This document shows positions 1-64,000 of a stretch of 64,000 nucleotides of DNA, in pieces; the stretch's first letter is position 1, and each line of letters begins with the position of its first letter. The position numbers and the translations under genes were made by a program. Source of the DNA: Flagellimonas nanhaiensis (lineage in GTDB: Bacteria > Bacteroidota > Bacteroidia > Flavobacteriales > Flavobacteriaceae); the NCBI RefSeq assembly GCF_003382275.1, contig NZ_QTJX01000002.1:248001-312000 (forward strand), in the 5' to 3' direction. Under the pieces are notes generated by a model. That model was not told the origin of the DNA, ran no database searches, and worked only from the letters and a program-made list of their open reading frames with translations.

Positions 1-651
1 GCCCGGGTAGTTTCGCAATATTGCAATGTTGTAGCGATTAGGGCTTTTGCAAAACTAAAGGATAAGGCCAAGGACGAAGCCGAAGAGGTCTTGACTGGAT
101 TTGCAAAATACGCCTCGGTTCCGGTAGTGAACATGGAAAGCTCTACGGCCCATCCCTTACAGGCTTTGGCCGATGCCATAACCTTAAAGGAATTCAATAC
201 CAAGATTAATCCCAAAGTGGTGTTATCGTGGGCTCCACACCCCAAAGCCCTGCCCCATGCGGTGGCCAATTCTTTTGTTGAAATGATGAAGCTTCAGAAT
301 GCCAATTTTGTAATTACCCACCCTGAAGGATATGAGCTCAATTCAGAAATAACAAAAGGGTGCACTATTGAACATGATCAAAAAAGGGCGTTGGAAAATG
401 CTGACTTTGTATATGTTAAAAACTGGAGTAGTTATAGCGAGTATGGAAAAGTGCTAAAGCAAGATTCCAGCTGGATGATGACCCAAGCAAAGCTTGGAGG
501 GGCCAAGTTTATGCACTGCCTTCCGGTAAGGCGAAATGTAGTGGTTGAAGATGCTGTTCTTGACGGTGACCAGTCCTTGGTGGTACACCAGGCCAACAAC
601 AGAACATTTTCAGCACAAATTGTATTGAAAAAAATATTGGAATCGTTATGA
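1..651 (+). CDS. argF': N-acetyl/N-succinyl-ornithine carbamoyltransferase, 5' end cut off by window
   Basis: Transfers carbamoyl phosphate to the delta-amine of an N-acylated ornithine, giving acylcitrulline, in the cytoplasmic arginine pathway. The frame is open from base 1 (reading ARVVSQYCNVVAIR), so about the last 216 residues are present and the true start lies outside. The HCLP motif of carbamoyltransferases (bases 514-525), followed by VRR, and ESSTAHPLQALAD (around base 136) mark the family; this wording fits the acyl-ornithine type of Bacteroidota rather than a plain OTCase. The N-terminal residue that separates acetyl- from succinyl-ornithine enzymes is not visible. The stop overlaps the argB start (ATGA). 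An internal TTG at 91 would be a poor start because homology continues upstream. Confidence 0.93.
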   Translation, partial: ARVVSQYCNVVAIRAFAKLKDKAKDEAEEVLTGFAKYASVPVVNMESSTAHPLQALADAITLKEFNTKINPKVVLSWAPHPKALPHAVANSFVEMMKLQNANFVITHPEGYELNSEITKGCTIEHDQKRALENADFVYVKNWSSYSEYGKVLKQDSSWMMTQAKLGGAKFMHCLPVRRNVVVEDAVLDGDQSLVVHQANNRTFSAQIVLKKILESL

Positions 652-1427
652 AACAAAAGCTATCCATAGTAAAAATTGGGGGTAATCTTATTGAAGACCC
701 AAAAGAACTATACTATCTGCTGCACCTCTTTTCAAAAATCAGGGGAAACAAGATATTGGTCCATGGAGGCGGAAAAAAAGCCACGGAAATTGGGGAAGCC
801 CTAGGCATTAAGTCCAAAATGGTGGATGGGAGAAGGATTACGGATGCCCAAAGCCTTGATGTGGCCATTATGGTCTATGGAGGACTGGTAAACAAAAAGA
901 TTGTAGCTCAATTGCAGGCCCTAGGTGTCAATTCGGTAGGTTTGAGCGGAGCAGATGCCAATATCATCAAAGCGTATAAAAGACTGGTCAATGAAGTGGA
1001 TTTTGGTTTTGTTGGCGATGTGGAAAAAGTGAATACCTATAGTATCTTCAAAATATTGCAAGCTGGACTTACCCCTGTTTTTTGTGCCCTGACTCATGAT
1101 GGCAAAGGACAACTGCTCAATACCAATGCGGATACCATAGCTTCTGAAATAGCCATCGGAATGTCGAATCAATTTGACACTACACTCTATTATTGTTTTG
1201 AAAAGAAAGGTGTCCTTAAGGACATTTCCAATGAGAATTCGGTAATTCCCTTTATCAATTCAAAAAAATACGAACGACTTTTGGCCCTTAAAGTCATCAA
1301 CGAGGGCATGCTCCCCAAAATGCACAATTGCTTTAATGCGCTTCGGAACCAAGTCTCCAAGGTCTGCATTGGCGATAGCAGTATGTTTGAGGAAGGCTAC
1401 ACAAATTTTACCACCATAACGCTATGA
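648..1427 (+). CDS. argB: acetylglutamate kinase
   Basis: Phosphorylates N-acetyl-L-glutamate with ATP, the second step of arginine synthesis. The 259-residue length fits the amino-acid kinase family. KIGGN (residues 9-13) and HGGGKK (39-44) form the nucleotide and phosphate-binding loops, and SVGLSGADAN in the middle is typical of ArgB. The start codon overlaps the argF' stop by 4 bases, and its own stop overlaps the argE start in the same ATGA way, so the three genes are probably translationally coupled. The short N-terminus without an extra helix suggests the arginine-insensitive dimeric form, but this is inference. Confidence 0.95.
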   Translation: MKQKLSIVKIGGNLIEDPKELYYLLHLFSKIRGNKILVHGGGKKATEIGEALGIKSKMVDGRRITDAQSLDVAIMVYGGLVNKKIVAQLQALGVNSVGLSGADANIIKAYKRLVNEVDFGFVGDVEKVNTYSIFKILQAGLTPVFCALTHDGKGQLLNTNADTIASEIAIGMSNQFDTTLYYCFEKKGVLKDISNENSVIPFINSKKYERLLALKVINEGMLPKMHNCFNALRNQVSKVCIGDSSMFEEGYTNFTTITL

Positions 1428-2497
1428 AAACTGACCAAAAACAATTAACCCAGAAAGCAATCGAGCTACTACAAGAACTCATTGCTACTCCTTCGTTTTC
1501 CGGGGAAGAGGATAAAACCGGAAACGCCATTGAAACTTGGCTTCAGGATTTTGGTGTTAAAACCAATCGACAGTACAACAATATTTACGCGTTCAACAAA
1601 CATTTTGACGAACGTAAACCCACATTGCTCTTAAATTCCCATCATGATACGGTAAAACCAAATTCTGCCTATACCAAAGACCCTTTTCACCCGCACCTGG
1701 AGGACGGTAAATTATATGGCTTGGGAAGCAATGATGCAGGAGGTTGCCTGGTGTCCCTCTTGGCCACCTTTGTACATTTTTATGAGCAAGAAAATCTTAG
1801 CCATAATATAATTATGGCGGCAACAGGAGAGGAAGAGGACGCTGGAGCCAAAAGCCTGACCGCCCTTTTACCCATCCTTCCAAAAATTGATGTGGCCATT
1901 GTTGGAGAACCCACTTTAATGGATTTGGCCATTGCTGAAAAGGGATTAATCGTTTTTGATGCTGTTGTTGAAGGAACCCCATCCCATGCCGCACATCCCA
2001 ACAATAATAACTCCATCTACAATACCATTGAGGTATTAAAATGGTTCAAGGAGTATTCCTTTGAGAAAGTTTCCAATGTTCTGGGGGAGGTAAAACTTAC
2101 AGTCACCCAAATCAACGCGGGAAACCAGCATAACGTTGTTCCCGCACAGGTAGATCTGGTGGTGGACGTACGGGTCAACGATTGTTATTCCAACAAAGAG
2201 ATTGCCGATATTTTGAACAGCGAGGCTCCTTGTAAAATGACTCCGCGCTCTTTGCGTTTGAACTCATCCGCCATTGACCCAGACCACAGTTTGGTACAAA
2301 GTGGCACCGCTCTAGGAAGAAAGACCTATGGTTCCCCTACATTGTCCGATCAAGCCGCACTTAGCTGCCAATCGGTTAAATTGGGGCCTGGCGATAGCAC
2401 TAGATCGCATTCGGCCGATGAATTTATTTTCGTGAATGAAATTGAAGAGGGAATTGATCTCTATATCCAAATCCTTCAACAATTTTTAAATTCTTAA
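1424..2497 (+). CDS. argE: acetylornithine/acetylcitrulline deacetylase, M20 family
   Basis: A zinc-dependent M20 deacylase of 357 residues. Metal and catalytic motifs are in order: HHD (H73, D75), GSND (D104), GEEE (catalytic and metal Glu 136-137), GEPT (metal Glu near 162), and a C-terminal RSHSADEF segment with the last metal histidine. Because the operon carries an acyl-ornithine carbamoyltransferase, the natural substrate is probably N-acetylcitrulline (or the succinyl form) rather than acetylornithine; this is inferred from context. The start codon overlaps the argB stop (ATGA). Related M20 members include DapE and carboxypeptidases, but position in the arg operon favours ArgE. Confidence 0.9.
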   Translation: MKTDQKQLTQKAIELLQELIATPSFSGEEDKTGNAIETWLQDFGVKTNRQYNNIYAFNKHFDERKPTLLLNSHHDTVKPNSAYTKDPFHPHLEDGKLYGLGSNDAGGCLVSLLATFVHFYEQENLSHNIIMAATGEEEDAGAKSLTALLPILPKIDVAIVGEPTLMDLAIAEKGLIVFDAVVEGTPSHAAHPNNNNSIYNTIEVLKWFKEYSFEKVSNVLGEVKLTVTQINAGNQHNVVPAQVDLVVDVRVNDCYSNKEIADILNSEAPCKMTPRSLRLNSSAIDPDHSLVQSGTALGRKTYGSPTLSDQAALSCQSVKLGPGDSTRSHSADEFIFVNEIEEGIDLYIQILQQFLNS

Positions 2498-2508
2498 TAC
2501 CCGAAGAG

Positions 2509-2910
2509 ATGTCAGGAGAAACCGATTTACAAAAACTGTTGGCCCAAATGGAACCTCAGCTCCATGAGAAGGAGTATGTTTTTGTTCATGTGAATAAAAC
2601 TCTTCCGATTAAGTTTGAAGAGATTCAGGGCATGTTCAAAGAGAAAGAGGGCACTACCCTCATCCTAAAAAAAGAACTGGCCGAAGATCTAAAATTGGAC
2701 TATGACTACGTAGCATCTTGTATCACTTTAGCAGTGCATTCCTCTTTGGAGGCTGTAGGACTTACCGCAGCCTTCTCCACGGCTTTGGCCAACAACAATA
2801 TTAGCTGCAATGTGATTGCGGCTTACTTTCATGACCATATTTTTGTGGATAAACACGATGCCACTAGGGCCATGGAAGTTTTATCAACATTATCTAACGC
2901 TAACAACTAA
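2509..2910 (+). CDS. ACT-domain protein in arginine operon
   Basis: A 133-residue soluble protein resembling the paired ACT-like fold (ACT_3/ACT_7, DUF2241-type). The C-terminal half has the alternating strand/helix pattern of a ligand-binding ACT domain (ITLAVHSSLEAVGLTAAFS, then NNISCNVIAAYFHDHIFV). ACT domains commonly bind amino acids, so a small regulatory or sensing role for arginine or an intermediate is plausible, but no catalytic residues are visible and no function is established. It sits 11 bases after argE and 3 bases before argH, so it is clearly part of the operon. Confidence 0.8.
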   Translation: MSGETDLQKLLAQMEPQLHEKEYVFVHVNKTLPIKFEEIQGMFKEKEGTTLILKKELAEDLKLDYDYVASCITLAVHSSLEAVGLTAAFSTALANNNISCNVIAAYFHDHIFVDKHDATRAMEVLSTLSNANN

Positions 2911-2913
2911 CAA

Positions 2914-4197
2914 ATGAAACTCTGGGACAAAGGATTTAGCACCGATAAAAAAATAGACCATTTTACCGTAGGTAACGACCGGGAATTGGATTTACTTTTG
3001 GCAAAATATGACGTAGTGGCCTCCAAGGCCCATGCCAAAATGTTAGGTAAGGTTGGGTTATTGACCGAAACCGAGGCCCAAGATTTGGTCAAGGAACTGG
3101 ACGTCATTTCCAAATCCATTGAAAAGGGCGAATTCACCATTGAGCAGGATTTTGAGGACATGCATTCCAAAATTGAGTTTTTGCTCACCGAAAAATTGGG
3201 AGATACCGGAAAGAAAATCCATACTGCGAGATCCCGGAACGACCAGGTATTGGTGGCTATGCAACTTTACCTGAAAGACGAGCTCTCGGCCATCAAAAGT
3301 GAAGTGAAAGCACTCTTTGATCTATTACTTCAACTTGCTGACGAGCACAAAGCTGTTCTGCTACCCGGATATACCCATTTGCAAATTGCCATGCCCTCTT
3401 CGTTTGGACTTTGGTTTTCGGCTTATGCAGAAAGCTTGGTAGATGATCTGTACTTTGTACAGGCCGCTTACAAAATTGTGGACCAAAACCCTTTGGGAAG
3501 TGCGGCTGGCTACGGAAGTTCCTTTCCAATCGACAGGAGTTTTACCACAGCTGAAATGGGTTTTGAAACCCAAAAATATAATGTGGTAGCCGCCCAAATG
3601 GGACGGGGAAAGACGGAGAAGGCTACAGCTTTTGGTATCTCCAGTGTTGCTGCCACACTCTCTAAAATGGCGATGGACATTTGCCTGTATATGAGTCAAA
3701 ATTTTGATTTTATCTCCTTTCCCAATGAATTGACCACGGGGAGCAGTATTATGCCGCACAAGAAAAACCCGGATGTTTTTGAGCTCATCAGGGCCAAGTG
3801 TAACAAAATTCAGGCTGTGCCCAATCAGTTGACCTTGATCACCAATAACCTGCCCAGTGGCTACCACCGGGATCTGCAATTGGTGAAAGAGGTAATCATC
3901 CCAGCCATCCAGGATACAAAAGCCTGTCTGGAACTCATGACTTTCAGCTTAAAGGAAGTCCAAGTGAACACTACAATTTTGGAGGATCCTAAATACGATT
4001 ACCTCTTTAGTGTAGATACCCTCAACGAACTGGTAAAAAGTGGAATGCCCTTTAGGGATGCCTATAAAACCATGGGCAAAGCCATTGAAAATGGCACATT
4101 TAAACCCAAAAAGGATATTGAGCATACCCATGAGGGCAGTTTGGGCAATTTATGTTTAGAGGAAATCCGGCAAAAGATGGGGCAAGTGTTGGCCTAA
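2914..4197 (+). CDS. argH: argininosuccinate lyase
   Basis: Cleaves argininosuccinate to arginine and fumarate, the last step of the pathway. The 427 residues match the fumarase/aspartase superfamily in three helical domains. The signature loop GSSIMPHKKNPDVFE (about residues 281-295) carries the catalytic serine. HTARSRNDQVLVAM (about residues 103-116) and GYTHLQIAMPSSFG near residue 150 are further conserved ASL segments. It begins 3 bases after the ACT gene and ends the arginine run; no clear hairpin terminator follows. Confidence 0.96.
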   Translation: MKLWDKGFSTDKKIDHFTVGNDRELDLLLAKYDVVASKAHAKMLGKVGLLTETEAQDLVKELDVISKSIEKGEFTIEQDFEDMHSKIEFLLTEKLGDTGKKIHTARSRNDQVLVAMQLYLKDELSAIKSEVKALFDLLLQLADEHKAVLLPGYTHLQIAMPSSFGLWFSAYAESLVDDLYFVQAAYKIVDQNPLGSAAGYGSSFPIDRSFTTAEMGFETQKYNVVAAQMGRGKTEKATAFGISSVAATLSKMAMDICLYMSQNFDFISFPNELTTGSSIMPHKKNPDVFELIRAKCNKIQAVPNQLTLITNNLPSGYHRDLQLVKEVIIPAIQDTKACLELMTFSLKEVQVNTTILEDPKYDYLFSVDTLNELVKSGMPFRDAYKTMGKAIENGTFKPKKDIEHTHEGSLGNLCLEEIRQKMGQVLA

Positions 4198-4482
4198 AAG
4201 ATTTATCTCCATTTTGGTCAATTTACATGCTATGCTCATCAATTCTAGGTAGATATTTGAGTCAAAAATGACAAGTACACCCTTGAACTCATCATTTTCT
4301 ATTTGGTTAACTGTCAAAAAACTTTGAACGTGGTCTTTGAATACCAAAGTAAGAATCCATCAATCCATAGGCTCTATCCGTCAATTCTGAGCCCATATTT
4401 GGCTATTTTTTTTTGAATATCGTCTCGAACACTAAAATTTTTTAACAACATCCAACCAAATTTCATCTAATATCACTTCATT
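4198..4482. other. intergenic gap after argH
   Basis: About 285 AT-rich bases between the arginine operon and the reductase gene. I see no RNA gene, no strong terminator hairpin and no convincing coding frame. The promoter of the next gene probably lies in its last 80 bases, but I cannot place it reliably. Confidence 0.4.
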
Positions 4483-5064
4483 ATGACAGCTCAAAAAAAC
4501 AGCATACAAACGGGACAAATTATCTATTACGTAGCGAGCTCCCTTGACGGATACATTTCAGGTAAGAATGATGACATTAGTCAATTTATTTTACAAGGTG
4601 AAGGTGTGGAAAAGTATCAGTCAGATATTGCAAAGCTGGGCACTGTTCTCATGGGAAGAAAAACCTATGAGTTTGGTTATCAATATGGACTTGAGCCCGG
4701 ACAGCCCGCATATCCCAATATGGAAAACTATATTTTTTCAGATTCATTAAAGGTTGACACGCTTTCGGACAAGGTTCATATTGAAAAAATGAATATCCAA
4801 AGAATTAGGGAAATAAAGAATTGTTCTACCTCAGATATTTATTTATGTGGAGGAGGCCAATTTGCAGGATGGCTTTTGGAAAATGGATTGATAGATCAAT
4901 TAAAAATTAAGCTAAACCCTATTATTCTTGGAGAAGGAACCAGGTTATTTGGAAATTCAACCGCAAAAGCTTATTGGAACCTTTTGGAAAAGGAATCTTT
5001 TAACGATGGTCTTGAAATACTAACTTATGAGGCAAAAGCAAATCCATCAGCTTTAAGTCTGTAA
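4483..5064 (+). CDS. RibD C-terminal/DHFR-like reductase
   Basis: A 193-residue protein of the dihydrofolate-reductase-like family (RibD_C), which binds NADPH. Visible hallmarks are the opening strand YYVASSLDGYIS (about residues 15-26), VLMGRKTYEFG (about 56-66), LCGGGQFAGWLLENGLID in the C-terminal half and PIILGEGTRLF. It resembles the stand-alone YyaP/YwjB-type proteins of unknown substrate rather than true folate DHFR or bifunctional RibD, since no deaminase domain is present. It stands alone before a strong palindrome (5094-5124) that may end its transcript. Confidence 0.85.
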   Translation: MTAQKNSIQTGQIIYYVASSLDGYISGKNDDISQFILQGEGVEKYQSDIAKLGTVLMGRKTYEFGYQYGLEPGQPAYPNMENYIFSDSLKVDTLSDKVHIEKMNIQRIREIKNCSTSDIYLCGGGQFAGWLLENGLIDQLKIKLNPIILGEGTRLFGNSTAKAYWNLLEKESFNDGLEILTYEAKANPSALSL

Positions 5065-5093
5065 AATTTTTCCGAAATTCACTTCCCTGTACC

Positions 5094-5124
5094 GAGCTCT
5101 ATTCTGCATTGCAGAATAGAGCTC
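5094..5124. terminator. perfect 31-bp palindrome, possible terminator or operator
   Basis: Two 15-base arms (GAGCTCTATTCTGCA and its exact complement) flank a single central T. Folded as RNA it gives at least a 14-bp stem with a 3-nt loop. It lies 29 bases after the reductase stop and 50 bases before the probable beta-lactamase start. There is no U-run directly after it, so a terminator is likely but a binding site is not excluded. Confidence 0.6.
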
Positions 5125-5174
5125 ATCAAAAAACAATTCATCCCCTATTAGTTACCAAACAAAAGAAAATCAAA

Positions 5175-6074
5175 GTGAAAAAAACACCTCTTGCACTCCT
5201 GGTCCTCTTCATATTCTTCACAGAAGGATATGCCCAAGAAATTGAAACCTTAAAACTGAAAATTGAGGATGTTATAAATTCCAAAAAAGCAGTTGTCGGG
5301 GTTGCAATCAACGGGATGGAGCCTAAAGACACTCTGAGTATCAACGGTCAAGGACACTTTCCAATGCAGAGCGTGTTCAAGTTTCCAATTGCATTGACCA
5401 TTTTATCCGAAATAGATAAAGGCAACCTTTCTCTTGACCAAAAAATTGAAATCAAGAAAAGTGAGTTGTTACCTGGACTATGGAGTCCAATCCGAGAAAA
5501 GCATCCAGAGGGAGGCATATTTACCATTGCTGAGATCATTGAATACACTGTCGCTTTAAGTGATAATGTTGGCTGTGATGCTTTGTTGAGGCTACTTGGG
5601 GAACCGCAGGCTGTTGAAAATTACTTTTCGAGTCTTGGCTTTAAGGATTTTGCCGTTAAAATCAATGAAGAAACCATGCAAGGTAATTGGGACTTACAGT
5701 TTCTAAATTGGACAACTCCAAAAGAAGCCAACAAAATATTGGCAGCATTCTATGAAAACAAAAATGGTTTACTTTCTAAAGAAAGCTATGATTTCATATG
5801 GAATATAATGAAGGGAACCAAAACTGGTAAAAACAGATTAAGGGGGCAGTTACCCGAAGAAACAATAGTTGCGCATAAAACGGGATGGTCAGGAAAGCAT
5901 AAAGAAACGGGCATAACTGCTGCGGTAAATAATATCGGAATTGTTTTCTTACCAAATGGAGAATACTTTGCCATAAGCGTTTTTGTCTCAGAATCACCGG
6001 AAGATTTTGAAACCAACGAGAAAATAATCGCTGATATTTCCAAAGCAGCTTGGGATTATTTCATAGACAAGTAG
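5175..6074 (+). CDS. class A beta-lactamase, subclass A2 (PER-like)
   Basis: A secreted serine beta-lactamase that would hydrolyse beta-lactams in the periplasm. The GTG at 5175 gives MKKTPLALLV followed by a hydrophobic core and cleavage near GYA-QE, an ideal signal peptide; there is no ATG, and the upstream TTG (5109) lies inside the palindrome. With this start (299 residues) the motifs are SVFK (66-69), SDN (129-131), NEE holding the Glu166 equivalent (near 165), and KTG (235-237). FPMQSVFK, SDNV.CD, NEE..M and LRGQLP..T.VAHKTG resemble the PER/CfxA-type A2 group. The residue after KTG is Trp (KTGWSG) where PER-type enzymes have Thr, which may change the substrate range. Confidence 0.9.
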   Translation: MKKTPLALLVLFIFFTEGYAQEIETLKLKIEDVINSKKAVVGVAINGMEPKDTLSINGQGHFPMQSVFKFPIALTILSEIDKGNLSLDQKIEIKKSELLPGLWSPIREKHPEGGIFTIAEIIEYTVALSDNVGCDALLRLLGEPQAVENYFSSLGFKDFAVKINEETMQGNWDLQFLNWTTPKEANKILAAFYENKNGLLSKESYDFIWNIMKGTKTGKNRLRGQLPEETIVAHKTGWSGKHKETGITAAVNNIGIVFLPNGEYFAISVFVSESPEDFETNEKIIADISKAAWDYFIDK

Positions 6075-6102
6075 CTATAATTGCCTTAAACTAATATTGA
6101 CA

Positions 6103-6639
6103 ATGTCCCAACTTCTTAGATATAGAAAGAAATTAAACTTGACACAAGAGCAGTTAGCTGAAAAGGCAAATATTTCCGTGAGAACGATTCAACGTATTGA
6201 AGCTGGACAAGAAATCAAGGGACACACACTGGAAGTTTTATCAAATGTTTTGGAAATCAGCAAAGAAAAACTACTCGCAGGTGTAGAACAAAAAGAAGTC
6301 AATATACGCTTGATTAAATTAATAAATCTATCCTCCTTAATACTTCTTATTTTGCCTTTTGGAAGCATTCTCCTTCCCGTAATCATAATGTACTGGAAAA
6401 AAGAAGTGAATTCTATCACCAAACAAATAGTTACCATTCAAATTATGTGGACCTTGTTGTTTCCCATTATTGTAATGATCGCTGTCTTTCTTAGTAAATG
6501 GCTTTCAATAGGAAATCAAATAGTTCCAATAACAATGCTTTTTCTATTATTGGTCAATGTGTTTATTATAGTACGTAATACTGCTGAAATTGATAAAAAC
6601 CAAAGGCTTCTTATCAAACTCAATTTCAGTATATTATAG
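6103..6639 (+). CDS. XRE-family regulator with membrane segments
   Basis: A 178-residue protein with an N-terminal Cro/C1-type helix-turn-helix (residues about 4-58; LTQEQLAEKANISVRTIQRI) followed by three hydrophobic segments (about 72-98, 107-132, 139-156). Such membrane-bound XRE proteins are common in Flavobacteriia; their ligands are mostly unknown. The ATG at 6103 is preferred over the TTG two codons earlier. It lies 28 bases downstream of the beta-lactamase and may share its transcript. A role in controlling the adjacent serine hydrolases is only a guess from position. Confidence 0.85.
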   Translation: MSQLLRYRKKLNLTQEQLAEKANISVRTIQRIEAGQEIKGHTLEVLSNVLEISKEKLLAGVEQKEVNIRLIKLINLSSLILLILPFGSILLPVIIMYWKKEVNSITKQIVTIQIMWTLLFPIIVMIAVFLSKWLSIGNQIVPITMLFLLLVNVFIIVRNTAEIDKNQRLLIKLNFSIL

Positions 6640-6740
6640 TCATTGTCGGTTTATTGGCATGTTTTTGTCGGGTTAATCAAGAGCTCTTTTCACTGATTGA
6701 AAAGTAGTTTTACCTCGCAATGAAACATAACTAGAAAACC

Positions 6741-7784
6741 ATGAAAAAGCATCTACTTTATTTACTCCTCCAATTCATTTCAGTACAACTTACTGCTCAA
6801 ATTGAAAACAAATCAGAAATAAACGAATGGTTGGTGGAGAACAACGTTCCTGTTTTGGGTTTGGGCATGATCAACAATGGTAAACTAAGCCGAATTCAAG
6901 TGTATGGTGACCTTAATCCCAAAGAGAAAGCACCCCACAACACTATTTTCAACGTTGCTTCATTAACAAAACCAATTACAGCAATAGTTGCCTTGAAGTT
7001 AATCAGCCAAGGTAAATGGGATCTGGATGAACCTATATCCAAATACTGGATCGATCCCGACGTCAAAAACGATCCTCGGAAAGAATTACTTACGACAAGA
7101 CATATTTTAAGCCATCAAACCGGATTTCCAAATTGGAGAGGTGAAAAATTAGAATTTATGTTTACTCCAGGAACACAATACCAATACTCTGGTGAAGGTT
7201 TTGAATATCTGAGGAAGGCATTAGAAAAAAAATTCGAAAAAAGGCTAAATGAGATAGCTTCAGAACTCATCTTTGAGCCTTTAAAAATGCATGATACTAA
7301 ATACATCTGGGACAAAAACACAGATGAATCGAGGGTAGCCTTAGGTTTTGACGTTGATGGAAATAATTACGAACTATATAAAAGAAAAACTGAAAACGCA
7401 GCTGATGATCTATTGACAACCATTAAAGATTATGGTACTTTCTTAGTCAGTGTAATGGAAGGAAAAGGGCTTTCCAAAAACATTTTAACCCAACTGCATT
7501 CAAATCAAGTGGCTTCAAAAAATGGCAAACATTTTACATTGGGATTTGAGAAATATGACTTCAAGGATGGAAATTATGCCTTATCACATGGAGGCGCCGA
7601 CAAAGGAGCTCAAGTGGTTGTATTCATCTTTCCCAAAACCGGGCAAGGAATACTCATTTTCACAAACGTAGATGATGGATACAAAGTTTTTGAAAAACTT
7701 TTAATTGACCATATAGGTGAGTATGGAAGAGAAATCATCCAAATTGAAACTGGGAAAGAACCTCAATATGGTAATAAAAATTAG
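6741..7784 (+). CDS. class C beta-lactamase-like serine hydrolase
   Basis: A 347-residue exported protein of the beta-lactamase/DD-peptidase (Pfam Beta-lactamase, AmpC/EstB-like) fold. A signal peptide covers residues 1-20 (cleavage near LTA-QI). Motifs are SLTK (74-77, catalytic Ser and Lys), YSG (149-151, in place of the YxN of true AmpC) and SHGG (282-285, in place of KTG). These replacements point to an esterase, peptidase or D-aminoacylase-like hydrolase rather than an efficient lactamase. It begins about 100 bases after the XRE gene on the same strand. Confidence 0.88.
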   Translation: MKKHLLYLLLQFISVQLTAQIENKSEINEWLVENNVPVLGLGMINNGKLSRIQVYGDLNPKEKAPHNTIFNVASLTKPITAIVALKLISQGKWDLDEPISKYWIDPDVKNDPRKELLTTRHILSHQTGFPNWRGEKLEFMFTPGTQYQYSGEGFEYLRKALEKKFEKRLNEIASELIFEPLKMHDTKYIWDKNTDESRVALGFDVDGNNYELYKRKTENAADDLLTTIKDYGTFLVSVMEGKGLSKNILTQLHSNQVASKNGKHFTLGFEKYDFKDGNYALSHGGADKGAQVVVFIFPKTGQGILIFTNVDDGYKVFEKLLIDHIGEYGREIIQIETGKEPQYGNKN

Positions 7785-8045
7785 AATAGGTTACGTATAA
7801 AAAGGCTTTTATTATTGGTTTTCCATCTAACCCTTTAGTGGATAGGTAAAACCGAAATGTTAAAGCTGTTAAAGATGGATATCGAAAAGGTTGTGCACAT
7901 CTGGTTAAGATTTAAGATAAAACCTTGACTGGAAAAACTTCTGGAAACAAATATCAAAATTCAATCATTCTACTTTTATTGTTATTCAAATTTTTCACGA
8001 ACTTCACCTTACATAGTTGATAGATAATTAAAGATTAGAAATTAC

Positions 8046-8294
8046 ATGACAATGGGCAAAACTGACAAACAGTGTTTCAATTGTGGTAAGGAAGGAGGCG
8101 AATTTTTTGGTTTCATAATCTGTGAAAAATGTAAATCCAAATTGAGATTGTTTACGGAAGGTACTGTACAAGGTTATCTAGAAAAAGACCCGATTGGCTT
8201 CCCAAAAGATATTGATAGAAGATTGGAATTACTGGACAAGGATTACGTCAAAAAGAAAATTAAACTTTTACATATCAAAAGCATCATTAATTAA
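8046..8294 (+). CDS. small zinc-ribbon protein, unknown function
   Basis: An 82-residue protein with two Cys pairs, C10-x2-C13 and C26-x2-C29, forming a probable zinc ribbon (QCFNCGKEGG, IICEKCKSKL), followed by a charged, lysine-rich tail. I do not recognise a named family. Two in-frame ATGs lie at 8046 and 8052, and either may be used. It stands alone, with about 260 bases of AT-rich sequence without features before it (7785-8045) and about 140 after it. Possible roles are nucleic acid or protein binding. Confidence 0.6.
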   Translation: MTMGKTDKQCFNCGKEGGEFFGFIICEKCKSKLRLFTEGTVQGYLEKDPIGFPKDIDRRLELLDKDYVKKKIKLLHIKSIIN

Positions 8295-8436
8295 TGACGG
8301 AGTGCATTTACACATCATTCCGCATTGAAGCCGTAGCCAAAATCCAAATCCTTCAATCAAGGTCATCTTCCCTTGTTTTAAGGCCTAAATTCCCGAACTT
8401 TGTTTATTGCCAGCAACAATACAGTCAACATTTTTC

Positions 8437-9090
8437 ATGAGAAAAAGTGGAGTAATCTTTGATTTTAACGGAACACTATTTTGGGATTCCAAATATCAGG
8501 AAGACTCGTGGGACGAATACCTGCAGCTCCACAGCATTAACCTGACCAAGGCCCAGAAAAGGGAATATATCCACGGCAGAAACGGGAAAGACACCTTTGA
8601 GATTCTTTTTAATCGAAAATTAAACAATCAGGAAGTTCACCAATTTACCGAGGAAAAGGAGGTTTTGTACAGAAATGAGTGTCTTAAAAATAAAATGGAG
8701 CTGGCCCCTGGTGCAAAATCCCTTCTTGAAGAACTGAAGGCAAGGAAAATTCCAATGGCCATCGCAACCGCTTCTGGTAAGACCAATGTGGACTTCTTTA
8801 TTGAAAAATTTGACCTGCTCCATTACTTTAAAAAAGAACATATCATCTATGATGATGGCACGGTTAAAGGAAAGCCCAACCCTGATCTGTTCTTAAAAGC
8901 AATTGAAGCCTTGGGTGCGGACAGGAAAAAGTCAATCGTATTTGAAGATTCCTTTTCTGGAATTCAAGCAGCGATCAACTCCAAAGTTTCCAAAGTGTTT
9001 ATCGTTAATTCCACAGGCGATAACTATGAAGGATTTGATTTGCCCGTAATCAAACATTTTGATGAGTTTGATATAACCTTGATAGCCTAA
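8437..9090 (+). CDS. HAD-superfamily hydrolase, beta-phosphoglucomutase-like subfamily
   Basis: A 217-residue cytoplasmic HAD protein with an alpha-helical cap after motif I. Motif I reads DFNGT (nucleophile D9; the usual second Asp is N11), motif II ATASGK, motif III lysine in KGKPNPD and motif IV FEDSFSG. The arrangement is that of the beta-PGM/phosphatase subfamily I. The Asn in place of the general acid Asp is unusual and may affect mutase or phosphatase chemistry. ATG 8437 is chosen because a TTG ten codons earlier adds residues that match nothing. It faces the pseudouridine synthase gene tail to tail. Confidence 0.82.
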   Translation: MRKSGVIFDFNGTLFWDSKYQEDSWDEYLQLHSINLTKAQKREYIHGRNGKDTFEILFNRKLNNQEVHQFTEEKEVLYRNECLKNKMELAPGAKSLLEELKARKIPMAIATASGKTNVDFFIEKFDLLHYFKKEHIIYDDGTVKGKPNPDLFLKAIEALGADRKKSIVFEDSFSGIQAAINSKVSKVFIVNSTGDNYEGFDLPVIKHFDEFDITLIA

Positions 9091-9141
9091 CCGGCCTATC
9101 CATCAATTTGGTATTGCCATGCTCGGACTTCGATTATTCCA

Positions 9142-9984
9142 TCACTGGATCATCTTTAAGTTCACCACTTCTTGTTCTGTTAAATGGCGCCAATGACCTC
9201 TAGGGAGGTCTTTTTTGGTAAGGCCAGCAAAAATTACGCGGTCCAACTTGGTAACCTGATAGCCTAAATGTTCAAAAATCCGACGTACAATTCGGTTACG
9301 TCCACTGTGAATCTCTATACCGACTTCTCTCTTTGGTGCTCCTTGTATAAAACTCACACTATCCACTTCAACAGGACCATCTTCCAGTTTTAATCCGTCC
9401 TCAATTTTGTGCAAATCTCCAAGGGACAGGTTCTTGTCCAAGAAAACATGATAGATCTTACGTACTCCATGTTTGGGATGGGTGAGTTTTTTGGTAAGGT
9501 CACCATCATTAGTGAACAACAGAAGTCCCGTAGTATTGCGGTCCAGTCGCCCAACGGGCAACAATCTGGCATTCGAGGCATTGGAAACGAGTTCCATAAC
9601 CGTTCTTCTACCCTTTTCATCACTGGTGGTGGTTATGAAATTCTTGGGCTTATTCAATAGGATGTATTCCTTTTTCTCTGGATTGAGTTTCCTCCCATCA
9701 AAACGAACATCATCCGTGAGTTTCACCTTATAGCCCATCTCGGTGATCACTTTTCCATTTACGGATACATTACCAGCTGCTATATAGGTGTCCGCCTCCC
9801 TTCGGGAGCAAATCCCTGCATTGGCCACAAAGCGGTTTAAGCGTATTTCGTTGGGATTGGATTTCTTTTGTGGAGTGCTTTTCTTGTTGGAATGTTGGCG
9901 GCTTTTTCCGTATTGATTCTTCTGGTACCCGCCCCCATCCCTTTGGGATGGTTTTCTACCTCGGTTCTTGTCTGATCTCGTCAT
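9142..9984 (-). CDS. rRNA pseudouridine synthase, RsuA/RluB family
   Basis: Converts a uridine in ribosomal RNA to pseudouridine. The 280 residues hold a basic, disordered N-terminal tail (1-45), an S4 RNA-binding domain (about 47-90; RLNRFVANAGICSRREA) and the catalytic domain with GRLDRNTTGLLLFTNDG, in which D148 is the catalytic aspartate. GRNRIVRRIFEHLGYQV near the end is typical of RluB/RsuA. The Arg/Lys/Gln-rich tail is a usual Bacteroidota extension. Divergent from the restriction-modification module across about 300 bases. Confidence 0.93.
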   Translation of the reverse strand: MTRSDKNRGRKPSQRDGGGYQKNQYGKSRQHSNKKSTPQKKSNPNEIRLNRFVANAGICSRREADTYIAAGNVSVNGKVITEMGYKVKLTDDVRFDGRKLNPEKKEYILLNKPKNFITTTSDEKGRRTVMELVSNASNARLLPVGRLDRNTTGLLLFTNDGDLTKKLTHPKHGVRKIYHVFLDKNLSLGDLHKIEDGLKLEDGPVEVDSVSFIQGAPKREVGIEIHSGRNRIVRRIFEHLGYQVTKLDRVIFAGLTKKDLPRGHWRHLTEQEVVNLKMIQ

Positions 9985-10110
9985 CAGTCATAAAATTTTT
10001 GCAAAGGTAGTTCTTTTTAAGGGTTTAAAATGAAAGCTAAATGTTTACCTATTAATCAATTCTAACTGGAATTTTAGCTCAAAAACCTGTAACTTTCACT
10101 TATCCGTACT

Positions 10111-10183
10111 GAACCCGTCCGAACGGCACGGGCGGACTTGTTTCTGTATCGTTGGATATAAATCATTAGAACGATTCATATCC
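10111..10183. repeat. two short inverted repeats upstream of the restriction-modification module
   Basis: A GC-rich patch (10111-10137) has overlapping complementary words (CCCGT with ACGGG; GTCCG with CGGAC). A second, AT-rich dyad has arms at 10154-10163 and 10174-10183, with one mismatch in ten. They sit in the 296-base gap between the pseudouridine synthase and the methyltransferase and may mark the edge of an inserted unit, hold promoter or regulatory structure, or be chance. Confidence 0.35.
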
Positions 10184-10280
10184 TCGTAGTTGGTGGCAAT
10201 TAAAAAAACGACAATAACTATGTTGATAGAAACTAACAGACAGGCTTTTAAGACGCCAAAAACCAAAGTAAATTTGACTT

Positions 10281-11267
10281 ATGTACGACAGTAGAGAACA
10301 AATCCGATTTATTGACCTTTTCTGCGGAATAGGTGGTTTCAGAATAGCTTTTGAAGAAGCATGCGAAGAACAAGACATTAATGCCAAATGCGTCTTTTCC
10401 TCAGACATTGACAAATATGCTCAAGACAGTTATGAAGCCAACTTTGGGGAGCGACCTCATGGTGACATTACCCAAATTGATGAAAAAGACATTCCTGACC
10501 ATGACATTCTTTTTGCAGGTTTTCCATGTCAACCTTTTAGTATAATTGGTCAGATGAAAGGACTAAATGATACTCGCGGAACCCTTTTCTTCGACATTGC
10601 TCGAATAATAAAAGAAAAAGAACCGAAATCGTTTATACTCGAAAATGTGAAGCAACTTGTTGGACATGACAAAGGGAATACCCTAAAAGTGATTTTAAAA
10701 TCACTCAAAGACCTTGGATATCATGTTCAATACAGCGTTTTAAATGCTCTTGATTACGGACTCCCACAAAAACGAGAAAGAATTGTCATTGTTGGACATA
10801 AAGAACCGATTATGTTCACCTATCCTGATCCAATTAAACCTTTCAAACCACTAACCGAAATATTAGAAACAAAAGTTAACGAAAAGCATTTCGCTTCGGA
10901 CTACATAAAGAACAAGAGAAAAGAAAGCCATAAATCGTCATTCTATCCTTCGATTTGGCATGAGAATAAGTCAGGTAATATTTCTTCTTACCCTTTTTCT
11001 TGTGCTTTAAGAGCAGGTGCTTCTTACAACTACCTTTTGGTTAATGGTGAAAGGCGTTTGACCCCTCGCGAAATGCATAGACTACAAGGATTTCCTGATT
11101 GGTTTAAAATCGTTGTAAGCGATGGACAAGCAAAAAGACAAGCCGGAAACGCAGTCCCAGTAAATATGATTAAAGCTGTTGTTCAAAAGTTATTGCCTTA
11201 TGTCGCTACTTCATTAGACCAAGCAGCTGTTTTAAGAGAGTACGATTTAAAATTTAATCCGAGTTAA
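10281..11267 (+). CDS. DNA (cytosine-5)-methyltransferase of a type II R-M system
   Basis: Methylates C5 of cytosine in a DNA recognition site to protect it from the partner nuclease. The 328 residues show the ordered m5C motifs: I (FIDLFCGIGGFRIAFE, 10-25), IV (GFPCQPFS with catalytic C83), VI (ENVKQL, 121-126), VIII (QKRERIVIVG), a fairly short target-recognition region, IX (RRLTPREMHRLQGFP) and X (QAGNAVPVNM). The stop TAA shares its last base with the ATG of the nuclease gene. The target sequence cannot be read from the protein. No controller gene is visible upstream. Confidence 0.94.
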   Translation: MYDSREQIRFIDLFCGIGGFRIAFEEACEEQDINAKCVFSSDIDKYAQDSYEANFGERPHGDITQIDEKDIPDHDILFAGFPCQPFSIIGQMKGLNDTRGTLFFDIARIIKEKEPKSFILENVKQLVGHDKGNTLKVILKSLKDLGYHVQYSVLNALDYGLPQKRERIVIVGHKEPIMFTYPDPIKPFKPLTEILETKVNEKHFASDYIKNKRKESHKSSFYPSIWHENKSGNISSYPFSCALRAGASYNYLLVNGERRLTPREMHRLQGFPDWFKIVVSDGQAKRQAGNAVPVNMIKAVVQKLLPYVATSLDQAAVLREYDLKFNPS

Positions 11268-12019
11268 TGAGCAAGAAATCACCAAAACTTAGAACTGTTA
11301 ACAAATCACTTCCGCCTTATCCTCTTAATGAATTTGGCTCAGAGTTTCCGTACATTCTTGGTCGAGAAATTGTTTATTTACTTGCTTCAAAAGGTAAAGG
11401 AGTCCTTGAAGGTTCAGAATGGGAAGAAATATTTGCTCATTGCATTGGAGCAGATTGGAAACCTTCAAATGTTGGTCTTGATGACGTGGTTTTAGGAAAC
11501 ACCGCTTGGGGTGCTAAAACAGTAAAATCAGGGGTAAAAGACTTTAGAAGCCTAAACAAAGTTCGACTGATTTCAGGTCGAAACTCGATTGTTTACTCAT
11601 ATGGTGCTACAATTGATACTTCAGCTGACCCAAATGAAGTAGGCGAACAAGTCTTAGAGATTTGGAACGAGAGAGTTTCTTCTATTCGAGAAAAGTTTAA
11701 ACACTTGCGAACTGTAGTTCTTGTAAAATCAAATGACTTAACTCAGGTAGCGGTCTTTGAGTTCGACACCGTTCGTTACGACCCAGAATTATTTGACTTC
11801 TCTTGGAATAAAAACGAAAACCTTGAAGGTTTCGACAAAGGAACTGATAACAAGAGATTTGTTTGGCAACCTCACGGTTCTCAATTCACTATAATCGAAG
11901 AAGTACCGACAAGCAGTTTGATTTTAAAACTGAAACCCCCGAAAGCTTTGAACAAGAAAAAAATACTTGAAGCAATCGGATTTGATAAAACATGGGTTAC
12001 GGTCGAAAAAAGAGAATAA
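11267..12019 (+). CDS. putative type II restriction endonuclease
   Basis: A 250-residue protein encoded directly after the cytosine methyltransferase with a one-base overlap (TAATG), the usual arrangement of a type II pair. I do not recognise the exact family. A possible PD-(D/E)XK core lies at EWEE (51-54) and GLDDVVLG...WGAK (70-84), with two acidic residues (D72, D73) and K84, but the residue two before the lysine is Gly and the one just before is Ala, so the motif is not canonical. Assignment as nuclease rests mainly on partnership and length. Confidence 0.72.
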   Translation: MSKKSPKLRTVNKSLPPYPLNEFGSEFPYILGREIVYLLASKGKGVLEGSEWEEIFAHCIGADWKPSNVGLDDVVLGNTAWGAKTVKSGVKDFRSLNKVRLISGRNSIVYSYGATIDTSADPNEVGEQVLEIWNERVSSIREKFKHLRTVVLVKSNDLTQVAVFEFDTVRYDPELFDFSWNKNENLEGFDKGTDNKRFVWQPHGSQFTIIEEVPTSSLILKLKPPKALNKKKILEAIGFDKTWVTVEKRE

Positions 12020-12116
12020 AAAACATTGCACAACAAGGTGTATGATTAATTGCGGTCGGAAATTCAACAAGTACCTTTCTCAAAACAATTAAAAAGCGGA
12101 AAACTAACTAATCGTA

Positions 12117-13067
12117 CTAGCCTTTGATCTCAATCGTCGACTGCCGTTCCCGGTTTACGGTCAGCTTGGTCACATCAGGTCGGGAATAATGCCCCACGGG
12201 GTCAAAGTTCTGCCGTTCTTCATATACTCGGTTAAAGTCCAGTTCGGCATAGATCAATCCTTCTTTATCCACCACAGGTTCAATGATCCATTCTCCATCT
12301 GGGCCAGCAATGGCAGAACCTCCATCGGCCAAAACTGCTGGAGCTTTCTCCAAAATCTTATCCAAATGAGGGGTTTCCTTTGGAAAATCAGATGTTTTCA
12401 TCAACGATGATACTGAAATGACATAGCTTCTGGATTCACGGGCAATAAATCGGGTAATATCCTTGGTGTTATGCAATCCTCCTGGCCAGACCGCCACATG
12501 TAGATTTTCACCTTGACCGTACAACGCAGTTCTGGGCAAAGGCATCCAATTTTCCCAGCAATTGAGTCCGCCCACCGTAAATTGTTTTAATGGGTGTACC
12601 TGTAATCCGTTTCCATCTCCAGGAGCCCAGGTCAAACGCTCATCATAAGTTGGCTGTAACTTTCGGTGCACTGATTGAATTACGCCTTCTTGATCTATGT
12701 ACACCAAAGAGCAATACAGGCTATGTCCTCCACGATCTTTAGCTCGTTCCATCATGCCCAAGTAAATTGCCATTTTGTGTTCCTTGGCCAATTGGCAAAT
12801 GGCATCAAGCTCTCCGGTTTCAATTTGGATTGAATTTCTGGCATAATGTGCATGAAGTTCCTTGTTTACCTTCAAATCCCAAGCTGCACCTTCGGTATGA
12901 GCCAGCCAAAAGGGATATCCTGGTAAAAAGGCTTCTCCAAAGACCAAAAGCTCCGCTTTTTCCGAAGCTGCTTCGCGAATGGTTTCTTTAATCTTTTCCA
13001 ATGTGGCTACTTTATCCAACCAGACCGGTGCAATCTGGGCCATGGCCACCTTCAACATATTTTCCAT
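12117..13067 (-). CDS. nitrilase (carbon-nitrogen hydrolase)
   Basis: Hydrolyses a nitrile to a carboxylic acid and ammonia. The 316 residues carry the Glu-Lys-Cys triad: E45 in FGEAFLPGYP, K136 in HRKLQPTYDE and C170 in GGLNCWENWMPL. The CWENW form and the length fit true nitrilases (branch 1) rather than amidases. ATG at 13067 overlaps the last base of the prenyltransferase stop (TAATG), and a longer upstream reading adds residues that belong to the overlapping gene. It is the last gene of the mevalonate-prenyltransferase run; its physiological nitrile is unknown. Confidence 0.9.
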   Translation of the reverse strand: MENMLKVAMAQIAPVWLDKVATLEKIKETIREAASEKAELLVFGEAFLPGYPFWLAHTEGAAWDLKVNKELHAHYARNSIQIETGELDAICQLAKEHKMAIYLGMMERAKDRGGHSLYCSLVYIDQEGVIQSVHRKLQPTYDERLTWAPGDGNGLQVHPLKQFTVGGLNCWENWMPLPRTALYGQGENLHVAVWPGGLHNTKDITRFIARESRSYVISVSSLMKTSDFPKETPHLDKILEKAPAVLADGGSAIAGPDGEWIIEPVVDKEGLIYAELDFNRVYEERQNFDPVGHYSRPDVTKLTVNRERQSTIEIKG

Positions 13068-13972
13068 TATATAATTCGATTGATTACGAGATCGACATCG
13101 ATCAACAAAATACCAAAAACTCCAGCCACAATGATAAACTTTAAAATATTGTGCAACCAAACATAATGCTTTTTAGATTCGGCCTTGCCTAGAAGCACAA
13201 GAAATAGAGCTAAAAGCAAGATGCAGGCATAGAAATAGACGTACATATAGCCTACATCAAAAGTCTTGATCAACAGTATGGCCGGAAGCAAAGTCAACAC
13301 AATCAATAATCCTATCAATAATTTTGAGGTTTTGGGGCCATAAATGATGGGGATGGTCTTGTAATTCTGTGCCATATCCCCCGCCATATTCTCCAAATCC
13401 TTGATCATTTCCCTAGCCAGAATCAACAAAAAGAGAAAAACTGCATGTACAAAAATGACGGTCTCAAAATTTCTGTAGTACACAAAGACCACAAAGAACG
13501 GAGCAATGGCCAAGGTGGCAGAAACCAAGTTTCCAATAAAAGGAATCCGCTTGAGCTTATGGGAATACAGCCATATTCCAAAAATATAGGCAGAGAAAAA
13601 GAGTACGGCCCTAAATGAAATATAGCTTGCCGTAAATACCGCCAAAAAATTAAGAATGAAATAGGTCGTTAGTTTAAATCGCTGGCTCACCAACCGATCC
13701 AGCATACTTTTGGTTGGTTTATTGATCAAATCTTTCTCGGCATCGTAAAAATTGTTGATGATGTACCCACTGGCTATGACCAAGGCGGATGCTGTAACTA
13801 TCAGGAAAAGATTGATGTCCAAAACAACATCACGAAGTGGCCTGTCAGGGGCCAAAATGTATATTGAGGTGAGGTATTGGGCCAGGGTAATCACCAAAAT
13901 GTTATATCCCCGAACCACAGAAAACAAACTCAATAGCTTGAAAAGCAGGAGTTTGTTCTTTCTACTAAGCAT
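13067..13972 (-). CDS. UbiA-family prenyltransferase, DGGGP synthase-like
   Basis: An integral membrane prenyltransferase of 301 residues with eight or nine hydrophobic segments. Two Asp-rich motifs bind the prenyl diphosphate through magnesium: NNFYDAEKD (73-81) and KDLENMAGD (191-199). Proteins of this type in Flavobacteriia are usually labelled geranylgeranylglycerol-phosphate geranylgeranyltransferase; a quinone-type or other aromatic acceptor is also possible. It follows mevalonate kinase by 8 bases and precedes the nitrilase with a one-base overlap, consistent with use of isoprenoids made by the same operon. Confidence 0.85.
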   Translation of the reverse strand: MLSRKNKLLLFKLLSLFSVVRGYNILVITLAQYLTSIYILAPDRPLRDVVLDINLFLIVTASALVIASGYIINNFYDAEKDLINKPTKSMLDRLVSQRFKLTTYFILNFLAVFTASYISFRAVLFFSAYIFGIWLYSHKLKRIPFIGNLVSATLAIAPFFVVFVYYRNFETVIFVHAVFLFLLILAREMIKDLENMAGDMAQNYKTIPIIYGPKTSKLLIGLLIVLTLLPAILLIKTFDVGYMYVYFYACILLLALFLVLLGKAESKKHYVWLHNILKFIIVAGVFGILLIDVDLVINRII

Positions 13973-13980
13973 AGATTGGG

Positions 13981-14919
13981 TCAGAAGCTATAAACAACTT
14001 CCAAATTATGTCCGTGTAATGCCTTTTTGGCTTTTTCCAAATCCTGGGTAAAGCCCAAGATGTAACCTCCACCTCCTGAACCGCAAAGTTTTAGGTAGTA
14101 ATCGTTGGTTTCTATTCCCTGTTTCCAAAGTTGATGGAATTTGGAGGGTATCATGGGTTTGAAATGGTCCAACACCACATGGGAAAGTTGTTTTAGGTTT
14201 CCGAACAGGGATTTGATGTTACCGTTGAGGAAATCCTCCACACAAGCATCAGTATGTTTGATGAACTCGTCCTTGATCATACTTCGGAATCCATCTTGCT
14301 TCATCTTTTCCATGAAAATCTGCACCATAGGTGCTGTCTCGCCGGTCATTCCGCTATCCAACAAAAAAACCGCTCCTTTTCCCTCCTTGTTTTGGGAAGG
14401 TATGCTTGTGGACTCAATATTGTCTTTAGAATTGATGAGTATGGGTAAACTCAAATAACTGTTCAAGGGATCTAATCCAGAAGATTTCCCATGGAAAAAG
14501 GATTCCATTCTTCCAAAAATCTCCTTGAGTTTTAGCAGCTTTTCCCGTGTCAAGTTTTCTAAAACTGTGATTTTGTCAGTAGCATACTTATCGTAGATGG
14601 CCGCTACCAAGGCACCGCTACTTCCAATACCGTATCCTTGAGGAATGGAACTATCGAAATACATGCCATTGGCAACATCTCTCTCCAAGGATTCAAAATC
14701 AAAAGAAACAAGTCCTTGCTCATTATCCACCAATTCTTTCAGGTATGTTGTGAAAGCTTTGAGACCTTCATTGGAGTCTTTAGCCGTACCCGTTAAGTTT
14801 TCATCAGTTTTTAGAGCTCCTTTGAAAAAGTTGTAGGGTATGGACAGGCCTTTGGAATCTTTAATAATTCCATATTCCCCAAAAAGAAGGATTTTAGAGT
14901 AAAAGAGAGGTCCTTTCAT
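13981..14919 (-). CDS. mevalonate kinase, GHMP family
   Basis: Phosphorylates mevalonate with ATP in isoprenoid synthesis. The 312 residues have the GHMP signature IPQGYGIGSSGALV (92-105), a GLDPLNSYLSL segment in the middle and the C-terminal glycine-rich loop CGSGGGGYILGF (about 284-295). Context settles the substrate: mvaD lies just upstream on the same strand and the prenyltransferase just downstream. Phosphomevalonate kinase activity cannot be excluded by motif alone, because GHMP kinases look alike. Confidence 0.88.
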   Translation of the reverse strand: MKGPLFYSKILLFGEYGIIKDSKGLSIPYNFFKGALKTDENLTGTAKDSNEGLKAFTTYLKELVDNEQGLVSFDFESLERDVANGMYFDSSIPQGYGIGSSGALVAAIYDKYATDKITVLENLTREKLLKLKEIFGRMESFFHGKSSGLDPLNSYLSLPILINSKDNIESTSIPSQNKEGKGAVFLLDSGMTGETAPMVQIFMEKMKQDGFRSMIKDEFIKHTDACVEDFLNGNIKSLFGNLKQLSHVVLDHFKPMIPSKFHQLWKQGIETNDYYLKLCGSGGGGYILGFTQDLEKAKKALHGHNLEVVYSF

Positions 14920-14997
14920 AGTTCTATACGAAGATACAAATAATTTTGTTTAACCAAACAAATCAAAACGATGAACAAATTGAAAAATCAGCTGTAA

Positions 14998-16080
14998 TCA
15001 AATCAATCTACGCGCTCCATTTCCAATTCGGTCGCAAATATAGTGTCCATTCTCGCAATGCACAACCAATTCATTCTGAATAAATTGTATTGCTTTTTCT
15101 TTTACAGATTCGGGATACAGCACATGCACATTTGCCCCGGCATCCAAAGTGAAACAAATTGGTGTTTTGGTGGATTCCCTGAACTTCCAAATCTTATGGA
15201 TAATGTGCAATGTATCCGGCTTCATTAAAATGAAATATGGCATGCTGGTCATCATCATTGCGTGAAGGGTCAATGCCTCACTTTCCACAATTTTGATGAA
15301 CTGTTTCAAATCCCCATCCCTAAAAATATGTTCTAGCCTATCTAAATTATCGTGTGCTTGGGCAAAACGTTCAGTAGCAAACGGATGTCCGTGCATAAGA
15401 TTATGCCCAGCCGTACTACTCACTTGCTTCTCCCCTTTATGCACCAAAAGAATGGTATCATGAAAATTCTTAAAAACAGGATTCACCTCATGGGGATATT
15501 TTATTCCATACAGATCGGAGCTTCCTGCTATTTTTTCATGCCCTCCCCATTGAATCAAATCACCTTCAATGCTCCTACACGCACTCCCGGAACCCAATCT
15601 GGCCAAAAACGATGCTTTTCTTTTAAAGAAATCCTCGCTCATTCCCGCATTCATTTGTTTTTCAATGTCCATCAGACAAAGCGAGAGGGCCGCCATACCG
15701 CTTGCCGAAGAAGCAATACCACTGCTATGTGGAAAGGAATTGGAAGTCTCGATATTGAAATGATAGGTTCTTAAAAAAGGGACGTAGGCTTCAATTCGTT
15801 CGAAAAAGGTTAAAATCTTCGGCTTAAATTCATCTTTCCGGTTGCCTTCAAAGATTACATCAAAAGAAAAACTCTCCGTATCTTCTTTTTTTGAGAATGA
15901 AACCGTAGTTGTGGTAGCACAGGCATCCAAAGTAAAACTTATGGAAGGATTTGCCGGTATTTGATCTTTCTTTTTTCCCCAGTACTTTACCAAAGCAATA
16001 TTGCTCGGGGCCTTCCAGGTAATTTTTCCTTCAGCTGGCAATGTCTTGTATGGTAATGGCAGAAAGTCTTTTTCGGTCAT
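14998..16080 (-). CDS. mvaD: diphosphomevalonate decarboxylase
   Basis: Converts mevalonate 5-diphosphate to isopentenyl diphosphate in an ATP-dependent decarboxylation. The 360 residues contain NIALVKYWGKKK (27-38), PANPSISFTLDA (42-53) and the GHMP loop PHSSGIASSASGMAAL (117-132). FTLDAGANVHVLYPE near residue 320 carries the catalytic Asp expected in MvaD. First gene of the minus-strand run; about 90 bases separate it from the divergent tspO gene, where both promoters must lie. Confidence 0.94.
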   Translation of the reverse strand: MTEKDFLPLPYKTLPAEGKITWKAPSNIALVKYWGKKKDQIPANPSISFTLDACATTTTVSFSKKEDTESFSFDVIFEGNRKDEFKPKILTFFERIEAYVPFLRTYHFNIETSNSFPHSSGIASSASGMAALSLCLMDIEKQMNAGMSEDFFKRKASFLARLGSGSACRSIEGDLIQWGGHEKIAGSSDLYGIKYPHEVNPVFKNFHDTILLVHKGEKQVSSTAGHNLMHGHPFATERFAQAHDNLDRLEHIFRDGDLKQFIKIVESEALTLHAMMMTSMPYFILMKPDTLHIIHKIWKFRESTKTPICFTLDAGANVHVLYPESVKEKAIQFIQNELVVHCENGHYICDRIGNGARRLI

Positions 16081-16173
16081 TGAAAATGATATTTCAACAA
16101 ATATAGAATTTGCAAACTGCTTCCTTCAAAGGAGAACCAAATAATTCTTATTTTAGACATAGTTGCACCGACC

Positions 16174-16650
16174 ATGAAAAAAAAGATTGTCTACATCGCC
16201 ATATGTATTGTTATTTGTCTTCTAATTGGCTTTTTGTCCAGTTTTGCCACCCAAAGCTCCGTTAATGATTGGTATGTTGCCCTGAACAAACCATCATTCA
16301 ACCCTCCCAATGAAATTTTTGCACCTGTTTGGTCGGTCTTGTACATTTTAATGGGGGTTTCTGCAGGAATAGTTTGGTCCAAGGGCTTTCATCATGTTTG
16401 GGTAAAAACCGCCTTGTACCATTTTGGCTTCCAACTACTTCTCAATGCACTTTGGAGCATCGTATTTTTTGGATTGAAAAACCCCTTTTTGGCCTTATTG
16501 GTAATTATCGGGCTTTTATCCTTGATCATGTTAACCATTCGTTGGTTCAAAGTTGTAAGTAAGTTAGCGGCCTATTTGTTGATTCCTTACCTTCTCTGGG
16601 TATGTTTTGCAGCTTTGCTGAACTACAAAATTTGGGAATTGAACCCCTAA
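16174..16650 (+). CDS. tspO: TspO/MBR family membrane protein
   Basis: A 158-residue tryptophan-rich protein with five transmembrane helices. WYVALNKPSFNPPNEIFAPVW (first residues about 32-52) includes the conserved proline-rich loop and WxxLYxLMGxSAGIVW that follows; the WSIVFFGLKNPFLAL segment is also typical. TspO proteins bind porphyrins and related ligands and take part in stress and light responses in bacteria. In Flavobacteriia tspO is often found near mevalonate genes, as here, where it is divergent from mvaD. Confidence 0.92.
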   Translation: MKKKIVYIAICIVICLLIGFLSSFATQSSVNDWYVALNKPSFNPPNEIFAPVWSVLYILMGVSAGIVWSKGFHHVWVKTALYHFGFQLLLNALWSIVFFGLKNPFLALLVIIGLLSLIMLTIRWFKVVSKLAAYLLIPYLLWVCFAALLNYKIWELNP

Positions 16651-16660
16651 CTCTCATCTT

Positions 16661-17200
16661 TTAGGTTTCCCTGGCCAGTTCCAAAAGCTTTTGCATAGTT
16701 CTCAGGTTGCGTGCAGTAGCTTGAACCTTTAGTTTATTTTCCACCAAATTGTTGTTGAGCTTGGCCTTTCCGTAGCCTTTTTTGCAAGACAGGTAAACAC
16801 AATTGGTTTCTATATCAAAATCTTCATTTTCAAATTTCAATTTATTGAACTGTTCCATCAACTCGTTTGATGGTGATTGTTTCAGTAGGACAAAATACAG
16901 GTTGTTCAACTCGGTTTGGTTTGAAAAAGGATTTGAGGTCAGCATACTTTCTATCTCATCTTGGGAAATAATCAGTGTGGGAACTTCAAACCCAAAATCC
17001 TTTTTTATAGCATCAAAGATGGATTCCTCAAGTTTTTGGATATCGCCTTCGTTACTGCAAAAAACAATATTACCGCTTTGGATGTAAGTGGTTACACTTT
17101 CCAGGCCAATATTTTGAAGCGCTTTGCGCAAATCGGCCATTTTAATTTTCTTTTGACCACCTACATTGATTCCGCGAAGCAGGGCAATAAACGTTTTCAT
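16661..17200 (-). CDS. DUF1697 family protein
   Basis: A 179-residue soluble protein recognised by its opening KTFIALLRGINVGGQKKIKM and by DLRKALQNIGLESVTTYIQSGN, both characteristic of DUF1697. The biochemical role of the family is unknown. It is convergent with tspO, 10 bases apart, and divergent from glpK across 68 bases. No catalytic motif is apparent. Confidence 0.87.
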   Translation of the reverse strand: MKTFIALLRGINVGGQKKIKMADLRKALQNIGLESVTTYIQSGNIVFCSNEGDIQKLEESIFDAIKKDFGFEVPTLIISQDEIESMLTSNPFSNQTELNNLYFVLLKQSPSNELMEQFNKLKFENEDFDIETNCVYLSCKKGYGKAKLNNNLVENKLKVQATARNLRTMQKLLELARET

Positions 17201-17268
17201 ACTTATACCTTTTGAACCAAAATTACTCCGATTATTTTAGTAATTTCAAACGCACTAAATAATATCCA

Positions 17269-18765
17269 ATGGACCAATATATCCTTGCCCTAGATCAGGG
17301 AACCACCAGTTCCAGGGCAGTCGTATTCGACAAAAAAGGAACCATAATCTCTGTTGCGCAAAAAGAATTCACGCAAATCTTTCCTAAACCTGGATGGGTT
17401 GAACACGACCCCGCTGAAATCTGGGCTACGCAAGCTGGAATGGCAGCAGAAGCTGTCAGTGCAAAAGGTTTGAAAGGAGAGCAAATGGCAGCTATTGGAA
17501 TAACCAATCAGCGCGAAACTGTAGTGGTCTGGGACCGAAATACCGGAGAACCTGTCTACAATGCCATTGTTTGGCAAGATAAACGAACCGCAGACTTCTG
17601 TGACTCCTTAAAGAGTCAAGGGAAATCCGAAATGATTCGTGAAAAAACAGGACTTGTCATTGATTCTTATTTTTCCGGAACCAAGGTCAAATGGATTTTG
17701 GATAATGTGGAAGGTGTTCGAGAAAGAGCAGAGGCCGGTAACTTGGCACTTGGTACCATTGACACTTGGCTAATATGGAAAATGACGGAAGGGAAACTTC
17801 ACATTACCGATGTGACCAATGCCTCCCGAACCTTATTTTTCAATATCAACACCATGGATTGGGACGACGAGCTTTTGGAGCTTCTTACCATTCCCAAAAG
17901 CATGCTTCCCGAAGTAAGACAATCCAGTGAACCCTATGGTTATACGAGCCCCAATTTTTTTGCATCCAAAATTCCCATAGCAGGTATTGCCGGAGATCAA
18001 CAAGCAGCTCTCTTTGGGCAAATGTGCACCCAACAAGGAATGGTCAAAAATACTTACGGTACCGGTTGCTTTATGCTGATGAACATTGGCGATAAGCCCA
18101 TTGTATCTAAAAACAACCTGCTGACCACGGTAGGGTGGAAAATTAATGGTAAAGTCACCTATGCCCTCGAAGGTAGTATTTTTATTGCTGGAGCCGTTGT
18201 CCAGTGGCTTCGGGATAGCTTGAAAATTATTAAAACCTCATCTGAGGTGGAAAAATTGGCCAGCTCGGTCAACAGTTCCGAAGGGGTATATTTTGTACCC
18301 GCCTTTGCTGGTTTGGGCGCGCCTCATTGGAACCAGCATGCACAGGGCACCATTTTTGGTTTGACCCGGGGAAGCACTGATGCGCACATTGCTCGTGCAG
18401 CTTTGGAATCCATCGCTTACCAAACCATGGACATTTTAAAGGCTATGGAAGCGGATTCCGGTATTTCCATTCACGAACTTCGAGTTGACGGGGGTGCAAC
18501 AGTGAACAATATGTTGATGCAGTTTCAGGCCGATGTATTGAACACCACAACGGTACGTCCAAAAATTATAGAAACCACAGTAATGGGTGCCGCTTATTTA
18601 GCTGGATTAGCTGTCGGATATTGGCAAAATCAAGAGGAAATTCAAGATATTTGGCAATCTGATGTACACTTTGATCCAACACAAGAGCGACAACCCGTTG
18701 AAGAAGCCATTCAAGGATGGTACAAAGCCATTAAGGCATTGGAGTTTTGGGCAAACAATCCATAA
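17269..18765 (+). CDS. glpK: glycerol kinase
   Basis: Phosphorylates glycerol to sn-glycerol 3-phosphate. The 498 residues match FGGY kinases in length and motifs: [15 protein letters not shown] (7-21, phosphate 1), the glycerol-binding [25 protein letters not shown] (131 onward), [11 protein letters not shown] (adenosine region) and the C-terminal [16 protein letters not shown]. The aquaglyceroporin gene follows 37 bases downstream, so uptake and phosphorylation are probably co-transcribed. A glycerol-3-phosphate dehydrogenase gene, often beside these two, is not in the window. Confidence 0.97.
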
Positions 18766-18802
18766 TCATTTTCTAACCACATTTTTAAGCAACTAATAGA
18801 CT

Positions 18803-19531
18803 ATGACCCCTTTTATTGCAGAAGTTATTGGCACATTTCTTTTGATTTTTTTGGGATGTGGCGTCAACGCCAACGTGTCCCTACAGAAAACATACGCCAG
18901 CGGCTCCGGTTGGATGGTGATTACCACAGGATGGGCCTTTGCGGTATATACTGCAGTGGTTGTGGTTGGACCGTATAGCGGAGCGCATATCAACCCGGCA
19001 GTGACAATTGGTCTGGCCGTAGCAGGTGAATTCCCAGCTAGTGATATTCCAAGCTATTTGTTGGCACAAATGCTCGGCGCCATGTTAGGAGCCTTTTTCG
19101 TATGGTTGACACACAAAGCCCACTTTGATGCTACTCCTGATGGCAATAGTAAAAGGGGAGTGTTTTGTACCGCTCCTGCTATTCCAAATACAGCTCTCAA
19201 CCTTCTCATGGAAACCTTAGGTACATTTGTTTTGGTATTTTCCGTGCTGTATTTTACGGATGCCTCGATTGCTAAGGACAATAGTATCATCGGTCTCGGG
19301 TCTTTGGGTGCCTTACCTGTGGCTCTTATTGTATGGGGAATAGGTCTCTGTCTTGGAGGTACCACGGGATACGCCATTAATCCGGCGCGTGATCTAGGGC
19401 CAAGAATTGTTCACGCCCTGGTCCCTATCAAAGATAGGGGTTCCAATGGTTGGGGATATTCCTGGATTCCTGTTATAGGGCCAATTTTGGGTGGAGCTTT
19501 GGCTGCAATAATTGCTATAGCTTTACAATAA
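18803..19531 (+). CDS. glpF: glycerol uptake facilitator, aquaporin family
   Basis: A 242-residue MIP channel with six transmembrane helices and two half-helices carrying the NPA boxes: HINPAVTIG (about 62-70) and AINPARDLGPRI (about 189-200). Asp after the second NPAR, as in GlpF, marks a glycerol rather than water channel. It lets glycerol cross the inner membrane for GlpK, encoded immediately upstream. Its stop lies one base from the convergent flavoprotein gene. Confidence 0.95.
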   Translation: MTPFIAEVIGTFLLIFLGCGVNANVSLQKTYASGSGWMVITTGWAFAVYTAVVVVGPYSGAHINPAVTIGLAVAGEFPASDIPSYLLAQMLGAMLGAFFVWLTHKAHFDATPDGNSKRGVFCTAPAIPNTALNLLMETLGTFVLVFSVLYFTDASIAKDNSIIGLGSLGALPVALIVWGIGLCLGGTTGYAINPARDLGPRIVHALVPIKDRGSNGWGYSWIPVIGPILGGALAAIIAIALQ

Positions 19532-19532
19532 G

Positions 19533-20798
19533 CTATTCAAAGGTAATGGCTTGGGCTGCAATATAGGCTCCCGTCCATGCATTTTGAAAATTGAATCCGC
19601 CAGTAATGGCATCCACATTTATAATTTCTCCTGCAAAATATAGATTGGGATGGATTTTACTTTCAAAAGTCTTGAAATTGATTTCTTTAAGGTCCACTCC
19701 TCCAGCAGTAACAAATTCTTCCTTAAAAGTACTTTTCCCCTCTACCCTAAAGGATGACGCGGTGAGTTGTTGGGCCAAGCCTTGAAGTTTTTCCTTGGTT
19801 ATATCAGCCCATTTATCCTCCTTCTCAATACCGGCGGCATTGACCAATTTTGTCCAGAGCCTTCGAGGCATATCCACCGCATGTGTTCGCAGAACCGTTT
19901 TCTTTGCTTCCAACTCCTTGACTTTTCTAAGATAAGCCTCCATAGAACCGGTACTATACTCAGGTGTCCAATTGATATTGAGCCTAAAGGCGTAACCATA
20001 ATCATGAAGCACGTTAGCTCCCCAGGCAGAGAGTCTAAGAATCACAGGGCCGCTCAAACCCCAATGGGTAATCAAAACAGGGCCTTCTTCCTGCAAGACC
20101 GGCTCTTCCTTCACCTTACTTTTTAGTTGTATGTTGGTTTTTGTGGGAAAAAGGGTTCTTCCCAGAATTTCAGCGGAAACATTGGCTGTAATTCCTTGAA
20201 TCCCTTTTAAACGATCATCCTTGATATTGAAAGTAAACAGCGATGGTACTGGAGCCACAATGGTGTGTCCCAACTGCTCCAGCTCCTTCCATATTTTGGA
20301 GCTACTTCCAGTTGCCAGCAATAATTTTCTGGCCGAGTAGTGCTTATTCTTCGTAGTCACTGTCCAGATTTGGTTGTCCTGGCTTAGGTGTTTTACAGCA
20401 CTATTCTTTAAAATTTGGATTCCCAATCTCTTTGCCTCATTTAAAAAGCAATCTATGATGGTCTGTGAGGAGTTACTTTTGGGAAAAACACGCCCATCCT
20501 TTTCCACTTTCAATGACACTCCCCTTTTTTCAAAAAAGGCCATCACATCTAAAGGGGCGTGGGTGTAGAAAGGCCCCAGGAGTTCTTTTCTTCCTCGCGG
20601 ATAATTCTTCACCAGCTCTTTTACATCGTATTCCCCATGGGTGACATTACATCTGCCCCCTCCGGATACTTTTACTTTGGACAGTACAGTTTTGCCCCTT
20701 TCAAGAATGGCAATTTTCCAATGTGGAGCATTTTCCGCAATGTGTATTGCTGCGTAAAACCCTGCTGCACCTCCTCCTACAATAATTACATCAAACAT
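19533..20798 (-). CDS. BaiN/HI0933-family FAD-dependent oxidoreductase
   Basis: A 421-residue flavoprotein. The FAD-binding Rossmann motif is at the start (DVIIVGGGAAGFYAAIHIAE, 3-22), then SKVKVSGGGRCNVTH (about 41-55) which is diagnostic of the HI0933/YhiN family, and at the C-terminus AGEIINVDAITGGFNFQNA. Substrates are largely unknown; some relatives reduce bile-acid intermediates. It is not a glycerol-3-phosphate dehydrogenase despite its place near glpKF. The ATG overlaps the last base of the upstream phosphodiesterase stop, indicating one transcript. Confidence 0.9.
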   Translation of the reverse strand: MFDVIIVGGGAAGFYAAIHIAENAPHWKIAILERGKTVLSKVKVSGGGRCNVTHGEYDVKELVKNYPRGRKELLGPFYTHAPLDVMAFFEKRGVSLKVEKDGRVFPKSNSSQTIIDCFLNEAKRLGIQILKNSAVKHLSQDNQIWTVTTKNKHYSARKLLLATGSSSKIWKELEQLGHTIVAPVPSLFTFNIKDDRLKGIQGITANVSAEILGRTLFPTKTNIQLKSKVKEEPVLQEEGPVLITHWGLSGPVILRLSAWGANVLHDYGYAFRLNINWTPEYSTGSMEAYLRKVKELEAKKTVLRTHAVDMPRRLWTKLVNAAGIEKEDKWADITKEKLQGLAQQLTASSFRVEGKSTFKEEFVTAGGVDLKEINFKTFESKIHPNLYFAGEIINVDAITGGFNFQNAWTGAYIAAQAITFE

Positions 20799-21550
20799 TA
20801 ATCTACCCTTTCCGGGTAGTTGGTAATGATTCCCTCCACCCCAAGATTCTTCATCTTTTCAATATCATCTATTTCATTTACCGTCCATGTGTAGATTTTT
20901 AGGCCCTCATCATGTATTTTACTGGTATTTTCAGCTGTTAGTGTTTTATAATCCGGATTTATAGCTACTGCATTTAGTTCCTTGGCCACAGGAATAGCCT
21001 CCAAGGGGTCTTCCTCCGTTAGGATTGCAATTTTAATATCATTGTTGAGCTTTCGCATTTCCCGAAGTTCATCCCACTTAAAACTTGAGATGATAAAATT
21101 ATCTTGCTCCCATCCCCTTTGCTCAATATAATAGTTGGTTATGAAGTTGACCCTATCTGCAGTGTTTGCCCCTTTAAGTTCAATGTTCAGTGCAACCTTG
21201 TTATCGATTAATTTAAGTACATCTTGCAGCATCGGGATCTTATGGTTGCCATCCAGAATCAATTGCTTCATATCCACAACATTGTACTCTTCTATTTTGC
21301 CTCCACCATTGGTAAGTCTTTCCACTCGTTCATCATGAAAAACCACAATTTCACCGCTCTCTATCCTAAACACATCAATTTCAATCATATCGACCCCTAA
21401 ATCCAAGGCTTTTTGAATAGATGCGAGCGTATTTTCCGTTTCGTGGCCCATAGCTCCCCTATGACCAATAACCAAAGGTTTTGTATTTGTCATATTACAA
21501 CTGTTCAGAAATAAAAAGGTGGCAAGCACCGTCAACAATCTAATTTTCAT
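20798..21550 (-). CDS. glycerophosphodiester phosphodiesterase lipoprotein
   Basis: Hydrolyses glycerophosphodiesters to glycerol 3-phosphate and an alcohol. The 250 residues start with a lipoprotein signal (FLFLNSC, C18), so it acts at the envelope. The GDPD motifs are IGHRGAMGHETENT (28-41, catalytic His), EIDVFRI and VVFHDERVERLTNG (second catalytic His), and YTWTVNEIDDI near the end. Supply of glycerol phosphate fits the nearby glycerol genes. It is coupled to the flavoprotein gene by a one-base overlap. Confidence 0.92.
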   Translation of the reverse strand: MKIRLLTVLATFLFLNSCNMTNTKPLVIGHRGAMGHETENTLASIQKALDLGVDMIEIDVFRIESGEIVVFHDERVERLTNGGGKIEEYNVVDMKQLILDGNHKIPMLQDVLKLIDNKVALNIELKGANTADRVNFITNYYIEQRGWEQDNFIISSFKWDELREMRKLNNDIKIAILTEEDPLEAIPVAKELNAVAINPDYKTLTAENTSKIHDEGLKIYTWTVNEIDDIEKMKNLGVEGIITNYPERVD

Positions 21551-21736
21551 TTGGTCTGATTTTGATGCTAAAAATACGATTTGAAAACGAAATCCACCGT
21601 AAATATTTTAACTATTAAAAGCTCCGAAAAATCCTCCTAATTTCGAATAATTGTTATGTTATTATGATAATTTTTATCAATATGTTAAAATTTATTTGAT
21701 ACTTTTATCACATTAGTAACCAATAAATTAACTAGC

Positions 21737-22159
21737 ATGTTTTCAAAATCTAATTTACTGGCCACACTTGTTGGCGCAGTTGTCATGTTCTTTTTGGGAT
21801 ATTTAATCTGGGGTATTGCTACCGTAGATTTTTTTGCCGATCATACCATAGTTAATACTATGAAGGAAGTTCCAAACCTGGGTCTTATTGCCTTGGGCAA
21901 TTTGATTGGGGCTTTTGCATTGAGCACTTTATATAGTAAATGGGCAAGAGGTCATCATTCAATGAGTGAAGGTTTCCAGTTTGGAGCCTGGATAGGAGTA
22001 TTTGTTGGAATAGGAATGGGACTTATATGGTATGCCACAGCCGATTGGATGGACATGACCGGACATATTGCTGAAGCAGTTATTGACATTATATATTACG
22101 GTATTATTGGTGCCGTAATAGGCCTTGTTTATCAAAAAACAGCGGCTAAAGAAAAGTAG
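21737..22159 (+). CDS. small four-helix membrane protein, unknown function
   Basis: A 140-residue protein with four predicted transmembrane helices (about 7-28, 46-66, 80-102, 112-133) and few charged residues except the ends. MFFLGYLIWG and FGAWIGVFVGIGMGLIW are glycine-rich helix-packing segments. It may belong to the DUF1761-like group, but I am not certain and assign no function. It is monocistronic: a very AT-rich 186-base leader precedes it and a clear hairpin terminator follows 21 bases after the stop. Confidence 0.75.
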   Translation: MFSKSNLLATLVGAVVMFFLGYLIWGIATVDFFADHTIVNTMKEVPNLGLIALGNLIGAFALSTLYSKWARGHHSMSEGFQFGAWIGVFVGIGMGLIWYATADWMDMTGHIAEAVIDIIYYGIIGAVIGLVYQKTAAKEK

Positions 22160-22180
22160 ACCAACTAACTTTTTTTCCGA

Positions 22181-22210
22181 AAGCGGATTGCTCCTGGCAG
22201 TCCGCTTTTT
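22181..22210 (+). terminator. Rho-independent terminator after membrane protein gene
   Basis: Arms AAGCGGATTGC (22181-22191) and GCAGTCCGCTT (22197-22207) pair over 11 bases with one G-U, loop TCCTG, followed by a T-run to 22210. It also lies just past the stop of the convergent amylase gene. Confidence 0.88.
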
Positions 22211-22212
22211 AT

Positions 22213-24081
22213 TTATAGAACTTTTAGAATGTACGACTTTAAAGGTGCCAATTCCAAGCTTATACTTCCCCTCCCCTGGCTTACTTGAAGAACCGGTGTT
22301 ACCTGACCGTACAGTTCTTCTTTCAAGTTATAGTCCTGATTCTTCAATTCCCATTCGGCTATGATTTCTTCCGGAACCTTTAAGTCAAAAGTATAAGACT
22401 TGGAAGCATCAAAATTTGAAACTACCACGAGTTTTTCATTGCTGGACCACCTTACAAAGGACAGCACTCTATGATCATAATTTTCCGTGTGTTCTTTATT
22501 GTAGAAATGGATATCCTTATACTCGCCCATTAGTGCTTCACTTTCCACAGTAAAGTTTAGGAGACGCTTGTAAAAATCCCTAAGATCTTTTTCATTTTCG
22601 GACAACTGGCCCCCGTCAAACTTTTTATTGTTCATCCAGCGCTGGTGATGTGGCACTCCTATGTAATCAAAGATGGATGTTCTTGTTGGTTTGCCAAAAC
22701 CTGCATCTTCGGCCCCGGGCTCCCCTACTTCCTGTCCAAAATAAATCATTGTGGGAGAGCTGCTTATCGTAGCTGAAACCACCATAGCGGGCTTACCCAA
22801 ATCAGCACTTCCGGCAAAGTCAGGACTTGCTATCCGTTGTTCATCATGATTTTCCAGAAAATGCAGCATATGATGTTCAATATCCATTATTCTTTCTTGA
22901 ACCACGGGTATATGGTCCGTCCACCCATATCCCTTCATGATGTGTTTTATGCTATCATAAAGTTCCACTTTGTCATAGAGGTAGTCCATTTTACCTTTGT
23001 GGATATAATCTCTGTACAGACTTGGATTGTAGACCTCAGCCAAAAGAAAGGCGTTGGAATTTTTTGTTTTGATACTGGAATTCAGGTAACTCCAAAATTC
23101 TACGGGCACCATTTCTGCCATATCAAATCGGAATCCGTCCACTCCAAAATCCAACCAATAATGGACAATATCCCTAAACTTTGTCCAGGAATCTGGAAGC
23201 TCCTTTTCCTTCCAATAGTTAAAGTGGTCAGTGTAATCCTTTGTGTCGAATCCTTCAGGCAGTTCGTCAAAATCCTTGGTGCCATCTGGCCGTACCCCGT
23301 AGTTCACTTTAACGGTTTCATACCAATCGTTGAAATTGGGTTTTGCCAAACGGGAACCATTCCCGGTCCATTTTGCCGGAACTTCCTCAAACTTGGAATC
23401 TGACAATGTATTCACTTCTCCTCCCAAAGGGAGGTATCCATCTTGCCATGCTGGCACTTGGAACTCTTCATTTGGGATGTAATAAAAATTGTTATTGACA
23501 TCATACTCTTTTGAAACATCATCGTTGGTCCCAAAATCTTCAACTCCATCAGGATTGGTAAGTCCCTCATAATTTCGGGCCACATGATTGGGAACAATAT
23601 CAATGACCACTTTCATGCCAGCCTGATGGGTCCTGTTAATCAACGCTTTGAATTCTTCCAATCTTTTTGTCGGGTCAACGGCCAAATCTGGATTGACATT
23701 GTAGTAATCCTTGACCGCATATGGAGATCCCGCTCTTCCCTTTACCACATCTGGATCATCATTGGAAATTCCGAAAGCAGTATAGTCATTTATCACAGCA
23801 TGATGGGGAACTCCAGTGTACCAAACATGAGTCACTCCCAAATCTTTGATTTCTTTTAATGCCGTAGCCGAGAAATCCTCAAACTTGCCCACTCCATTTT
23901 CCTCCATGGCCCCCCAGGGCTTGTTCGTGGTATTGGTATTTCCAAAAAGTCTGGTAAAAACCTGATATACAACAATCTTCTTTTTCATAGGTGGTTGAAT
24001 AGGTTTGGTACGGGGTTTTTCCTGGCAGGCACAAATGGCCCCCAATAATGTTAGTGCAACAAGGAAGTTCTTTAAACTCAT
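22213..24081 (-). CDS. alpha-amylase (GH13) lipoprotein
   Basis: Cleaves alpha-1,4-glucan or maltodextrin at the cell envelope. The 622 residues begin with a lipoprotein signal (LGAICAC, lipid Cys about 19). The four GH13 regions are in order: DIVPNHV (161-167), GFRFDMAEM with nucleophile D320, LLAEVYNP with acid E349, and FLENHDEQR near 412 with the transition-state Asp. The 5' end overlaps the GH65 stop by 4 bases, so the phosphorylase and amylase are coupled. Location in the lacI-GH65 operon next to susCD points to maltodextrin use. Confidence 0.93.
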   Translation of the reverse strand: MSLKNFLVALTLLGAICACQEKPRTKPIQPPMKKKIVVYQVFTRLFGNTNTTNKPWGAMEENGVGKFEDFSATALKEIKDLGVTHVWYTGVPHHAVINDYTAFGISNDDPDVVKGRAGSPYAVKDYYNVNPDLAVDPTKRLEEFKALINRTHQAGMKVVIDIVPNHVARNYEGLTNPDGVEDFGTNDDVSKEYDVNNNFYYIPNEEFQVPAWQDGYLPLGGEVNTLSDSKFEEVPAKWTGNGSRLAKPNFNDWYETVKVNYGVRPDGTKDFDELPEGFDTKDYTDHFNYWKEKELPDSWTKFRDIVHYWLDFGVDGFRFDMAEMVPVEFWSYLNSSIKTKNSNAFLLAEVYNPSLYRDYIHKGKMDYLYDKVELYDSIKHIMKGYGWTDHIPVVQERIMDIEHHMLHFLENHDEQRIASPDFAGSADLGKPAMVVSATISSSPTMIYFGQEVGEPGAEDAGFGKPTRTSIFDYIGVPHHQRWMNNKKFDGGQLSENEKDLRDFYKRLLNFTVESEALMGEYKDIHFYNKEHTENYDHRVLSFVRWSSNEKLVVVSNFDASKSYTFDLKVPEEIIAEWELKNQDYNLKEELYGQVTPVLQVSQGRGSISLELAPLKSYILKVL

Positions 24082-26381
24082 ATTTTGATTACTTCTCCAG
24101 GAACCAGTGTGACCTGCTCTCCATTTACCTTGATGTTCAAATCTTGGTTTCCTGTTACCTCAAATGAAGTTCCTTCGGAAGAAACGAATATGGTGACTAT
24201 CTGATTCCTAAAATTGACCCTGAATGAGTACGATTCCCATTGCTTTGGTATTTGAGGGGTGAAACAAAGCTGGTCATCCAGCACCCGCATTCCACCAAAT
24301 CCTTCAACAATGCTCATCCAGGTTCCTGCCATGGAAGTAATGTGCAGGCCTTCTTCTACTTCTTTATTGTAGTCATCCAAGTCGAGCCTGGAGGTTCTTA
24401 GATAAAAGGTATAAGCTTGATCCATTCTACCCAACTTTGCCGCCTGAATGCTATGAACACAAGGAGACAAAGAGGACTCATGAACGGTAAAGGGTTCATA
24501 GAAGTCAAAGTGGCGTGCCAATTCTTCTTGACTGAAATGATCTTCGAAGAAATAGAAGCCTTGGAGCACATCTGCCTGTTTTATATATGGCGAACGTAAA
24601 ATCCTGTCCCAGCTCCATTTTTGGTTGATCGGTCTTTCGGATTTATCCAAATCGTTCACCTTGATCATTTCCTTGTCCAAAAACCCATCTTGCTGCAAAA
24701 ACACTTTGTGTTTTTCTGAATATGGAAAGAACATATTGCCGGACACTTTGGTCCATTCCGCAATTTCTTTTCTAGTCAATTTTACTTTGGAAAGTACCCT
24801 ATCATAATCTTCAGGGTATTCCTTTTCTACTTTATTCAATTGCTCCACCGCATAATCAATACACCACTTGGCCAAATAATTGGAATACCAGTTGTTGTTG
24901 ACGTTGTTTTCGTATTCGTTGGGTCCCGTAACACCCAGCATAACGTATTTCTGTTTTTCTTCAGAAAAATTGACGCGTTGATGCCAGAACCGTGCTATGC
25001 CCACCAAAACCTCCAAGCCCATTTTGGGAATATAGCTGTAGTCCCCGGTGAACCTATGGTAATTGTAGACCGCAAAAGCAATAGCCCCGTTCCTGTGAAT
25101 TTCCTCAAAGGTGATTTCCCATTCATTATGGCATTCCTCCCCGTTCATGGTGACCATGGGATAGAGTGCCGCACCATTGTCAAATCCCAACTTACCGGCA
25201 TTTTCAATAGCCCGGTCAAGATGGTTGTATCTATATTTCAGGAGATTCCATGCTACATCTTGATTTTTTGTAGCCATGTAAAAAGGAAGGCAATAGGCTT
25301 CGGTGTCCCAGTACGTACTTCCCCCATATTTTTCTCCGGTAAATCCTTTGGGACCGATATTCAATCTGGAATCTTTTCCTAAATACGTCTGGTTAAGCTG
25401 AAAGATATTGAAGCGTATACCTTGTTGTGCTTTAGCATCTCCAGCTATGGTAATATCACTCATTTCCCAGATTTGGGCCCAGTCTTCTTTTTGTTTTTGA
25501 AAGATAACATCAAACCCCAATCCTGAAACTTTGCTCAAAACGACATCGGCGGCCTTTTTGAGTCCATCCGTAGGATGATTGCGGTCTACGGCGTACCCTC
25601 CATATTTAATAAGTGTAAGTGTCTGGTTTTTTTCAAGATTTATGGCATAGGCATGCCCTACCATCATTTCTTCTTCCTTCGTTGAAAAATCCTCAAATTT
25701 TTCCCCGTCTACCGTTAGCTCACTCTGCATAAATGTGCAGATGGCAAAATTGGTTTTCATTGTATGGGATTCAATGAAGGCTCTATTTCCTTCGGAAGAG
25801 ACTTTTGTAGTGTTCCAGAACTTATCGTCCCAGTTACTGTCCATGTTCTTGATTCCGCTGTCCAAATATGGACACACTTCTGCCTTGGCATCCGAATTTA
25901 GAATCTGTAGGTTATATTGGATTGCACCAACTTCATCATATTCCAAACTTAAAAATCTGGTCACCTCAACAGCTACTTCAAGACCGTTGGAAGTTGTTGC
26001 CACAAAGCTACGTTTGTACCAACCTTCCTTCATGTTAAGTTCTCTCCTAAAACTTGTTACTTTTTGGCAAGTGTACAAATCCAATGGAGTACCGTTGAGG
26101 GTTATATTGATACCAATCCAATTGGGTGCGTTCAGTACTTTGGCAAAGTATTCTGGATAGCCATTTTTCCACCATCCCACTCTGGTCTTGTCTGGGTAGT
26201 ACACACCTGCAATGTAGCTTCCTTGAAAAGTGTCTCCTGAATAATTCTCTTCAAAATTTGCCCGTTGGCCCATTGCACCATTACCAATGCTGAACAAACT
26301 TTCTGAAGATTTCACCCTTTCGTTTTCAAAATCTTCTTCTATGATGGACCATGGGTCCGCCTTAATGTAATCCTGATTCAT
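24078..26381 (-). CDS. GH65 glycoside phosphorylase, probably maltose phosphorylase
   Basis: Splits an alpha-glucobiose with phosphate to beta-glucose 1-phosphate and glucose, in the cytoplasm (no signal peptide). The 767 residues have the GH65 layout: N-terminal beta-sandwich, alpha/alpha barrel, C-terminal beta domain. The catalytic acid lies in EECHNEWEITFEEIHRNGA (about 413-431), and GVTGPNEYENNVNNNWY is another hallmark. Maltose is the likely substrate because of the amylase and susCD context; trehalose, kojibiose and nigerose phosphorylases share the fold. The product needs beta-phosphoglucomutase, which is not in this locus. Confidence 0.92.
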   Translation of the reverse strand: MNQDYIKADPWSIIEEDFENERVKSSESLFSIGNGAMGQRANFEENYSGDTFQGSYIAGVYYPDKTRVGWWKNGYPEYFAKVLNAPNWIGINITLNGTPLDLYTCQKVTSFRRELNMKEGWYKRSFVATTSNGLEVAVEVTRFLSLEYDEVGAIQYNLQILNSDAKAEVCPYLDSGIKNMDSNWDDKFWNTTKVSSEGNRAFIESHTMKTNFAICTFMQSELTVDGEKFEDFSTKEEEMMVGHAYAINLEKNQTLTLIKYGGYAVDRNHPTDGLKKAADVVLSKVSGLGFDVIFQKQKEDWAQIWEMSDITIAGDAKAQQGIRFNIFQLNQTYLGKDSRLNIGPKGFTGEKYGGSTYWDTEAYCLPFYMATKNQDVAWNLLKYRYNHLDRAIENAGKLGFDNGAALYPMVTMNGEECHNEWEITFEEIHRNGAIAFAVYNYHRFTGDYSYIPKMGLEVLVGIARFWHQRVNFSEEKQKYVMLGVTGPNEYENNVNNNWYSNYLAKWCIDYAVEQLNKVEKEYPEDYDRVLSKVKLTRKEIAEWTKVSGNMFFPYSEKHKVFLQQDGFLDKEMIKVNDLDKSERPINQKWSWDRILRSPYIKQADVLQGFYFFEDHFSQEELARHFDFYEPFTVHESSLSPCVHSIQAAKLGRMDQAYTFYLRTSRLDLDDYNKEVEEGLHITSMAGTWMSIVEGFGGMRVLDDQLCFTPQIPKQWESYSFRVNFRNQIVTIFVSSEGTSFEVTGNQDLNIKVNGEQVTLVPGEVIKI

Positions 26382-26444
26382 TGAAATAAAAATAAAACGT
26401 GGTAAGCAAATGTTTTCATCCCTGGGCTCAAGGATTATGCAAAC

Positions 26445-27464
26445 TTAATTAATTGTGGATTCCCTGACCACTAATGTGGGTTCCAAAATTTTTGTTTGGA
26501 ATGTTTCTTCTTCATCTTCGCTCTCTACCTTATCAATCAACATTTGTGCGGAGATTTCACCCATTTTTTCTCCATGTTGCGCTATTACGGTCAGGCTTGG
26601 GTTGGCATACTGTGACAATAATCCGTCAGTAAATCCAATAAAAGATATGTCTTCCGGTATATTCAGGCCTTTATTTTGGACCAGACGCATGCTATAGACC
26701 GTAAATATTTCATTTACGCAAAGGACAGCATCGACATCATTATTTTTGAAGAAATCCTGAATTCCCTGTTCATCCATTTCCATGGTTGAAAGTTTCAATA
26801 TTCTGGATTCATCAATGTCCATTTTACTTTCGAGCAGAGCTTTCTTATATCCTTCGGTCCTAGCTTTACTTACACTTAGGTAATCATCCGTAGTAATCAG
26901 TGCGATTTTCTTTCGACCTTGTTCGATTAATTTCTTGGTAGCGACATAAGCTCCAAGCTCATCATCAATGATTACTTTGTCGCATTCAACCTCATTGGTG
27001 ACTCTATCTACCAGTACCAAAGGAATTCCTTGCTCGGTCACTTCCTTAAGATGATTGTAATCCCCTTTTAATTGGGTCTCTGACGAAAGCGACATGATAA
27101 ACCCATCAATACTTCCGTTGGCCAACATCTCCATATTGATTACCTCCCGGTCAAAGGATTCTTCGGACAGGCAAACAATTACGTTATATCCCTTTGCGTT
27201 TGCATATTTTTCTATTCCCCGAATGACCGTGGTAAAGAAATGGTGTACAATTGCCGGAATAACTACACCTATATTCTTTGTGCGCTTGTTTTTGAGGCTT
27301 ATGGCTATGTTATTGGGCTTATAGTTGTACAGTTTGGCAAAGGCCTGTACCTTTTCTTTTGTATCCCTGCTAATTTCCTCACTATTCTTTAGCGCTTTGG
27401 ACACTGTGGAAATAGAAACCTCCAGCTCTCTAGCAATATCCTTTAATGTAATCTTAGGTTTCAA
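26445..27464 (-). CDS. LacI-family transcriptional regulator
   Basis: A 339-residue regulator with an N-terminal DNA-binding helix-turn-helix and hinge (TLKDIARELEVSISTVSKAL, 5-24; NNIAISLKNKRTKNIGVVIP) and a periplasmic-binding-protein-like sugar domain from residue 62. It stands at the head of the minus-strand operon with GH65 and amylase and diverges from susC. The intergenic region carries a CG-centred palindrome (27729-27742) of the type LacI proteins bind. The effector is probably a maltodextrin or its phosphate product; repressor or activator action cannot be decided from sequence. Confidence 0.92.
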   Translation of the reverse strand: MKPKITLKDIARELEVSISTVSKALKNSEEISRDTKEKVQAFAKLYNYKPNNIAISLKNKRTKNIGVVIPAIVHHFFTTVIRGIEKYANAKGYNVIVCLSEESFDREVINMEMLANGSIDGFIMSLSSETQLKGDYNHLKEVTEQGIPLVLVDRVTNEVECDKVIIDDELGAYVATKKLIEQGRKKIALITTDDYLSVSKARTEGYKKALLESKMDIDESRILKLSTMEMDEQGIQDFFKNNDVDAVLCVNEIFTVYSMRLVQNKGLNIPEDISFIGFTDGLLSQYANPSLTVIAQHGEKMGEISAQMLIDKVESEDEEETFQTKILEPTLVVRESTIN

Positions 27465-27728
27465 AGATGATGGTGTTTGGTCAATGTATTAATCTGGAAA
27501 ATTACTCAATATAGCCAATGGTGAAATTCAAATTAGTTTTTTTAACAAAAAAAAGATAAAAGCTTATGGATTTTACCTATAATCCATTAACATTCTCTTA
27601 GAAAATTAAAAAATGCTATATTAGTGCTGATATTAAGGATTTCACTGATTTGTTGTGTTTAAATTGCGATATAGGCAAATCCCGTCTTTTAGTTTTATTA
27701 ACCTTATATCGTCCCAAAGTTATCAACA

Positions 27729-27742
27729 CGAAACCGTTTTCG
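27729..27742. promoter_or_regulatory. LacI-type operator
   Basis: CGAAACCGTTTTCG is palindromic at 12 of 14 positions around a central CG, the classic LacI-family operator form. It lies 265 bases before lacI and about 117 before susC. Since it is upstream of the candidate susC promoter, the bound regulator might activate rather than block susC. Confidence 0.65.
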
Positions 27743-27766
27743 ATAAATCTTAAGGTATGCTTAAAT

Positions 27767-27796
27767 TTTGATTAACATTTTTTTTATATATGTTTA
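27767..27796 (+). promoter_or_regulatory. candidate Bacteroidota promoter for susC
   Basis: TTTG at 27767-27770 and TATGTTTA at 27789-27796, separated by 18 bases, match the -33 and -7 (TAnnTTTG-like) elements used by the Bacteroidota primary sigma factor. The transcript would carry a leader of about 55 bases. Confidence 0.45.
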
Positions 27797-27814
27797 ATGC
27801 TTGAATTAAAATTG

Positions 27815-27849
27815 ACTAAACTTAAAAATTAAATTAACTAAACTTAAAA
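27815..27849 (+). repeat. 13-base direct repeat in susC leader
   Basis: ACTAAACTTAAAA occurs at 27815-27827 and again at 27837-27849, exactly 22 bases apart (about two helical turns), between the promoter and the susC start. Function unknown; AT-richness makes chance possible. Confidence 0.5.
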
Positions 27850-27858
27850 TCATTATTT

Positions 27859-30800
27859 ATGAAGATTACGCTACTTAGAAGCTTTTTGCTATTAGGAGCA
27901 TTTTTATGCTTTGGTCTAGCAAAAGCTCAAACAGTATCTGGTACTGTTACAGATGCTAACGGCCCTCTGCCGGGAGCAAGCGTATTGGTCAAGGGGACGA
28001 CCAATGGTACGCAAACCGATTTCGATGGTAATTATACCCTTAATGACATTGGCGATTCTGCTACATTGGTGTTTAGCTACATTGGGTACAAAACTGTTGA
28101 AATAGCGGTAAACGGGCGATCAACTGTTAATGTGACCATGGAAGAAGATGCACAAGCATTGGATGAAGTGGTTATCATTGGTTATGGTCAGACCACGGTT
28201 AAGGACGCCACAGGTTCTGTTGCCGCGGTTACCTCTGAAGACTTTAATCAGGGTGTAATTGCTTCTCCTGAACAATTGATTCAAGGTAAGACTGCTGGTG
28301 TTAACATTTCCCAATCCAGTGGTGAGCCAGGTGCTGGAATCTCGGTAAACATTAGGGGTGCCAACTCGGTAAGAGCAAACAACAATCCGCTTTTCGTTGT
28401 AGATGGTGTTCCATTGTTTGGACAAAATGTTGATGCTACCGGTAGCTCTGGTACTGGTGGTGATGACACTAGTGCAGTAGGTAACCCGTTGAACTTCTTG
28501 AACCCAAATGACATTGAAAGCATCAGTATACTAAAAGATGCATCAGCAACGGCCATTTATGGTTCTCGTGGGGCCAATGGTGTTGTTATCATTACTACAA
28601 AAGAAGGAAGAAGCGGAGCAGGTGGTGTTTTCGAGTATAGCTCAAATTTAAGTATAGCCACTCCTGTTAGAGAATTTGATTTATTAGATAGAGAAGGTTT
28701 TCTCCAAGCCATAACCGATTCTGGACAAAATGCTGCTGGTGTAGACTTTGGATCTAGCACAGATTGGCAAAGAGTAGTGTTTAGGTCTACGGCCTCTACT
28801 ACGCAAAACCTTTCCTATTCCCAAAATTATGGAAGTGGTAATATTAGGGCTTCCTTTGGGTATCAAAAGCAATTGGGTGTCATTGAGAAATCTGATTTTG
28901 AAAGAATCTCGGGTAGAATCAATTGGAACCAGCGCTTTTTGGATGATAAGTTAAAAATTGGACTTCAAGGAACAATCTCACGTAATAACAGAAGTCAACC
29001 ACCTCTACAAGGTAATGCCGGTTTTAGAGGAGATATTTTAGGGGCAGCTTATTCTGCAAACCCTACAATTCCTAATAGCCCCAGTGTGGATCCAGGTGGT
29101 GGTTTGTTAAACCCAACCAACTATTTGGCTTCAGCTTCTAACTTAACAAATACCAACAGATACTTGGTAAATGGTTTTGCTGAGTATGACTTTACCCCAG
29201 AATTGACAGGTAAAGTAAATCTAGGATACGATACTTCTGACAGTGAAAACGTATCCGTATTATCCGCAGATTTGTTGAATATCAATGGTATTTCGGATAT
29301 CGGTGCCGGTACATTCAATAGCAGGGAACTAGAGAATAAATTATTGGAAGCAACGTTAAGTTATAATAAGGCTTTTGACAACTCAAATTTAGATGTGGTC
29401 GTAGGATTTGCATATCAAGAGTTCAGAACATTTGGATTTAATAGTGCTGCAAGAGGGTTTGCCTCTACTGATTTGAACAAAATGAGCGAGGATTTGGTTC
29501 AAACTGTTACTGATGCAGATGCTAGTGTTAGCGGGTCATACCAGCAGTTCTACTACGCTCCCAACCTAACAAATTTGACCGTTAACCGTTTGTTTCCGTC
29601 TTCAAACACAGAAGTTGTTCCTTTTGATTTCAACAGATCGGTACAATCCTTGGTTTTTGACAACTTCGATAACACAGATGAATTACAGTCTTTCTTCGGT
29701 AGGGTAAACTATAGTCTTTCCGATAAGTATTTGTTTACTGCTACTATGAGAGCTGATGGATCATCTCGTTTTGGTCCAGATAATCAGTATGGATACTTCC
29801 CTTCAGGTGCATTTGCCTGGAAAATGAATGAAGAAGACTTTGTAGGAGATAATGTTTCTACATTAAAGCTGAGACTAAGTGCAGGTATTACAGGTAACCA
29901 GGATGGTGTTGGTTATGGTAACTTTGTTGCAAGACAGCGTTTCGCAACTTTGAACCTAGGTTCCATCCAAAACAACGGAGATGTAAATGAGAATGGTTTG
30001 TCTATCGTTGCTACACCTCGTGAGGACTTACGTTGGGAGGAAACTACAGATTTCAACATAGGTTTGGATTTTGGATTTAACGCCGACAGATTCAGTGGTA
30101 GCATTGACCTATACCGTAGGGATACAAAGGATATTCTTTTACAAACTCCTCCACCTGCTCCATCTACCAACCCATTCCAGTTTGGTAATGTGGATGCCAG
30201 TGTAATCAACCAAGGTGTTGAAGTTGCTTTGAACTATGACTTCATTAGATCTGATGATACTAACTTTAGTGCAAATTTCAATATTTCGTACAATGACAAT
30301 GAAATTCAGGATTTTGCCGGATCTATCAACTTAGGACCTATTAACGGACCTGGTCTTTCTGGTGCTTTCGCACAACGATTTGAGGCTGGTCAATCATTGT
30401 TCGCTTATTACATGGCAATCTTTGAAGGTTTTGATGGTGCAGGAAACCCAATTTATACTGATATTGATGGTAACGGTGTTGGTGATCCAGATGCAGACAA
30501 AACTTGGATTGGAGAAGATGGTTTGCCTGACATCACTACAGGATTGTCTTTGAACTTTAGCCACAAGAATTGGAGCATTAGCACATTCCTTGCCGGACAG
30601 TTTGGATTCCATGTATACAACAACACTGCCAACGCATTGTTTAATGCAGGTCAGTTAAATACTTCTAGAAATATTACCACTCAGGCGCTTGCAGCTGGTG
30701 AAAACCCAAGTGCATCTACCGCAGTATCCACGCGTTTCCTTGAAAAAGGTGATTTCGTGAGAATGCAAAACGCAACTATTGGATACAATGTGCCTCTTAG

Positions 30801-31002
30801 TGGAGAAGGAGCGTTAAAAAGCTTAAGACTTTCCGTTACAGGTCAAAACTTATTCTTAATTACTGATTACAGTGGAATTGATCCCGAAGTAACTGTAAAC
30901 ACTGGTAATTTGAATCAAGCTGCTTTACCAAGTAGATCTATCGACTGGAACAGTTTCCCAAATCCAAGGACGGTAACTTTTGGTATTAACGCATCATTTT
31001 AA
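27859..31002 (+). CDS. susC: SusC/RagA-type TonB-dependent outer-membrane transporter
   Basis: Imports oligosaccharides across the outer membrane with SusD, driven by TonB. The 1047 residues comprise a signal peptide (1-23, cleavage near AKA-QT), a carboxypeptidase-like N-terminal domain (SGTVTDANGPLPGASVLVKG), the TonB box/plug (DEVVIIGYGQ, then NIRGANSVRANNNPLFVVDG) and a 22-strand barrel ending in GINASF. Position opposite lacI-GH65-amylase suggests maltodextrin or starch fragments. Codon choice is strongly biased to GGT, AAC and similar, as in highly expressed genes. susD follows after 19 bases. Confidence 0.95.
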   Translation: MKITLLRSFLLLGAFLCFGLAKAQTVSGTVTDANGPLPGASVLVKGTTNGTQTDFDGNYTLNDIGDSATLVFSYIGYKTVEIAVNGRSTVNVTMEEDAQALDEVVIIGYGQTTVKDATGSVAAVTSEDFNQGVIASPEQLIQGKTAGVNISQSSGEPGAGISVNIRGANSVRANNNPLFVVDGVPLFGQNVDATGSSGTGGDDTSAVGNPLNFLNPNDIESISILKDASATAIYGSRGANGVVIITTKEGRSGAGGVFEYSSNLSIATPVREFDLLDREGFLQAITDSGQNAAGVDFGSSTDWQRVVFRSTASTTQNLSYSQNYGSGNIRASFGYQKQLGVIEKSDFERISGRINWNQRFLDDKLKIGLQGTISRNNRSQPPLQGNAGFRGDILGAAYSANPTIPNSPSVDPGGGLLNPTNYLASASNLTNTNRYLVNGFAEYDFTPELTGKVNLGYDTSDSENVSVLSADLLNINGISDIGAGTFNSRELENKLLEATLSYNKAFDNSNLDVVVGFAYQEFRTFGFNSAARGFASTDLNKMSEDLVQTVTDADASVSGSYQQFYYAPNLTNLTVNRLFPSSNTEVVPFDFNRSVQSLVFDNFDNTDELQSFFGRVNYSLSDKYLFTATMRADGSSRFGPDNQYGYFPSGAFAWKMNEEDFVGDNVSTLKLRLSAGITGNQDGVGYGNFVARQRFATLNLGSIQNNGDVNENGLSIVATPREDLRWEETTDFNIGLDFGFNADRFSGSIDLYRRDTKDILLQTPPPAPSTNPFQFGNVDASVINQGVEVALNYDFIRSDDTNFSANFNISYNDNEIQDFAGSINLGPINGPGLSGAFAQRFEAGQSLFAYYMAIFEGFDGAGNPIYTDIDGNGVGDPDADKTWIGEDGLPDITTGLSLNFSHKNWSISTFLAGQFGFHVYNNTANALFNAGQLNTSRNITTQALAAGENPSASTAVSTRFLEKGDFVRMQNATIGYNVPLSGEGALKSLRLSVTGQNLFLITDYSGIDPEVTVNTGNLNQAALPSRSIDWNSFPNPRTVTFGINASF

Positions 31003-31021
31003 TTAAAAAAATTGTAGAATC

Positions 31022-32635
31022 ATGAAAAGAAATCAAGTTAAACTTTATGCGATTACCCTCCTTTCGGCAGTGGGACTTGTTTCCTGTACGGATTTGGAGA
31101 TTGAAGAGACTGATTCCTTTATCAGCTCGGATTTTGACGGTCTAGAAAACCCTTCATCCTCAGTAGATCAGTTGTTCAACAACGCCAACGGGAATTTAGG
31201 GGATCAGGCCAACACCTATGCGTTAAGGGAAGTCACTACAGACGCGTTGTTAATCCCTACCCGTGGTGCGGATTGGGGTGATAACGGACGTTGGAGAAAA
31301 TTACACCAGCACGAATGGGGATTGGAAGAAACAGACATCATCACTCCTTTTGACCAATGGAACGCCAACCAATTATTGGCTTCTCAAATTCTGGATACCA
31401 GAAGTAATGCGTCAACAGATGATTTAGGACAGGCACACTTTATGCGAGCCTATTCCATGTGGACTATTCTTGACCTATACGGGCAGGTTCCGTTTAGAGA
31501 TACTCAGCTACCTTCCATATCCATCCCTGAGGTGTTGACTGGAGCAGCTGCTGTAGACTTTATTATAGCTGACCTTGATGCCGCTATTCAGGAATTGCCA
31601 ACTGTTGCTGCCGGAAACGGTGGACAGTTGAACAGAGCTTGTAAAGCATCAGCTAGGTTTTTAAAAGCTAAAGTACTTTTGAATCGTCATATTTATGACA
31701 CCCAGCTTACTGGTGGTGGTGGAACTCCAAATGGAGCAGACATGGCCTCTGTGATATCATTGGTTGACGAAATAGCTGCTGACGGTTTTGCCTTGCAGGC
31801 CGGATACTTTGATCTTTTTAGAAATACCGATGATAACGAAACCATTTGGTGGGCAGAAACAGGTGTAGGAAACCGTATTTGGAACGGACTACACTATAAC
31901 TTGACCACTCCTGAGCAAGCTGGTGGTTGGAACGGTTTCAGTACGTTGGCTGAGTTCTACGACCTTTTTGAAGGTGACCCAAACAGCAACCACCCAGGAA
32001 GCGGACAAGAAGAACGTAGAGGTTTTGTTCCTCTTGAAGGAGAGCCAGCTGGTGCCGATGGAACAGTAGACAATAACAATGATGGCATCGCTGATGGATC
32101 TAACATTGGATTTGGTTTCCTAATGGGACAACAATATGGTCCTGATGGATCTATCATAGAAGACAGACAAGGTAACCCATTGTTCTTCTCAAGAGAATTT
32201 GTTGATGGTGACGGAAATGCAAACCTAATCAACAATGACGAGAAAACCGGTATCCGTGTATTGAAGTATACCCCACGTTACGGAGGTTTCACAAACCACA
32301 GTGTTCAGTTCAGATACTCTGATGCTCACTTGATGAAAGCAGAGGCTCAAATGCGCAGTGGCGGTGACCCGACAGCTTTGGTCAATGAACTTCGTGCAGT
32401 ACGTGGTGCTACTCCACTAGGAACTGTAGGTGAAGCTGAACTTTTGGATGAAAGAGCTAGAGAACTTTTCATTGAAGGTTGGAGACGTAACGATATGATT
32501 CGTTTTGGTCAATACCTAAGAGGATGGGAGTTTAAAGGTGGAACGGAAACCGGTAACGACACGAGATTGTTGTTCCCTATTCCACTACCACAAGTTTTGG
32601 CTAACCCTAACTTAGTTCAGAACCCAGGATACTAA
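31022..32635 (+). CDS. susD: SusD/RagB-family substrate-binding lipoprotein
   Basis: Caps SusC on the cell surface and binds the oligosaccharide. The 537 residues start with a lipoprotein signal (VGLVSC, lipid Cys near 22) and show the TPR-like helical SusD fold: GQAHFMRAYSMWTILDLYGQVP, then KASARFLKAKVLLNR, and a C-terminal DERARELFIEGWRRNDMIRF typical of the family. A perfect hairpin terminator follows, so susC-susD forms one transcript. No SusE/F or surface GH13 gene follows, which is unusual for a starch locus. Confidence 0.94.
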   Translation: MKRNQVKLYAITLLSAVGLVSCTDLEIEETDSFISSDFDGLENPSSSVDQLFNNANGNLGDQANTYALREVTTDALLIPTRGADWGDNGRWRKLHQHEWGLEETDIITPFDQWNANQLLASQILDTRSNASTDDLGQAHFMRAYSMWTILDLYGQVPFRDTQLPSISIPEVLTGAAAVDFIIADLDAAIQELPTVAAGNGGQLNRACKASARFLKAKVLLNRHIYDTQLTGGGGTPNGADMASVISLVDEIAADGFALQAGYFDLFRNTDDNETIWWAETGVGNRIWNGLHYNLTTPEQAGGWNGFSTLAEFYDLFEGDPNSNHPGSGQEERRGFVPLEGEPAGADGTVDNNNDGIADGSNIGFGFLMGQQYGPDGSIIEDRQGNPLFFSREFVDGDGNANLINNDEKTGIRVLKYTPRYGGFTNHSVQFRYSDAHLMKAEAQMRSGGDPTALVNELRAVRGATPLGTVGEAELLDERARELFIEGWRRNDMIRFGQYLRGWEFKGGTETGNDTRLLFPIPLPQVLANPNLVQNPGY

Positions 32636-32666
32636 GAAATACTTCTCATATTATATTATTTAATAG

Positions 32667-32696
32667 TAAGAGCCTGTTCGTTTGAACAGGCTCTTA
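32667..32696 (+). terminator. Rho-independent terminator after susD
   Basis: TAAGAGCCTGTTC pairs perfectly over 13 bases with GAACAGGCTCTTA around a GTTT loop. It separates susCD from the following lipoprotein operon. Confidence 0.88.
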
Positions 32697-32908
32697 TCAT
32701 TTATAGTTACTAGTAAATAGTTGCAAAACCACGAAAATATCATCTTCATTATATCACTTTTTCATGCCAAAACACTAGATTTCTTCACATGAAGGGAACC
32801 ATATTCCTTTGAAAGATTAATCAAAAGTTAATGATCAGTCTTCTCTCCTTCATTTGCTTTATTCTTTTTCTTGGTTTACCTATCTTCACCCACATACATA
32901 GCTTCTCT

Positions 32909-35900
32909 ATGAAAAGGGAAAATCTCATAGTCATCATAATTTGTTTTCTTTTTATTGCTTGTCAAAAAAAGTCTCCTGCCCTATTCACAGACCTTTCTGC
33001 TGAACAGACCCATATTGACTTTCAAAATAAATTGACCAACACTCCCGAGCTAAACATCTTAACATATTTATATTATTATAATGGTGCTGGAGTGGCTGCT
33101 GCTGACTTTAACAATGATGGCCTTGTTGACCTTTTCTTCACAGGAAACCAGGTTCAAGATGAACTATACCTCAACCTTGGACAAATGAAATTTAAAAAGG
33201 TTACGGAACAAGCAGGAATAGCCGTCTCCAATAGCTGGTCAACCGGAGTAAGCCATGTAGACATAAACAATGACGGTCTTTTGGATCTTTATATATGTAA
33301 AGCCTCAGGGTATCGCTCGCTTCAAGGAAAGAATTTATTGTACATCAACCAAGGTGTAAATGCTGACGGTATTCCCATCTTTAAAGAGCAAGCGGAAGCC
33401 TATGGTCTGGATTTTTCTGGATTGAGCACCAAAGCTTCTTTTTTCGATTATGACCTAGATGGGGATTTGGACATGTATTTGATGAACCATTCCGTGCATC
33501 CGAACAGAACCTACGGTAGAGGTTCTCAACGCAAACAACGCGATTCCATTTCCGGTGATATTCTATATCAAAATCAACAGGGGCGATACGTTGATGTCAG
33601 CCAAAATGCCGGAATCTTCCAAGGAAAATCCGGATACGGGCTTGGACTATCCATCGGGGATGTAAATAACGACCAATATCCCGACATTTATGTGGGCAAT
33701 GATTTTTTCGAAAATGACTATCTGTATATCAACCAAAAAGACGGAACTTTTGAAGAAGTAATCTCCAAGGATAATGAAAAGTTGGGGCACACCACCCATT
33801 TTTCTATGGGAAATACCATAGCCGACATGAACAACGATGGCCTTCTGGACATCATCTCCCTGGACATGCTACCGGAAGACATGGAAACCTACAAAACCTC
33901 CGGACTTGAGTATGCTTTTCCAATATACCAACAGTACCTCAGAAATGGATATGCACCCCAATACATGCAAAATACCTTCTTGCTCAACCTAGATGGCACC
34001 CATTTTTCAGAAATTGGCTCTTTGAGTGGCATTTCCGCATCAGAATGGTCATGGAGTGCATTGGCCGCTGATTTTGACTCGGATGGTTACAAGGACATAT
34101 TCATATCAAATGGTATCAAAGGCGCCACCAACGATATGGATTACATGAACTTCATTGCCAATGAAGATATTCAGCGCCGTATCGATGCGGGCATGAAAAA
34201 AACGGATTTGCCCTTGGTTCAGGAAATCCCCGAAAAGAAAGTGCCCAATTACTTTTTTAAGAACAATGGGGACCTTTCGTTTGAAAATGTCACCGAAACA
34301 TGGTTCAAAAGCAAACCGAGCTTTAGCAATGGATGTGTATATGCCGATTTGGATAACGACGGTGATCTGGACATTATAGTTAATAATGTAAACGAGGTGG
34401 CATCGATTTTAGAAAATCAATCTAATGAAAACAACTATATAAAGTTCGGCTTTGAAGGCCCCTCTCAAAACACCTCAGGTATCGGTGTTAAAGCAGTTGT
34501 CTTTACCGGCACTAGAATATTTCAAAGTGAAAATTTTCCTCATCAGAGTTACCTTTCATCATTACCTCTCAACATCCACCTTGGTTTAGGAAAAGTAGCT
34601 GAATTGGATTCAGTAAAAATTATTTGGCCTGATGGTAAGCTTCAGACGTTGACAGAAGTCGCCACAGATACACTACTAAAAGTCTCGTATAAGAATGCCA
34701 CCTTTAAAACTCCGAATAAGGCAAATCGAACACAGCTATGGGCCGTTAACGACACACTTGTAGATTTTACTCATGATGAACAGTTTTCTTTAGATTTTGA
34801 TAGAGAACCCCTAATCCCCTATGCGAACTCTAATGAAGGCCCCAGCATTTCAGTTGGCGATTTAAATGGAGATGGTCTGGAAGACATTTTTGTGGGAGGA
34901 GCCAAAGGACAAAGCAATTCTATATTCCATCAAACCTCTCAAGGAGAATTTCAAAAAGATGAAGCCACTGATTTTTCACCTTCAAAAACCAACGAAGTAA
35001 CAGCAAGCGTCCTTTTTGATGCTGATGGTGACGGCATCAAAGATCTATTGGTTGCAAGTGGAGGCAACGAATTTACAATAGGGAAACCATTACAGCCCAT
35101 TCTCTATATAAATAGAAATGGAGTTCTTAAGCCAAAGCAAAATGCTTTCAAAAGTATTGAAACCAATGCCTCAATGATCAAGACCGTAGACTTTGATCAG
35201 GACGGAGATTTGGACATCTATATTGTTTCTGATCGAGTTCCCGGAGCATTTGGAAAAACACCAAAACAATATCTCCTCATTAATGATGGTCGCGGAAATT
35301 TTGAAGATCAGACCAAAAAACTGGCACCTCAACTAGAGTATTTCGGCAATATAAAAGCAATAGAGTGCGTGGATATCAACGCTGATGGCAGACAAGACTT
35401 GGTTGTAGTTGGGCATTGGATTCCCATTTCTATTTTTATACATGATGGCTCCCAATTAAGATTACAGGAAAACAACGGATTGAAAGACACCAATGGTTGG
35501 TGGAACTCGGTTCACGTGAATGATTTTGATAAGGATGGAGACCTCGATTTGGTTTGTGGGAACTGGGGCTTGAATACCAAGTTTAAAGCTTCGTTGGAGC
35601 AACCAATCACTTTATATAGAAATGATTTCGATGGAAACGGGTCCGTGGAGCCTCTGGTCACCTACTATTATCAGGGCATTGAAACACCATTTGCCTCCAA
35701 AGATGAGCTGACCAAACAAATACCACAACTGAACAAAGAATTCCTTTCCTATAAAAAATTTGCCCAGGCATCGTTACAAAATCTATTTGGAAATGAACAA
35801 TTGAAGGATGCAGACCAGAAATATGTTTATGAACTGGAAACAGCATACTTCAAAAACAACGGACAGGGTGTGTTCAAAAAACATTCCATGCCAGTGATAG

Positions 35901-36205
35901 CACAAGCATCCCAGACCAACGACATTATGGTGGATGATTTCAACAAAGATGGATACGCAGACTTATTGATTATTGGGAACAATTACCACATTAACACTCA
36001 ATTGGGCAGACAAGACGCTTTTCATGGATTAATTCTAGAAAATAATACCAAAGGTGGTTTCATATGGAATGCCAACCATTCGGTTGGATTAAATGGTGTT
36101 TCCAGAACCGTAAAAAAAATAAACACAAAAGGCCAGACTCGCTATTTGATTGGTCGAAACAATCAAAGATTAACCGTACTACAACAAAAACAAGATCAAA
36201 AATGA
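32909..36205 (+). CDS. FG-GAP/VCBS-ASPIC (UnbV) lipoprotein, paralogue 1
   Basis: A 1098-residue surface-directed lipoprotein. ATG 32909 gives MKRENLIVIIICFLFIAC with lipid Cys 18; an ATG 26 codons earlier (32831) adds a second hydrophobic stretch and is less likely. Blocks of FG-GAP/VCBS repeats, each with calcium-binding loops such as DFNNDGLVD, DINNDGLLD and DYDLDGDLD, form a probable beta-propeller (about 60-500), then an ASPIC/UnbV domain (about 522-592; LGLGKVAELDSVKIIWPDG) and a second propeller (about 650-1050). The family is common next to SusCD in Flavobacteriia; its ligand is unknown. The stop overlaps the next start (ATGA). Confidence 0.9.
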   Translation: MKRENLIVIIICFLFIACQKKSPALFTDLSAEQTHIDFQNKLTNTPELNILTYLYYYNGAGVAAADFNNDGLVDLFFTGNQVQDELYLNLGQMKFKKVTEQAGIAVSNSWSTGVSHVDINNDGLLDLYICKASGYRSLQGKNLLYINQGVNADGIPIFKEQAEAYGLDFSGLSTKASFFDYDLDGDLDMYLMNHSVHPNRTYGRGSQRKQRDSISGDILYQNQQGRYVDVSQNAGIFQGKSGYGLGLSIGDVNNDQYPDIYVGNDFFENDYLYINQKDGTFEEVISKDNEKLGHTTHFSMGNTIADMNNDGLLDIISLDMLPEDMETYKTSGLEYAFPIYQQYLRNGYAPQYMQNTFLLNLDGTHFSEIGSLSGISASEWSWSALAADFDSDGYKDIFISNGIKGATNDMDYMNFIANEDIQRRIDAGMKKTDLPLVQEIPEKKVPNYFFKNNGDLSFENVTETWFKSKPSFSNGCVYADLDNDGDLDIIVNNVNEVASILENQSNENNYIKFGFEGPSQNTSGIGVKAVVFTGTRIFQSENFPHQSYLSSLPLNIHLGLGKVAELDSVKIIWPDGKLQTLTEVATDTLLKVSYKNATFKTPNKANRTQLWAVNDTLVDFTHDEQFSLDFDREPLIPYANSNEGPSISVGDLNGDGLEDIFVGGAKGQSNSIFHQTSQGEFQKDEATDFSPSKTNEVTASVLFDADGDGIKDLLVASGGNEFTIGKPLQPILYINRNGVLKPKQNAFKSIETNASMIKTVDFDQDGDLDIYIVSDRVPGAFGKTPKQYLLINDGRGNFEDQTKKLAPQLEYFGNIKAIECVDINADGRQDLVVVGHWIPISIFIHDGSQLRLQENNGLKDTNGWWNSVHVNDFDKDGDLDLVCGNWGLNTKFKASLEQPITLYRNDFDGNGSVEPLVTYYYQGIETPFASKDELTKQIPQLNKEFLSYKKFAQASLQNLFGNEQLKDADQKYVYELETAYFKNNGQGVFKKHSMPVIAQASQTNDIMVDDFNKDGYADLLIIGNNYHINTQLGRQDAFHGLILENNTKGGFIWNANHSVGLNGVSRTVKKINTKGQTRYLIGRNNQRLTVLQQKQDQK

Positions 36206-39200
36206 AAGAATTTGCATCAATGACAATCGCTATACTTTTGCTTTTTTCGTCATGTAACAATGAAGAGAAGCAAAAGGAAAATGAAGCATCGAAGCAAACA
36301 CTTTTTACGCTTCTAACCCCTGAAGAATCTGGAGTTACTTTCGTCAACAAGGTAGAAAACCAGAAAGACTTCAATATTTTCAAGTATCGTAATTTTTACA
36401 ATGGAGGTGGAGTCGCCCTCGGAGATATCAACAATGACGGGCTGGTGGATATTTACCTCACCGGTAACATGGAACCAAACAAGCTCTATTTAAACAAGGG
36501 TAATCTTACTTTCGAAGATATTACTGAAAAAGCTGGTGTTGGAGGCAACAAACCATGGTCCACAGGTGTAGTTATGGTCGACATCAATGCTGATGGACTT
36601 TTGGACATTTATGTTAGTAATGCGGGAAATTTAGAAGGAAACAATCACGACAATGACCTCTACATCAACAATGGGGATTTAACTTTTACCGAAAAAGCGC
36701 ATGAATATAATTTGGCCAAAACAGGTTTCTCAACCCATGCCTCATTTTTTGATTATGACAAAGACGGGGATTTGGATGCCTATATTTTGAACAACAGCAA
36801 CATTCCTGTAAGCAGTTTAGGATATGCAGAGCAACGCGAGGTTCGTGCCCAAGATTGGGAAGGAGTCCCCCATATTTTCAGGGGCGTGGGTGATATGCTT
36901 CTGCGAAACGACAATGGAAAATTTGTTGATGTTAGTGAGGATGCGGGCATTTATGGCAGTCTCATCGGTTTTGGCTTGGGAGTTTTGGTCACCGACATCA
37001 ATGAGGACTCCTACCCGGATATTTATGTATCAAACGATTTTTACGAGCGGGACTACCTTTACATCAACCAAAAAGATGGTACGTTCACTGAAGAAATAAA
37101 GAACTATACTTCTCATTTAAGTCTTTCCGCAATGGGTATTGATATAGCGGATATCAACAACGACGGGTACAATGATATTTTTATCACCGATATGCTCCCA
37201 GAACCTGAAGAGCGTGTAAAATCTGTTATGGAATTTGAAGGGTATAATATCTTCGATTTGAAGCAAAGCAAAGATTTCTACCAGCAGTATATCCAAAACA
37301 CGCTGCAATTGAACAATGGCAACGGCTCCTTTTCCGAAGTAGCTTACTATAGCGGTATAGATGCAACCGATTGGAGTTGGGCGGGACTTATGTTCGATAT
37401 GGATAATGATGGGCTCAAAGATATTTTTGTGACCAACGGCATCAATCATGACCTGACAGATTTAGATTTTGTGGATTTCTTTGCCAACGAGATTATACAA
37501 AAAATGGCACTTACCGGAAAAAAAGAGTCCATAGACTCCATTATCAGTAAGATGCCAATAAAACCTCAACCCAACTACGCCTACAAAAACAACGGGGACA
37601 TTACATTTAAAAATGCGAACAAGGAATGGGGCTTTGAACTACCTACGCGTTCCAATGGAGCTGCTTATGCGGATTTGGACAACGATGGCGACTTGGATTT
37701 GGTCATTAACAATGTCAACACCGAAACCTTTGTGTATCGAAACAACGCCAACAACCTCGACAACAATTATGTTCAACTTAAGCTCATTGGCGAAGATCAA
37801 AACCCGTTCGCGGTAGGAGCATTGGTTAAATTCTATTTTGGGGACAACATTATTAATCAAGAATTGATTCCCTCACGAGGCTTTCAATCCTCTATTGATT
37901 ATACCATGACCCTTGGCCTGGGTAAACATCAAAAACTGGACTCCATCAGAGTGGTATACCCTAACGACAAAACTGTGCTGCTTACCAATGTAAATTCCAA
38001 TCAACTTATAACATTAAAACAGGAAGAAGCTACAGAAACCTACATTCCTGGATTGGGTGCATCAACAGTTTCCCCTCTTTTAACGGAAGTCAGTAACACA
38101 AGTTTTACCGAACACAAAGAAAACAGCTACAACGATTTTGATTATGAAGGCCTTATCTACAAAAAGCTTTCCCAAGAGGGGCCGGCCTTGGCTGTTGGAG
38201 ACATCAACGGAGATGGAAATGAAGATATCTTTGTCGGTGGTGCCAAAGGAAGTGCCGGTTTCATCTACAAACACAATGGAAATGGAAAGTTTTCCCTCAG
38301 CAGGCAACGTATTTTTGAAAATGATCAAAACTTTGAAGATACTGCTGCTGCCTTTTTAGATGCTGATGGTGATGGGGATTTGGACTTAATGGTAGGATCT
38401 GGTGGAAATGAATTTGCTCAGGAACAACAATACAGGACACGATTATATCTGAACGATGGAAAAGGAAACTTTTCTGCTTCAGGACAGCTTTTACCCTCCA
38501 CTTTTAAAAATGTTTCCACTATCTCCCCTACCGATTTTGATCAAGACGGAGATCCAGACGTGTTCATAGGATCAAGAAGTGTTGTGGGGATATACGGTTT
38601 AGACCCAAACCATATGTTTCTTGAAAACCGGGACGGCGTATTTGTGGATGTTACCGAACGTCGTGGTTATGACCTAAAAAATGAAGGAATGGTCACCAAA
38701 GCAATATGGGCCGATTTAGATGGAGACCAAAAAGAAGATCTCATTACGGTTACGGAATGGGGAACGCCAAAAATCTACAAAAACTCTGGAAGAAGAATTT
38801 CAAAAATAGATAGCTCCCTAGACAGTCTTCATGGCTGGTGGAACACAGTTGAAGCTAAAGATTTGGACAAAGATGGTGACTTGGACCTTATTCTTGGTAA
38901 CCAAGGTGAAAACCTCCACTACAGACCAGAAGAAGGACACCCCATGAAACTATGGATCAATGATTTTGATAATAACGGAACCATTGAACAAATCGTGACA
39001 TTGCATAAAAATGGCAAGGATTATCCCATTCATCAGAAAAAAGAACTGACGGGACAGCTTGTTTCGCTAAAAAAGCAAAATTTAAAGGCTTCAGATTACG
39101 CCAGACGCAGTATTCAAGAGCTTTTCCCAACCGAAATCATGGAACAATCCATTGTGAAGCAAAGTTCTATTTCATCTTCTGTAATCGCCATCAATGAAGG

Positions 39201-39543
39201 TGGAGGAAAATTCACTATTAAAAGGCTTCCAGCTAGGGCGCAGTTCAGTTGTATCTGCGGAATTGCCTGTGCAGATGTAAATAAGGACGGTAATCTGGAT
39301 TTGATCATGGCTGGGAACAACTTTGAATTTAAACCACAGTTCTCCAGGTTGGATGGTAACTACGGAAATGTACTTCTCGGAGACGGAGCATTTAACTTTG
39401 AATGGACCAATTATGATGAAAGTGGCTTTTTTATCAGAGAAGAAGTAAAGCACTTAGGGTTGATTAAGGATAAAAATGGGAAACAGTTCATTGTAGCTGC
39501 CATTAATGATGGAAAACCAAAAATATTTGCCATTGATGAATAG
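36202..39543 (+). CDS. FG-GAP/VCBS-ASPIC (UnbV) lipoprotein, paralogue 2
   Basis: A 1113-residue paralogue of its two neighbours with the same order: lipoprotein signal (ILLLFSSC, Cys 18), first FG-GAP block (GDINNDGLVDIYLTGN, DINADGLLDIYVSN and further loops), ASPIC/UnbV (about 535-605; RGFQSS...LGLGKHQKLDSIRVVYP) and second FG-GAP block (GDINGDGNEDIFVGGAKG and others). ATG 36202 is chosen because it overlaps the preceding stop as ATGA and gives a good signal peptide; in-frame sequence upstream lies inside paralogue 1. Calcium-stabilised adhesion or glycan binding is inferred from the fold only. Confidence 0.9.
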   Translation: MKEFASMTIAILLLFSSCNNEEKQKENEASKQTLFTLLTPEESGVTFVNKVENQKDFNIFKYRNFYNGGGVALGDINNDGLVDIYLTGNMEPNKLYLNKGNLTFEDITEKAGVGGNKPWSTGVVMVDINADGLLDIYVSNAGNLEGNNHDNDLYINNGDLTFTEKAHEYNLAKTGFSTHASFFDYDKDGDLDAYILNNSNIPVSSLGYAEQREVRAQDWEGVPHIFRGVGDMLLRNDNGKFVDVSEDAGIYGSLIGFGLGVLVTDINEDSYPDIYVSNDFYERDYLYINQKDGTFTEEIKNYTSHLSLSAMGIDIADINNDGYNDIFITDMLPEPEERVKSVMEFEGYNIFDLKQSKDFYQQYIQNTLQLNNGNGSFSEVAYYSGIDATDWSWAGLMFDMDNDGLKDIFVTNGINHDLTDLDFVDFFANEIIQKMALTGKKESIDSIISKMPIKPQPNYAYKNNGDITFKNANKEWGFELPTRSNGAAYADLDNDGDLDLVINNVNTETFVYRNNANNLDNNYVQLKLIGEDQNPFAVGALVKFYFGDNIINQELIPSRGFQSSIDYTMTLGLGKHQKLDSIRVVYPNDKTVLLTNVNSNQLITLKQEEATETYIPGLGASTVSPLLTEVSNTSFTEHKENSYNDFDYEGLIYKKLSQEGPALAVGDINGDGNEDIFVGGAKGSAGFIYKHNGNGKFSLSRQRIFENDQNFEDTAAAFLDADGDGDLDLMVGSGGNEFAQEQQYRTRLYLNDGKGNFSASGQLLPSTFKNVSTISPTDFDQDGDPDVFIGSRSVVGIYGLDPNHMFLENRDGVFVDVTERRGYDLKNEGMVTKAIWADLDGDQKEDLITVTEWGTPKIYKNSGRRISKIDSSLDSLHGWWNTVEAKDLDKDGDLDLILGNQGENLHYRPEEGHPMKLWINDFDNNGTIEQIVTLHKNGKDYPIHQKKELTGQLVSLKKQNLKASDYARRSIQELFPTEIMEQSIVKQSSISSSVIAINEGGGKFTIKRLPARAQFSCICGIACADVNKDGNLDLIMAGNNFEFKPQFSRLDGNYGNVLLGDGAFNFEWTNYDESGFFIREEVKHLGLIKDKNGKQFIVAAINDGKPKIFAIDE

Positions 39544-42500
39544 ACCATTCATACTCCTCTTTGTGGTGTTACTTTCGTATTCCTGTCAAAAAGGAGGAAC
39601 ACGTTTTAATACACTTTCCGCTGAAAAGACAGGGGTGGATTTTACCAATACCCTGACGGAATCAGACGACTTGAATATTTTGGACTACCTATATTTCTAC
39701 AATGGTGGAGGTGTGGCAATTGGTGATATTGACAATGACGGGCTGGTCGATATCTTCTTCTCAGGCAATCAGGTAAAGAACAAACTCTATTTGAACAAAG
39801 GAAACCTCAAATTCGAAGATATCACCTCAAATTCCGGCGTGGGTGGCAACAGTAGTTGGAACACCGGTGCAGTAATGGCCGATGTTAACGGTGATGGCTG
39901 GTTGGACATTTATGTTTGCGCCGTAGTTGGAATCAATGGTTTTGGGGGACACAACGAGCTCTATATCAATAATCAAGATGGAACATTCTCCGAAAAAGCA
40001 GCAGCATACGGATTGGATTTTGATTCATACAGTTCCTCTGCCAACTTCTTCGATTATGATTTGGATGGTGATTTGGACCTTTATCTTTTGAATCATGCTG
40101 TACACACCTCCGAATCTTATGGCAAGGCAGACCTCAGGCTCAGAAGAAATTATGAAACCGGAGATAAGCTACTTAGAAACGACAATGGAAAATTTGTTGA
40201 CGTAAGCGAGGAAGCAAGCATCTATGGAGGAATAAATGGGTACGGATTGGGATTGGCCGTTTCCGACCTTAACGTTGATGGTTACCCTGACATCTATGTC
40301 GGGAACGATTTTCACGAGGACGATTATTACTATTTGAATAACGGAGATGGCACTTTCACGGAAAGCCTTCGTACGTATTTTGGTCATACCAGCCGTTTTT
40401 CTATGGGTAATGATGTTGCGGATATCAATCACGACGGACTGCCCGACCTAATTTCCCTTGATATGCTTCCTGACGAGGAAATTCCCCTTAAAGCATCTGA
40501 AGGAGATGATAACATTCAAACCCAAAAACTGCGAATAAAAGAATACGGATATCACTATCAGTTCACCAGAAACATGCTCCATGTCAACCAACCAGATGGT
40601 AGGTTTATTGAAACGGCGCTCATGAGTGGGATAGCTGCAACGGATTGGAGTTGGTCCTCTCTTTTTGGAGATTTTGATCAAGATGGAGAACAAGATCTTT
40701 TTGTGGCCAACGGTATTCCCAAGAGACCAAATGATTTGGATTTCATCAAATTCATATCCAGCAATCAAATCCAAAATAAAATCAACAACACAAAATTGGT
40801 AGATCAGCAGGCCTTGGACATGATGCCGACAGGAATGAGTGCCAACTATATTTTTAAGGGGAAAAACGATTTGACTTTTGAAGATGTCTCTACCCAATGG
40901 ATCTCGCAAGAAATGCTCATCTCTGGTGCATCGGCTTATGGGGATTTAGACAATGATGGTGACTTGGATCTGGTGACCAACAATCTAAACGCTCCTGCCA
41001 CGATTTATGAGAACAAAACCAATGAAAGTGCCAATTACCTAAAAATTAAACTTAGACCCAATAATGGCAACACCCATGGTATTGGAAGCAAAGTCTACGC
41101 TTATACCAACGGCACACTTCAATATAAAGAACTTTTTACCGCACGTGGATTCCAAGCTTCATCGCAACCCATAATCCATTTAGGGCTTGGTGAGGCAACC
41201 AAAGTAGATTCTTTAAAAGTGGTATGGCCAGATAATACTTTTCAAGTATTACGGAATATTGAAGCAAACCAAGAATTATCGATTACTCCTGAAAACCCAA
41301 AGACCTATACCTATCCCAACCAAGAGAATTCCACATCTCCAATGTTTAAAGCAGTTGATGGAAATCTTGGAATTCAATTCACCCATGTTGAAGACAATTA
41401 TCTGGATTTTAATCGGGAAAAACTGATTCCCTATAAAGTCTCCGACAGGGGTCCTGCATTGGCTGTGGGCGATCTAAATGAAGATGGAAAAGACGATTTG
41501 CTTTTTGGCGGCTCCAAATTTATTCCTGTAAAGGTTTTCATCCGCCAGGACAGTACTTTTGCTGAACAGGAATATCCCGAGATTTCTGAGGAAGCAATAA
41601 AAGAGCAAGTCTCTGCCAGTATCGCCGATTTTAATGGAGACAACAAAAATGATATCATATTGACCTCAGGAGGTGGTGATTTTTTAGGGCAATCTAAGGC
41701 CCTAACGGACACATATCTGGTAAAAACAGATTCGGCGTATTCCCTTCGAGCATTTCCTGAAATATTTCAGAACGCATCTGTGGTAAAACCTTATGATTAT
41801 GATAATGATGGTGATCTGGACCTTTTCATTGGGGGACACACGGAGACAGGAAAGTTTGGCAAAACTGTCCCTTCCATGCTTTTGGAAAATACAAATGGGG
41901 AGTTTTCAATAAACCCATCCTTTGCCGCAGTAAAAGGAATGGTCACTGATGCGGTTTGGAGTGATTTTGATGGGGACGGACAGACCGATCTAATAGTTGT
42001 TGGGGAATGGATGTCGCCCATCTTCCTTAAAAATGATAAGGGCACCTTTAGGAAGACTGCCTCTTTGGCAATTACCGGTCTATGGCAAGCTATTCATCCT
42101 TTCGATATAGATGGAGATGGTGATCAGGACTATTTACTTGGAAACTGGGGAACAAATTCAAAGTTCAATGCTACACAAAAGCAGCCTGTCAAAATGTATG
42201 TAGATGACTTTGATAAAAATGGACAGACGGAAACGGTCATTGCCCTACCAAAAAATGGAAAGTATTATCCCCTTGAAGGGTTGGATGCATTGTCTGCCCA
42301 AATGGTGTTTTTGCGCAAAAGTTTTAACACCTATACCTCCTTTGCGGGCAAAACGGTTGACGAGGTTTTTGGGAAAGAGAAATTGGCCAAAGCAGACCTT
42401 CTGGAAATAAATACTTTGCAATCTGGCTATCTCCAAAACAACAATGGAAGCTTTAGCTTTGTCCCGTTCAAAAATGAGTTGCAGGTAGCCCCTATAATGG

Positions 42501-42772
42501 CGTTTGTAACTCATGATTTTGATGGGGACGGAAAAACAGAGGTCTTGGCGGGAGGTAATTACTTTGGAGTGAAACCCTATCACGGACGATTCGATTCCTT
42601 TCCCGGAGCGTTGATTAAATCCGAGAAAAATATAATTTTAGGAAACCAACTTGGGTTGAATTTTACCCAAAAGTCTTTACGGCACCTGCATATATTGAAA
42701 ATCGATTCAGCGAGCTATTTGCTCGCAGTTTTCAACGATGCGGCCGCCGAAACCTATCAAATACTAAACTGA
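39536..42772 (+). CDS. FG-GAP/VCBS-ASPIC (UnbV) lipoprotein, paralogue 3
   Basis: The third paralogue, 1078 residues. ATG 39536 starts MNRPFILLFVVLLSYSC (Cys 17) and overlaps the end of paralogue 2 by 8 bases. The domain order repeats: FG-GAP block with GDIDNDGLVDIFFSGN, DVNGDGWLDIYVC and DYDLDGDLDLYLLN; ASPIC/UnbV (about 515-590; RGFQASSQPIIHLGLG, VDSLKVVWPDN); second block with GDLNEDGKDDLLFGG and DIDGDGDQDYLLGNWG. The haloperoxidase-like gene follows after 15 bases. Overlap and equal length of the three suggest they act as a set. Confidence 0.9.
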   Translation: MNRPFILLFVVLLSYSCQKGGTRFNTLSAEKTGVDFTNTLTESDDLNILDYLYFYNGGGVAIGDIDNDGLVDIFFSGNQVKNKLYLNKGNLKFEDITSNSGVGGNSSWNTGAVMADVNGDGWLDIYVCAVVGINGFGGHNELYINNQDGTFSEKAAAYGLDFDSYSSSANFFDYDLDGDLDLYLLNHAVHTSESYGKADLRLRRNYETGDKLLRNDNGKFVDVSEEASIYGGINGYGLGLAVSDLNVDGYPDIYVGNDFHEDDYYYLNNGDGTFTESLRTYFGHTSRFSMGNDVADINHDGLPDLISLDMLPDEEIPLKASEGDDNIQTQKLRIKEYGYHYQFTRNMLHVNQPDGRFIETALMSGIAATDWSWSSLFGDFDQDGEQDLFVANGIPKRPNDLDFIKFISSNQIQNKINNTKLVDQQALDMMPTGMSANYIFKGKNDLTFEDVSTQWISQEMLISGASAYGDLDNDGDLDLVTNNLNAPATIYENKTNESANYLKIKLRPNNGNTHGIGSKVYAYTNGTLQYKELFTARGFQASSQPIIHLGLGEATKVDSLKVVWPDNTFQVLRNIEANQELSITPENPKTYTYPNQENSTSPMFKAVDGNLGIQFTHVEDNYLDFNREKLIPYKVSDRGPALAVGDLNEDGKDDLLFGGSKFIPVKVFIRQDSTFAEQEYPEISEEAIKEQVSASIADFNGDNKNDIILTSGGGDFLGQSKALTDTYLVKTDSAYSLRAFPEIFQNASVVKPYDYDNDGDLDLFIGGHTETGKFGKTVPSMLLENTNGEFSINPSFAAVKGMVTDAVWSDFDGDGQTDLIVVGEWMSPIFLKNDKGTFRKTASLAITGLWQAIHPFDIDGDGDQDYLLGNWGTNSKFNATQKQPVKMYVDDFDKNGQTETVIALPKNGKYYPLEGLDALSAQMVFLRKSFNTYTSFAGKTVDEVFGKEKLAKADLLEINTLQSGYLQNNNGSFSFVPFKNELQVAPIMAFVTHDFDGDGKTEVLAGGNYFGVKPYHGRFDSFPGALIKSEKNIILGNQLGLNFTQKSLRHLHILKIDSASYLLAVFNDAAAETYQILN

Positions 42773-42787
42773 TTAAAAAGAAATACG

Positions 42788-44131
42788 ATGAAAAAAGTTG
42801 GAGCATTACTATGTATGGTGTTGTTGATCACCGTCTCATGCCAAAAAGCAAATGAACCCATTGTAATTACCCCGGATGATTACCACGGTTCCGTGGACAA
42901 GGTCACCGAGGTTATGATTCATGATATTTTCTCCCCGCCCGTAGCCAGTAGAATATATGCTTATCCAAACATTGCTGCATATGAGATTTTGGCCAAGAAA
43001 AATGAAGGATATCAATCTCTTCAAAATCAGTTGAAGGAACTTAGCGGAATTCCAGACCCTGAAACCGCTGAAAACCTAAACTATGAACTAGCGGCATTAA
43101 TAGCCCATATTGACATGAACAGGAGGTTGATATTTTCCGAAGATCGGATTAACTCGTACCGTGACAGCCTATACACTATTTGGGAAGACATGAATGAAAA
43201 TGAGTTTGCTATCTCCAAGAAGTATGGCCTTCAGGTCTCGGAACATATTGCCCAATGGATGGATAAGGATAATTACAAACAGACCCGAACAATGCCCAAG
43301 TTTACGGTTAATTCGGAAGACCCATCTAGATGGCAGCCCACACCTCCTTCTTATATGGACGGCATTGAACCACACTGGAGCAAAATAAGAGCATTTGTAA
43401 TTGATTCGGCGGCTCAATTTAAACCAACTCCACCACCACCCTTTTCTATGGAGGAAGGCTCAGATTTCTACAAAGAAGTCAGAGAGGTCTATGATATCAG
43501 TAATGAAATCACCGCTAAAGGAGACGAATCGGAAGAAGTGGAAATTGCAAAATTTTGGGATTGCAATCCTTATGTTTCGGTTACACGGGGCCATTTAATG
43601 TTTGCAACAAAAAAAATTACCCCTGGCGCACACTGGATCGGCATAGCCAAAATAGCCACAAAAAAAACAGATTCCGATTTCGACAAGACCGTTTATGCCT
43701 ATACCAAAACCTCAATTGCCATTGCAGATGCTTTCATAAGCTGTTGGGATGAAAAATACCGTAGTAATCTTATCAGGCCAGAAACATTGATCAATGAACA
43801 TATAGACGATAGCTGGGAGCCTGTGTTGCAAACACCTCCCTTTCCGGAATACACTAGCGGACATAGTGTGGTTTCAGGCGCTGCATCGGTAGCTTTGACC
43901 AGCATTTTTGGAAGTGATTTTGCTTTTGATGATGATACTGAGGTACCCTATGGACTTCCTGTCCGTTCGTTTACATCTTTTTATGAAGCAGCTGATGAAG
44001 CCGCCATCAGCAGAATGTACGGTGGTATCCATTACAGAGCTGCGGTTGAAATTGGCGTAAAGCAAGGGAGAGATCTTGGTAAATTTGTGGTTGATAATTT
44101 AAGTATGTCCACAACCACCCAAACACAATAA
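42788..44131 (+). CDS. vanadium-dependent haloperoxidase/PAP2-family lipoprotein
   Basis: A 447-residue lipoprotein (LLITVSC, Cys 18) of the PAP2/vanadium-chloroperoxidase superfamily. The three vanadate/phosphate-binding blocks are near the C-terminus: IRPETLI (about 329-335), YTSGHSVVSGAA (about 355-366) and SRMYGGIHYRAA (about 407-418) with the axial or catalytic histidines. The enzyme could oxidise halides with peroxide or act as an acid phosphatase; sequence motifs do not decide this. It ends the ASPIC operon, 15 bases after paralogue 3, and precedes a GyrI-like gene by 9 bases. Extracytoplasmic anchoring fits surface chemistry. Confidence 0.85.
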   Translation: MKKVGALLCMVLLITVSCQKANEPIVITPDDYHGSVDKVTEVMIHDIFSPPVASRIYAYPNIAAYEILAKKNEGYQSLQNQLKELSGIPDPETAENLNYELAALIAHIDMNRRLIFSEDRINSYRDSLYTIWEDMNENEFAISKKYGLQVSEHIAQWMDKDNYKQTRTMPKFTVNSEDPSRWQPTPPSYMDGIEPHWSKIRAFVIDSAAQFKPTPPPPFSMEEGSDFYKEVREVYDISNEITAKGDESEEVEIAKFWDCNPYVSVTRGHLMFATKKITPGAHWIGIAKIATKKTDSDFDKTVYAYTKTSIAIADAFISCWDEKYRSNLIRPETLINEHIDDSWEPVLQTPPFPEYTSGHSVVSGAASVALTSIFGSDFAFDDDTEVPYGLPVRSFTSFYEAADEAAISRMYGGIHYRAAVEIGVKQGRDLGKFVVDNLSMSTTTQTQ

Positions 44132-44140
44132 AATTAGTAA

Positions 44141-45043
44141 ATGAAGAAAGTCATTTATGCCGTCCTTTTCTTAGTTGTTGGCGGACTCATTTGGTACCTA
44201 TTTCTGAAACCTTCCGATTATATTGTTCGGTTTCAGGCGAGTACCTTTCCGGGGGCCATAAATCAAACTTTAAAGTTGTGGGACCAAAGTGTGGAAACCG
44301 TATCAAATATTGAACAGCAGGGCGATTTATACCATTTGGAGCAAAAGTTGAAATTCGGAGATTCCATTCATCACTATCATTGGAGCATTGAACCCTTAAC
44401 AGATTCCACTTCAAAGGTTACGGTTCGTATTTCAGATGAAGACCATAGTCTCAAAAACAAGATAAATATTCCATTTGGGGATACGAATTTTGAAAAGAGG
44501 TCCAGGCGCACCGTTTTGGATTTTATGGAAAATCTTCGGGAACATACAAAGAAATTTAAGGTCACCATTGTTGGAGAGGAAGAAATTCCTTCCAAATACA
44601 TTGCCTACATTCCAGTTAAGGTTACGCAATTTCAGAAGGCAGGAGGTATGATGAAAAATTTCTCTTATCTAACCGGTGAGCTAATAAGTCGGGGAGCACA
44701 GTTAGATGGCCTTCCCATTGTGGAAGTGACCAAATGGGACATGCAGAACGATAGTTTGTATTACAATTTTGGCCAGCCCATAATACGTTCTGAAAAACTT
44801 CCTATTGGCACTGATATTGAGTACAAACGAATTTTCTCCAAGAAGGCCCTGAAGGCCATATACAATGGAAATTACATTACCTCGGACCGAGCTTGGTATG
44901 CCTTGATGGACTATGCCAAAAAGAACAATATTGAGGTAGAAAACACCCCGGTAGAAGTCTTTCATAACAATCCTCATGTGGGTGCTGACGAGCTCAACTG
45001 GAAAGCTGAAATATACTTGCCCATTAAAGAACCCAATGAATAA
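44141..45043 (+). CDS. membrane-anchored SRPBCC/GyrI-like effector-binding protein
   Basis: A 300-residue protein with one N-terminal transmembrane helix (about 4-22), a probable SRPBCC-like region (about 30-150; polyketide-cyclase style FPGAINQTLKLW) and a C-terminal AraC-effector-binding/GyrI-like domain (about 150-295; PVEVFHNNPHVGADELNWKA). It has no DNA-binding domain, so a ligand-binding or small-molecule hydrolase role at the outer face of the inner membrane is more likely than regulation. It follows the haloperoxidase-like gene by 9 bases and overlaps the next gene by 8 bases. Confidence 0.75.
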   Translation: MKKVIYAVLFLVVGGLIWYLFLKPSDYIVRFQASTFPGAINQTLKLWDQSVETVSNIEQQGDLYHLEQKLKFGDSIHHYHWSIEPLTDSTSKVTVRISDEDHSLKNKINIPFGDTNFEKRSRRTVLDFMENLREHTKKFKVTIVGEEEIPSKYIAYIPVKVTQFQKAGGMMKNFSYLTGELISRGAQLDGLPIVEVTKWDMQNDSLYYNFGQPIIRSEKLPIGTDIEYKRIFSKKALKAIYNGNYITSDRAWYALMDYAKKNNIEVENTPVEVFHNNPHVGADELNWKAEIYLPIKEPNE

Positions 45044-45929
45044 GTTCTGCTTCATATTGACAGTCTTGTTCTTTCTTGAGGGGTGCGGGCAATCCCAACA
45101 TGGCGACTTGGATTTTTTGGGAAAGTTTCCTTCCAGATTAAAGGAAGTGTCTGGAATGGAAACCGATGGTAGTACTTTTTGGGTAATTCAAGACAGTGGC
45201 AACAAGGACAAAATATTTAAGGTGGACAAAAAGGCCCAAGTTTCAAATGAATACAAAATACACCATGCCAAAAACGAAGATTGGGAAGATTTAACCCTGG
45301 ACAAGAAGGGCAACCTCTACATTGGGGATTTTGGGAACAATAACAATGCGAGAAAAAATCTTGTGATTTACAAAATAGATAGTTCCCAACTGCATAAGAA
45401 AGAGCCGGCTGCCAAAAAAATTAAGTTCAAATACCCGCAGCAACATAAATTTCCCCCAAAAAAGGACAGCCTACTTTTTGATACCGAAGCCTTTTTTCAC
45501 TGGAACGATTCGCTCTATCTATTTACCAAAAACAGAACCAGACCTTATTCGGGTCGCACATTGATCTATAGGGTTCCGGATAAGAAGGGGGAATATGATG
45601 CAGAGTATCTAGGATCTATGGTGCTTTGCAAAAACGCAAGTCTGTGTTCTGTCACCGGGGCAGACATTTCTTCAAATGGAAAAACAATTGCACTACTTAC
45701 CTATGGCATGGTCTTTCTAGTCACCGATTTCGAGTTATCTGATTTTTCCAAGGCAAGTGCTGAACTGGTCGATCTAAAGACCAGAACCCAAACCGAATCT
45801 ATTTGTTTTTTGGACGATAACACCTTGCTTATTGCCGATGAGGAAAACAGGGGTACAGGCCGAAATCTTTATTCCTATAGTTTGAAGAAAAAATCAAAAA
45901 CCGAAACCAAGCCCAAAGGCAAACCGTAG
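45036..45929 (+). CDS. lipoprotein with beta-propeller-like repeats, unknown function
   Basis: A 297-residue lipoprotein (FFLEGC, Cys 17). ATG 45036 overlaps the end of the GyrI-like gene by 8 bases. Segments such as WVIQDSGNKDKIFKVD, DWEDLTLDKKGNLYIGDFG and DTEAFFHWNDSLYLFTKNR look like blades of an SMP-30/SdiA-regulated or phytase-like propeller, but I do not recognise a precise family. The basic tail (KKKSKTETKPKGKP) is encoded by bases shared with the end of the opposite-strand barrel gene (45894-45929). Confidence 0.7.
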   Translation: MNKFCFILTVLFFLEGCGQSQHGDLDFLGKFPSRLKEVSGMETDGSTFWVIQDSGNKDKIFKVDKKAQVSNEYKIHHAKNEDWEDLTLDKKGNLYIGDFGNNNNARKNLVIYKIDSSQLHKKEPAAKKIKFKYPQQHKFPPKKDSLLFDTEAFFHWNDSLYLFTKNRTRPYSGRTLIYRVPDKKGEYDAEYLGSMVLCKNASLCSVTGADISSNGKTIALLTYGMVFLVTDFELSDFSKASAELVDLKTRTQTESICFLDDNTLLIADEENRGTGRNLYSYSLKKKSKTETKPKGKP

Positions 45930-48900
45930 TCCATCTGTGCTATTGAACAATCCGAGGTTGGCCGAAATAATTCCTGCTCCATTCATGAAAAAGCCGCCTC
46001 CGTAGGAGTTGTGCCACTTTTCTGAATCATCTCCTGGAAACCATACCCTTCCATAATCAAATCCTCCAAAAATTCCTGGAGTAACCGGTAAAATCCCTGT
46101 TTTCTGTCTTCTAAAACTTAACCGTAGATCAGTGTTCTGATAAAATGCGGACTTCCCTGTAAACCGCTGAAAACGGAATCCTCGAAGACCGTTATTAGCT
46201 CCGAGACTTGCTCCCTGATAAAACTCAAAGTCATCACCAAAATTCATATGCCCTTTTATCTTGGTAGCCAAAACCACTCTTCCATTAGAACTTAACCTGT
46301 GATTTATTGACAAACTTGGAATTAAATAGCCAAAAGCTCTTCCCGATTCTGAAATGTTGGTCTTGTATCCTCCATGTAAAGAGAATTCCATTCCAAGGGT
46401 AGGATAGGCATCGTTATCCGTGTTTGCAAAGTTGTATTCTGCATCCACTCCAAAGAAGCTTTGGTTATTTTCCTGCCCATTTTCAACATAAAACTCGTTG
46501 ATAAACCTATCCTCTGTCTCTTCAACTTCAATGCTTTCATAGGACACCCCCAAGCGTACCATTGAACCTAAATATCCCCTCCATACCAATGAAGGTGCAA
46601 AGCTTACTGTTCTCAGCCTAACTCTGTTGAAATCCAAATCCAGCTCATCATCATTGTTCTCCGTTTCATTTCCAAATCCAAAAAAGTTGATCGCATAGTT
46701 TGGACTGGTGTACCTAGCAGTAACTTGTAGATTAACTCCCTCTAAAAGGTTGGCAAATTCCCCAGTGTAACCAAAATCGAACCCACTAGTGGCAAAATAA
46801 TAAGCAGCATTAAAGGTATGCTGTTGTGTAAAAGGATTTTGCCTAAACCCGTTTAGGGTATAGGTGTCGGTAGCGCCCATCCTAAATCCGTCATCAGGAT
46901 TAAAGCCAATTGTAGGTAAAAATTGGTTGTTGCTAGCTTTTACCTTGAGAAATTCATAGGTATTGGTATCATAATCGTTAATTCTATGGATATTTCCTCC
47001 AAAAGCTTCATCGTAGGTATTTTTTTTGGTTTTAAAATCATAGGTATGGACTTTTTTGGAGCCTTCAGCAATCTTGTACACATCATTATTTTGGCCTCCA
47101 ACCAGTCTAACTTTAATTTTTGATGTGTTTGTGCTGACATCAAAAACATCATCGTCATCCAATCCGTAAATCCAAACTTCCTTGGTGAATCCAGGCTGGT
47201 ATACCTTATCAAAGAAAAGATCTGACTTCTCCCCTCCTTTAATTCGATACACTTTAACTTCCAAATCACCATTTGCATGCGACGTAACATGAAAATAATC
47301 ATCCTTGTCCGTTCCCGTGATGACACTGTACTTGTTTATGACGCTAAAATATTCCCTGGCGGTCTCCTCCAATTTACTTTTCCTGGATAACAGCTTCTTT
47401 TTGATGATATCCACGGTTTCATCCTGAACTTCCTCTGGAAAATTGGAAAGGGCATTGTCAATTACCGCTTCAGTTATATGCTGTTGAATAAACCTGGCCT
47501 GTTCCATCCACTGCTCCAAACTTGTTTCGGACAATATGGCCATGTCCAAAGCAAAAGTCCTTGGTGAGGACGTAAAACCCTTTAAGTCGCGGATTTCCTC
47601 TCCAAATCCTTCAAATATTTGTAGCGCGGGAACCGCCCTCGAGCCAAATCCAAGAATAAGACCATCTCCCCACAATGAATAGGCCTGGTCCCGATCTCTT
47701 GGGATAGGACGATAGATTTTTTTTCCATCCTCTCCATCAAACTCTGCCCATCGCCATTGATCTACATGACGGTCCCAATCCCCAATCAACATATCAAAAA
47801 GTCTAGCTTTTACATAGGCATCTTGATCTAACGTATACTTTTCATCCTTTCTGAACTTTTGAATCAGGTCATACGTACTCTCAATGTCCTCAGTTCTTCC
47901 AAAACTCTCTATATCATGACCCTCGGACACATGTTCTTCAATCATAACCAATTCATTACCAAATTCCCCATTAAAGTCTCCCAAGGCATTTTGCTTGGGA
48001 ACATAGAACAACTTTGGATTTGTATGGTAAAGACCGATTGCATCAGAAAGTGGAGCTAGCGTGAATGGTGCATAGGGATGGGCCCCAGTATAAAGATCCA
48101 AAAGCAATTTTTCTGGATAGGTATCCTCAAATTTTCCAATGATATACCGTTCTTGAAAGGCAATGGCCTGCAAATATCTTTCGGCACTCTTTCTAAGGTC
48201 TCTCATTACAAATTGCCTGCCATCCTTGGCTCTCAACCGCAAGGAATTGGATTGGTTTCCTCCTCCCTTTCTCACCACCGAAAGTCCCCCATACAAAGTA
48301 TCCAAAAGAACTGTTGGCGCTTTTACTTTAGTCCCGTAGTATTTTCTATAACGTTCTCCCCATAGCCACTTGTGGAACCCGCTTTTCTCTACTTCATCTT
48401 CGGAATAAACAGATGCAGTTATAAAGGGAGGGAATTCATCTGGATAACTAGTGTTCCTATTTTGTGGATTGGGAGCCAGGACCTGCGTCTGAAACAATAG
48501 TTCCTCATTGGAATCAGTGCCATAAAAGCTCACATGGGACGATCCATCTTTGAAAACCTTCATTACGGCATACCCTGATTTTCCAGTAGAAAACTTGCTC
48601 CCATTTAGTAATCGTGTAGCACCAGTCTTTGCCCCAGCACCACTTACTATCTGAGGGGTATTCTTTTCAACAATATATTGTAAAGTATGCTCATGCCCGG
48701 ATACTAGGATTGCCTTGTTGGAGAATTGGGCCAGGGTAACAATCCTATTCTTCAATCGGTTATAAACCTTGCTCTGTTGATCCTCAATGGATACGCCAGC
48801 GGTTCTCCTCAAAATATTTGCCACAGAGCCCAAAACTGGCATAGGCACGCTGCCTCCGTTGGGGAAAATGTGCTGCTTGAAGGAATAGTGCCCACCATGC

Positions 48901-49595
48901 GAACCATACGTGAACACGGGATGGTGCATGGCAATAATGGTGGTTTTATGGACATTCTTTTTGATCAGGCTCTCCAACTCTTCAAAAAAGCGTGTTCGAT
49001 CCTTGATTTCACAATCATCGTTCATGGTGGGGTGCTTGTCCCAATTGGTCAAGTACCATTCTGTATCTATTGCAATTACGATGATATCCTCCCCAATTTC
49101 AATTTTTTCCAAGGGGCATCCATTATCTGGAAGAAAAACCTCCTTACTGTCCAAAGCTTTTTGAATATACTTTTCTTGACGTTCCAAACCCTTTAAACCA
49201 TTTGCATACCAATCATGGTTCCCAGGAATAAAAACCGTCTGTCCAGAAAAGTCCTCAAGGGTCTTTAGCTGAGCGTCCAAATGGTTTTTGGCCAAATTGT
49301 GGCCATTAGGATCTTCCTCTTTATCTGGAAAACCAGCGGGATAGATGTTGTCTCCCAAAAAAATTGCAGTACTGTTCTTGTTTGCTTTGGATAGTCGTTG
49401 TTTGAACTTCTTGAGGGTCGGGTTCAAATCTCCAACTGGTGATTTACCTGCATCTCCTATCAAGTAAAATGTATGTTCCACTTCTTTATCACCAGGTGTT
49501 ACCGATTGATCTACAGAAGCTGCGTATTTGGCTTCATAGGTAGCACAACCCGTCATCAATGCCAACAATAACACAAAAAAGTAATGTTTCTTCAT
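45894..49595 (-). CDS. metallophosphatase fused to BamA/TamA-like outer-membrane barrel
   Basis: A 1233-residue lipoprotein-start protein (MKKHYFFVLLLALMTGC, Cys 17; an alternative ATG lies two codons earlier). The N-terminal calcineurin-like phosphoesterase (about 45-330) has LIGDAGKSPVGD, IFLGDNIYPAG, FIPGNHDWYANG, AMHHPVF and VSGHEHTLQY, the five metal-binding blocks. A long middle region (about 400-860) has no motif I can name. The C-terminal third reads as amphipathic strands of a D15/BamA-type barrel ending in LRFAFGLGFGF, with the terminal aromatic expected for outer-membrane insertion. The phosphatase is probably displayed at the outer membrane; the substrate is unknown. Confidence 0.85.
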   Translation of the reverse strand: MKKHYFFVLLLALMTGCATYEAKYAASVDQSVTPGDKEVEHTFYLIGDAGKSPVGDLNPTLKKFKQRLSKANKNSTAIFLGDNIYPAGFPDKEEDPNGHNLAKNHLDAQLKTLEDFSGQTVFIPGNHDWYANGLKGLERQEKYIQKALDSKEVFLPDNGCPLEKIEIGEDIIVIAIDTEWYLTNWDKHPTMNDDCEIKDRTRFFEELESLIKKNVHKTTIIAMHHPVFTYGSHGGHYSFKQHIFPNGGSVPMPVLGSVANILRRTAGVSIEDQQSKVYNRLKNRIVTLAQFSNKAILVSGHEHTLQYIVEKNTPQIVSGAGAKTGATRLLNGSKFSTGKSGYAVMKVFKDGSSHVSFYGTDSNEELLFQTQVLAPNPQNRNTSYPDEFPPFITASVYSEDEVEKSGFHKWLWGERYRKYYGTKVKAPTVLLDTLYGGLSVVRKGGGNQSNSLRLRAKDGRQFVMRDLRKSAERYLQAIAFQERYIIGKFEDTYPEKLLLDLYTGAHPYAPFTLAPLSDAIGLYHTNPKLFYVPKQNALGDFNGEFGNELVMIEEHVSEGHDIESFGRTEDIESTYDLIQKFRKDEKYTLDQDAYVKARLFDMLIGDWDRHVDQWRWAEFDGEDGKKIYRPIPRDRDQAYSLWGDGLILGFGSRAVPALQIFEGFGEEIRDLKGFTSSPRTFALDMAILSETSLEQWMEQARFIQQHITEAVIDNALSNFPEEVQDETVDIIKKKLLSRKSKLEETAREYFSVINKYSVITGTDKDDYFHVTSHANGDLEVKVYRIKGGEKSDLFFDKVYQPGFTKEVWIYGLDDDDVFDVSTNTSKIKVRLVGGQNNDVYKIAEGSKKVHTYDFKTKKNTYDEAFGGNIHRINDYDTNTYEFLKVKASNNQFLPTIGFNPDDGFRMGATDTYTLNGFRQNPFTQQHTFNAAYYFATSGFDFGYTGEFANLLEGVNLQVTARYTSPNYAINFFGFGNETENNDDELDLDFNRVRLRTVSFAPSLVWRGYLGSMVRLGVSYESIEVEETEDRFINEFYVENGQENNQSFFGVDAEYNFANTDNDAYPTLGMEFSLHGGYKTNISESGRAFGYLIPSLSINHRLSSNGRVVLATKIKGHMNFGDDFEFYQGASLGANNGLRGFRFQRFTGKSAFYQNTDLRLSFRRQKTGILPVTPGIFGGFDYGRVWFPGDDSEKWHNSYGGGFFMNGAGIISANLGLFNSTDGLRFAFGLGFGF

Positions 49596-49649
49596 ATCCA
49601 TAAGGTTGATTCCAAAATTTTGTATTTTGGATGGTTCAAAGTACTATCT

Positions 49650-50843
49650 ATGTCGGAAATTGTTGAAAAAACTGAATCTTACGTGACGGAATTTTTGGAG
49701 GGGCAATTAGATCCAAAATTCCTTTACCACAATTTGCGACATACCCAGCGCGTAGTTAAAAGTACTAAAGAAATGCTCAATTTCTATAACCTGGGGGATG
49801 ATGAGAACGAAATGCTACTTTTAGCAGCATGGTTCCATGACACGGGTTATGCCAGGAGCATTGACAAACATGAGGAGGCCGGTTGCCAAATTGCAACTTC
49901 TTTCCTTAAGGAAAATGGTTACGACTCTGCCAAAATAGACGCCATCTGTTCTTATATTTTGGCTACCCAAAGATATCACGAACCAACCAATTTGTCCGAG
50001 GAAATCATTAGGGATGCGGACACTTCCCATTTTGCAAAGAAAAGTTATTGGGAAACCACCGATTTTTTAAAGGAGGAGCTTGAGCAATTGGGTATAGCCA
50101 AATACACCAATAAGGAATGGAGGGACGAGAACATTAAAATGTTCAGGGATGAACATAGGTTCTATACGGACTTTGCCAAAGAGAATTGGGAAGAAGGAAA
50201 AGATCGGAACCTGAAACAACTGGTAAAGGAAAAAAAGACCGAAAAAGAGATTGCCAAAAAGGAAGCGCTAAAAGCAAAGTATAAGAGTGAAAGTCCAGAT
50301 AGAAGCGTTCAGACCCTTTATAGGGTTACACTTAAAAACCACTTAAAATTAAGTGACATAGCGGACACCAAGGCCAACATACTTTTGTCAGTCAATGCAA
50401 TAATCATTTCGTTGGTGCTAGCCAATTTAATTCCAAAATTGGACAACCCTTCCAACACCTATCTAATTTATCCCACTGTAATTTTCATCTTGTTCAGTGT
50501 GGTTTCCATGGTATTGTCCATTCTGGCGACCAGACCTAATGTGACCAGTGGAAAGTTCACCAAGGAGGATGTTGAGCAAAAAAATGTAAACCTTTTGTTT
50601 TTTGGCAATTTTCATAAAATGAACCTCGAAGACTACGAGTGGGCCTTGCAAGAGTTGGTCAAGGACAAGGATTACGTATACTCCTCACTTACCAAAGACC
50701 TTTACTTTTTGGGATTGGTCCTCAATAGGAAATACAAAATTCTACGATTGACCTACAACATCTTTATGGTAGGAATGATCGTTTCTGTGATTGCTTTTGG
50801 TATTGCCTTTCGATTTTTTGGCCCGGAAAGGCTCGCTTTCTGA
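49650..50843 (+). CDS. HD-domain hydrolase fused to Pycsar-type transmembrane effector domain (DUF5706)
   Basis: A 397-residue protein. The N-terminal HD phosphohydrolase fold has H31 (HNLRHT), H63-D64 (WFHDTGYA) and D122 (RDADTSHF), a complete metal-binding set, so nucleotide phosphodiesterase or hydrolase activity is likely. A charged linker (185-220) leads to the PycTM-like domain (about 220-391; LSDIADTKANILLSVNA, then LLFFGNFHKM) with three membrane helices (244-263, 273-294, 370-390). In Pycsar defence, related membrane proteins answer cCMP/cUMP; no cyclase gene lies nearby here. ATG 49650 is preferred to one 22 codons earlier that lies in the promoter region of the divergent gene. Confidence 0.85.
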   Translation: MSEIVEKTESYVTEFLEGQLDPKFLYHNLRHTQRVVKSTKEMLNFYNLGDDENEMLLLAAWFHDTGYARSIDKHEEAGCQIATSFLKENGYDSAKIDAICSYILATQRYHEPTNLSEEIIRDADTSHFAKKSYWETTDFLKEELEQLGIAKYTNKEWRDENIKMFRDEHRFYTDFAKENWEEGKDRNLKQLVKEKKTEKEIAKKEALKAKYKSESPDRSVQTLYRVTLKNHLKLSDIADTKANILLSVNAIIISLVLANLIPKLDNPSNTYLIYPTVIFILFSVVSMVLSILATRPNVTSGKFTKEDVEQKNVNLLFFGNFHKMNLEDYEWALQELVKDKDYVYSSLTKDLYFLGLVLNRKYKILRLTYNIFMVGMIVSVIAFGIAFRFFGPERLAF

Positions 50844-53216
50844 TTACGCCTTGATTTCCTCCATTAAGTCCTCATACGTATAGGAACGTTTAGACTTTTT
50901 ATCCTTACCGTAAAGTATTTCAGCTCGGATGGCCTTTAGTCCACTCACGCCCTGCAAGCCTTCAAGTTCAAGGATTTCAATATTATTGGTAAAGTACCCT
51001 TTTGATTTTAAGAACTGGATGTAGCGCATGTACTCTCGCTCATCTTTTCGTGATGAATACACAATGGATAGCTTCCCTTTTTGCGTCAACCTCTCCTTTG
51101 TTCCTTTGATATGGGATTTGTCTATTCGCTTTTTAATGATTTCGTACCTGGCATTATAGGTTCCGTCTACATCAAAGCGTTTTTCGTCCATTCTAAACCT
51201 AATGGACATGGCGGTACTATACACCAAAATCAAAGAGGCAACATCAAACTTTACGGGAAGCTTCGGTTTTAGCTCGTAATACTTGTTTTCCATGTCGCAC
51301 ATGACCTGGAGTTGCCATAATCTAAGATTATTCAGGTAGAGTTCATCAAAAATTCTATCATTGGCAATAGAGCTTCCAATGTACATGTTGTGTTCTACTC
51401 CGTCAGTCTTATAACGTTCAAAATAGTGTGGGAACATATCTTGGGCCTCAACCTGCTTTCTGTCCAACAAAGAGGCCAACTGCATATTGGCTTCCATTAC
51501 GCTATTGTCATAGTTTCTTCTATGATCATAGTAAGACTCGGTTGTCTCGTCAATCTTTGCTTCGTATTCCGCTATCTGTGCCTTGAGCTCCTTATCCTCT
51601 CTCTTCAGATGTTTGAATATTGGATTGACTTCCTCACGGACAAAATCGAATACCGATTGTTCCGTATGGGTGTACAGGGCATCCTTGACTTCATCTAGAT
51701 ATAAGTTGACCCTGAACATGAGTTCCTCATAGATAGGAAGTTTATACTTTTCTACGGCCTTTTCCAATACTCCATTAATCTCGGAAAGCTGAATCATTAA
51801 ATCTCGCTGAATGGAAATGTTTCGCTGCTTGGAAGACTCTTTAATATCTACTTGTCCGTAAAGCGGAAATACATCCTTGAAGACAATTTCCCTGAATACA
51901 GGCTGGTTGCCCATAAGCTCGTCAGCCATAAATCTTTTGGCTTCCTCCTGAAATTTCCAATATACGGAAGAGTGTACCGAAGTACATTCGTGCTGGATTA
52001 TGGCATCTACAAGGTTTTCTTCTTCCTCAATAGACCTGAGAACTGCTGATACAATAAAAGGCATAACATCCTCCAACTTGTTGGCATTTACGCTATTGAG
52101 TTCGTTAATGGTGGTTGAAACCAGCTCCAACACACCCAATAGATTGCCATTATCTGAAATTGGAGCAAGGATAGCACTCTTAAAACCTTGATCATACAGG
52201 TTTTTGTACGGTTGCCCACCTTCACTTCTTTCATGGTATTTTTCTATGTTGGAAATAGCAAAATAGTTGTGCTCCTGAAATAATTTGCCTTTGGAATAAT
52301 CGCAGAGCATAGTATCACAAGATTCCATTTCCTTTCCGTTTAGGATATAACTTTCAATACCCTTGCCATGGACTTTTAAAAACTGGTTGGCATTGGAATC
52401 ATAAGCGGTAAAACCAACCTTTATTTTTTTCAAATTGAAGAGTGACCTAAAGGTATCCTGAAAATTTTCCATGAAATCGTCCTTGGCCCTCTTGTCTCCC
52501 CCAATCAATGTGGATTTTATCTCAGAAATGGAATGCTCCGCAGTAACATCGAACATGTTGGAAATGACAAAACCTTTGGAAATGAAACTATTTGGTGGAA
52601 TTTTTTCTTTCCAAAGCTCCACGTTATCAAAGTTCTCCAGCAATTCGTTTACATCCTTTTGGGTAAGGTCCCTAGTTTTTTCCGTAGGAATGATTTCCAT
52701 AAAATCTGCATTATACAGAATTCTATAGTGCCTCATTATTCCACTGGCATCTGGAATATCATAGAACAAGGGCCTTCTAAAATCCATCTTGAAGCCATAA
52801 TAAAAGCTCAACACCACGGTACACTTCATGATGTAATTGAGGTCCATGGGCATATTTCGGATTTTAAGCTCAAAACCCTCGCCGGCATCCTTGATAATAT
52901 TTTGAAACCGCTCTGAAGAATTGAACACCACATTTTCAAATGGGGTGGTGGCGGTTTTAATCTCATTTTGAGTAAGCACGGGAGCAAATGTATCGGCCAG
53001 GATAATGCTGATCACATCCTTGTACTTTTCCAACAAGGCAAGGTCGTTAAACCCTTCCCTCAACTCAGGGTATGGTGCTTGAGCCTCTAGGACATATTTG
53101 GCTCTTTCGGCCAAATGTTTGTCCTTACTCTTCGCCTGCTGGTCATAGTGTTCCAGCAACTTATTAAAGCTAACAAGTTGGATGATAGGGCTATCTACAT
53201 CGTAATTGTGCTCCAT
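50844..53216 (-). CDS. large GAF-domain protein
   Basis: A 790-residue soluble protein. A GAF domain can be read at about 255-395 (KVGFTAYDSNANQFL to AILAPISDNGNLLGVLELVS), with helical, charged regions before and after it and long coiled-coil-like segments (about 540-620). No kinase, cyclase, EAL, GGDEF or HTH domain is visible, so it may be a sensor or scaffold. Its stop codon touches the stop of the HD-PycTM gene with no base between. Divergent from the metallophosphoesterase at 53331. Function unknown. Confidence 0.75.
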   Translation of the reverse strand: MEHNYDVDSPIIQLVSFNKLLEHYDQQAKSKDKHLAERAKYVLEAQAPYPELREGFNDLALLEKYKDVISIILADTFAPVLTQNEIKTATTPFENVVFNSSERFQNIIKDAGEGFELKIRNMPMDLNYIMKCTVVLSFYYGFKMDFRRPLFYDIPDASGIMRHYRILYNADFMEIIPTEKTRDLTQKDVNELLENFDNVELWKEKIPPNSFISKGFVISNMFDVTAEHSISEIKSTLIGGDKRAKDDFMENFQDTFRSLFNLKKIKVGFTAYDSNANQFLKVHGKGIESYILNGKEMESCDTMLCDYSKGKLFQEHNYFAISNIEKYHERSEGGQPYKNLYDQGFKSAILAPISDNGNLLGVLELVSTTINELNSVNANKLEDVMPFIVSAVLRSIEEEENLVDAIIQHECTSVHSSVYWKFQEEAKRFMADELMGNQPVFREIVFKDVFPLYGQVDIKESSKQRNISIQRDLMIQLSEINGVLEKAVEKYKLPIYEELMFRVNLYLDEVKDALYTHTEQSVFDFVREEVNPIFKHLKREDKELKAQIAEYEAKIDETTESYYDHRRNYDNSVMEANMQLASLLDRKQVEAQDMFPHYFERYKTDGVEHNMYIGSSIANDRIFDELYLNNLRLWQLQVMCDMENKYYELKPKLPVKFDVASLILVYSTAMSIRFRMDEKRFDVDGTYNARYEIIKKRIDKSHIKGTKERLTQKGKLSIVYSSRKDEREYMRYIQFLKSKGYFTNNIEILELEGLQGVSGLKAIRAEILYGKDKKSKRSYTYEDLMEEIKA

Positions 53217-53330
53217 ATACTGTTAGTCGAGGGTTAGCAGGCAAAGTTACAAAAAGAAAAATGGAGTTATGTTAAGGGAATCTTTATGTAATTGTCCGCT
53301 TTTTTGTGATCTTTAGTGAAATTTCTTTTG

Positions 53331-54227
53331 ATGTCCTCCTATTCTAGATTAGACAGAGCGTACAAGAATGCCAAAGTCATCCCTTTTGATGATGATTCCA
53401 AGTTCATTTTTTTTAGTGATTGCCACAGGGGGGACAATAGCTTCGCTGACGATTTTGCCAACAACAGGAACATATATTTTCATGCATTGAACCATTACCA
53501 CCGTGAGGGGTTTCAATACTGTGAACTCGGAGATGGTGATGAGCTATGGGAGAATTTGACCTTTGAATCCATTTTTGAAGCACACAAAAACGTCTATCAG
53601 CTGTTGCGCCGTTTCCATCTAGAAAAAAGGTTGCACATGCTTTGGGGCAATCATGATATGGTTTATCGGGACAAAAACTATGTGGACAAACACCTCTCTA
53701 GCTATTTTGAACCTATAGATGACTCTGATAAGGCACTTTTTAAGGGAATTACTTATCATGAAGCCGTTGTGCTAAAGCATAAGGAAACCGGACAGGAACT
53801 CTTTTGTACCCACGGGCACCAAGCAGATTGGTGGAATTATGTATGTTGGCGGATAGGTCGCTTTTTGGTTAGAATACTTTGGAAGCCCTTGCAAGTAGTT
53901 GGTATTGCCGACCCAACAAGTCCTGCAAAGAATTATAAGGAACTTATTAGGATTGAAAAAAGGATAAAACGTTGGATTCTAAAAAACAATCTTAGAATCA
54001 CTATTGCAGGCCATACCCACAGACCCAGATTTCCCGAACCTGGTCAAATTCCCTTTTTCAACGACGGAAGCTGTGTACACCCAAGGAGTATCACCGGGAT
54101 TGAACTGGTCCATGGGGAGATTTCATTGATCAAATGGCATATTTCCACTAAAGTGGATGGTACGCTCCAGATAGTTAGGGTATTGCTGGAAGGTCCTGAA
54201 AAATTAAGGGATTATATGAAAAAATAA
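53331..54227 (+). CDS. calcineurin-like metallophosphoesterase, LpxH-like
   Basis: A 298-residue cytoplasmic or peripheral enzyme with the metal-binding blocks FFSDCHRGD, LGDGDELWE, WGNHDMVY, CTHGHQADWW and IAGHTHRPRFP. The order and the last block resemble UDP-2,3-diacylglucosamine hydrolase (LpxH)-type proteins, but it is longer than LpxH and may act on another phosphodiester. ATG 53331 is chosen; a GTG five codons earlier (53316) is possible. It is divergent from the GAF gene across about 110 bases. Confidence 0.82.
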   Translation: MSSYSRLDRAYKNAKVIPFDDDSKFIFFSDCHRGDNSFADDFANNRNIYFHALNHYHREGFQYCELGDGDELWENLTFESIFEAHKNVYQLLRRFHLEKRLHMLWGNHDMVYRDKNYVDKHLSSYFEPIDDSDKALFKGITYHEAVVLKHKETGQELFCTHGHQADWWNYVCWRIGRFLVRILWKPLQVVGIADPTSPAKNYKELIRIEKRIKRWILKNNLRITIAGHTHRPRFPEPGQIPFFNDGSCVHPRSITGIELVHGEISLIKWHISTKVDGTLQIVRVLLEGPEKLRDYMKK

Positions 54228-54256
54228 CACTATGTATTCGTGTTGAAGCAAAACCA

Positions 54257-55522
54257 TCAAATCCGTTTGGCCAATGTTTTCATAGCGGTTACAAAAGTGT
54301 CCAATTCCTTAGTGGTTGTATAAATATTGGGGGTTATCCGGCATCCTCGCACGTTGAACCCATCAATGGCCACGGTCCATATCTTGAACTCATCCAAAAG
54401 TACTTTGGCCAAATCTTCAGGTTTTATATGAGTGATCCCCACATTGCCAATACCGCAACTTCGTTGACCTTCCTTTGGGGTATTAACGCTAATATTTGGA
54501 ATATTTCGCAATTGGTCGCTCCAGTATTTTTGTAAAAATCGTAGCCTTTCCTCTTTTCGGCGGATACCGATAAGCTCCAAATAATCAATGGCCTCATTAA
54601 TGGCCAAATAAATGTGTACTGGATTGGTCCCCGTATGATTCAAGCGCAAAATATCGGTCTCTTCCCTTTTATGTTCCGCTAGCAAAGGCCATATTTTTGA
54701 GATATTCTTTGGGGCCACATATAATAATCCATTTCCCAAAGGAGCACTTAACCATTTATGAAGACTGGAGCCATAGTAATCACAGTTGAGCTCCTCAATA
54801 TTAACATCAATGTGTCCAACAGCATGGGCCCCGTCCACCATAACTTCAACTCCATGCTTGTGTGCCATTTCGCAGATTTTTTTAATGGGCAATATATGCC
54901 CGGTAATGTTTATCATGTGGCACACCATCAACAATTTGGTCTTGGGTGTAATCTGAGATTCGTATAACTCTACAATTTCATCATCGGATTTGGGATGATT
55001 GGGAACGGAAACTTCTTTGCAGACAATCCCATATCGGTCACGTACCAAATAGAAATGATCCTTCATGGCGCCATAATCCTGTTCAGCGAAAATGGCCTCA
55101 TCTCCCTTTTCCCAAGGGAAACCGCCAATAATCATATCCAAGGACTCTGTGGTATTTCTGGTAATAATTAGTGACTCTGACCGACAACCCACAAATTTTG
55201 CCAATTTCTGCGTTACCCTTTCTTTATTTTCCCATTGTTTGTTCCTCATGTAAAAGGAACCTTCATAATTTACCATTTGGGTATGCTCATGCAACTTTTG
55301 CATGATTGGCCTTGGGGTAATGCAGTAATACCCATTCTCCAAGTTGATGTAGTCCGGTTTAAGATCAAAATCCTCCCTTATTCGTTCCCAAAAACGGTCA
55401 TCATCAGTATTGGGATACGGTTGAGGTATAGACGGAGCTTTATTTCCATTGGCAGTCCATGGCACAAAGGGCGCTACCATAGTTGCCCGCCCTAGGTGCT
55501 TTAAAAATTGTCTTTTTTCCAT
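54257..55522 (-). CDS. class V aminotransferase (isopenicillin-N epimerase-like), exported
   Basis: A 421-residue PLP enzyme. The cofactor lysine is K256 in GSSLHKWLSAP, preceded by the ring-binding VDGAHAVGHIDV (D230, H233); TRNTTESLDM (121-130) is the phosphate-binding segment. These fit the class V branch with cysteine desulfurases and isopenicillin-N epimerases. The N-terminus KRQFLKHLGRATMVAPFVPW resembles a Tat signal with KR in place of RR, so export is plausible and would be sensible for a pre-folded PLP enzyme. The substrate is not known. Confidence 0.85.
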   Translation of the reverse strand: MEKRQFLKHLGRATMVAPFVPWTANGNKAPSIPQPYPNTDDDRFWERIREDFDLKPDYINLENGYYCITPRPIMQKLHEHTQMVNYEGSFYMRNKQWENKERVTQKLAKFVGCRSESLIITRNTTESLDMIIGGFPWEKGDEAIFAEQDYGAMKDHFYLVRDRYGIVCKEVSVPNHPKSDDEIVELYESQITPKTKLLMVCHMINITGHILPIKKICEMAHKHGVEVMVDGAHAVGHIDVNIEELNCDYYGSSLHKWLSAPLGNGLLYVAPKNISKIWPLLAEHKREETDILRLNHTGTNPVHIYLAINEAIDYLELIGIRRKEERLRFLQKYWSDQLRNIPNISVNTPKEGQRSCGIGNVGITHIKPEDLAKVLLDEFKIWTVAIDGFNVRGCRITPNIYTTTKELDTFVTAMKTLAKRI

Positions 55523-55738
55523 TTCTTATTAGATTACTAGAAAAGGAGATTCATTACTTCCCCTAACAATTTACAACTTTAAGTAACACTTTTCAGCTTT
55601 GTTTTTCTATGATTGTCTTTATTATCCCTCTACTATAATCTTAACTTTTGAAGGTTCACTTCAACGATTTAACTTCTCTTTATTATGCTCATGGCAAGGT
55701 ATTTGTTAACTTTAGTAAAACAATACGACCAATTTGCT

Positions 55739-56380
55739 ATGAAAAGGTTTGCCCTTTTTCTTATGGTATTTAGTTTTGGATTCTCCTTATTGCAGGCACA
55801 AGGAGATATTCCAACAACCCGTCCGCTCAAAATTGGGGAACGTAACAACCTGGATGTAAAATCCAGCAATCAAGGTACCGCGCTGCGTATGCCCTCCGTT
55901 ATTGACGAAAATCTCACCTCAAAAAATGAAAAGCCCGGTGTGCAAATGTTGCCTGACAGAGAACTGGTTCAGGCTGGACATGATTTGGAGTTAGATCCTA
56001 AAGTAGGGGAAAGAGAAAAAAGAGGGTCCAAAAAACATTATGGTGATCAATATTTGGGTGATATCAAGACCACAGCCAAATTTGTTGGCATCGTCTGTCG
56101 AGACCACGAATACGTTGATGGCGACCGAATCAAAATCTACTTAAACGGCGAGGTGGTGGAATACAATGTATTGCTCACCGGTTCCTTTAAAGGAGTAAAC
56201 ATAGATCTTACCCAAGGATTCAATCGCATTGAGTTTGAGGCCCTGAACCAAGGTTCTTCCGGCCCCAATACCGCTCAGGTTGTGGTAGCCAACGAAAAAG
56301 GTGAGGTAATCCATAACAACCGTTGGAACCTTTCCACCGGATCTAGAGCCAGTCTGATTATAGTCAAAGAGGAGGAATAA
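55739..56380 (+). CDS. secreted protein of unknown function
   Basis: A 213-residue protein with a clear signal peptide (MKRFALFLMVFSFGFSLLQA-Q). The first third of the mature part is polar and probably disordered; the C-terminal two-thirds is rich in beta strands (ITTAKFVGIVC-like strand, then VDGDRIKIYLNGEVV and GFNRIEFEALNQG), like a small jelly-roll or carbohydrate-binding fold, though I recognise no named family. ATG 55739 is preferred to one 18 codons upstream because it begins the signal peptide. It is convergent with the acylase gene, three bases apart. Confidence 0.7.
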   Translation: MKRFALFLMVFSFGFSLLQAQGDIPTTRPLKIGERNNLDVKSSNQGTALRMPSVIDENLTSKNEKPGVQMLPDRELVQAGHDLELDPKVGEREKRGSKKHYGDQYLGDIKTTAKFVGIVCRDHEYVDGDRIKIYLNGEVVEYNVLLTGSFKGVNIDLTQGFNRIEFEALNQGSSGPNTAQVVVANEKGEVIHNNRWNLSTGSRASLIIVKEEE

Positions 56381-56383
56381 CCT

Positions 56384-58537
56384 CTACTCGCCCGGGCTAT
56401 AAGTCCTAACTGCTCTTTTTAGCACATCTTCTTTATAGTAAGCTGCATCCTTAAACTGCATATCAGCATAACGTTGCGCTTGGTCATCAAAATGTGGTGA
56501 ATCTGGGTCTCCACTTTGCCCCCCCGCCAACATGGTTTTAGCGGTTACTTTTTCTCCAAATTCCACTACTGCAACAAAACTGTTTCCTCGTGTACCATAA
56601 ATTTTCTTGGTATCGTTGTCATAGCGAGCTCCATAAGCAGCCAAAGCTCCCCATCTGCCACTGGCAAAACCAATGGGAATACTTGGTTTGGAATCGTCAA
56701 AAGGCTGACGGATTTCTCCATTGATACGTTGATACCGATGTACTTCTCCCCATGGCATTTCCCAAGTCCCAAAATCGCTTTTCAATTGATCCACGGTTTC
56801 CTTGAACAAAGCCAATTTTTCATCATCGGGAGATTCGCTTCCCCAAAAATTGATCAACTGCATGGCGTACATTCCCTCTGGACGATTAGCCTTCTGATAG
56901 CTTCGCGTACCATAGTAATGAGCGAGCGTCATTGCTACTGATTCTTTTGAAGTGATAAAATCCCAATTCCTTAGAGCTTCAATAGGCTCTTTTAGTCCTT
57001 CAACCGGATTGGCATCAAAAGCTTTCACCAAGCCCGGAATCAACGCTTGGAATGCAGGCAAATAGGGGTCATGTGCCAACGTAATCAAACTATCCAAAGT
57101 GTATCCGCTTCGGTCCTTCAATAGTTCTATGGCATGTACTCCACGAAAATTCTCTTGGTCGCGAGACATATATTTTGGGTAATCTTCCTTTTTAGGGCTG
57201 TTTTCAAGAGCTGAAGTATATGGGGTAGAATTGCAGTTTTGAATCCAACCATTTTCAGGGTTCAGCACCAAAATATTCTCATCTACCGTATGAAGCCCTT
57301 GCCAATCTGTTTTTGGGTTGCTTCCATCAACTGGTTGGGTATAGTTGAAAATTGTATCCCTTTTAGGGATAAAATTCCCATGGAAATAAGCAATATTACC
57401 TTCAGCATCGGCATAAACGGTATTGTTCGAAGAATTGGTGCGGATATCCATCATATCCCGGAATCCTTTGTACCCATCTTGCTTGGTTCTTATATAGGAT
57501 TGTTCCAAAGCTTTTACGGGCTCCCACATCATGGCTGAAGCGGTCCAACGTCCATCTACCACATGTGTTATGGGCCCATGATGGGTATGGTACATGGGAA
57601 ATGTTTTTTCCTTCATTGAATTCCCTTCTTTGTATTTAAGGGTGACCTCAGAAGTTGTGACGGGTCTCAACTCCTCCCCATATACGTAGTACAACGAATC
57701 CTTCATTCTGACAACGTCTTCTTTGAACTCATCCATCACATCGGTATAGGTCGATGTATGCATCCAACCGGTTTTTTCATTGAAGCCCTGATATACAAAA
57801 AACTGACCCCAGGTAACAGCGCCATAGGCATTCAACCCCTCTTCACTGACTACGTGCACCTCTCCTCTAAAGTAAAAGGACGTATGTGGGTTGATCAACA
57901 GCATGGCGTTGCCAGATTGGGTCAAATCACCAGAGATGGCAATACCATTAGAACCCTGGGGTTCTGCCATTTCTTGTTTCTTTTGAAGTTTCAACTCTGG
58001 AATTTCCTGCATGTTCTCATAAAACCCCTGTATTTTTCTAGTTGAAATCCTTTCAATATCACCTCCTATGCTTCCTTCGCTAAAATACATGGGCATCCAG
58101 GGCTCAAAACGGGTTAGTAGTTTAGGTTTCACCTCTGGATGGGTATGCAGGTAATAATTGATTCCATCAGCAAACGCGTCACAAAGCTTTTTCAGCCATT
58201 CCGGGCTTTTTTCATAATTGGCCTTGGCCTCTTCCTCGGTCATAAACAGCTTAGCACGAAGATCACTGTATAAAGCCTCCTCACCTTCTATTTCAGCCAA
58301 CCTGCCTGTAGCCCAGATATAATTTTGTTCCACTCGGTTAAAATCATCCTCACATTGTGCATAGAGCAATCCAAATACCGCATCAGCATCAGTTTTTCCG
58401 TAAATATGGGGCACTCCAAAATCATCTCGGATGATTGTTACCTCTTTGGCCTGTGCCTCCCATTTTTCAACTTCTGGCTGTTGTGCCTGGCGACAACCTA
58501 CTACTGCTAGCAGTAAAAACAATGTAAGTATTCTCAT
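56384..58537 (-). CDS. penicillin-acylase-family amidohydrolase, lipoprotein
   Basis: A 717-residue Ntn hydrolase (penicillin amidase/AHL acylase family) that cleaves an amide bond after self-processing. A lipoprotein signal opens it (LLLAVVGC, Cys 15). The alpha chain has IIRDDFGVPHIYG (35-47) and GLLYAQCEDDFNRVEQ; the processing point is before S196 in PQGSNGIAIS, the future N-terminal nucleophile, followed by LLINPHTSF and VTWGQFFVYQGFNEKTGW. Substrates in the family range from beta-lactams to acyl-homoserine lactones; none can be chosen here. It is divergent from rseC. Confidence 0.9.
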   Translation of the reverse strand: MRILTLFLLLAVVGCRQAQQPEVEKWEAQAKEVTIIRDDFGVPHIYGKTDADAVFGLLYAQCEDDFNRVEQNYIWATGRLAEIEGEEALYSDLRAKLFMTEEEAKANYEKSPEWLKKLCDAFADGINYYLHTHPEVKPKLLTRFEPWMPMYFSEGSIGGDIERISTRKIQGFYENMQEIPELKLQKKQEMAEPQGSNGIAISGDLTQSGNAMLLINPHTSFYFRGEVHVVSEEGLNAYGAVTWGQFFVYQGFNEKTGWMHTSTYTDVMDEFKEDVVRMKDSLYYVYGEELRPVTTSEVTLKYKEGNSMKEKTFPMYHTHHGPITHVVDGRWTASAMMWEPVKALEQSYIRTKQDGYKGFRDMMDIRTNSSNNTVYADAEGNIAYFHGNFIPKRDTIFNYTQPVDGSNPKTDWQGLHTVDENILVLNPENGWIQNCNSTPYTSALENSPKKEDYPKYMSRDQENFRGVHAIELLKDRSGYTLDSLITLAHDPYLPAFQALIPGLVKAFDANPVEGLKEPIEALRNWDFITSKESVAMTLAHYYGTRSYQKANRPEGMYAMQLINFWGSESPDDEKLALFKETVDQLKSDFGTWEMPWGEVHRYQRINGEIRQPFDDSKPSIPIGFASGRWGALAAYGARYDNDTKKIYGTRGNSFVAVVEFGEKVTAKTMLAGGQSGDPDSPHFDDQAQRYADMQFKDAAYYKEDVLKRAVRTYSPGE

Positions 58538-58876
58538 TCTGGTCTAGTTTTAAGCTTTTTCAAAAATTGTGTTTTCAGAACAATATGTGCTTTTCCAATC
58601 CTACATTCAACCTCCTACGGACTACCGGTAAAATAATATTGCCCCTGTTTTAAGGTCTTTGATAACATGCAAATTATCACCATCCTAGGGGTGTTGTCAT
58701 TACAATCTTTGGTCTCCTCGTCTTTTTGGGTTCTTTGCCATAAATGTAACGGTTTATAGTTAGATCTACACGGAAATGGCTTTCCAAACCTATCCAAGTC
58801 TGATATATATCATAAAATGACTTGGGCAAAAATATTAGTTTCACCCTGTAATTTGTTTGGACAAATAACAATTGTC
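58538..58876. other. divergent gap between acylase and rseC
   Basis: About 340 bases that must hold the promoters of the acylase gene (minus) and of the rseC-rnf operon (plus). I see no RNA gene or convincing reading frame; an in-frame ATG at 58817 could extend RseC by 20 residues but adds no recognisable sequence. Confidence 0.4.
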
Positions 58877-59308
58877 ATGACTTCAATGCCAGCGGATAGC
58901 AATACATTCATCCACTCGGGTATAGTTTCCAAAATCAACGGTAGCTCAATTATTGTTGCGTTGGATCAGAACATCCATTGCGAATCTTGTAGGGCGAAAG
59001 CTCTGTGCGGGGTTTCTGATTCAGCTTCCAAAGAAATTGAAGTCACAGACCCCTCCAATTCTTTTAAGGTTAATGAAGCAGTAGAAGTTACCCTGAGAAA
59101 AAGTCTTGGCCATAAAGCTGTGTTCTGGGCCTACGTATTTCCATTTATCATTATGATCGCAACTCTGCTGATCGCTTCTTCCATTTTTGAGGAATGGTTT
59201 GCCGGTCTGTTGTCCCTTTTCATACTCATTCCTTATTATGTTTTGATTCACCTTCTCAATAACCATTTCAAAAAAACCTTTAAGGTTTCCATATCAAGAA
59301 CCCATTGA
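58877..59308 (+). CDS. rseC: SoxR-reducing/RseC-family membrane protein
   Basis: A 143-residue inner-membrane protein with an N-terminal Cys cluster (C35, C38, C44 in HCESCRAKALCG) and two transmembrane helices (about 84-106 and 111-130), as in RseC. In many bacteria RseC is encoded with the Rnf complex and takes part in keeping SoxR reduced or in Rnf maturation. Here its stop lies directly before rnfB, two bases from the ATG, so it belongs to the operon. Start choice is between ATG 58877, 58886 and 58817. Confidence 0.87.
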   Translation: MTSMPADSNTFIHSGIVSKINGSSIIVALDQNIHCESCRAKALCGVSDSASKEIEVTDPSNSFKVNEAVEVTLRKSLGHKAVFWAYVFPFIIMIATLLIASSIFEEWFAGLLSLFILIPYYVLIHLLNNHFKKTFKVSISRTH

Positions 59309-59310
59309 CC

Positions 59311-60201
59311 ATGTCTGATTCTATTCTACATAGCGTAATCTTATTGTCCCTTTTGGGAATTGTGGCAGCTTTGGTCCTCTATGTGGTATCGAAGAAGTTT
59401 TATGTTTATGAAAATCCATTGATTGCAGAGGTCGAGGAGCTATTGCCCGCGGCCAATTGCGCAGGTTGTGGTTCTCCAGGCTGTAGGGCCTTTGCTGAAA
59501 AGTTGGTAGGAACCGACGATATTTCAGATTTGTTTTGTCCGGTTGGCGGCAACGATGTAATGAAGTTGGTGTCCGAGGCACTTGGAAAGGAAGTCGCCGA
59601 AAAGGACCCTACCGTGGCCGTGATACGCTGTCAGGGAAGCTGCGAAGTAAGACCAAAAACCACGGAGTATCAAGGACCTAAATCTTGTACTATTTCCGCT
59701 CTAATTTATAGTGGCGAAACGGATTGTCAATATGGCTGCTTGGGAGATGGGGATTGTGTAGCCGTTTGCCAGTTTGATGCCATGTATATGGATGAGGCCA
59801 CTGGTCTTCCAGTAGTCATTACCGACAAGTGTACCTCTTGCGGAATGTGTGTGGATGCTTGTCCACGAGACATTATCGAAATGCGTCCCAAGCACAAGAG
59901 AGACCTTAAAATCTTTGTGGGCTGTTTGAATGAAGAGAAAGGGGGCATTGCCAAAAAAGCCTGTTCCGTGGCCTGTATCGGTTGCTCCAAATGCTTTGAT
60001 ATATGCCCCAAGGATGCGATTGTTATGGAAAACAACCTTGCCTACATAGACCCAGAATATTGTACGCTCTGCAGAAAATGTGTCCCTGTTTGCCCAACGG
60101 ATTCCATTATTGAGACCAACTTTCCTCCACGAAAGGAAAAGAAGGTGGAACCCAAAGTAACCGCTAAAGTAGAACCGGTAAAACCCCAGCCCAATGCTTA
60201 A
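59311..60201 (+). CDS. rnfB: Rnf electron transport complex subunit B
   Basis: The iron-sulfur entry subunit of the ion-pumping ferredoxin:NAD+ oxidoreductase. The 296 residues hold one N-terminal membrane helix (about 5-26), the 4Fe-4S domain with C50, C53, C58 and C76 (NCAGCGSPGC, LFCPVGG), then several ferredoxin-type clusters (CTSCGMCVDACP, CIGCSKCFDICP, CTLCRKCVPVCP) and a Lys/Glu/Pro tail. ATG 59311 is used; a TTG two codons earlier overlaps the rseC stop. It overlaps rnfC by 8 bases. Confidence 0.95.
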   Translation: MSDSILHSVILLSLLGIVAALVLYVVSKKFYVYENPLIAEVEELLPAANCAGCGSPGCRAFAEKLVGTDDISDLFCPVGGNDVMKLVSEALGKEVAEKDPTVAVIRCQGSCEVRPKTTEYQGPKSCTISALIYSGETDCQYGCLGDGDCVAVCQFDAMYMDEATGLPVVITDKCTSCGMCVDACPRDIIEMRPKHKRDLKIFVGCLNEEKGGIAKKACSVACIGCSKCFDICPKDAIVMENNLAYIDPEYCTLCRKCVPVCPTDSIIETNFPPRKEKKVEPKVTAKVEPVKPQPNA

Positions 60202-61522
60202 AACGTTTCCAAAAGGAGGCGTTCATCCTCCGGAGAACAAATTAACCTCAACCAAGACCATCAAACGGTTACCAGCACCCAAAGTGGTGTATGTCCCCAT
60301 TTCGCAACATATTGGAATTCCAGCGGAAATTATTGTGGACAGAAAGGATAAGGTCGAAATTGGTCAGGTGATAGCCCGATCGGGCGGATTTGTTTCCTCC
60401 AACATCCATGCCCCCGTGGCAGGTACGGTGACCAAATTGGATATGATCATTGATACCAGTGGTTACAAAAAACAGTGCATCGTCATCAGAACCGATGCGA
60501 AGAATGAATCAAACTTCGAAGAAATTGATTTCCCTCTTAAAAAGGAAATTACCCTTCAGCCTGAAGAAATAGTCCAACGTATTTCCGATTTTGGAATAGT
60601 AGGTCTGGGTGGAGCTACCTTTCCCTCCCATGTGAAATTAAATATCAAGGAAGACCGGAAACTGGACTGCCTCATCATCAACGGGGTGGAATGTGAACCT
60701 TATCTGACAGCCGATCATAGGTTAATGTTGGAAAAGACCAAGGAAATCCTGGTGGGCATCCAAATCCTGATGCATGCTCTTCGGGTGGATAGGGCCATCA
60801 TCGGGATTGAAAACAATAAAAAGGATGCCATTGAAGCCTTCAAAACCTTGAGCGTTCAAGAACCAAGGATTCAGGTGGCCGCATTAAAGGTGAAATATCC
60901 CCAAGGTGGAGAAAAACAATTGGTACGGGCCCTCTTAAATAGAGAAGTGCCCAAAAATGGGTTGCCACTGGATGTAGGGGTAGTAGTTCACAATGTAGGT
61001 ACCGTATATGCAATTTACCAAGCCATCCAGCACAATAGGCCCCTTATGGAACGAGTGGTCACCGTAACTGGTAAAAAACTGGAAAAACCCTCCAACTTTT
61101 GGGTGAAAATTGGAACTCCGATCAAAGACTTAGTGGAAGAGGTAGGCGGAATCCCAGAAGGAACCCGAAAAATTGTAAGTGGTGGCCCCATGATGGGCAA
61201 AGCCCTTAAAAGTACTGATGTTCCCGTGACCAAGGGAACTTCCGGAATTTTGGTGATTTCCGAAGATGAGGCCAGCAGGGGCGAACCCAAAAACTGTATC
61301 CGTTGTGGAGAATGCGTTTCAGTATGTCCAATGGGACTTGAGCCCCACTTGCTCATGAACCTCTCCGAAAAAAACATGTTCGAAAAGGCGGCCCAGGAAG
61401 ATATCATGACCTGTATAGAATGTGGCTCGTGCAGTTACGTATGCCCTTCACACCGCCCGCTTTTGGACTATATCCGATTTGGCAAAAACATTACAAAAGA
61501 ACTCCAATCGAAAAAAGTGTAG
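60194..61522 (+). CDS. rnfC: Rnf electron transport complex subunit C
   Basis: The NADH/FMN-binding subunit of Rnf, 442 residues. The N-terminus FPKGGVHPPENK is typical. A Rossmann-like NADH site lies in IVGLGGATFPSHVK (about 136-149), and two 4Fe-4S motifs lie at the end: CIRCGECVSVCPMG (about 367-380) and CIECGSCSYVCPSH (about 405-418). It is peripheral to the membrane and passes electrons between NAD and RnfB/D/G. It overlaps rnfB and is followed by rnfD after 2 bases. Confidence 0.95.
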   Translation: MLKTFPKGGVHPPENKLTSTKTIKRLPAPKVVYVPISQHIGIPAEIIVDRKDKVEIGQVIARSGGFVSSNIHAPVAGTVTKLDMIIDTSGYKKQCIVIRTDAKNESNFEEIDFPLKKEITLQPEEIVQRISDFGIVGLGGATFPSHVKLNIKEDRKLDCLIINGVECEPYLTADHRLMLEKTKEILVGIQILMHALRVDRAIIGIENNKKDAIEAFKTLSVQEPRIQVAALKVKYPQGGEKQLVRALLNREVPKNGLPLDVGVVVHNVGTVYAIYQAIQHNRPLMERVVTVTGKKLEKPSNFWVKIGTPIKDLVEEVGGIPEGTRKIVSGGPMMGKALKSTDVPVTKGTSGILVISEDEASRGEPKNCIRCGECVSVCPMGLEPHLLMNLSEKNMFEKAAQEDIMTCIECGSCSYVCPSHRPLLDYIRFGKNITKELQSKKV

Positions 61523-61524
61523 CT

Positions 61525-62535
61525 ATGAGCGACCAACCAATCATTGTTTCTGCCTCACCACATGTACACTCAGATAGAACATCCCAAAAACTGATGTACG
61601 ATGTTGTCATTGCATTGATCCCTGCATTTCTGGTCTCACTCTACGTTTTTGGGATCAATGCAATGATAGCTACCGCAGCGGCCGTAATCTCATGTCTACT
61701 GTTCGAGTACCTTATTCAAAAATATCTAATGAAAACCGAGGTCACCATAGGTGACGGTTCTGCATTGATCACAGGTATTCTGTTAGCCTTCAACCTACCA
61801 GCAGGTATTCCAATCTGGATGATCGTAATGGGTAGTTTGGTAGCTATTGGCGTGGCCAAACTTTCTTTTGGAGGTCTTGGGTTCAACATATTTAATCCAG
61901 CTTTGGTAGGGCGTGTGTTTTTATTGATTTCCTTTCCGGTACAAATGACCCTTTGGCCCACTGCAGTTGAGAACAACACCACCGTAGTGGATGCCGTCAC
62001 GGGAGCTACCACCTTGGGATTGATCAAAGAAGGTGTGCAATTTGGGGAAACCATGACGGAAATAAGTGCTCAATTGCCTTCAAACATGGATATGCTTCTG
62101 GGTATTACCGGAGGTTCCTTGGGTGAAATGTCAGCATTGGCATTGATTTTAGGAGGGCTTTTCCTAATTATCAGAAAAGTGATTACGTGGCATATTCCTG
62201 TCACGCTTTTGGTGACCATGGCCGTCCTCACAGGTATTTTTTGGTGGATTGACCCTGAGCATTATGCCAGCCCACTGATTCATTTACTCTCTGGAGGAGC
62301 AATTTTGGGTGCATTCTTCATGGCAACCGATTTGGTAACCAGTCCAGTGACCAAAAAAGGAATGGTGGTCTTTGCCATAGGAATTGGAATCCTTACCGTG
62401 GTAATCCGTTTGTTCGGGTCCTATCCCGAAGGGATATCCTTTGCTATTTTAATCATGAACGCTTTTGTACCCCTGATCAATACCTATTTTAAACCTCGAA
62501 GGTTCGGGTCAAAAATTAAAGCCAAAATCGTGTGA
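61525..62535 (+). CDS. rnfD: Rnf electron transport complex subunit D
   Basis: An integral membrane subunit of 336 residues with about nine or ten helices. ATG 61525 gives MSDQPIIVSASPHVHSDRTS, the usual RnfD opening; reading from further upstream would run into rnfC. The covalent FMN site is the threonine in VTGATTLG (about 157-164). RnfD shuttles electrons through the membrane and is thought to be close to the ion path. It overlaps the region before rnfG by only the stop/ATG spacing (2 bases). Confidence 0.93.
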   Translation: MSDQPIIVSASPHVHSDRTSQKLMYDVVIALIPAFLVSLYVFGINAMIATAAAVISCLLFEYLIQKYLMKTEVTIGDGSALITGILLAFNLPAGIPIWMIVMGSLVAIGVAKLSFGGLGFNIFNPALVGRVFLLISFPVQMTLWPTAVENNTTVVDAVTGATTLGLIKEGVQFGETMTEISAQLPSNMDMLLGITGGSLGEMSALALILGGLFLIIRKVITWHIPVTLLVTMAVLTGIFWWIDPEHYASPLIHLLSGGAILGAFFMATDLVTSPVTKKGMVVFAIGIGILTVVIRLFGSYPEGISFAILIMNAFVPLINTYFKPRRFGSKIKAKIV

Positions 62536-62537
62536 TT

Positions 62538-63134
62538 ATGAAAAAGAAGGAATCCACACTCATCAACATGGTACTTGTGCTCTTTGTAATCACCTTGGCT
62601 GCAGGCCTATCCTTGGGCTATGTAAATGACCTCACATTAGAACCCAAAGCCAAAGCTCGACTGGCGAAAAAAGTCAATGCTTTAAAAACGGTCTTGCCCC
62701 AATTTAACAATGCACCGGTTTCTGAAGTGGTCAAAGTCAAAATAGAACAGGCCAAAGACAGTATTGAACTATATCCAGCTCTTCAGGATAGTGTTTTTGT
62801 AGGAGCAGCCGTCACCGGAGCATCGGAAAGAGGATATAGTGGATTGGTAAAAGTAATGGTAGGTTTTGAACCAGATGGAACCATCAAGAACATCGCAGTA
62901 CTGGAGCAAAAGGAAACTCCAGGGTTGGGTACCAAAATGAAGAGCGAGAAGTTCGTGAAACAATTCCGAGGGAAAAATCCGGCATCCTTCAACCTAAAGG
63001 TTAAAAAAGAGGGCGGCGAAGTAGATGCTTTGGCCGGAGCTACAATCAGCACACGAGCTTTTGGGGAAGCTACCCAACAAGCATATGATGCTTACATGAA
63101 CAACAAAGAAATCTTGGTCAAACCCAATAATTGA
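62538..63134 (+). CDS. rnfG: Rnf electron transport complex subunit G
   Basis: A 198-residue subunit with one N-terminal membrane helix (about 8-28) and a periplasmic FMN domain. The flavinylation motif is ALAGATISTRAF (about 166-177), in which a Thr carries FMN by a phosphoester bond added by ApbE. GLGTKMKSEKFVKQF is another family mark. ATG 62538 is preferred to a GTG two codons before. The stop is 5 bases before the rnfE ATG. Confidence 0.93.
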   Translation: MKKKESTLINMVLVLFVITLAAGLSLGYVNDLTLEPKAKARLAKKVNALKTVLPQFNNAPVSEVVKVKIEQAKDSIELYPALQDSVFVGAAVTGASERGYSGLVKVMVGFEPDGTIKNIAVLEQKETPGLGTKMKSEKFVKQFRGKNPASFNLKVKKEGGEVDALAGATISTRAFGEATQQAYDAYMNNKEILVKPNN

Positions 63135-63139
63135 AGATT

Positions 63140-63745
63140 ATGGCGAACACACTGGACCACAAACAAAATTTCTTAAAGGGTATCATCAAGGAAAACCCGG
63201 TCTTTGTAATGTTATTGGGGATGTGCCCCACTCTTGGGGTGACTAGCTCGGCCTTTAACGGATTGGGTATGGGGGTGGCCACTTTATTTGTGCTGTTGAT
63301 GTCAAACATTGTGGTTTCGCTGATAAAGACCCAAGTACCGAACAAAGTTCGGATTCCGGCCTTCATCATCATCATTGCTTCGTTTGTAACTATTGTAGAG
63401 ATGGTTCTTGAAGCTTTTATCCCATTTTTATATGAGCAACTGGGCATATTTATCCCTTTGATTGTGGTAAACTGCCTCATCCTTGGTCGGGCCGAATCCT
63501 TTGCCTCCAAAAACAATCTGTTGGCCTCAATCGTTGATGCCTTGGGTATGGGGGTTGGTTTTGTCATAGCGCTAACTGCTCTTGGCGCTGCCCGCGAAAT
63601 TCTAGGTAATGGAAGCATTTTTGAGTTCAAATTTGTCTCTGAGGATGCCAGCACCTTCATCCTGTTTATTCTGCCCCCTGGAGCTTTTATTGCTCTGGCG
63701 TATCTGGCCGTTGTGTTCAATAAAATGACCCAAAAAACCGCGTAA
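63140..63745 (+). CDS. rnfE: Rnf electron transport complex subunit E
   Basis: A 201-residue integral membrane subunit with six helices, homologous to RnfA. FLKGIIKENPVFVMLLGMCP and TLGVTSSAFNGLGMG near the start and NCLILGRAESFASKN in the middle are typical; conserved cysteines in the membrane (MCP, NCL) hold the intramembrane 2Fe-2S cluster with RnfA. ATG 63140 is preferred to a TTG three codons earlier. rnfA follows after one base. Confidence 0.93.
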   Translation: MANTLDHKQNFLKGIIKENPVFVMLLGMCPTLGVTSSAFNGLGMGVATLFVLLMSNIVVSLIKTQVPNKVRIPAFIIIIASFVTIVEMVLEAFIPFLYEQLGIFIPLIVVNCLILGRAESFASKNNLLASIVDALGMGVGFVIALTALGAAREILGNGSIFEFKFVSEDASTFILFILPPGAFIALAYLAVVFNKMTQKTA

Positions 63746-63746
63746 T

Positions 63747-64000
63747 ATGGAATATGTGATCATTCTTATCGGTGCCGTTTTTGTAAACAACATTGTACTG
63801 TCCCAATTTTTAGGGATTTGTCCTTTCTTGGGTGTTTCCAACAAAGTCTCCACTTCCTGGGGAATGTCTGGGGCGGTACTGTTTGTGATGACCATTGCTA
63901 CCACGGTCACCTATTTGTTGCACCAATATGTGCTGGTGCCCATGGGCTTGGACTATCTGCGGACGATTACTTTTATTCTGGTGATTGCCGCCCTGGTGCA
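63747..64000 (+). CDS. rnfA: Rnf electron transport complex subunit A, 3' end cut off by window
   Basis: The first 84 residues of the last Rnf subunit. MEYVIILIGAVFVNNIVLSQ followed by FLGICPFLGVSNKV is the conserved RnfA opening, with the cysteine expected for the RnfA/E intramembrane iron-sulfur cluster. It is the sixth gene in the order B-C-D-G-E-A usual for Bacteroidota. The frame stays open to the end of the window. Confidence 0.92.
   Translation, partial: MEYVIILIGAVFVNNIVLSQFLGICPFLGVSNKVSTSWGMSGAVLFVMTIATTVTYLLHQYVLVPMGLDYLRTITFILVIAALV

Follow-up and report, generated by a model that had tools for sequence, protein, structure and literature searches.

The A-V genes in a 64,000-nucleotide stretch of the Flagellimonas nanhaiensis genome (the window) encode three giant lipoproteins, A, B and C, and a vanadium-dependent iodoperoxidase-type lipoprotein, V. 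We propose, at somewhat better than even odds (about 0.55), that this locus serves Sus-like capture and import of a glycan at the outer membrane, probably an alpha-glucan or alpha-glucoside. The unit is larger than A-B-C-V, with SusC and SusD genes directly upstream and two co-directional genes, G and S, downstream (Table 1).

Table 1. Genes and putative regulatory elements of the locus, in window coordinates.
Feature	Coordinates	Strand	Supporting matches
U3: GH13 alpha-amylase-family lipoprotein	22213..24081	-	PF00128, PF02806; lipobox; catalytic motifs by eye
U2: GH65 family enzyme	24078..26381	-	NF010380 1171.8 bits (cut-off 838)
U1: LacI-family regulator	26445..27464	-	
Putative LacI-type operator ACGAAACCGTTTTCG	27728..27742	+	between U1 and SusC
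SusC/RagA TonB-linked outer-membrane transporter	27859..31002	+	TIGR04056 715.5 bits (cut-off 368)
SusD/RagB lipoprotein	31022..32635	+	PF07980 above cut-off; lipobox
14-bp hairpin after SusD	32666..32697	+	attenuator- or terminator-like, no clean T run
A: two-propeller FG-GAP/ASPIC lipoprotein, 1098 aa	32909..36205	+	
B: two-propeller FG-GAP/ASPIC lipoprotein, 1113 aa	36202..39543	+	
C: two-propeller FG-GAP/ASPIC lipoprotein, 1078 aa	39536..42772	+	
V: vanadium-dependent iodoperoxidase-type lipoprotein, 447 aa	42788..44131	+	4cit E 1.7e-228, 71.5% identity
G: GyrI-like domain protein, hydrophobic N-terminus, 300 aa	44141..45043	+	PF06445 barely above cut-off
S: possible lipoprotein	45036..45929	+	weak DUF6929/NHL matches

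Gene organization of the Sus-like locus

The original prediction described three lipoproteins of 1078-1113 residues with a PAP2 gene following, and the coordinates agree: A and B overlap by 4 bases, B and C by 8, and 15 bases separate C from V. Lipoprotein signals, also predicted for all four products, were found as a lipobox in each, using a custom pattern rather than SignalP; D, E and K are only loosely enriched behind the lipobox cysteine. Longer reading-frame starts are present at 32831, 36064 and 39506. We prefer the starts in Table 1 for A, B and C because the lipoprotein signals appear with them.

SusC and SusD form the pair of a Sus-like polysaccharide-utilisation locus. Upstream of them lies a divergent LacI gene, with genes for the glycan-degrading enzymes GH65 and GH13 on its far side. 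Sus loci of Bacteroidota likewise combine SusC, SusD, a GH13 lipoprotein, GH65, LacI and accessory lipoproteins directly after SusD. The A-V locus differs in that up to three ASPIC/FG-GAP proteins of ~1100 residues fill the place of SusE/F, and in including a vanadium haloperoxidase.

We considered whether SusCD is tied only to the GH65 half of the region, and rejected this. Of 22 genomes of the genus with a SusD match, 21 place the SusD homologue immediately ahead of A or B, whereas GH65 adjoins the locus in only 10 of 23 genomes with a match (some others carry it on different contigs); we therefore assign SusCD to A-V as well. The remaining SusD-bearing genome has its SusD and A/B pieces on separate contigs. 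LacI adjoins SusC, at 85-92% identity, in all eight same-genus loci fetched besides the window, and a U3 homologue lies within the divergent run behind LacI in 8/8 (in L204 it is split over two frames, and in L205 the end of the stretch truncates it). The palindrome CGAAACCGTTTTCG is present in 9/9 aligned same-genus loci, inverted in one (L205), and the putative operator is the sole exact copy in both window and genome. In a tree of 48 SusDs, those preceding B, from several families, form one clade together with a few others such as that of L064; those from L196 and L208, loci of the maltodextrin type, are placed outside this clade.

The hairpin after SusD (z -5.6) suggests that A-V transcription may be separate from that of SusCD. 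Scans of the region gave 13 terminator matches against 17 in shuffles and 37 sigma-70 promoter matches against a shuffle mean of 44. In L201 an opposite-strand gene is inserted between SusD and A. Three same-genus loci (L199, L200 and L203) carry LacI-SusCD-B with no C or V directly behind, so the uptake part can do without V.

An iodoperoxidase-type enzyme recurring behind ASPIC genes

Judged by its sequence, V belongs with the Zobellia vanadium iodoperoxidase 4cit, aligned over 435 residues. PDB 4cit/4usz is, we take it, Zg-VIPO1. The two proteins agree at all 12 active-site columns compared (K, R, S-G-H, R and H included), columns whose choice and numbering are our own assumption. This upholds the haloperoxidase-like nature that had been predicted for V. 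The accompanying statement that no function is established for the set stands for A, B and C but not for V, which has this close solved relative. The Zobellia enzyme is known as a stand-alone protein, whereas the Zobellia uliginosa copy (L044), 98.4% identical to 4cit, sits in a set with gene order A-B-C-V.

To survey recurrence, we selected loci by how closely their V resembles that of the window (the best 80 of at least 586 matches, plus others among the further matches listed, with only part of the weak ones included), so they are not a random sample of haloperoxidases. Dropping 7 of the 154 loci, which scored below 300 bits, left 147, with Z. uliginosa counted twice (L044 and L120); all 147 sequences retain the active-site K, R, H, R and H. 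In 106 of these loci an ASPIC gene precedes V by less than 300 bp, spanning nine Bacteroidota families (68/80 named-genome loci and 38/67 others, Z. uliginosa standing in both sets). Gene order is thus conserved across the phylum, as the original prediction proposed to check. ASPIC is absent from the fetched stretch in 23/147 loci. As background, any ASPIC domain occurs in only 41 of 99 sampled genomes. The G cluster accompanies V in 77/154 loci and the S cluster in 64/154. Because named loci stop 10 kb upstream of V, they often do not reach as far as SusCD and distant neighbours.

To identify neighbouring families, we matched one to three members of each to Pfam/NCBIfam and transferred the name to the others through BLAST clusters. 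Kojibiose hydrolase NF053734 scored above cut-off in both neighbour copies tested, and GH37 trehalase, GH97 and GH13 enzymes also occur near V loci. At least one alpha-glucoside enzyme homologue is found in only 25/147 loci, the kinds varying, and some other V loci adjoin xylose genes. Elsewhere in the window's genome, other ASPIC genes also lie in SusC operons, one of them followed by three GH92 genes and GH130. Among the open-access papers listed by our literature searches, we found no description of SusCD-ASPIC-haloperoxidase loci.

These neighbours bear on a rival reading, which we regard as doubtful, that the locus is primarily an iodine (halogen) acquisition system: at the surface V would oxidise iodide to HOI/I2, iodine or iodinated organics would be bound and imported by the ASPIC proteins with SusCD, and the adjoining sugar genes would only provide H2O2 by sugar oxidation. 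The grouping of V with the Zobellia iodoperoxidase favours it, as does Arenibacter sp. C-21, which accumulates iodine in a process that needs glucose, oxygen and calcium, in which an H2O2-generating or iodide-oxidising system can replace glucose, and whose genome encodes no fewer than five 4USZ homologues (PMC5064120). The calcium need would fit the Ca loops of A, B and C, and B-C-V occurs in three other Arenibacter genomes (L041, L048 and L076). However, that study ties the C-21 phenotype to no gene. Against the reading, ASPIC genes also occupy SusC operons without V (L211 and L212 as well as the three same-genus loci above), and the genes identified as recurring nearby are sugar genes. We also looked at a Na+/iodide symporter as a neighbour of V. 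The single candidate tested, a 550-residue protein in L017, has the sodium/glucose cotransporter 2xq2 as its nearest match (E 1.6e-235), with the sodium/iodide cotransporter far more distant (3.6e-24), and is accordingly read as a sugar carrier.

In the genome that contains the window, one ASPIC protein carries a second, distant haloperoxidase-like region as a fusion. Such a fusion also occurs in G226; of the 19 places examined for this second haloperoxidase, five others have ASPIC alongside and 12 show none. One speculative extension, which we consider unlikely, is that CRTAC1-like ASPIC proteins are general physical partners of bacterial vanadium haloperoxidases, docking it at SusCD importers, where H2O2 from feeding on alpha-glucans would be turned on the spot into hypoiodous acid that lets the cell capture iodine, exclude competitors or modify the ligand. 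If docking is real, the fusion would be its covalent form.

Two-propeller lipoproteins and the B-C pair

A, B and C belong to the CRTAC1/ASPIC family, with an FG-GAP propeller followed by an ASPIC/UnbV domain. PF13517 and PF07593 score above cut-off in each, Pfam placing FG-GAP_3 in 8-9 stretches beside a single ASPIC domain. CRTAC1 (PDB 9etn) matches C at Z 41.3 over 457 residues and is the top Foldseek match for B. The paralogy and common layout seen at first reading hold up, at 38-40% pairwise identity across nearly the full length. So do the Ca-binding loops: each protein has 12-13 D-x-[DN]-x-[DN]-G motifs, against means of 0.24-0.36 in shuffled sequences. The N-terminal propeller plus ASPIC domain is a feature they share with CRTAC1 and bacterial ASPIC/UnbV proteins. 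Compared with CRTAC1, to which identity is 22%, the window proteins are lipoproteins and gain a further seven-bladed propeller, ~480 residues long. In C this propeller resembles aldos-2-ulose dehydratase (Z 26-27); since other seven-bladed propellers match equally well or better (LGI1 EPTP, Z 30), we claim no enzyme activity for it.

The original prediction envisaged a hetero-oligomer of all three proteins in fixed ratio. We typed loci reaching 9 kb or more upstream of V, which left out 11 of the 147; among the rest, 91 hold some A/B/C-type gene. They comprised 42 with A+B+C, 34 with B+C, 5 with A+B, 5 with C alone, 3 with A+C and 2 with A alone. With A absent in 39/91, we reject a three-protein complex of fixed ratio. 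What survives is the part concerning B and C, which occur together in 76/91 and, by their sequences, form an old pair. The B clade (support 1.0) and the C clade (0.99) are each common to several families; counts for A are less sure than those for B and C because A clade support falls from 0.96 in a 153-leaf tree to 0.31 in a larger one. With start codons set by a lipobox rule, B and C overlap by exactly 8 bases in 50/67 loci, a constancy that neither the A/B nor the C/V junction shows. Their distances correlate at 0.96-0.98 before exclusions, a value driven by the divergent loci L066 and L025, and at 0.92 without them, with a partial r of 0.70 (32 loci, two flanking control genes). V distances track B and C weakly beyond the control genes (partial r 0.36-0.38, or 0.03-0.05 with L025 kept). 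In L199, L200 and L203, B stands alone behind SusCD.

Clades spanning families, the fixed overlap and the correlated distances together show more than a recent tandem duplication, the outcome named at the outset as the one that would undo the proposal. The clades and the overlap also make it improbable that A, B and C are duplicates kept for dosage, with no distinct roles. That reading draws on their mutual identity and on the single ASPIC gene before V in many loci of other families (in four families the lone ASPIC stands in the order SusC-SusD-ASPIC-V); it sits poorly with the constant order of B and C across families and their joint presence in most typed loci.

Proposed mechanism and significance

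We envisage U1 repressing SusCD, and A-V either by read-through past the hairpin or from its own promoter. A, B and C would be surface lipoproteins around SusCD in place of SusE/SusF, holding ligand via their CRTAC1-like propellers; B and C would act as a pair, probably a heterodimer, with A optional. V would work as a vanadium iodoperoxidase, at the surface or in the periplasm, and would touch the ASPIC proteins. That V is instead a phosphatase of PAP2 fold acting on a phosphorylated sugar or lipid is very improbable: Pfam calls only PAP2 in V, NCBIfam calls nothing, and vanadate and phosphate sites overlap in the PAP2/haloperoxidase superfamily, but V shares its active-site residues and most of its sequence with 4cit, and Zobellia enzymes, as Fournier reportedly found in 2014, oxidise iodide only. 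As an iodoperoxidase, V would oxidise iodide with H2O2 arising at the feeding site, from sugar oxidation or an algal host. Its hypoiodous acid may help to remove H2O2 while capturing iodine, may defend the feeding site or may act chemically on the ligand; we rate H2O2-driven iodine capture or defence as less likely than not.

An iodoperoxidase-type enzyme encoded with three giant surface proteins and a sugar importer in marine bacteria would tie the enzyme to sugar feeding, and its purpose becomes testable because it is co-encoded with that outer-membrane importer. That such enzymes recur in SusCD loci after genes for giant ASPIC proteins, and that a natural fusion of the two kinds exists, yields a concrete hypothesis open to knock-outs in either Flagellimonas or Zobellia. 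SusCD loci would also give the large two-propeller lipoproteins a first functional setting.

Anatomy of the locus

We re-derived the coordinates of A, B and C, the three two-propeller lipoproteins of about 1,100 residues, and of V, a PAP2-fold lipoprotein of the vanadium iodoperoxidase type. The predicted junctions hold: A and B overlap by 4 bases, B and C by 8, and 15 bases separate C from V. Pfam places FG-GAP repeats and a single ASPIC domain in each of A, B and C (38–40% mutual identity) and a PAP2 domain in V. The lipoprotein signals and Ca-binding loops of the original prediction likewise recur, as a lipobox in all four proteins and as 12–13 Ca-loop motifs each in A, B and C versus a mean below 0.4 in shuffled sequence.

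Features of the locus and of a related fusion encoded on another contig of the same genome
Feature	Position	Strand	Basis
SusC	27859-31002	+	domain/family profile match
SusD	31022-32635	+	domain/family profile match
A, FG-GAP/ASPIC lipoprotein	32909-36205	+	ORF and domain calls
B, FG-GAP/ASPIC lipoprotein	36202-39543	+	ORF and domain calls
C, FG-GAP/ASPIC lipoprotein	39536-42772	+	ORF and domain calls
V, lipoprotein	42788-44131	+	ORF and PAP2 domain
ASPIC–haloperoxidase-like fusion, 1374 aa	L213:9833-13957 (G000:C17:55835-59956)		domain calls

The unit exceeds these four genes. SusC and SusD lie 5' of A, with 273 bases between SusD and A; G (GyrI-like) and S (a possible lipoprotein) follow V; and a LacI regulator, GH65 and a GH13 lipoprotein run divergently from SusC. 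Of the 22 same-genus genomes having a SusD match, 21 place a SusD homologue directly 5' of A or B, counting G267, where an opposite-strand carrier gene separates SusD from A; in the 22nd, G252, SusD and A/B pieces sit on separate contigs. In all eight further same-genus loci fetched, a LacI gene 85–92% identical adjoins SusC and a GH13 homologue lies in the same divergent run. That GH13 gene is cut by the end of the fetched stretch in L205 and split over two frames in L204 (L204:3-1594; frameshift or sequencing error). The LacI–SusC intergenic region contains a candidate operator, the palindrome CGAAACCGTTTTCG, in 9/9 loci, inverted in one; its 15-base form is the sole exact copy within the window, and a slightly looser pattern has three sites genome-wide. 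Because a 14-bp hairpin follows SusD, A–V may be expressed at a lower level than SusCD or via a separate promoter.

In a tree of 48 SusDs, the window's SusD groups with SusDs preceding B in several families; the clade also takes in a few others and the SusD of L064, which neighbours LacI and GH65. A gene of 526–571 codons separates SusD from B in seven V loci from named genomes.

A probable partnership of B and C

B and C form two separate, well-supported clades extending beyond Flavobacteriaceae; the A clade is less well resolved. Of the 91 loci that have A/B/C types and 9 kb or more of sequence upstream of V, 76 contain both B and C and just 52 contain A, which speaks against the fixed-ratio three-protein complex first proposed. 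B and C overlap by precisely 8 bases in 50 of 67 loci, whereas a 4-base A/B overlap is seen in 6 of 38 and the C-to-V junction is highly variable. Across 32 loci (two divergent loci dropped), B and C distances correlate at r 0.92, with a partial value of 0.70 once two flanking genes are controlled for; the partial values are 0.36 for B–V and 0.38 for C–V. The kept overlap, co-occurrence and distance correlation point to B and C as partners and to A as an addition, rather than to a fixed trimer. Against this, three same-genus loci (L199, L200, L203) have B alone behind SusCD. In these, the place of C and V behind LacI-SusC-SusD-B is taken by a permease (PF03601 in the L199 copy, the one tested) and a second gene of LacI type. 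In one Eudoraea assembly, gene A lies in two frames (L020:102-3385; frameshift or sequencing error).

AlphaFold models of B and C are moderate (pLDDT 73 and 76). Residues 21–587 of the C model resemble CRTAC1, a solved ASPIC-domain protein, well above other matches (Z 41.3, 457 aligned, rmsd 2.4), and residues 598–1078 match many seven-bladed propellers. CRTAC1 is likewise the top Foldseek match of the B model.

Haloperoxidases and ASPIC proteins

Among solved structures, V matches the Zobellia enzyme 4cit/4usz (E 1.7e-228), to which window V is 71.5% identical, with equal residues at all 12 columns compared under a site numbering that we assume. We take 4cit to be VIPO1, another paralogue than vIPO3. 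4USZ is the vanadium iodoperoxidase of Zobellia galactanivorans (PMC5064120); according to PMC9296495, vIPO3 of this species is raised on Ascophyllum. V of Z. uliginosa (L044), encoded in the order A-B-C-V-G-S, is 98.4% identical to 4cit across 436 residues. K, R, H, R and H are conserved in all 147 strong V (at least 300 bits). Given the close 4cit match and kept active-site residues, the evidence leans clearly towards a peroxidase, not a phosphatase.

A V profile at 1e-20 matched 52 of 247 Bacteroidota genomes. We examined 154 V loci, 80 from named genomes (the best 80 of at least 586 matches) and 74 from profile matches; 147 have strong V, one Z. uliginosa locus (L044 and L120) being counted twice. 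In 106 of the 147, a same-strand ASPIC gene lies within 300 bases upstream of V; in 16 it is farther upstream, in 23 the fetched sequence holds none, and for two the contig is too short for a call. The 38 ASPIC-adjacent loci of the profile set span nine families, four of which show the order SusC-SusD-single ASPIC-V (12 loci). Since ASPIC domains occur in only 41 of 99 sampled genomes (1 to 11 copies where present), we do not take this adjacency as chance.

Further neighbours were seen. Six loci of family f24 (L179, L180, L181, L183, L184, L185) have two genes behind ASPIC-V that may form an oxidative partner set; the L179 members match HmuY (weakly, below cut-off) and PaaA/PaaC (strongly). 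L140:9221-11123, between SusD and the single ASPIC before V, encodes an AhpC/TSA-like protein and one with a sub-threshold Cu-monooxygenase match. Window 49584-50843 encodes an HD-domain protein whose C-terminus is PycTM (Pycsar effector). Its cluster recurs next to a 1235-aa metallophosphatase gene at 51 of the 154 V loci, which makes it look like part of the stable neighbourhood and not like a defence island.

The neighbourhoods of four further ASPIC genes in this genome were compared. One lies in SusC-x-ASPIC-GH92-carrier-GH130-GH92-GH92, where x stands in the SusD place; another in SusC-SusD-x-arylsulfotransferase-like-ASPIC (arylsulfotransferase-like gene at L212:11432-12820); a third beside a GH26/SusCD locus on the opposite strand; the fourth is the fusion. 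Their presence in other SusC operons makes large ASPIC lipoproteins look like a general SusCD accessory in place of glycan-binding proteins. The fusion combines FG-GAP/ASPIC with DUF6851, a sub-threshold VCPO helical-bundle match and a T9SS tail. Sequence comparison matches its first part to CRTAC1 (E 6.8e-12) and the later part to vanadium haloperoxidases of solved structure (4cit at E 4.3e-4, the best at 1.2e-5). Its haloperoxidase half occurs at 19 places in 17 of 247 genomes: fused to ASPIC at 2 (this genome and G226), beside a same-strand ASPIC gene at 5, and with neither at 12. Together with the V loci, these cases link two distant haloperoxidase subfamilies to ASPIC proteins, one of them also via fusion.

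Substrate and iodine

Of the 23 same-genus genomes with a GH65 match, 10 have the GH65 gene next to the locus. Three of seven fetched loci with GH65 elsewhere (L195, L196, L208) resemble canonical maltodextrin loci, with LacI 51–52% and SusC 35% identical and their own SusD where in view, those of L196 and L208 branching outside the clade of the window's SusD; L196 also has a confirmed SusE, and L195 a confirmed GH13 of the cyclomaltodextrinase type. The remaining four have no SusC within the stretch. A GH65 cluster adjoins 15 V loci, and both members scanned are of the shorter type, kojibiose hydrolases over the curated cut-off; other clusters are GH37 trehalase (9), GH97 (5) and GH13-like (4). 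At least one of these glycosidases neighbours 25 of the 147 strong-V loci: 23 of the 122 that have ASPIC upstream and 2 of the other 25. Symporters with a weak sucrose-symporter match adjoin 14 V loci, and some Flavobacteriaceae loci adjoin xylose isomerase, a xylulokinase-like gene and a sodium/glucose-type carrier instead. By gene anatomy, a Sus-type uptake system is well supported; we lean towards alpha-glucans or alpha-glucosides as its probable substrate.

Iodine uptake by Arenibacter C-21 takes glucose, oxygen and calcium, proceeds without glucose given an H2O2-generating or iodide-oxidising system, and is tied to no gene in that report (PMC5064120). The three Arenibacter genomes examined carry loci of the present type. 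The requirement for glucose or H2O2 and for calcium would fit V being supplied by sugar-derived H2O2, with Ca-dependent partners. On our reading, the Sus-type uptake system would also comprise an attached iodoperoxidase and surface proteins resembling CRTAC1.
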